Source of the DNA: a virus
IMG/VR virus record: IMGVR_UViG_3300006805_000213
Coordinates: 1 to 20,278 of that record
Length of the DNA: 20,278 bases
Reading direction: 5' to 3' (one strand)
The notes beneath the pieces were generated by a model. The model searched no databases. It saw nothing but the letters and a program-made list of their open reading frames with translations, and was not told the origin of the DNA. Below, piece by piece: positions 1 through 20,278 of this stretch. The position numbers and the translations under genes were made by a program. The stretch's first letter is position 1. Each line of letters opens with the position of its first letter.

Positions 1-129
1 GTTGAACGGCTAGCAATGATCGGCGTGACTGGCTCAAGCCTTGCGATAGGAGCCGGGCACATCATGACGCGCCGCGAGCACTTTTGCGGAGAATTTCGAG
101 ACACAGACGGCCTGACGGATAACGCATGA
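1..129 (+). CDS. C-terminal end of an unknown phage protein (partial)
   Basis: Frame 1 is open from the first base to a TGA at 127-129, giving 42 residues that begin VERLAMIGVTGSS and end GLTDNA. The other two plus frames stop within the first few codons, so this is the only plus frame that could carry a gene in from the left. The piece is neither strongly hydrophobic nor repetitive, and I do not recognise its family. It lies on the same strand as the Tad1-like gene about 100 bases downstream and is probably part of the same early or accessory cluster. Its stop overlaps an ATG in an ATGA arrangement that opens a 16-codon ORF. Real coding is likely but not proven, because only 42 residues are visible. 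Confidence 0.4.
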   Translation, partial: VERLAMIGVTGSSLAIGAGHIMTRREHFCGEFRDTDGLTDNA

Positions 130-176
130 AATCACAGGTGCACCGCAGCTTTATCGCGGGGCGTCCTGTGGATTGA
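126..176 (+). CDS. Possible 16-aa peptide ORF upstream of tad1
   Basis: An ATG at 126 overlaps the TGA of the upstream partial gene (ATGA) and opens a 16-residue ORF, MKSQVHRSFIAGRPVD, ending at TGA 174-176. It lies 51 bases before the Tad1-like start. It could be a translated leader peptide, a translational-coupling relay or chance. No ribosome binding site is evident beyond the overlap, and I do not recognise the peptide. Confidence 0.2.
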   Translation: MKSQVHRSFIAGRPVD

Positions 177-227
177 CGGGTTAGCCGCCACCCGTGGAAG
201 AGCGGAAACACTGAAAAGGAAACAACG

Positions 228-590
228 ATGCGCGAACTGAACGAACACAAGATCAACCCCGGCAACGACACACTTAAGATTACCGTGCTGGACGAACCAG
301 GCCATGGCGGCGCGAACCACGCCTACGACATTGAAGGCGGCGAGGCGGTGCCGACGCACCTGCGCTTCCAGAATGGTCCGATCAACGCGGACGGAAATGG
401 TGTGAACGGCATCACGCACGAGGCGCTGCTCGCGGTGCTGTGCGACCGGCTGCGTGGTTTTCAGGCTGGGCCGTATGCCTGCAAGGCGAACGCCTGCGCG
501 CTGACGCACTTGGAAGAGGCGCAACACTGGCTGCAACAACGAACCATCGAGCGGATGCGGCGCGGTGTTGAAGGCACGCACACGGTTTAA
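228..590 (+). CDS. tad1: Tad1-like anti-Thoeris cyclic-nucleotide sponge
   Basis: This 120-aa protein matches the Tad1 family of phage proteins (Acb2/Tad1 hairpin type). Tad1 proteins bind and sequester the gcADPR signals made by Thoeris TIR enzymes; some also bind CBASS cyclic oligonucleotides. The N-terminal half (about 1-55) is beta-rich and contains FQNGPI at 47-52. The C-terminal half (about 62-115) is helical and contains GFQAGPYAC at 77-85 and RRGVEGTH at 111-118. F78, N88, R105 and R109 have the same mutual spacing (10, 17, 4) as the residues I recall for CbTad1 (F82, N92, R109, R113), a uniform shift of four. The first pair serves the gcADPR pocket and the second the cyclic-trinucleotide pocket in that homologue. 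The ATG at 228 has AAAGGA at 215-220, seven bases upstream. Its place on the early strand, away from virion genes, suits a counter-defence gene. Ligand choice cannot be read from the sequence. Confidence 0.8.
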   Translation: MRELNEHKINPGNDTLKITVLDEPGHGGANHAYDIEGGEAVPTHLRFQNGPINADGNGVNGITHEALLAVLCDRLRGFQAGPYACKANACALTHLEEAQHWLQQRTIERMRRGVEGTHTV

Positions 591-621
591 CTTTATGCGC
601 CGCCACTGGCCGATGCTGGTG

Positions 622-647
622 GTGGCTAACGCTTAATGGCCACCAAT
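622..647 (+). other. Inverted repeat between tad1 and the coiled-coil gene
   Basis: GGTGGC and GCCACC flank a loop of about eleven bases shortly after the tad1-like gene. No T-run follows, so it is at best a weak or factor-dependent transcription end or an RNA-stabilising hairpin. It lies just upstream of the GTG proposed for the next gene and could also limit access to that start. Confidence 0.3.
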
Positions 648-651
648 AAAG

Positions 652-1320
652 GTGTCTACTTACCCCATGGCCGAGTTTTACACCACACCAACCAGAGAGC
701 AGGTAGTGCAGTGGGCAAGAGCGATTAGCAAATTCCATTCTGTTGTTATAGAGCGGTCACCAAGTTGGTTGGAAGGTTTTGCCACCCTAGCCCGAGCAGA
801 CCTAGAAGCAACCATCGCAGAGCAGGCGAAGGAGCTTACTGATTTACGACTTCAGTGCATAACGGACTTTGGACAGTACCAAGAAGCTCATGAGAAAATT
901 GCAGAGCAGGCGAAGGAGATCGAAGACATCAAAGGCGGTATGGCTTACCGAAATAGCCTAGTTGGCAGACTTGAATCTGAGCGCGACCAGCTTCGCAAGC
1001 AGATCGAAGAACTAGCCGAGGCTATCCGGGTGAAGGATGCTCTGTTATCCGAGATTGCCAAGCAGACGCCAGAGAAGCCCAATTACTGGGCATCGCGTAG
1101 CCAGTGCGAACGAAACAGTGCAGATGCAGAGGATGTACTGACCATTCAGCCATCCCCCGAAATCCTAGCCGCACGGGATCAGCGAGTCGCGGAGGCTTGT
1201 GCTAAGTTAATAGTTTCCGACAATGGAAAGTGCGATTCACATGTTATCGCCAGCCAGTTAGTGTGCGGCGAATGGAGGAAATACCTGTTACCGAGCAAGA
1301 ACAAATGGACCGCGCCCTGA
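652..1320 (+). CDS. Coiled-coil phage early-region protein, function unknown
   Basis: This 222-aa protein (from GTG 652; an in-frame ATG at 667 would give 217 aa) has a helical, charged centre from about 48 to 135, rich in E, K, Q, L and A. It reads as coiled coil and repeats IAEQAKE at about 54-60 and 83-89. The underlying DNA, GCAGAGCAGGCGAAGGAG, is duplicated near 817-834 and 902-919. The C-terminal part (about 155-222) is less regular and contains several cysteines. The architecture, a short variable head then coiled coil then variable tail, resembles accessory proteins of the Ea22/Ead type in lambdoid phages, but I see no diagnostic motif. AAAGGTG at 648-654 could serve as ribosome binding site for the ATG at 667. 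Function is unknown. Confidence 0.6.
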   Translation: MSTYPMAEFYTTPTREQVVQWARAISKFHSVVIERSPSWLEGFATLARADLEATIAEQAKELTDLRLQCITDFGQYQEAHEKIAEQAKEIEDIKGGMAYRNSLVGRLESERDQLRKQIEELAEAIRVKDALLSEIAKQTPEKPNYWASRSQCERNSADAEDVLTIQPSPEILAARDQRVAEACAKLIVSDNGKCDSHVIASQLVCGEWRKYLLPSKNKWTAP

Positions 1321-1436
1321 TGTTTTGGGCCGCCAACGACAATCACATCCATGGAAACCAAAACTTAGACCAGTTCATCCAGCAGCGAATTTGCGCCTGC
1401 TGGCACGAACGAATAGCGACCATGATCGGCGGGTGA
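1272..1436 (+). CDS. Small overlapping ORF, hypothetical
   Basis: A 54-residue frame beginning MEEIPVTEQEQMDRAL overlaps the last 49 bases of the coiled-coil gene in another frame and continues alone to TGA at 1434-1436. It contains FWAANDNHIHG and QQRICACWHER, a plausible small soluble protein. No clear Shine-Dalgarno sequence precedes the ATG at 1272, and an ATG at 1305 is an alternative. Overlapping tail-to-head starts are normal in phage early operons. It is the last plus-strand gene before the convergent late block. I do not recognise the family. Confidence 0.4.
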   Translation: MEEIPVTEQEQMDRALMFWAANDNHIHGNQNLDQFIQQRICACWHERIATMIGG

Positions 1437-1476
1437 GCGGCCTTCCATTCTGCAAAGCTGATTATCTTGGCTTCCA

Positions 1477-1674
1477 TCAGTAGTACCCATTCACGAATAC
1501 AACGCGCAACTTGTCGTCATAGTCTTCACCGACCGCAGGCGCAACGAGGTAATGCGATCTGACTTCGGGAAAGTAACCGCCTCGCCCTGCTTTGCAATGA
1601 CGTTCGGCGAAGTCGCGTAATTGCTCCATGTTCATGGCTGGCGGGAATGATGGCAGACGATGGTTGTCTGTCAC
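1477..1674 (-). CDS. Small hypothetical protein at the end of the lysis cassette
   Basis: This is the last gene of the late block. I place the start at GTG 1674, because it overlaps the TGA of the preceding gene (1673-1671) as GTGA, the same coupling seen upstream; a TTG at 1692 or an ATG at 1635 are alternatives. From GTG 1674 the product is 65 aa, with no signal peptide or membrane segment. It contains MEQLRDFAERHCK, then a tyrosine-rich tail ending VVFVNGYY. No family is recognised. Its position suggests a lysis-accessory or host-interaction role, but only context supports that. Confidence 0.5.
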   Translation of the reverse strand: MTDNHRLPSFPPAMNMEQLRDFAERHCKAGRGGYFPEVRSHYLVAPAVGEDYDDKLRVVFVNGYY

Positions 1675-2012
1675 TTCTGCAAGCCTAGCCAAGCGAGAAT
1701 GCCGCCAACAGCCAACACCGTCATATAGCCGAGCACCTTTTCAAGCACACTGACTTTGACCTTGCGCGCATCCTCTGCGGCTTCCTGTTCCTCTTTCATC
1801 TTCTTCGTGATCCATTCATGATGATCATGGTGCATCGGAGCATGTCCGTTCAAGACGGTATCGCGCAGGCTCTTTTCATCGGCCCATATCGCGTCAATCT
1901 TGCCGCCGATTTCCTCAATCACGCCGAGCATGAGCAGGAGCAACATCTTTAGATTGCTGTCATCGGTCTTGGCGATTGCGCTCATGATTTCGGATTTGGC
2001 GTTGAAGCTCAC
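1671..2012 (-). CDS. Tail-anchored membrane protein of the lysis cassette
   Basis: This 113-aa protein starts at GTG 2012, which overlaps the TGA of the holin gene (GTGA), so translation is probably coupled. It has a hydrophobic amphipathic helix near 22-32, a histidine-rich stretch (HAPMHHDHHEW, 57-67), a charged likely helical segment to about 90, and one clear transmembrane segment at about 92-110 near the C terminus. The layout, a cytoplasmic charged domain followed by a C-terminal membrane anchor, recalls XhlA-type accessory proteins that act with holins. There is no N-terminal signal or lipobox, so it does not look like an Rz or Rz1 spanin. A role modulating holin or lysis timing is inferred from position. 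Confidence 0.65.
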   Translation of the reverse strand: MSFNAKSEIMSAIAKTDDSNLKMLLLLMLGVIEEIGGKIDAIWADEKSLRDTVLNGHAPMHHDHHEWITKKMKEEQEAAEDARKVKVSVLEKVLGYMTVLAVGGILAWLGLQK

Positions 2013-2398
2013 TTTGTCGCTCCGGTTACTTTCTCATAAGTTCTATACCCGCCAAGGCCAAGCATGGCGACGAGCAGCGGCATCATCTCCGATACGTCTG
2101 CGGCTGTCAGCGCGACGCTGTAACCTGCGATAACGCATCCGGCCTTAACAACGGGCAGGCCGACCCAATTCCACGCGCAGCCAGCGCCGCAGACCCATCC
2201 GATGAATGGTCGCCATCCCGATACGAACCGGGAAGGATTTGATGCTTCTGCCTTGTTGATCTCTAGCTGGCCCATGACGACAGACGTAGCCATCGCTAGT
2301 TGCGCCCGTTCCTGCTCTGACTTGTCAGGCCATATCTTCCCGATGACCGTCGTCGCCAGATCAGCAACCGCGCCAATCCCTGTAATGTCTAATCCCAT
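2009..2398 (-). CDS. Holin of the 3-TM superfamily
   Basis: The 129-aa product (MGLDITGIGAVADL...) matches phage holins of the three-transmembrane family (PF11351 type). These form lesions in the inner membrane that release the endolysin. An amphipathic N-terminal helix (5-20) is followed by a charged segment with the family-typical NPSRFVSGWRPFIGW around 54-68. Hydrophobic segments follow at about 64-83, 86-100 and 104-120. The start is ATG 2398, not the longer in-frame extension: AAGGAG lies upstream, and the ATG overlaps the endolysin stop as TGATG. The gene sits directly downstream of the M15 endolysin and upstream of a tail-anchored membrane protein, a compact coupled lysis cassette. Confidence 0.85.
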   Translation of the reverse strand: MGLDITGIGAVADLATTVIGKIWPDKSEQERAQLAMATSVVMGQLEINKAEASNPSRFVSGWRPFIGWVCGAGCAWNWVGLPVVKAGCVIAGYSVALTAADVSEMMPLLVAMLGLGGYRTYEKVTGATK

Positions 2399-2823
2399 CA
2401 CGCAATCTCCTTGTAGCCGTTCCCGTTGTAAGCAAGGCACTGACCGCGCATCCGTGCATCAAATCCTATATGGCACCATGTCCCGTATTCGACGATAAGC
2501 TGATCGAAGCAAATCTCTGATTCGCGGATAGCATCGAACACTTCGCGCACTGAGCCGTAACCTGGGCAGGTGAAATCGACTGCCTCTCCGCGAACATGTG
2601 AGCTAGTAGCAGAACCGCGAACCGCGGCGTTCAATTCAGGCGAACGATAGCCAGAGGAAACAATCACCGGATGGCCGAGCAACTCTCGAACCTTGTCCAT
2701 GTGGTAGGCGGTGAAGCCGAGTTGATTCGCCGTCTCCATGCTTGGTGTGTTGTCGATACCGAGCCGAGCGGCAGTCTGCGAAAAGGTTAGTTCTTCAAGC
2801 GTGAAATATTTAGATAGCTTCAT
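2398..2823 (-). CDS. Endolysin, M15-family peptidase (VanY/D-Ala-D-Ala type)
   Basis: The 141-aa protein is a single-domain zinc peptidase of the M15A group that cleaves peptidoglycan stem peptides during lysis. Visible family features are VSSGYRSPELN at 55-65, the zinc motif SSHVRGEAVDF with H76 and D83, FDQLIVEY at 106-113 with likely catalytic E112, and WCHIGF at 117-122 with H118 as third ligand. The N terminus, KYFTLEELTFSQTA, is the usual opening of phage M15 endolysins. There is no signal peptide, so export depends on the adjacent holin. The ATG at 2823 overlaps the upstream gene's stop (ATGA), and its own stop overlaps the holin start (TGATG). Confidence 0.92.
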   Translation of the reverse strand: MKLSKYFTLEELTFSQTAARLGIDNTPSMETANQLGFTAYHMDKVRELLGHPVIVSSGYRSPELNAAVRGSATSSHVRGEAVDFTCPGYGSVREVFDAIRESEICFDQLIVEYGTWCHIGFDARMRGQCLAYNGNGYKEIA

Positions 2824-3239
2824 GGCTTGGTCTTTATGCGAATGGTGAAAACGTACTTGCAGCGCCCATGTAACTGATAATCAGTCCATCCGAAGCGCAG
2901 ATCGAGGAATCTTCCGGAGAATAGCGGGACCTGTCTGGATGACCATAAAGCCCAAGCCGGGCGCGGATCGGCTGGCACGCCAATCACGAAATAATTAAAT
3001 CGGTTCCCACCGTTGCGCCATAGCCAGCGCACTTTGTTGATGTAGCTGATCGGGCTGCTGCCCCATAGATGCTCAGCCTTCCACCCATCATCGCCGGTCA
3101 AGTCGTTGTCAATTGTCCCGATCCACTTGAACGGGAATGTGACGTCATTCTTGTGGCTGAATGCGACAGCGACGAATGCCAGCGGATAGCGGACCAGTAT
3201 GACCAGCATCCACGGCAGGAAGCGGAGCGCGTATTGCAT
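2820..3239 (-). CDS. Phage membrane protein (DUF7338-like), function unknown
   Basis: The product is 139 aa from ATG 3239; a GTG immediately before it is in frame, but the ATG overlaps the previous stop as TGATG. Hydrophobic segments at about 5-27 (LPWMLVILVRYPLAFVAVAF) form one or two membrane passes, followed by a soluble tryptophan- and arginine-rich domain with RNGGNRFNYFVIG and FGWTDYQLHG. I recall similar proteins beside phage tail fibre and lysis genes under a DUF7338-type label, but the exact family is uncertain. The gene overlaps the endolysin (ATGA), so it is translated as part of the lysis cassette. A role in lysis or superinfection exclusion is possible and unproven. Confidence 0.65.
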   Translation of the reverse strand: MQYALRFLPWMLVILVRYPLAFVAVAFSHKNDVTFPFKWIGTIDNDLTGDDGWKAEHLWGSSPISYINKVRWLWRNGGNRFNYFVIGVPADPRPAWALWSSRQVPLFSGRFLDLRFGWTDYQLHGRCKYVFTIRIKTKP

Positions 3240-3697
3240 CACAGCGTTTCGGCCAGTTCGAACATGGCGTCGACTTGGGCATCGGTCAGCCCGAGAGCGC
3301 CAGCTGCGCCGGCCAGGGTAGCGTCATCGCGGCGCCACTCTTGGGCCTTGTTGATAAAGGCGCGCTCAGCAAAGGTGCGTGCCGGGTCATTGGCCCATGC
3401 GTCATATGCTGTCGCCAATCCTGATCGGTCGATAGCCAACAGCCCTTGCAGCGCCGTGATTCTGGCGACCGGTTGCGGAAGCACTACGGGAGGCGGAAGC
3501 ACTACGGGAGGCGGAATGTCGACTTTCGACCACGACCCGTTTACGAACAGCTGCATTTTTCCTGCGGTAGCCGGGGGCGGCTTAATGGGTGTCGAAAAAG
3601 CGGGGATGAGAAAGACGCCAGGCTCGAGCGGAGATTCGTCGGCAATAGATTCTCCAAGGAGCAATCCGGATGTTGGGTGGTAGTTGAAAATTTTCAT
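3239..3697 (-). CDS. Tail fibre assembly / chaperone-like protein
   Basis: The product is 152 aa from ATG 3697 (MKIFNYHPTSG). The ATG at 3706 is only two bases after the fibre stop, and AAGGA is correctly spaced (8 bases) only for ATG 3697. The N-terminal half (1-58) contains LEPGVFLIPAFSTPIKPP and FVNGSW, typical of small proteins encoded after collar-type tail fibres that aid fibre assembly. A proline-rich hinge (about 62-76) is built from an 18-base tandem repeat. The C-terminal half (about 80-152) is a predicted helical domain with FAERAFINKAQEWRRDD. It lies immediately downstream of the fibre gene and its stop overlaps the next start. Assembly function follows from position and N-terminal resemblance. 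Confidence 0.65.
   Translation of the reverse strand: MKIFNYHPTSGLLLGESIADESPLEPGVFLIPAFSTPIKPPPATAGKMQLFVNGSWSKVDIPPPVVLPPPVVLPQPVARITALQGLLAIDRSGLATAYDAWANDPARTFAERAFINKAQEWRRDDATLAGAAGALGLTDAQVDAMFELAETL
3475..3516. repeat. 18-bp tandem repeat encoding a Pro/Val hinge
   Basis: GCGGAAGCACTACGGGAG occurs twice in direct succession (3475-3492, 3493-3510), followed by a six-base partial third copy. The unit is six codons and encodes PPVVLP-type hexapeptides in the fibre-assembly protein. Copy-number change by slippage would stay in frame. Confidence 0.9.
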
Positions 3698-3708
3698 TCC
3701 AGTCATCC

Positions 3709-4806
3709 TTAATACTTAATACAGGCGAGCAGCGCGATATTGCGCGGACGTGTCTCGGCCCCACCCGTCGCGTTAGTGTTATATGGGTTAAGACTTGAAC
3801 TACCAGAAGACTGGGGAGCGCCTCCTGATGTACCCAATAGAGCGCTTACCGAGTGAACGTGACTTTTTAGCTCATCTGCCTGAGCAGATCCAAACGCCCG
3901 GCCAGAGTCTATCCCGCGAGAATCGTCCCACCCACGAATAAACTCACCGCGCAAGTCCGGAATATTGAACGTAGTGGAGCCGTCTCCAACGCCAAATGTT
4001 GTTCCGATTGCCGTGAAAAGATTGGAGTATGTTGATCTCGATACAGCGGCTCCGTTAGCCTTCATGTACCCTGTGGGGGCTGTATTTCTGGCAAACACAA
4101 CAATCGCCCCTGCCTGAACTGTTGATATTCCGGTAAGAGAAGAACCGTCACCGTTCGGAGCCAGGACATTTGTCCCAACGACAAGATCAAGAAACATGCG
4201 CATCTGTGCTGCCGTCTTGTACATCCACCCGTCGTTTGTCGGGTTGATTACCAACACAGTATCAGCGCCGCCCGTCATGCTCGGGATCGATCCGGCGCTA
4301 GTTGCTGCCAGTTCCGCCGATGCGCTGGCAGCAACTGCTGCGCTCTCGGCGTCAGCCGCCGCGCTTTGAAGGTCGCCAATCAGATCATCAGGTGACGCGC
4401 TGGAAGAAATATTAACCTTGACCGCCCGGCCAACTTTCTCGGCAAGTTGTTGCGTGAGAATCGTCAGGCGATCAAGCGCGGAATTTATAACCGATGGATA
4501 GAACCCGCCTGCGTTGGTAAGCACGACAGGCTGCAGGTTAGCAACTTGCGAGGTGATCGTCGTCAGATGCCCAGATTCTGCTGCAGTAACCAGATTTACG
4601 GTTCCGCCCGGGTTGCTATCTTGATCCGCGTTCAGGCTGACGGTGTAGTGCGTCGTCAGTGTCAGCGTCGTTTCAACACCGGAAAGGTCTGCGCGAACGA
4701 CCAGCACGTCAGCCTCACTGAAAACCTTGAACGAGAACGGCAGGGCCGTCGTTATGCCGTTTCCGGTATAGGGACCGGCCTTGCGCGTTTCGCTTGCTAT
4801 CGACAT
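3709..4806 (-). CDS. Tail fibre with T7-type N-terminal adaptor and phage tail-collar domain
   Basis: The 365-aa protein begins with a T7 gp17-like virion-attachment domain (about 1-130; GPYTGNGITTALPFSFKVF near 11-29). An alanine/serine-rich helical segment follows (about 147-170, AAADAESAAVAASASAEL), probably a trimeric coiled coil. A collar domain follows at about 231-290 (TAPTGYMKANGAAV, FNIPDLRGEFIRGW). The tail ends ETRPRNIALLACIKY, the usual end of collar-type fibres. The host-recognition tip should lie in the C-terminal third. The ATG at 4806 has CAGGAG upstream. A copy of the 14-base boundary motif lies 48 bases before it. The next gene is the assembly partner. Confidence 0.88.
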   Translation of the reverse strand: MSIASETRKAGPYTGNGITTALPFSFKVFSEADVLVVRADLSGVETTLTLTTHYTVSLNADQDSNPGGTVNLVTAAESGHLTTITSQVANLQPVVLTNAGGFYPSVINSALDRLTILTQQLAEKVGRAVKVNISSSASPDDLIGDLQSAAADAESAAVAASASAELAATSAGSIPSMTGGADTVLVINPTNDGWMYKTAAQMRMFLDLVVGTNVLAPNGDGSSLTGISTVQAGAIVVFARNTAPTGYMKANGAAVSRSTYSNLFTAIGTTFGVGDGSTTFNIPDLRGEFIRGWDDSRGIDSGRAFGSAQADELKSHVHSVSALLGTSGGAPQSSGSSSLNPYNTNATGGAETRPRNIALLACIKY

Positions 4807-4854
4807 GCGCCGAACTCCTGAATGATTGCCGCAAGGCTATCCGTCAGAAGTTCG

Positions 4855-4868
4855 GATACGCGCACCCT
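4855..4868 (-). promoter_or_regulatory. Late module boundary motif AGGGTGCGCGTATC, copy 1
   Basis: Read on the minus strand, this exact 14-mer begins at the base after the TAA (4871-4869) of the giant ejection-protein gene and ends 48 bases before the tail fibre ATG. The bases TATCCG (from within the motif outward) pair with CGGATA at 4843-4838 across a nine-base loop. Function is unknown; a late promoter, RNA element or recombination boundary are candidates. Confidence 0.7.
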
Positions 4869-7800
4869 TTAACGCGGCTTCTGGAACCCGAAAGCGATGG
4901 CTGCCGGGTTATTCGTTTCTCCTTCTATCAGCGCCTTGGTTCCAGTGACAGTCCGGTTTATCTGGGCGCTCGGCAGGCCGAACAAGTCGCCGATCAGATT
5001 GACCGATGCCTTTCTGAATGCGTCGTCGAACTCACCTTGATAGACCTGCTTGGCGAACTTTCCGGAATCGACCACCAGGCGCAGCCCGGCAGGCCCTTGA
5101 TAATCTCGGCCCATATCGTTTGCGCCGGTCAGTGTCTTTGCCACGTCGGAAAACTCACGCACGTAAACCATCATTCCCATCATGTAGTCGATCTGGGCAG
5201 CAAGCAGTTTCTTGGCGATCTTCTCGGGATCGTCATCGCCCGAGTCTCCCGGCGTGATGGCCGCCTTCAAGGCCATGCCGAGCATCAGCGGGATCAGGTA
5301 CAGCAGAGCGTAGTCGGCTACCAGTTTGGCCTTGCTCTTTTCCGTCATGGTCTGGGCCACGCCCAGATTCATGGCCGTGTTCATGAAGGAATAGAACACG
5401 GTGAATAGTTTTCCGCTTGCTCCGGTGCGCTCTATGCCGGCCTGATCCTTGAGCATGCCGCCGCCCTGGGCGTCGATTACGGCCTGATCGGCTAGCGATA
5501 CAGCGCGCTCGTCGTCATTTCCTTCGGATACGGCTTTCTCATAGGCGCCCCACCACGTCGGCACATCGACGGCCTGCTGGAAGCGCATCATCAGAAAATA
5601 GGCGTAGTGCCCGACGAACTCCTTGACGGCCGTCTGCCCTTCTACTTGGTTGCGCAGTTCGTTGAGTTCGCGGAAGCGAGTGCGAGCCCGGTTCTCCATG
5701 AATGACGACATCGAATTTACTTCTCGAGTCAGCGCAATCGGGTGCGCGATGTACTTTGCCACGCCTCGGCCTACCCACTTAGCGCCGACGCGAACGATGG
5801 ATTGGGTAATGCCGAGCGGTTGCATGGCTGCGCTCATGACATTGAACCCGAGACCAGCGACGCTGACCGACTGGCGAAGGTAATTCACCGCAATATCGCC
5901 AGCGTCAGTCGATGCCTTGTCACCTTCGGCAATATCGACAGACCATTTCTTGAACTGTTGCTTTACCTCGGGGCCGTAGTGGTTGCGGATGGCGCTGTCG
6001 ATGGTCTGCGAGCGCAGCAAACGGTTGGTATCGATCAGCCACTCATGCCACGACAGATCATGAATCACGTCATTGACGCCGGAATACACGCCGGCCAGCG
6101 AGTACAGCAGGGGGCGGCCATTGACTTCCTCGGCCCGCGTCTTGGTGAAGCTGCGCCGCGTGGTGGCCGAAGTGTAGGCGCCCTGCAGTTGGCGCTTTGC
6201 ACCTTCCGCGTCGGCGTGTTCCTCGGCGCGCTGGCTAGCAGCCGGATCGTACTTGACCGGGTAATATCCGCCGCGCATCTGAACTGCCTGGCCGTCTTCT
6301 GTCTGCACGGTGAAAGGCGTCGGCGCGATCCATTCCGGCTCTTTTCCATAGACGCGCCACTCCTTGGCCGCGATCTGCGGGCGATACGACTCAAAGTGAT
6401 CCCATACCTGTTGCACGGCATGCCACTCAGCGGCGGTAAGCGTCCGAAGGATTGGTGCAAGCTGCGCGTCGGTCCATACCTCGCCGCCCTGCAAGCGCTG
6501 CAGGTTGCTGGCGTTGCCGACATTGAGCGCGATGGCAATGCGTGCCTCTCGGGTCAGGCTGCGATTGATCAGCGGGAAAAATACTTTGGCCTGCATCTTG
6601 CCGAGCTTGAACACTGGGTCGAGGATTTCCGACAGCTTGGCCGTGGCTTCTGCCCGCATGGTCGTTTCCCTGTCGCCGCGCTCATTGGCTGCGCGGACGA
6701 AGTATTCCCACATCGGGCCGCCGTCCTTGCCGCCGTCCATGATCCGCGCCCACATGGCCGACTTGATATGCGCCGCCCAGAAGTTGCGCATCTTCTGCAG
6801 CGACTTGCCGAGCACCGTGTCAGGCGTGCGGGTTTCTGCCTTGCGATCCCCGGCATGCTCGACGATGCTGGCCGCGATCTCGTCGCGGATAGCCTCATAC
6901 GCACGCTGGTCGCGGGCCGTCAGTAGCTTGTGCTTGAGCCGGCCAAGGTGTTCGATCTGCTTGATGGTATCGATCAGGCCGCGCAGTTCCTCGACGGTCA
7001 TGTCCTTGTAGGACTTGCGGAAAGCCTCATTGACCAACTGCTGCGGAATATCCGGCTCAAGGCCGGCATCCTGCTGCGCGGTCATCCACTCGGCCAGTGC
7101 CTTGCGCTTGTCGATGGCCTTGCCGCTCTGCCCCTTGCGCAGATCGAACCGTTCGAGCAAGGCGTCGATCTGGTCGGTGTAGTCCGCATCCAGCCCCTTG
7201 CGCTTTCCGGCGCTGTCAAACGTCTTGAGGTAACGCAAGCCCTTCTCGACTTCATCCTGGGCGTCGTAGGCGGCGCGCGTGGCGTAGGTGTTGATCAGCT
7301 GGTTTCGCTTCTCTGCCGCTGCCGTGGCTAGGTCGCCGGCCTTGCTGGCCTTCTCTGTCGCCTTGGCCGCCCGCACTTCGCCAGCCGCGTACTGCCCCGG
7401 CTTGATGTCGCGCACCTTGAGGCGGGCGATCATCGCGGCGGCGTATTCCTTGGCCGCAATGGCCAGCGTCGTGCGCTTGCCAGTAGCCTTTTCCAGCATA
7501 GCCAGTTCGGTGGCAACCATGCGGGCGCGAACGTCGTTGTGGATGGCCTTGTCTGCTGCCTTCTTGATGGCTTCCTCGCTCGACAGGTCGCCGAACTGTT
7601 CCAGCATGCGCTGATCCGTAAGCGCCTCGATCTCTGCCTTCGGCGCCTCGGATGCAGCCAGTCGGCGCACCAGTTCGTCGCCGGACGTAAAGCCGAACAT
7701 TTCGGCCACGATGTCGGGATGGATGCCGTCTTTGCGCACCATGCGCAGCTTGTCCAGATGCTCGATGATCTCGACCGGCAGGCCGATCTCGGTCAGGCTC

Positions 7801-10800
7801 GAACGATCCAGACGACCGGCTGCCAGCCCCATCGGGTTGGCAACTTGGTCGCCCGGTCGAATCGGCTGATTGCCTGCGTAGTCGTAGGCCGTAGAGAACT
7901 GCGAGTCGCCGCCAAGTTCTGCCTTGAACTTTTCCTCAAGTTCGCGGATGTCCAACTTGCCGTTTTCGTCTTTTTCCAGATACCCGTATTGGCTCAGTGC
8001 CTCGGCCATGCCGTCGATCGACAATCCACCCTCGACACGCCAGAGCGGTTTGCCGAATAGTCCGCTGGTCGGCTTGTCGGCAGGATCGACGCCCCACGTC
8101 TTGACCACATCGTCTTTGTTGATCCCGCCCAGCTTGGCGATGGCAGCGAACAGCGAGTCGATGGTTTCGTCGAGGACGTTCGGGTCGGACTTCGGCGGCG
8201 TGACCGGATCGATCTGGTCGTCGGCCGTCATCTTGCCGGTCAGGAATTGCCACGCCCGATATATCGGCTGGCTCATGACCTCGGCGCGCACGCCCATCTT
8301 GACCTCGGCGCGCTTCGCTGCGGACTCCTTTTGTAGTTGCTTGATAACCCGGCCGCGGGCGTTGTGCAGCCATTGCATGTCGCGCAGGCCACGCGCCTGC
8401 AAGTCCTCGATGGCCTCATTGGTCGCGTCAGTGCCGAGTGCCTGATAGTCGGCGAACTCTGCCGGCGTCATGCCGATCTGCTCGGGCGAGGTGAAGAGTG
8501 GCATCATCGACCGGCCTTGCTCGGCCATTGTGATCTGCTCAGTCGTCGCCAGCATCCGGTCGAACACACCGCGCACCTCGTCAGTCAGTTCGACGTTCAG
8601 TGCTTTCAGGTCACGATAGACGTTCATCATCCAGGCGCGGAATCGCTGGAACAAGCCCTGCATTTCGATGCTTGGCGAATTACCCTCGAACAGATATGAC
8701 TCGAAGCCTCGGGCGAACTTTTCGTGATAGCTGCGCTTTTCCTCGAAGTCGAGCGCGTTCCACTCTGACAAATCCTTGATGCCGAACCAGTCGAGCGTCG
8801 CCTGCATGTCCTTGACGACTTGCTGTTCGCCCGGCTTTAGCGTATCGGCGCCATGAATGGCCGCGTCCTGCATCAACTGGCCGGCGAGATCGGCCTGCAC
8901 TTCGAGGAAGAAATGGCCGGATTCGTGCAAAAAACTTGATAAATCAGCACCATTCAACAAAGTTACTGTTAAAGTAGACGGGTTAAATGTCGCTCTAGGA
9001 GAAACACCTTGGCTAAAACTGTTCCTATTATTTGCGCCAAATGCGGCGCTACCTTCCTTAGATTCCAGTCCAGGATAAAACGCGCCTCGCGCAACTTTTG
9101 CAGCCTCGACTGCTACCTCGCGGACAAGAAAGCTAACCGAGTCGGCTGCATCTCCAAGAGCACCGGATACCACCAAGTCAGCATTGAATGCCGGACTGTT
9201 CTCGTTCATCGCCTCGTCATGGAGCGCCACCTTGGCCGCAGCCTCGGACCCGAAGAGGTTGTTCACCATATCAACGGGAACCGATCTGACAATCGCATCG
9301 AGAACCTTCGCGTCATTGAGAATAGCGCCGCGCATATGCGTGAGCATGGGCGCGAGAGATGGGACACTGCCGATGCGGTTAGACTGCGAGAGGCTGGTTA
9401 CACCTACAAGGATATTGCCAAGTTGCTCGGGGTTTCTCGCGGCAGTTCCGTCTACAAACGACTGCGCGACAATGGCCTTGCTATCCCCTTTGTCCGCAAT
9501 GGAGTTAAGCGCGACCGATCCATCCTGTAGAGCCGCTTGATCAAACTGCTGCCCAGCAATAGACTCCGCACCAATCCGCAGAGGATACCGCTTGAACATC
9601 TCCTCTGGCGTCGTGCCCATGCGCGCAGCCTGAACCGCGTAGAAGTTGCCGACCATAGACGAATACGCATCATTGACCGACTCCGTGAATCGCCCGGCAG
9701 TCGTCAGTTGATCCTTGATCGTGGTCTTGACGGCCTGCGCCGACGCCTTGAATGTATGGTCGTCGCTCTGCTCTCCAAGCACCCGCTCGACCTCGGCTTG
9801 CAAATCCTTTGCCGCCCCGCTCTGCAGGTACTCCTGCGCCGTTGCCTGGGTGAAGCCGCCCGGTTCCATCGCAACGTGCGGCAATAGCGATTGCTCAAGT
9901 TCTGGCCCGGCCATCGTGCTCATGAGATCGGCAATAGGGATGCGGATGTCGTGTCCACTCTCGGCAGCAGTCTGCAACTGCTCGGCAACTGCCGGAATAG
10001 CTTGCGCCATCTGCTCGGCAAGGCCGGACTGCGCCAGCGCCTCAGGAGAGACATAGACAGCATCGCGGCCTTCTTCGAGTATCGACTGGAAGAAGCCTTG
10101 CGCGGTTTCATAATCGCGCTGCACCAGCTTCGACGCCTCGGCCATCTTGTTCAACTGGCCAAGCAAGTCACCCATCTGCGTTGCTTGCTGCGCCTCCTGG
10201 CCTCGGTTCATGTAAAGGCTGACGCCCTTCATGATGGCAACCTGGCCCCCGCCGCCGAAGGCCGTAGCCAGTGCAGTCTGGGCGGCCGCATCGGGCCGTT
10301 CCTTTAGGTAGTCGGTGAATGGCTTGTCTGGATTGAGCACGGCCCATTCGTTGAGATCCTGCAAGTGCGTAGCGATCTGCTCGCCGCCCTGCTCTTTCAG
10401 TAAATACTCGATGGCCTTTGTGCCGAACTGGCCGGGCTTGAGCATGGAGAACAAGGCCGGCATGCCGATCATTTCGGTGCCGGCTTCGATCACGCCTTGC
10501 GATGCGCCGAAGGCCAAAGACTTCGGAACGCTGACGCCCTTGTCGCGCGCTTCGCCATACGCCTGGCCGCCAGTGTTGAGGCCCATCGATACAAGCAATG
10601 GCGACGTGCCGCCAGATCCAAAGGCAAGCGGTAGCTGCAGAAGATTTAGGCCAAGCGACTGCATGCCTGAATACCATGACGATTCTAGCATTCCGTTCGA
10701 TTTCGGCATCAGCCCGGCCGCCATGTCGCGCTGGCCTTTGCCGTATTCGGCGAACTTGTTGGAGAGCGGAGCTCCAAGGAAGTCCGGAAGCAGATCCGCG

Positions 10801-11219
10801 CCAGCCCGGGCAACACCCCATGCGCCCTCGTTGAACTTCGGAACAGCAGAAACGATTGACTTGCCTGTTCCAGCAATTCCGCTTCCGAGACTATAGAGCG
10901 CGGATTCGATCTTGCTCAAGCCATCGACATCATCGTGGGCGACTTTTGCCTTTTCAACATCAGACAGAAGCGCGGCCGTGCTCGGCGAGGTCTTTGCCAG
11001 CGTGTCGAAATCGATGCTGCCGATGGCATCCTGCCGCTTGATCTCGTTCGGCATGGAAAACACGGTATCCACCGGAACGCCAGTTCGCCGGGCGACGCGC
11101 TTGGCCTCGGCGTAGGCGTCTGGGTTGGTATCCGACGCAGCAGAAAATCCCACCCTGGCGGTTTGTGCGGGGTCGGGTTGTAAGGCGCTTGTGACTGCTG
11201 CGTCGAATTCGTTGCTCAT
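4869..11219 (-). CDS. Giant ejection / internal virion polyvalent protein interrupted antisense by an HNH gene
   Basis: The product is 2116 aa from ATG 11219, which overlaps the transglycosylase stop (ATGA); the frame extends eight codons further upstream. It resembles the very large internal virion proteins of BPP-1-like podoviruses, which are delivered into the host with the DNA. The N-terminal part has VARRTGVPVDTVFSMPNE (about 41-58) and hydrophobic Gly/Ala segments. An HExxH sequence (H765-E-S-G-H769) lies in ADLSSFLHESGHFFLE, a conserved segment of such proteins. Long helical, charged regions fill about 860-1500. Membrane-like segments occur near 1972-1988 and 2005-2021. Residues 564-737 are read from the strand opposite a complete HNH endonuclease gene, so this stretch is probably an inserted passenger rather than native domain. 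The reading frame is nevertheless unbroken. Enzymatic activity is not established. Confidence 0.85.
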   Translation of the reverse strand: MSNEFDAAVTSALQPDPAQTARVGFSAASDTNPDAYAEAKRVARRTGVPVDTVFSMPNEIKRQDAIGSIDFDTLAKTSPSTAALLSDVEKAKVAHDDVDGLSKIESALYSLGSGIAGTGKSIVSAVPKFNEGAWGVARAGADLLPDFLGAPLSNKFAEYGKGQRDMAAGLMPKSNGMLESSWYSGMQSLGLNLLQLPLAFGSGGTSPLLVSMGLNTGGQAYGEARDKGVSVPKSLAFGASQGVIEAGTEMIGMPALFSMLKPGQFGTKAIEYLLKEQGGEQIATHLQDLNEWAVLNPDKPFTDYLKERPDAAAQTALATAFGGGGQVAIMKGVSLYMNRGQEAQQATQMGDLLGQLNKMAEASKLVQRDYETAQGFFQSILEEGRDAVYVSPEALAQSGLAEQMAQAIPAVAEQLQTAAESGHDIRIPIADLMSTMAGPELEQSLLPHVAMEPGGFTQATAQEYLQSGAAKDLQAEVERVLGEQSDDHTFKASAQAVKTTIKDQLTTAGRFTESVNDAYSSMVGNFYAVQAARMGTTPEEMFKRYPLRIGAESIAGQQFDQAALQDGSVALNSIADKGDSKAIVAQSFVDGTAARNPEQLGNILVGVTSLSQSNRIGSVPSLAPMLTHMRGAILNDAKVLDAIVRSVPVDMVNNLFGSEAAAKVALHDEAMNENSPAFNADLVVSGALGDAADSVSFLVREVAVEAAKVARGAFYPGLESKEGSAAFGANNRNSFSQGVSPRATFNPSTLTVTLLNGADLSSFLHESGHFFLEVQADLAGQLMQDAAIHGADTLKPGEQQVVKDMQATLDWFGIKDLSEWNALDFEEKRSYHEKFARGFESYLFEGNSPSIEMQGLFQRFRAWMMNVYRDLKALNVELTDEVRGVFDRMLATTEQITMAEQGRSMMPLFTSPEQIGMTPAEFADYQALGTDATNEAIEDLQARGLRDMQWLHNARGRVIKQLQKESAAKRAEVKMGVRAEVMSQPIYRAWQFLTGKMTADDQIDPVTPPKSDPNVLDETIDSLFAAIAKLGGINKDDVVKTWGVDPADKPTSGLFGKPLWRVEGGLSIDGMAEALSQYGYLEKDENGKLDIRELEEKFKAELGGDSQFSTAYDYAGNQPIRPGDQVANPMGLAAGRLDRSSLTEIGLPVEIIEHLDKLRMVRKDGIHPDIVAEMFGFTSGDELVRRLAASEAPKAEIEALTDQRMLEQFGDLSSEEAIKKAADKAIHNDVRARMVATELAMLEKATGKRTTLAIAAKEYAAAMIARLKVRDIKPGQYAAGEVRAAKATEKASKAGDLATAAAEKRNQLINTYATRAAYDAQDEVEKGLRYLKTFDSAGKRKGLDADYTDQIDALLERFDLRKGQSGKAIDKRKALAEWMTAQQDAGLEPDIPQQLVNEAFRKSYKDMTVEELRGLIDTIKQIEHLGRLKHKLLTARDQRAYEAIRDEIAASIVEHAGDRKAETRTPDTVLGKSLQKMRNFWAAHIKSAMWARIMDGGKDGGPMWEYFVRAANERGDRETTMRAEATAKLSEILDPVFKLGKMQAKVFFPLINRSLTREARIAIALNVGNASNLQRLQGGEVWTDAQLAPILRTLTAAEWHAVQQVWDHFESYRPQIAAKEWRVYGKEPEWIAPTPFTVQTEDGQAVQMRGGYYPVKYDPAASQRAEEHADAEGAKRQLQGAYTSATTRRSFTKTRAEEVNGRPLLYSLAGVYSGVNDVIHDLSWHEWLIDTNRLLRSQTIDSAIRNHYGPEVKQQFKKWSVDIAEGDKASTDAGDIAVNYLRQSVSVAGLGFNVMSAAMQPLGITQSIVRVGAKWVGRGVAKYIAHPIALTREVNSMSSFMENRARTRFRELNELRNQVEGQTAVKEFVGHYAYFLMMRFQQAVDVPTWWGAYEKAVSEGNDDERAVSLADQAVIDAQGGGMLKDQAGIERTGASGKLFTVFYSFMNTAMNLGVAQTMTEKSKAKLVADYALLYLIPLMLGMALKAAITPGDSGDDDPEKIAKKLLAAQIDYMMGMMVYVREFSDVAKTLTGANDMGRDYQGPAGLRLVVDSGKFAKQVYQGEFDDAFRKASVNLIGDLFGLPSAQINRTVTGTKALIEGETNNPAAIAFGFQKPR
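8997..9001 (+). promoter_or_regulatory. Ribosome binding site for the antisense HNH gene
   Basis: AGGAG lies seven bases before TTG 9009 on the plus strand, inside a locally AT-rich stretch. It decides the non-ATG start of the HNH gene. On the opposite strand the same bases encode part of the giant virion protein. Confidence 0.7.
9009..9530 (+). CDS. HNH homing endonuclease (free-standing, antisense inside a virion gene)
   Basis: The 173-aa protein starts at TTG 9009, supported by AGGAG seven bases upstream. The N terminus is a zinc ribbon (C9, C12, then C31 and C35 in NFCSLDCY). The HNH_3-type core follows at about 63-100: VLVHRLVMERHLG, then EEVVHHINGNRSDNRIENL, with the HH pair and both conserved asparagines. 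The C-terminal part (about 117-155) looks like a DNA-binding helix-turn-helix (YTYKDIAKLLGVSRGSSVYKRL). It should cut DNA and promote its own spread into related phages. It lies opposite codons 564-737 of the giant ejection-protein gene, with identical codon boundaries. It uses no TTA, CTA or TCA among its 14 leucines and 13 serines, which is exactly what keeps the opposite frame open. Transcription opposes the late operon, so expression probably comes from early plus-strand reading. Confidence 0.9.
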   Translation: MAKTVPIICAKCGATFLRFQSRIKRASRNFCSLDCYLADKKANRVGCISKSTGYHQVSIECRTVLVHRLVMERHLGRSLGPEEVVHHINGNRSDNRIENLRVIENSAAHMREHGRERWDTADAVRLREAGYTYKDIAKLLGVSRGSSVYKRLRDNGLAIPFVRNGVKRDRSIL

Positions 11220-13384
11220 TTGCGTGACACTTTCACGTTCCAATAGGCGTTCATCAGTTGGGCGTCAGTCGGGTTATCAATGCCCTGCCGCTTGAATGCT
11301 GCCTTGAGGTTGTCCTTGACGTCGCCAGCCAGGTCGCCGACCTTCATGCCGAGCATCGGGCCGGACTTGTTCGAGAGCCATCCTCGGAACTCTGCGTTTT
11401 TGGCGAACAGCGCATCGATATGCGTGGCCACCTCGGCGTCGGAAAACTTCTTTCCGGACTCGCGCTGCGCTGAGTAAAAATATTGGTCAACGAATCGACG
11501 GATGCCGCCGATGCGCGCCGCATCGCTGCCGCCATCATCCTTTGGCGAAGGATCAATCTGCAGCATGCGCAGGCGTTCGTCGAGCGTCTGCTTGATGGCG
11601 CCGGTATTCAGATCACCGGCCGCTCCGGTGACGGACTTGCCCGACGCCTTGGCGCGCTCCTGGCTGAAATGCTTGAAGTCGGACTCGGACAATTCACGGC
11701 GCAGCGCGTAGAAGGCGTCGTCGCTCATGCTGGCAAGCTGGCCGGGGTTGCTCGTCAGCTTGTTGTAAAGCCAGGGGCTTGTCGTGTCGTCGCCCTTGGC
11801 GATCTTCTGCGCGAAGCCGATCACGTTGTCGATTTCCTTGGGCGGAATAGCCGCGCGCACACTGGCCGGCAGATCGGAATACCGCCCACCATTCTCGACC
11901 ACGGCACGCATGGCCGCCGCGACGCTTTCATCCTCGCGTTGCTTGATGGCCTTGGTCTGTTCCTCGAACATGCGCTCTGCCTCGACGCGCGCCGTCTTGT
12001 AACGGCTCGGGCTATTCGCCAGGCGAGGATCAGCACGCAGCTTTTCATCTATCTCGGCAAAGGTCGGGCGCGCTGCCTGACCCTGACCGGCGTCGTATTC
12101 CTTCATGTTTTTGGCGACGTAGTTGCGCGTTTCCAAAGGCAGGAAATCGAGCCACTGCTTGACCGGAACAGTCGGGTCGTTCTTGTTCAGCGACACCGAA
12201 CGGCCTGCCTTCTTGATGGCTTCCTGCAGTGCGCCAGGGCCGGCGTTGTAGGCGGCATACGACTTGGCAAGGTCGCCGCCATTGGTCTGCAGTTGCTTCT
12301 GGAAATAGGCGAGGCCAATGGCCTTATTGTAGGCCGGGTCGGTCCTGTAACGATTCTCGTCCCACTCAAGGCCAGCCAGCTTGGCAGCCTCGGGAGCGGT
12401 CGCCGGCATAACCTGGGCGATGCCAATGGCGCCCTTGGGCGAGGTCAGCGGCGTGCCGTCCTTGGCGAACTGCTTGCCGCCCGACTCAGTGCCGACGGCG
12501 ATATTGAAGGCGCGCTCGGCGTCGCTGGTCTGGATGCGCGGCGCCAGTTGGCGGATCACTTCACTCGCTGCGGCAGTGCCGACGCGGGCGTCCATTTCCT
12601 TGGTAATGTGGCCACGCACGGAAAGGATGTCGTCGGCGTCCATCTGGCCACTGAACTTTTTCAGGTAGCCCTCGGCATAGGCCGGGTCGTTCTGTTCGAG
12701 CGCGGATAGCAAGGCAGTCTTGTGGCCATTGCTCGTCAGCTTGCGCGCCTGCGCTTCTTGCCACTCGGCGGACTTGCCGAGTAGTTGGCCCTGCCGATAT
12801 GTCTCGGCCTTGATGCGATCGACGGCTGCGCCTACCGCTTCCGGGTCGCGCCAGTTCAATCCGATCTCGCGCAGTGCAGTACTCTGCACCCCTTCGGATA
12901 CCGACAGCGAGTAGGTCTTGAATTCGCTGGCTTCGTGCTGGATTGCCTGGCTGCGGAATGAGGTCAGCAGGTTGTTCGCGTGCAGCGAGAATGCCTGCCG
13001 CTGGGCGTCGTTTCCTAGCGTTCCTGATATCTTGTCCACGCTCTTCTTGAGCGTGTCGCCATACTCTTCGGCAAGGGGCTTTCCATCAGGCCGCTCAAGT
13101 GCGGCCTGCCCTTTGATATTAGTAAATCCCACCTGCTTGTCGTAGGTCAGGCGCAGCGCCTGCTCTTTGGCTTGGTTGAGCGCATCATCGACGCGCAACT
13201 GATTTGCCTGTTGCGCCACATCAAGCGATATGCGCGTCATCGCGTCGCCGGCTGCGTTCATTCCGCGCGCCATCTGCTGCGTCTGCTGGCCGGCAATGTC
13301 CGGAATCTCTGGAACGGTCAGGCGAGACTGCGGCAGGGCGTTAGGACTGGCTTGAAAACTATCGTACGTCGGGACTCTCGGCAT
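11216..13384 (-). CDS. Ejection protein with lytic transglycosylase (SLT) domain
   Basis: This 722-aa virion protein carries a goose-type/SLT lytic transglycosylase domain at about 288-425. The catalytic glutamate is E300 in GTESGG, followed by KGAIGIAQVMP (317-327), AAYNAGPGA (377-385) and LETRNYVAKNM (417-427). Such proteins open the peptidoglycan locally during genome entry. The N-terminal 280 residues are helical and glutamine/alanine-rich, with no signal peptide, as expected for a packaged protein. The C-terminal 290 residues are also mainly helical. ATG 13384 lies four bases after the stop of the preceding ejection-protein gene, with only a weak ribosome binding site. Its stop overlaps the start of the giant protein. 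The three genes form one ejection module. Confidence 0.9.
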   Translation of the reverse strand: MPRVPTYDSFQASPNALPQSRLTVPEIPDIAGQQTQQMARGMNAAGDAMTRISLDVAQQANQLRVDDALNQAKEQALRLTYDKQVGFTNIKGQAALERPDGKPLAEEYGDTLKKSVDKISGTLGNDAQRQAFSLHANNLLTSFRSQAIQHEASEFKTYSLSVSEGVQSTALREIGLNWRDPEAVGAAVDRIKAETYRQGQLLGKSAEWQEAQARKLTSNGHKTALLSALEQNDPAYAEGYLKKFSGQMDADDILSVRGHITKEMDARVGTAAASEVIRQLAPRIQTSDAERAFNIAVGTESGGKQFAKDGTPLTSPKGAIGIAQVMPATAPEAAKLAGLEWDENRYRTDPAYNKAIGLAYFQKQLQTNGGDLAKSYAAYNAGPGALQEAIKKAGRSVSLNKNDPTVPVKQWLDFLPLETRNYVAKNMKEYDAGQGQAARPTFAEIDEKLRADPRLANSPSRYKTARVEAERMFEEQTKAIKQREDESVAAAMRAVVENGGRYSDLPASVRAAIPPKEIDNVIGFAQKIAKGDDTTSPWLYNKLTSNPGQLASMSDDAFYALRRELSESDFKHFSQERAKASGKSVTGAAGDLNTGAIKQTLDERLRMLQIDPSPKDDGGSDAARIGGIRRFVDQYFYSAQRESGKKFSDAEVATHIDALFAKNAEFRGWLSNKSGPMLGMKVGDLAGDVKDNLKAAFKRQGIDNPTDAQLMNAYWNVKVSRK

Positions 13385-13388
13385 GGGG

Positions 13389-13943
13389 TTATCCGTTGCT
13401 CGGCGTGTTGGTCAGTGCACCCGCCTTGTTCAGTTGATACCAGGAGGACGCCACGCTGCCGGCACTGCCCAGCAAGGAACTGCCGGCAGCCCCGAAAGCA
13501 CTCAGAGAGTCAGCGGCAGATCGCTTTATAATCGCGTCGTTCTGCGAATTTACAGCCTGCATGCGATAGCCCCACGCCGAGCGCACGGCATTGGCCTCGA
13601 TGGTGTTGCGGTCGGTTTCCTTCATGATGTCGGTGGATGCTTGCAGTTCTGCTGCATTGCCAACGCCGAGATCAACCCCGTTGGCGGCCAGCGCGACACG
13701 TTGCGCACTCTTGACCTTGCCGGCTTGCATCGTGACTCTGCTGATTTCCTGCTGGCCTTGATTGAGAACGGACTGCGCGCCAAGCTCTGCAATGCGCGCA
13801 TTGGTATCAGCCAGGAATGCCTGGCCTTCGAGGTTGATCTTTGAAACTTTGGCCGAGTAGAAGCTGCCGATTGCACCAGAAAGCGCGCCGCCGATGTTCA
13901 GAAATAGACCGCCATACCCTAGCGATGGTGTTGTGGTTGCCAT
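13389..13943 (-). CDS. Small internal virion / ejection protein
   Basis: The 184-aa product from ATG 13943 begins MATTTPSLGYGGLFLNIGG. A GTG at 13982 would add 13 residues, but it abuts the only strong purine tract, and the ATG reads more naturally. A glycine-rich hydrophobic helix (about 8-28) is followed by a long helical body with repeated A, Q, V and K (SAKVSKINLEGQAFLADTNARIAELGAQ), then a small-residue C terminus. This composition and place, between nozzle and transglycosylase, match gp14-like internal core proteins that help form the DNA-entry channel. No specific motif proves it. The boundary motif lies 45 bases upstream of the ATG. Confidence 0.7.
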   Translation of the reverse strand: MATTTPSLGYGGLFLNIGGALSGAIGSFYSAKVSKINLEGQAFLADTNARIAELGAQSVLNQGQQEISRVTMQAGKVKSAQRVALAANGVDLGVGNAAELQASTDIMKETDRNTIEANAVRSAWGYRMQAVNSQNDAIIKRSAADSLSAFGAAGSSLLGSAGSVASSWYQLNKAGALTNTPSNG

Positions 13944-13988
13944 TGCGGACCCCGGAAGAATGCAGAGAAAATAGCCCCGCACCTTCCG

Positions 13989-14002
13989 GATACGCGCACC
14001 CT
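13989..14002 (-). promoter_or_regulatory. Late module boundary motif AGGGTGCGCGTATC, copy 2
   Basis: The exact 14-mer starts one base after the TAG (14006-14004) of the nozzle gene and lies 45 bases before the ATG of the first ejection-protein gene. Its outward end runs into CCGGAAG, which can pair with CTTCCGG near the next start across a loop of 24 bases. It marks the switch from tail-tube to ejection genes. Confidence 0.7.
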
Positions 14003-14003
14003 A

Positions 14004-16055
14004 CTAGCCGCCTACCTCGACTTCCAGCGTCAAGCTGGCGATGGTCAGCGGTAGCGGATCGGACTGACGGACGAATATCTGTCCGTCGTTTCCCCAATTC
14101 GGCGGAATGACGACTTGAATCTCGTCGCTCTTGAGCGCAGGCGGCGAGCCGTAGCTTTCCGTGGTGCGCTGCTTGGCCTCGGTAAGTTGCGTCAATGATG
14201 GGCCGACGAAGATGCCAGATGACCGATAGACACGCAGCCATGCTGCATTGACGTTCTTCGTGCGGCCTTGCCCGAACCCGTTGTCGATCTGGAAAGCCAT
14301 CGGCAAGGTTTGCAGGTCTGCCTCGATTGGCAGTCCGATCTGGACAGTGCTGGCCGCGTTGTCGAGCGTGATCGATCCGCTAGTGACGACACGTTGCGGA
14401 TGCACCGAACCGTCTGCCAGGATGCTGACCGTCTTGCCTTCAAGATGCGACAGTCCGCTGATCGTGGTGGCCGGCGTGCTGTCATAGGTCAATCCGCAAT
14501 CGACGAAGAAAGCATCGGCCTGATCGACGAACTGGCGCGAGGCAAGCCGTTCTACGTAGCGCTTGCTGACGCCACCAATGGTTCTACGCACCACCACGTA
14601 AAGCCGATCCTCGCTGCCCTCTGCCACGACGGTGCAGGACTCGAACGTGCCATCGGTGTCGTGCTGGTGCCACGCGCCAATCTGTTGCTCTGGCACGTAG
14701 GTCAGGCCCAGCAGCTTGCCGCTGGTGCTGACAAACCAGACAACCGGGTACGGCGCCTTGGTGTACGTCATGTCCACGATGTCGTATGTGTCGAACAGGT
14801 GCGGGGCGCGCAGTGACAGATCGCCAGTGATGAAGCCATTGGCCTGCCAGTTGTAAGCAAGCTCACGAACGTGACCACCACGCGCTGCGCCATAAAGCAG
14901 GGTGTTGTTGATGATGGCCGGCTGCACGTTCGAGGCGCCAACATAGGACTGCGGGCGCACGCTGATCGTACTGGGCGTGATAGCGTCTGAATTGACCGAT
15001 GTTACCCGCCACTCAGCGGCGCCGGTAAGCAGAAGCAACTGCGTCAGCGGGACAATGTGGCGGATCGTGTTGGCTTCCCGGGCAGCTACGCGGAAGGCGA
15101 TGCGGTCGTCGTCCTTGATCGGCAGCGAGTAGGACATATTAGACTCGGTGCCGCTCTTGGTCATCCAGATATTTTGCGGCTTGTTGATTGTCCCGGCAAA
15201 GGCGCGGCGTTGTTCGAAGTAGGACACGGCGCCTGGATACTCGCCAGTCGATCCGAACACGGACTCATAAGTCGGCGGGGTCTTACCAAGGTCAGGGGCG
15301 ATGTTGTCATCGACAATAGATAGGCCAGTTGTCTGCCCGATGTAGCCATACAGTCCGCCCTGTTGCTTATAGACGTTGTACCGCGTTGCCCCGGTGACAG
15401 CGGTCCATGTGATCGTTACCGTGCAGCCAGTCTCGAACAGGTTGCTACCCACATTGCCCGATGAAGATGCAGCTGACTCGCTGACACCATCCGCATCGAC
15501 TGCGGTGACGACGTAATAGTAGGTGTATTTGACAGCAGTCGCGCCGGCCTGCGTCACCGTCGGCGCGCTGGGAGCAGCGATGGACGACGCGAAGGAGATC
15601 GTCGAAAGCGTCCAACTGAGTGCGCTATTGCGGCGAAGCTCTCGCGGCGCATAGTTCGGATGAACGATTGTCAGAACGTCAGCCGATTGAACGTAGTGCA
15701 GGTCGAATAAATCGGCCTCGGCATATGGATTCGTGATCTCGTAGGACGTTCCAGGCGACGACTCAAGCGTCGCGCCGTTGGTATGGAATCGGAAATATCC
15801 GGCGCCGACCTCGATCACCATAGTCTGCGTCGTCGAGTAGGTGAACGGGATCAGGCGCACCTTTTTGGTTGAGTCCTTGACCTCGCGCACGAAGGAGAAG
15901 CCCGGCCGGTTCTCGCACGGACCTTGCGGCTTCGGTATGAAGTTGCGCATCTTAGCGGCGCCGATCTGATACTTGGCATCGTCGATGCGGCCGAACATTT
16001 CCGGTGACATTTCACCGGCATTGAATGACTTTTGCAGGGTGCGTAGTTGTGCCAT
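14004..16055 (-). CDS. Tail tubular protein B / nozzle-like stabilisation protein
   Basis: The 683-aa protein opens with LQKSFNAGEMSPEMFGRIDDAKYQIGAAKMRNFIPKPQG-type sequence (about 7-46), the hallmark of T7 gp12-like nozzle proteins that close the tail tip. A second typical stretch is VRLIPFTYSTTQTMVIEVGAGYFRF (66-90, quoted in two parts in the family). An inserted fibronectin-III-like domain lies at about 163-256 (PSAPTVTQAG, YYYVVTAVDADGVSESAAS, ATRYNVYK), probably surface-exposed. The remainder is beta-rich. ATG 16055 follows the adaptor gene's stop by one base (TGATATG), so the pair is translationally coupled. Length is within the usual range for the family once the Fn3 insert is allowed for. 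Confidence 0.88.
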   Translation of the reverse strand: MAQLRTLQKSFNAGEMSPEMFGRIDDAKYQIGAAKMRNFIPKPQGPCENRPGFSFVREVKDSTKKVRLIPFTYSTTQTMVIEVGAGYFRFHTNGATLESSPGTSYEITNPYAEADLFDLHYVQSADVLTIVHPNYAPRELRRNSALSWTLSTISFASSIAAPSAPTVTQAGATAVKYTYYYVVTAVDADGVSESAASSSGNVGSNLFETGCTVTITWTAVTGATRYNVYKQQGGLYGYIGQTTGLSIVDDNIAPDLGKTPPTYESVFGSTGEYPGAVSYFEQRRAFAGTINKPQNIWMTKSGTESNMSYSLPIKDDDRIAFRVAAREANTIRHIVPLTQLLLLTGAAEWRVTSVNSDAITPSTISVRPQSYVGASNVQPAIINNTLLYGAARGGHVRELAYNWQANGFITGDLSLRAPHLFDTYDIVDMTYTKAPYPVVWFVSTSGKLLGLTYVPEQQIGAWHQHDTDGTFESCTVVAEGSEDRLYVVVRRTIGGVSKRYVERLASRQFVDQADAFFVDCGLTYDSTPATTISGLSHLEGKTVSILADGSVHPQRVVTSGSITLDNAASTVQIGLPIEADLQTLPMAFQIDNGFGQGRTKNVNAAWLRVYRSSGIFVGPSLTQLTEAKQRTTESYGSPPALKSDEIQVVIPPNWGNDGQIFVRQSDPLPLTIASLTLEVEVGG

Positions 16056-16056
16056 A

Positions 16057-16662
16057 TCAGCGGCCCGCTATCCAGCCAGGCGCGTGCGTCGGGTCGCTCT
16101 TGCGCTGATTGGCGTCTGACACCTTGGCATAGGAAAACACTAGATTGAAATTCGTGTAGCAGGATTTTGCTGCCGCCTGCCCTGCCGTGCCCTTGATAAG
16201 CGGGCCAGCGATATGCGAGGCCAGCAACCAGGCCAGCGCATCGGCGAACAGCGGCGAGAATTTCGTCGTGTCTGTGACGCGTGCTACGTAGCGCGCAGTC
16301 GCATTCTGCAGGTCAGTGTATATCAACGCTGCACCATCATCTCCGGACTCGGCGGCATAGGGCGCGCTCTCGTCATCGGCCGATGCGGTGGCGTCTAGCA
16401 CAGAGACAATGCGCAGCGCGCCGTTCGGTTCGGCGTAGGCATGCGCCCAATTGAATGAATCGGCGGTTAGTTCGGATAGAGTCGTCCGCCGCGTGGCGAA
16501 TTTCCAGTCGTGCATTTCAAGCAGACTGTCGCGGGCAATAGGGTAGAACCGACTGCAGTGCTCGGCCTGGGCCGAACCTTCTGGCGGGTCGATGCTGGCC
16601 ACGGTGGCCGAGTCACCAAGCCGGGACAGTGCAAGGTTGCACAAATCAACTTCTGAGGCCAT
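16057..16662 (-). CDS. Head-to-tail adaptor / tail tubular protein A-like
   Basis: The 201-aa product begins MASEVDLCNLALSRLGDSA, the conserved opening of T7 gp11-like adaptor proteins. It continues with IDPPEGSAQAEHCSRFYPI and ARDSLLEMHDWKFATRR (about 24-60), also family-typical. Near the C terminus, WLLASHIAGPLIKG is the usual helical segment. Such proteins form the ring that joins portal and tail tube. ATG 16662 is preceded by AGGAG and AAGGA; the former lies just after the terminator hairpin. The next gene, the nozzle, starts one base after its stop. Confidence 0.88.
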   Translation of the reverse strand: MASEVDLCNLALSRLGDSATVASIDPPEGSAQAEHCSRFYPIARDSLLEMHDWKFATRRTTLSELTADSFNWAHAYAEPNGALRIVSVLDATASADDESAPYAAESGDDGAALIYTDLQNATARYVARVTDTTKFSPLFADALAWLLASHIAGPLIKGTAGQAAAKSCYTNFNLVFSYAKVSDANQRKSDPTHAPGWIAGR

Positions 16663-16676
16663 TCCTTGCTACTCCT

Positions 16677-16702
16677 AAAAAAGCGGGGGCCGAAGCCCCC
16701 AC
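16677..16702 (-). terminator. Intrinsic terminator between capsid and tail modules
   Basis: On the minus strand GGGGGC-TTCG-GCCCCC forms a strong GC stem with a UUCG tetraloop, followed at once by six T residues (16682-16677). This is a textbook Rho-independent terminator. It lies between the 63-aa gene and the adaptor gene and would reduce expression of tail genes relative to capsid genes. Confidence 0.88.
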
Positions 16703-16730
16703 GAACTGCTTCCCAACCACGAGGAGAAAA

Positions 16731-16922
16731 TCAAACGAGATCGGATGCGCCTTTGGTTTCTTCCTTGGCCTTCAGTTCGCCCTTGGCCTTCTTGCCATTG
16801 CTTTCTGCAACGGAGGCGGAAGGAGCGAACCACGAAGCCTTGGAGCCATCGGGCACATCGAACTTGTCGCCGACCTGGCGGAGCTTCCCGAAATAGCCGG
16901 CTTTGGTTGCGATTACTTGCAT
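16731..16922 (-). CDS. Small capsid-module protein, function unknown
   Basis: The 63-aa protein begins MQVIATKAGYFGKLRQVGDKFDVPDG, a pattern found in short phage proteins encoded after the capsid genes. The second half is lysine/glutamate/alanine-rich and probably disordered (ESNGKKAKGELKAKEE). ATG 16922 lies ten bases after the cement-protein stop, with AAGGG close to that stop as a likely ribosome binding site. It is the last gene before the terminator. A minor head or completion role is possible; no motif supports a firm call. Confidence 0.7.
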   Translation of the reverse strand: MQVIATKAGYFGKLRQVGDKFDVPDGSKASWFAPSASVAESNGKKAKGELKAKEETKGASDLV

Positions 16923-16932
16923 GGCCTATCCC

Positions 16933-17355
16933 TTACGCAATGCGCGGGCTATCCGGCTTCGCGGTGTTCTGCTGGACGCCGGTAACGATCTGAGCCGAGA
17001 ACTTGCCAGCGGTCAGCGGGCCGGTGGCGACCGTGTAATACACGCGGGCGTAGCGGCGCAGCTTGTACGGCATCGGGATCAGCACTTGATAGCCGGCGAC
17101 GAGCGTGGCCTTGCCGATGGCAGCGGTCGCATACACGTCGGCAAAGGTGGAATTGTCAGCCGAGTCCTGAATGGAAAAGGTGACAGTCGCGGCGCCGGCT
17201 GCGGTCGCAGCTTCATCCACGGTAATGGACAGGGTAACATTGTCGTTTAAGCCAGAATCCGGATTGGCCTGGCCGAAGTCGATGACGTCGGTCGAAGCCG
17301 CGGAATCGGTGACGGCTTGCTCGTTGGAGACTTGCAGGAGTTTATCGATGATCAT
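16933..17355 (-). CDS. Capsid cement / decoration protein, Bbp16-like
   Basis: The 140-aa protein follows the major capsid gene and has the length and order of the Bordetella phage BPP-1 cement protein Bbp16, a jellyroll protein that clamps capsid subunits from outside. It starts MIIDKLLQVSNEQAVTDSA, followed by beta-rich sequence such as NVTLSITVDEA, ATVTFSIQDSADN and KLRRYARVYYTVATG. These features fit a beta-sandwich. GAGGAAAC just before ATG 17355 is the ribosome binding site. A hairpin in the 52-base gap behind the capsid gene may set its dose. The family call rests on resemblance and context, not alignment. Confidence 0.78.
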   Translation of the reverse strand: MIIDKLLQVSNEQAVTDSAASTDVIDFGQANPDSGLNDNVTLSITVDEAATAAGAATVTFSIQDSADNSTFADVYATAAIGKATLVAGYQVLIPMPYKLRRYARVYYTVATGPLTAGKFSAQIVTGVQQNTAKPDSPRIA

Positions 17356-17379
17356 TTCAGTTTCCTCACATGGAGATTG

Positions 17380-17400
17380 CCAGGGGCGCGAAGCCCCCGG
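17380..17400 (-). other. GC-rich hairpin between capsid and cement genes, no T-run
   Basis: CCGGGGGC and GCCCCTGG pair (one G-T wobble) around TTCGC. The arms resemble the terminator near 16690, but no T-run follows. It sits between the capsid stop and the cement ribosome binding site. An attenuator, processing site or mRNA-stabilising hairpin for the highly expressed capsid message is more likely than full termination. Confidence 0.6.
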
Positions 17401-17407
17401 CTAGGGA

Positions 17408-18403
17408 TTAGACGACTCTTGCTTCGGTCAGCAAGAGCGCATCAGTGCGGCGGCAAGGAACACCGTCGAACGCGACGACCTTCTTACCGCTAACCTCTTC
17501 CATGGTCAGCGTTGAACCAGCAACCTTGTTGGTGATCTGGCGACGCAGGAAGGAGCGAATCTTGCGCGGCATGTAGAACACCGGGCGACCCATGCCGATG
17601 TTCGGGATCATTTCGATCGCCTGGGTCATCAAGTCGATCAGGTCGCCACCGGAAGCGGCGTTCTTGGTCAGGTCGGACACATCGATATTGGCGATCCGAA
17701 CCACATAGCGCCAATCGCGCAGGGTCAGGCCGTTGTCCCACTTGTAGTGAGTGCGGTAGCCCTGATAACGACCACCAGCGGCATCAAGCAGCGTGTCCTC
17801 GCCAAGATCACGAGACTGCAGGCCGGCCGGCGAACCCTTCGGGTAGATGCCATGACAGGTATTCGGACCCCAGACGACCAGCCAGATAGACGCATTGTCG
17901 GAGCCGGTTCCGGCGCCGTCGATGATGTTGATGGCGTTTTCAGCCGACAGCGAGTTGTAACGCGCGGCCAGGCCGGTGAACTTTTCCGGATCAAGCGAAG
18001 CATCACCGTAAAAGAGCGTGGTGGCCATCGTCTGATTCAGACCTTCAATGAAGGCGCGATCTTCGGACAGGCGCCAGGCGGCAGAGTTGCCATTCAGATC
18101 GGCCAGGGCCTTGTCAACCTCGGCGTAGGTTTCGAGCATGCCGAGCGCGTCCTTGATCGGGACAGTGCGCGACTTCTCAGGCTGAACGCCATAGTTCAGC
18201 TTGCGCCAGGTTCCGCTCGGCAGACCGCTGCGGATGGTGGTTTTGTGCTCAGTGAAACCATTGGCCTCGATGAACGTCATGTCATCAAGGATTTCATTGG
18301 TTTCAGAAAGCATCTCGACGATGTTCGGGTCGATCTTGCCATCGGGACCAAGACGGGCCGCGACATCGGCAAGGGTGGGGTTGGTGCTGGACAGAGTTGC
18401 CAT
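17408..18403 (-). CDS. Major capsid protein (HK97-fold, BPP-1 type)
   Basis: The 331-aa protein is the shell subunit. Typical sequence includes MLSETNEILDDMTFIEANG (about 29-47), GLPSGTWRKLNYGVQPEKS, the glycine-bounded ALADLNGNSAAWRLSEDRAF region, and a C-terminal FYMPRKIRSFLRRQI segment. Length and neighbours match the BPP-1 capsid protein, whose HK97-like fold was reported with an unusual, non-circularly permuted topology. ATG 18403 has AAGGAGC seven bases upstream, one of the strongest ribosome binding sites in the window, as expected for the most abundant virion protein. It follows the scaffold gene by 15 bases and precedes the cement gene. Confidence 0.9.
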   Translation of the reverse strand: MATLSSTNPTLADVAARLGPDGKIDPNIVEMLSETNEILDDMTFIEANGFTEHKTTIRSGLPSGTWRKLNYGVQPEKSRTVPIKDALGMLETYAEVDKALADLNGNSAAWRLSEDRAFIEGLNQTMATTLFYGDASLDPEKFTGLAARYNSLSAENAINIIDGAGTGSDNASIWLVVWGPNTCHGIYPKGSPAGLQSRDLGEDTLLDAAGGRYQGYRTHYKWDNGLTLRDWRYVVRIANIDVSDLTKNAASGGDLIDLMTQAIEMIPNIGMGRPVFYMPRKIRSFLRRQITNKVAGSTLTMEEVSGKKVVAFDGVPCRRTDALLLTEARVV

Positions 18404-18418
18404 TTCAAAGCTCCTTGA

Positions 18419-19057
18419 TTACGGATTCATGTTTGATGCGGAATAGAGTTTCTGCGCCGTGGCTGGCTGGGTTGAACCCTGACTGCCGCCGACGAAGTTG
18501 TCCTCACTGATTGCCTTGCCGGCCTTGACGAAAAACCGGATGACTTCCGGGTGGTCTCCAAGACCAGATTGATCCAGAAGTTCAACAAGGGCCGGCGTTG
18601 CGAAGGCATCGCGTGCCTTCTTGGCGACAGCAAGGTTTTCCTGCAGCTTGTCGCCGCCGAACTCCTTGTCGGCCTTGCTGTCGGCCGCCCACTGCGCACG
18701 CGCTTCTGCGATATGGGCTTCGCGGCGTGACTCAAGTACCGGAGCAACCTTATCGAGAACCTTCTGCGCGGACTCGTTTGAGAGATTCAGTTCCTTGGCG
18801 ACTTCGGAGAACGCGCCGATTACTTCGTCATCGAATTGACGACCTTCACCAGCTTGAAACTCGTACTTGTCCGGCGCGCCTTCCGGCTTGCCTTTGTCGT
18901 CGCCATCCTGTTGGCCGTCGGTTGCCTTATCTCCCGCCTGCTGCGGGTCTGCTGCTTGTGTGCTGGCGTCCGCCTGGACATTAGTTTGCACATCAGCCTG
19001 CTGCAGGTCGGCTGCCGTGGTGTTTTGGCCTTCCGTAATCAGCGTTTCAGTCGTCAT
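18419..19057 (-). CDS. Capsid scaffolding protein
   Basis: The 212-aa acidic protein lies just upstream of the capsid gene. The N-terminal 60 residues are Q-, A-, T- and D-rich and probably disordered. From about 60 the sequence is helical (GAPDKYEFQAGEG, AKELNLSNESAQKVLDKVAP). Next comes KADKEFGGDKLQENLAVAKKA, then LLDQSGLGDHPEVIRFF (about 163-179). This pattern is shared by many phage scaffold proteins that template procapsid assembly and then leave. No protease motif is visible. ATG 19057 overlaps the stop of the Bbp19-like gene (ATGA). Confidence 0.82.
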   Translation of the reverse strand: MTTETLITEGQNTTAADLQQADVQTNVQADASTQAADPQQAGDKATDGQQDGDDKGKPEGAPDKYEFQAGEGRQFDDEVIGAFSEVAKELNLSNESAQKVLDKVAPVLESRREAHIAEARAQWAADSKADKEFGGDKLQENLAVAKKARDAFATPALVELLDQSGLGDHPEVIRFFVKAGKAISEDNFVGGSQGSTQPATAQKLYSASNMNP

Positions 19058-19362
19058 TTTTTGCTCTCTTCAAGCATTTCTGTGTAGCGATCAGGACAGT
19101 GCGCAGTGATATTCGCCATCAGCCTCAACCCCTCGTTGCGCTGGCCTTCGTTGAATGCCATGCTCAATGCGTTGGTGTTGAAGGAGAGGCGCCACACGCC
19201 AGCCCGTTCCAAAACGCGGAACACGAAACGGCGTCCGCGCTTGTTACTCATTAGCCATTTCAGATCGTCGATCTCCATGTCCGCAGCTTTGCGATTGCGT
19301 TCCGCCATATCGGCGGAATCGCGCTCCTGGGCTTGCAGATCGGTTGGGTCGAAATTGCTCAT
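19054..19362 (-). CDS. Bbp19-like small head-module protein
   Basis: The 102-aa protein contains FDPTDLQAQERD (4-15), then DLKWLMSNKRGRRFVFRVLE (33-52), then FNEGQRNEGLRLMANI (70-85). These features match small proteins named after Bbp19 of BPP-1, encoded between portal-side genes and the scaffold. Its function is not known to me. The basic helical middle suggests a head-assembly or DNA-contact role, but that is inference. The ATG at 19362 lies 27 bases after the boundary motif, and its stop overlaps the scaffold start. Confidence 0.7.
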   Translation of the reverse strand: MSNFDPTDLQAQERDSADMAERNRKAADMEIDDLKWLMSNKRGRRFVFRVLERAGVWRLSFNTNALSMAFNEGQRNEGLRLMANITAHCPDRYTEMLEESKK

Positions 19363-19389
19363 GCGTGCAATCTATCCATCGCGCAAAGC

Positions 19390-19403
19390 GATACGCGCAC
19401 CCT
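19390..19403 (-). promoter_or_regulatory. Late module boundary motif AGGGTGCGCGTATC, copy 3
   Basis: The exact 14-mer overlaps the TAG stop (19404-19402) of the Trp-repeat mini-gene and ends 27 bases before the Bbp19-like ATG. ATCGC at its end pairs with GCGAT across TTTGC, a short hairpin. It marks the start of the capsid module. Confidence 0.7.
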
Positions 19404-19533
19404 AACGGCGAGAGCGGCGCCGGAATCGGATCAGCCAATCCTGGCTGGCATATTGCGGAAATTCTACCAGATCGCCCCAAAAGCCAGCCGACCAGAACGA
19501 CGGCGACCAGAACGAGGCAGACCAGACGTTCAC
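19402..19533 (-). CDS. 43-aa Trp/Phe-repeat mini-protein
   Basis: GTG 19533 overlaps the TGA (19532-19530) of the repeat protein as GTGA and opens 43 codons to TAG 19404-19402. The product begins MNVWSASFWSPSFWSAGFWG, a five-residue periodicity placing four tryptophans and three SFW/GFW units in the first 19 residues, and ends in a basic RFRRRSRR tail. I recall similar short proteins with repeated FW units near head or tail genes of other phages, function unknown. Membrane-interface binding or a virion surface patch is conceivable. Coupling by overlap and a codon pattern matching the repeat support a real gene. Confidence 0.6.
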   Translation of the reverse strand: MNVWSASFWSPSFWSAGFWGDLVEFPQYASQDWLIRFRRRSRR

Positions 19534-20278
19534 GCTGGCCTCATGGGATCGCCTTCGACGCCTGCGCCCGTGATCTGGACGGAGTTTATCTTCGCCACAT
19601 TGACAGGTATCGTCGTCGCATTGAGCGCAGCGAGGACGGCGGCAGCGATGGCGGCGACATCGGCAGGCGTTAGCGTGGTTTCGCCAGGGAACGACAAGAC
19701 GAGCGCATCGGCATAGTGCGCATGCAGAGCTTCGGCGATCAGTAGCGCGACGCTGGCTGAAAGCGTCGGCGCATCCGCAGTGTGGGCGTGGGCAGCGTCG
19801 ACAATTGCCAGCCAAGTATTCAGCGACAGTCCGATACCGTCAGTTGTATGGCTGTGCGCCGCGTCCTGCACGGTCAGGAACGTCGTGTTGCTGGTATCCA
19901 GCGTCAGGTTATCGGCGATATGGCCGTGCGTAGCATCGGAGACGGCTAACAGCCAGCGCGTCGAGAGAGCTACGTTATCTGCCGCATGGCCGTGGAACGC
20001 ATCCGCCACGGAAAGCAGCCACTGCGTTGTCAGGGCGACGCCATCGGCAACATGGCTATGCGTCGCGTCTTGGACTATAAGGCTGGCCGATCCGGTTGCA
20101 CTCAATGTCAGATTGTCAGCAGCATGAGCATGCGCCGCATCGGCGACAGCGAGATAGGTAGCCATGCTGAAAGATGGAGATTCAGCAGCATGAGCATGCG
20201 CCGCATCGGCGACAACGAGTGACACCGATGATCCACCCCCCGCCGATGCACGGAAAACGAACTCTTCTTCGTCTTCGA
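19530..20278 (-). CDS. HxH tandem-repeat virion protein (N terminus beyond window)
   Basis: The frame is open from the right edge to TGA 19532-19530, so the protein is N-terminally truncated here (249 residues visible, first ones EDEEEFVFRASAGGGSS). The GTG at 20225 is internal and not a necessary start. Eight repeats of 22-24 residues follow the pattern (V/I)xDAxHxHxADxxxL, for example VADAAHAHAADNLTL and VSDATHGHIADNLTL, each with an H-x-H pair. The C terminus after the repeats has an alanine-rich helix (ADVAAIAAAVLAALNATTI) and ends in ITGAGVEGDPMRPA. The repeats look like stacked beta-hairpins with a histidine face, possibly metal-binding. I have seen such HxH repeats in phage structural proteins, but I know no function. 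It is coupled to the mini-gene downstream. Confidence 0.75.
   Translation of the reverse strand, partial: EDEEEFVFRASAGGGSSVSLVVADAAHAHAAESPSFSMATYLAVADAAHAHAADNLTLSATGSASLIVQDATHSHVADGVALTTQWLLSVADAFHGHAADNVALSTRWLLAVSDATHGHIADNLTLDTSNTTFLTVQDAAHSHTTDGIGLSLNTWLAIVDAAHAHTADAPTLSASVALLIAEALHAHYADALVLSFPGETTLTPADVAAIAAAVLAALNATTIPVNVAKINSVQITGAGVEGDPMRPA
20116..20214. repeat. 33-bp direct repeat inside the HxH-repeat gene
   Basis: The same 33 bases, starting TCAGCAGCATGAGCATGCGC, occur at 20116-20148 and 20182-20214, 66 bases apart, which equals one 22-codon protein repeat. Near-identity of these two copies against the more diverged others points to recent duplication or gene conversion within the array. 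Confidence 0.9.

Follow-up and report, generated by a model that had tools for sequence, protein, structure and literature searches.

The short open reading frame (ORF) at the left end of a phage contig raises two questions: whether it encodes a sponge for immune signals, and by what route such a gene came to lie there. The contig, IMG/VR virus record IMGVR_UViG_3300006805_000213, was analysed over its 20,278 nucleotides (hereafter, the window). The ORF, tad1, lies on its plus strand, and the features discussed below are collected in the table.

Features of the window, in order of position
Feature	Coordinates	Strand	Remarks
3' end of a 5'-truncated ORF, 42 aa	1..129	+	stop codon overlaps attC; end of the preceding cassette
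attC of the preceding cassette, R'' GGATAAC to R' GTTAGCC	117..186	+	found by covariance model and independently by regular expression
core site GTTAGCC, start of the tad1 cassette	180..186	+	homology between phages starts here
Shine-Dalgarno-like AAGGA	216..220	+	7 nt 5' of ATG; conserved in several sister cassettes
tad1, 120-aa ORF	228..590	+	predicted Tad1-family sponge, by homology and predicted fold
inverse core GGCTAAC (624-630), then attC remnant	624..650	+	3' attC half missing or degenerate
ORF of 217 aa, next gene after the cassette	667..1320	+	weak coiled-coil-type PHROG matches only
late block of a BPP-1-like podovirus: lysis, tail fibre, internal virion, tail and head genes	1477..20278	-

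Sequence and predicted fold confirm that the ORF encodes a full-length Tad1 homologue. The preliminary description had called it Tad1-like and proposed a profile search and structure prediction as checks, and both bear the assignment out. CbTad1 entries (7uav, 8kbe and others) were the best matches of a phmmer search against the PDB, with E values of about 2e-17 over residues 23-119 and 43% identity across 96 aligned residues; CmTad1 matched at 3e-16, and PHROG 2428 at 1.5e-32. The Pfam model Acb2_Tad1_hairpin, which spans the helical hairpin only, scored 20.6 bits, below its gathering cut-off of 27. An AlphaFold2 monomer model (pLDDT 83.5, with residues 51-60 and the C-terminal tail poorly predicted) places helices at residues 64-80 and 86-112 after an N-terminal antiparallel sheet, as expected of the Tad1 fold. 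In a Foldseek search of this model against the PDB, the 20 structures with E values of 0.001 or less were all Tad1, and the next match had an E value of 2.5. Sequestration of gcADPR and of cyclic nucleotides by Tad1 is established (PMC12043709). Sponging of both kinds of signal is thus the likely, predicted function of the window protein.

Residues 78, 88, 105 and 109 of the window protein are F, N, R and R. Their proposed equivalence to CbTad1 F82, N92, R109 and R113 is exact in the HMMER alignment, where they fall on positions 83, 93, 110 and 114 of the 7uav chain, provided that this chain carries one extra N-terminal (tag) residue. Partly on the basis of a review (PMC12043709), we take F82/N92 to form the gcADPR pocket of CbTad1 and R109/R113 its cyclic-trinucleotide pocket. 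Across 40 aligned homologues, the four residues are invariant. The earlier proposal that both pockets are intact therefore stands as regards Tad1 identity and residue conservation, as seen in sequence and fold; absorption of gcADPR and CBASS signals by the phage is a fair inference from a family of proven sponges. The flanking motifs FQNGPI and RRGVEG, which had been taken as features of the family, are conserved in the subfamily of the window protein and are not family-wide, CbTad1 reading FQKGAR and ERNVLG at these places.

From about position 1477 to the end of the contig, the minus strand belongs to a podovirus related to Bordetella phage BPP-1, which gave a megablast match over window positions 4858-18674; Pfam models for holin, M15 endolysin and collar proteins were matched in the late block. 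The next gene after the cassette has no relative that we could find among phage or viral proteins. Small genes beside tad1 had been put forward as further counter-defence candidates, yet the plus-strand ORFs at 667-1320 and 1275-1433 lack a convincing family match and nothing marks them as such. Because the array lies at the contig end and is separated from recognised phage genes by the ORF at 667-1320, which has no relatives, its connection to the BPP-1-like genes is, for this contig, only as sound as the assembly. Within the late block, a plus-strand HNH endonuclease ORF (9009-9530; HNH_3, 5e-14; PHROG, 2e-20) runs antisense inside a minus-strand ORF of 2124 aa (4869-11243) that encodes a virion protein like Bbp10 of BPP-1. 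The frame of the latter is intact, both strands are open at the HNH ORF, and this region aligns poorly with Bbp10.

The boundaries of tad1 bear on the second question. Cores of the GTTAGCC/GGCTAAC type bound integron cassettes, and such cores, which are reverse complements of each other and part of a 13-nt inverted repeat (92%), stand on either side of the gene. The site upstream of tad1 scored 50.7 bits (E = 1.2e-9) with a covariance model run over 528 kb on both strands, and 2.6e-10 in a separate scan, having been left out of model building. It overlaps the end of a truncated ORF without a family match in PHROGs. Integron cleavage would presumably fall between G180 and T181. As judged from these boundaries, tad1 of the window is an integron gene cassette that extends from the first base of the core (180) to the last base of the inverse core (630). 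An intact attC 3' of the ORF is present in the sister cassettes G001, G002 and G007 and absent from the window copy, where R'' and a remnant are all that is left (7.5 bits, E = 0.061 in the full-model scan). The window gene is therefore more aptly described as cassette-derived: it stands last in an array and its attC is degenerate. Since its downstream site is truncated, this copy is probably no longer excisable and probably fixed in place.

The attC model was seeded with ten sites from two contigs that carry close tad1 homologues (L002 and L003), aligned by sequence alone; inspection of these two and of L010 showed tandem attC sites between short ORFs. RNAalifold recovered the attC layout from the ten sites: R'' pairs with R' and L'' with L', the two helices being set apart by an unpaired spacer and the second one carrying a single bulged base, with 97% of cells paired and a covariation of 0.52 against 0.17 in shuffled alignments and at most 0.07 when the alignment was slid. 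The best matches to the model reach 1e-14. Counted over whole contigs or fetched parts, matches numbered 15 in G001, 10 in G002, 5 in G009, 3 each in G007 and G008, 2 in G003 and 1 in G005, and within the closest group only L005, a fragment of 5 kb, lacked them. For 25 complete cassettes in succession, the start core was compared with the complement of the end core of its own cassette, and the agreement was better than in any of 20,000 shuffles. Folded as single-stranded DNA, the bottom strands of four attC sites did only slightly better than shuffles (z about -1.3), and no Rfam model matched the sites. Outside these counts, the distant tad1 locus L016 has a suggestive attC-like match (E 0.003). 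At L040 (27-522), and also at L041, the stop codon of a tad1 gene with about 62% identity overlaps a long site resembling attC (E 0.055, likewise left out of the counts) that contains the start codon of a probable methyltransferase gene; these loci may represent a second lineage of tad1 cassettes.

The nine closest homologues in IMG/VR encode proteins 95-99% identical to the window Tad1. The DNA common to the window and these nine amounts to only about 350-510 bp, 81-89% identical, and the sequences outside it differ completely; in L002 to L010, homology to the window is roughly limited to the cassette and the flanks are unrelated. The common block coincides with window positions 180 to 630, with an imperfect likeness slightly past the end, where attC sites are alike themselves. 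The carriers of these arrays are phages. A terminase gene follows soon after the array in G001; in G005, tad1 is followed within 0.7 kb by a terminase gene and then a portal gene; G009 holds the array, intI, rusA, a primase-helicase gene and a terminase gene on one contig; G003 carries a head-tail adaptor and G002 a tail protein J. In a comparison with seven other phage contigs, Tad1 was the only protein that the window had in common with any of them; G001 has two or three further proteins in common with G007/G008, and for a few other pairs the overlap is one or two genes. Several unrelated phages thus hold one tad1 module. The tad1 stretch of G003 has 62% GC against about 40% nearby. Eight cassette copies gave dN/dS values of 0.006-0.09 at dS values of 0.2-1.0; the Tad1 protein has been kept nearly unchanged while silent sites diverged, which is strong purifying selection. 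In the tree, the tad1 genes from cassettes form a single branch, with weak support (88/21). A search for distant DNA similarity between window positions 1-2400 and phages returned nothing.

Three other explanations of the locus were weighed against a predicted sponge on a phage cassette. The cassettes might be bacterial, so that tad1 would be a gene of a host array, either in a chromosomal integron beside a prophage or in a chimeric contig. Integron arrays are usually chromosomal, the window array lies at a contig end, and positions 640-1436 have no known relatives, all of which would fit. Nevertheless, we regard this origin as improbable. Terminase and portal genes lie near tad1 in G005, the array of G009 shares a contig with phage genes, and that of G001 leads into a terminase. 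Moreover, no cassette-type tad1 was found in 84,980 bacterial and archaeal genomes, where the best of four matches (in Herminiimonas, Janthinobacterium, Noviherbaspirillum and Psychrobacter) reached 68% identity, and plasmids held no copy above 60%. In the window itself, plus-strand genes converge on minus-strand lysis genes, which is the circular gene order of BPP-1. A somewhat less likely account makes tad1 an ordinary moron, moved by homologous or illegitimate recombination, with the inverted repeats being terminators or chance and no integron involved. It draws on the 39 more distant tad1 loci (57-82% identity), the majority of relatives, which lie in phages without an attC at E <= 1e-3, and on the degenerate downstream attC of the window, whose copy may now be a plain resident gene. 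It leaves unexplained the strength of the attC matches, their covariation, the complementarity of each cassette's own cores, the tandem arrays and the intI gene, and a search of the cassette ends found no intrinsic-terminator-like site.

Least likely of the three, in our judgement, is that the Tad1 fold serves here in another role, for instance as a virion component, instead of as a signal sponge. Chain I of PDB 8y6v (gp184, 230 aa) has a Tad1-like C-terminal domain that matches the window Tad1 at E 2e-11 and may link the fold to a virion-associated protein, and some homologues in Bacillus and Lactococcus phages are annotated "structural protein". However, the window protein has a single-domain length like that of CbTad1, with all four pocket residues invariant, and tad1 moves by itself, as a cassette, between phages whose virions are unrelated. 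A review also places the Tad1 homologue orf184 in CBASS-resistant phages (PMC12043709).

We therefore consider it very probable that the window encodes a predicted Tad1-type sponge on a mobile gene cassette of the integron type, which sits in a phage-borne array or descends from one. The protein most likely assembles as CbTad1 does, which would make it a hexamer of three dimers; its F78/N88 pocket would be expected to bind gcADPR made by TIR proteins, and its R105/R109 pocket cyclic trinucleotides. With these signals bound, Thoeris and CBASS effectors would stay off and the phage could evade immunity. The cassette would comprise one ORF with its own ribosome-binding site between GTTAGCC and GGCTAAC, in or from a tandem array, and integron integrases, the host's or in one case the phage's own, would excise and insert such cassettes. 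Unrelated phages might thus acquire tad1 as a module through integrase recombination. The integrase of G009 matches the integron integrase model TIGR02249 at 465.7 bits (cut-off, 265) and is 58% identical to IntI1. No integron integrase above the cut-off was found in the other tad1 carriers searched, which would thus need a host enzyme. The intI gene of G009 (L010, IMGVR_UViG_3300044990_001033, 6823-7839) is complete and adjoins rusA; it closes the array on the 3' side and is oriented like a cassette, which is an unusual position for intI. Virus Rctr41k, a record from a DAMO enrichment, carries an integron-integrase-like gene (KX853513.1, 4686-5639) whose product is 45% identical to the G009 IntI.

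Among the products of other cassettes, in these arrays and in further phage arrays, are N6/N4 DNA methyltransferases, a Dam methylase, an RNA ligase, PAPS reductases, a DHH-type protein, a pentapeptide-repeat protein and a Lar-like protein, and several of these are plausible candidate counter-defence genes. A possible wider reading, which we hold only tentatively, is that a pool of integron cassettes, enriched in genes for counter-defence (the Tad1 sponge, DNA methyltransferases, the Lar-like protein, the RNA ligase and perhaps the DHH phosphoesterase), is common to unrelated phages and reshuffled by integron integrases that are sometimes phage-encoded, with the integron as a platform for the exchange of anti-immunity functions. 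Two scans with DNA patterns also turned up about 20 more viral contigs in which attC matches numbered two or more; among those searched, nine had a PHROG 2 terminase and none an integrase above the cut-off.

Several single loci in these arrays deserve separate mention. In L098 (9288-10100, minus strand), a cassette between two attC sites encodes a DHH/DHHA1-like phosphoesterase, with a weak Pfam score just under the cut-off, which is a candidate nucleotide-signal hydrolase. The RNA ligase cassette of L100 (9693-10433, plus strand; PF09414, 2e-21) is a candidate for repair of tRNA cleaved by host defences. The 58.5-kb contig L146 (IMGVR_UViG_3300022208_000278) combines at least 12 attC sites and small unknown ORFs with a terminase, and has no integron integrase. 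A Tad2-like gene (PF11195, E 1e-22) on another array-bearing viral contig, G030 (20773-21021, minus strand), was considered as an array cassette and rejected, lying far from the attC sites.

Integron gene cassettes are mobile units familiar from the spread of antibiotic resistance; sedentary and mobile integrons store antibiotic-resistance genes and, according to recent reports, anti-phage defence genes as well. Here, the cassette format carries a predicted counter-defence gene, and this cassette turns up again in phages whose backbones are unrelated. The pattern suggests an exchange of ready-made anti-immunity modules between phages. If this exchange is driven by integrases, it would provide a concrete and testable route for the swapping of immune-evasion genes across phage families. 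It would also give a simple rule for finding unknown anti-defence genes, namely ORFs bounded by attC sites in phage genomes. In the literature searched, we found neither Tad1 and integrons together nor a nucleotide-sponge cassette common to unrelated phages. The Tad1 cassette common to unrelated phages thus appears to be new, whereas phage integrons and sponging by Tad1 were already known.

Bordetella phage BPP-1 (Rauchvirus) resembles the window in its late genes (about 71-76% similar, as DNA or protein, in the best stretches), but it has no attC at E <= 1e-3, and its gene content differs from that of the window at the lysis/tail-fibre end, where its reverse-transcriptase tropism cassette sits. 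The annotated Tad1 proteins of the Bacillus phages SBSphiJ7 and SPG24 are 42-45% identical to the window protein and come from a different class of phage. With CbTad1 and CmTad1 (PDB 7uav, 7uaw, 8smd, 8kbb-8kbh), the window protein shares the fold and the four ligand residues, whereas its beta-hairpin is shorter, as indicated by a 7-residue alignment gap, and its gene is encoded as an integron cassette. What sets the intI of G009 apart from that of class 1 integrons (IntI1) is its position, 3'-terminal in the array and oriented like a cassette. Integrons and clusters of attC sites in phages have been described, with methyltransferase cassettes for which a counter-defence role was suggested (Qi et al. 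2023, PMC9892861). The phage integrons and CALINs of that study resemble those found here in having attC arrays without an integrase or with intI and DNA methyltransferases among their cargo; in the parts of the paper cited here, no nucleotide sponge appears in the cargo, while in our set one such predicted sponge cassette recurs in unrelated phages.
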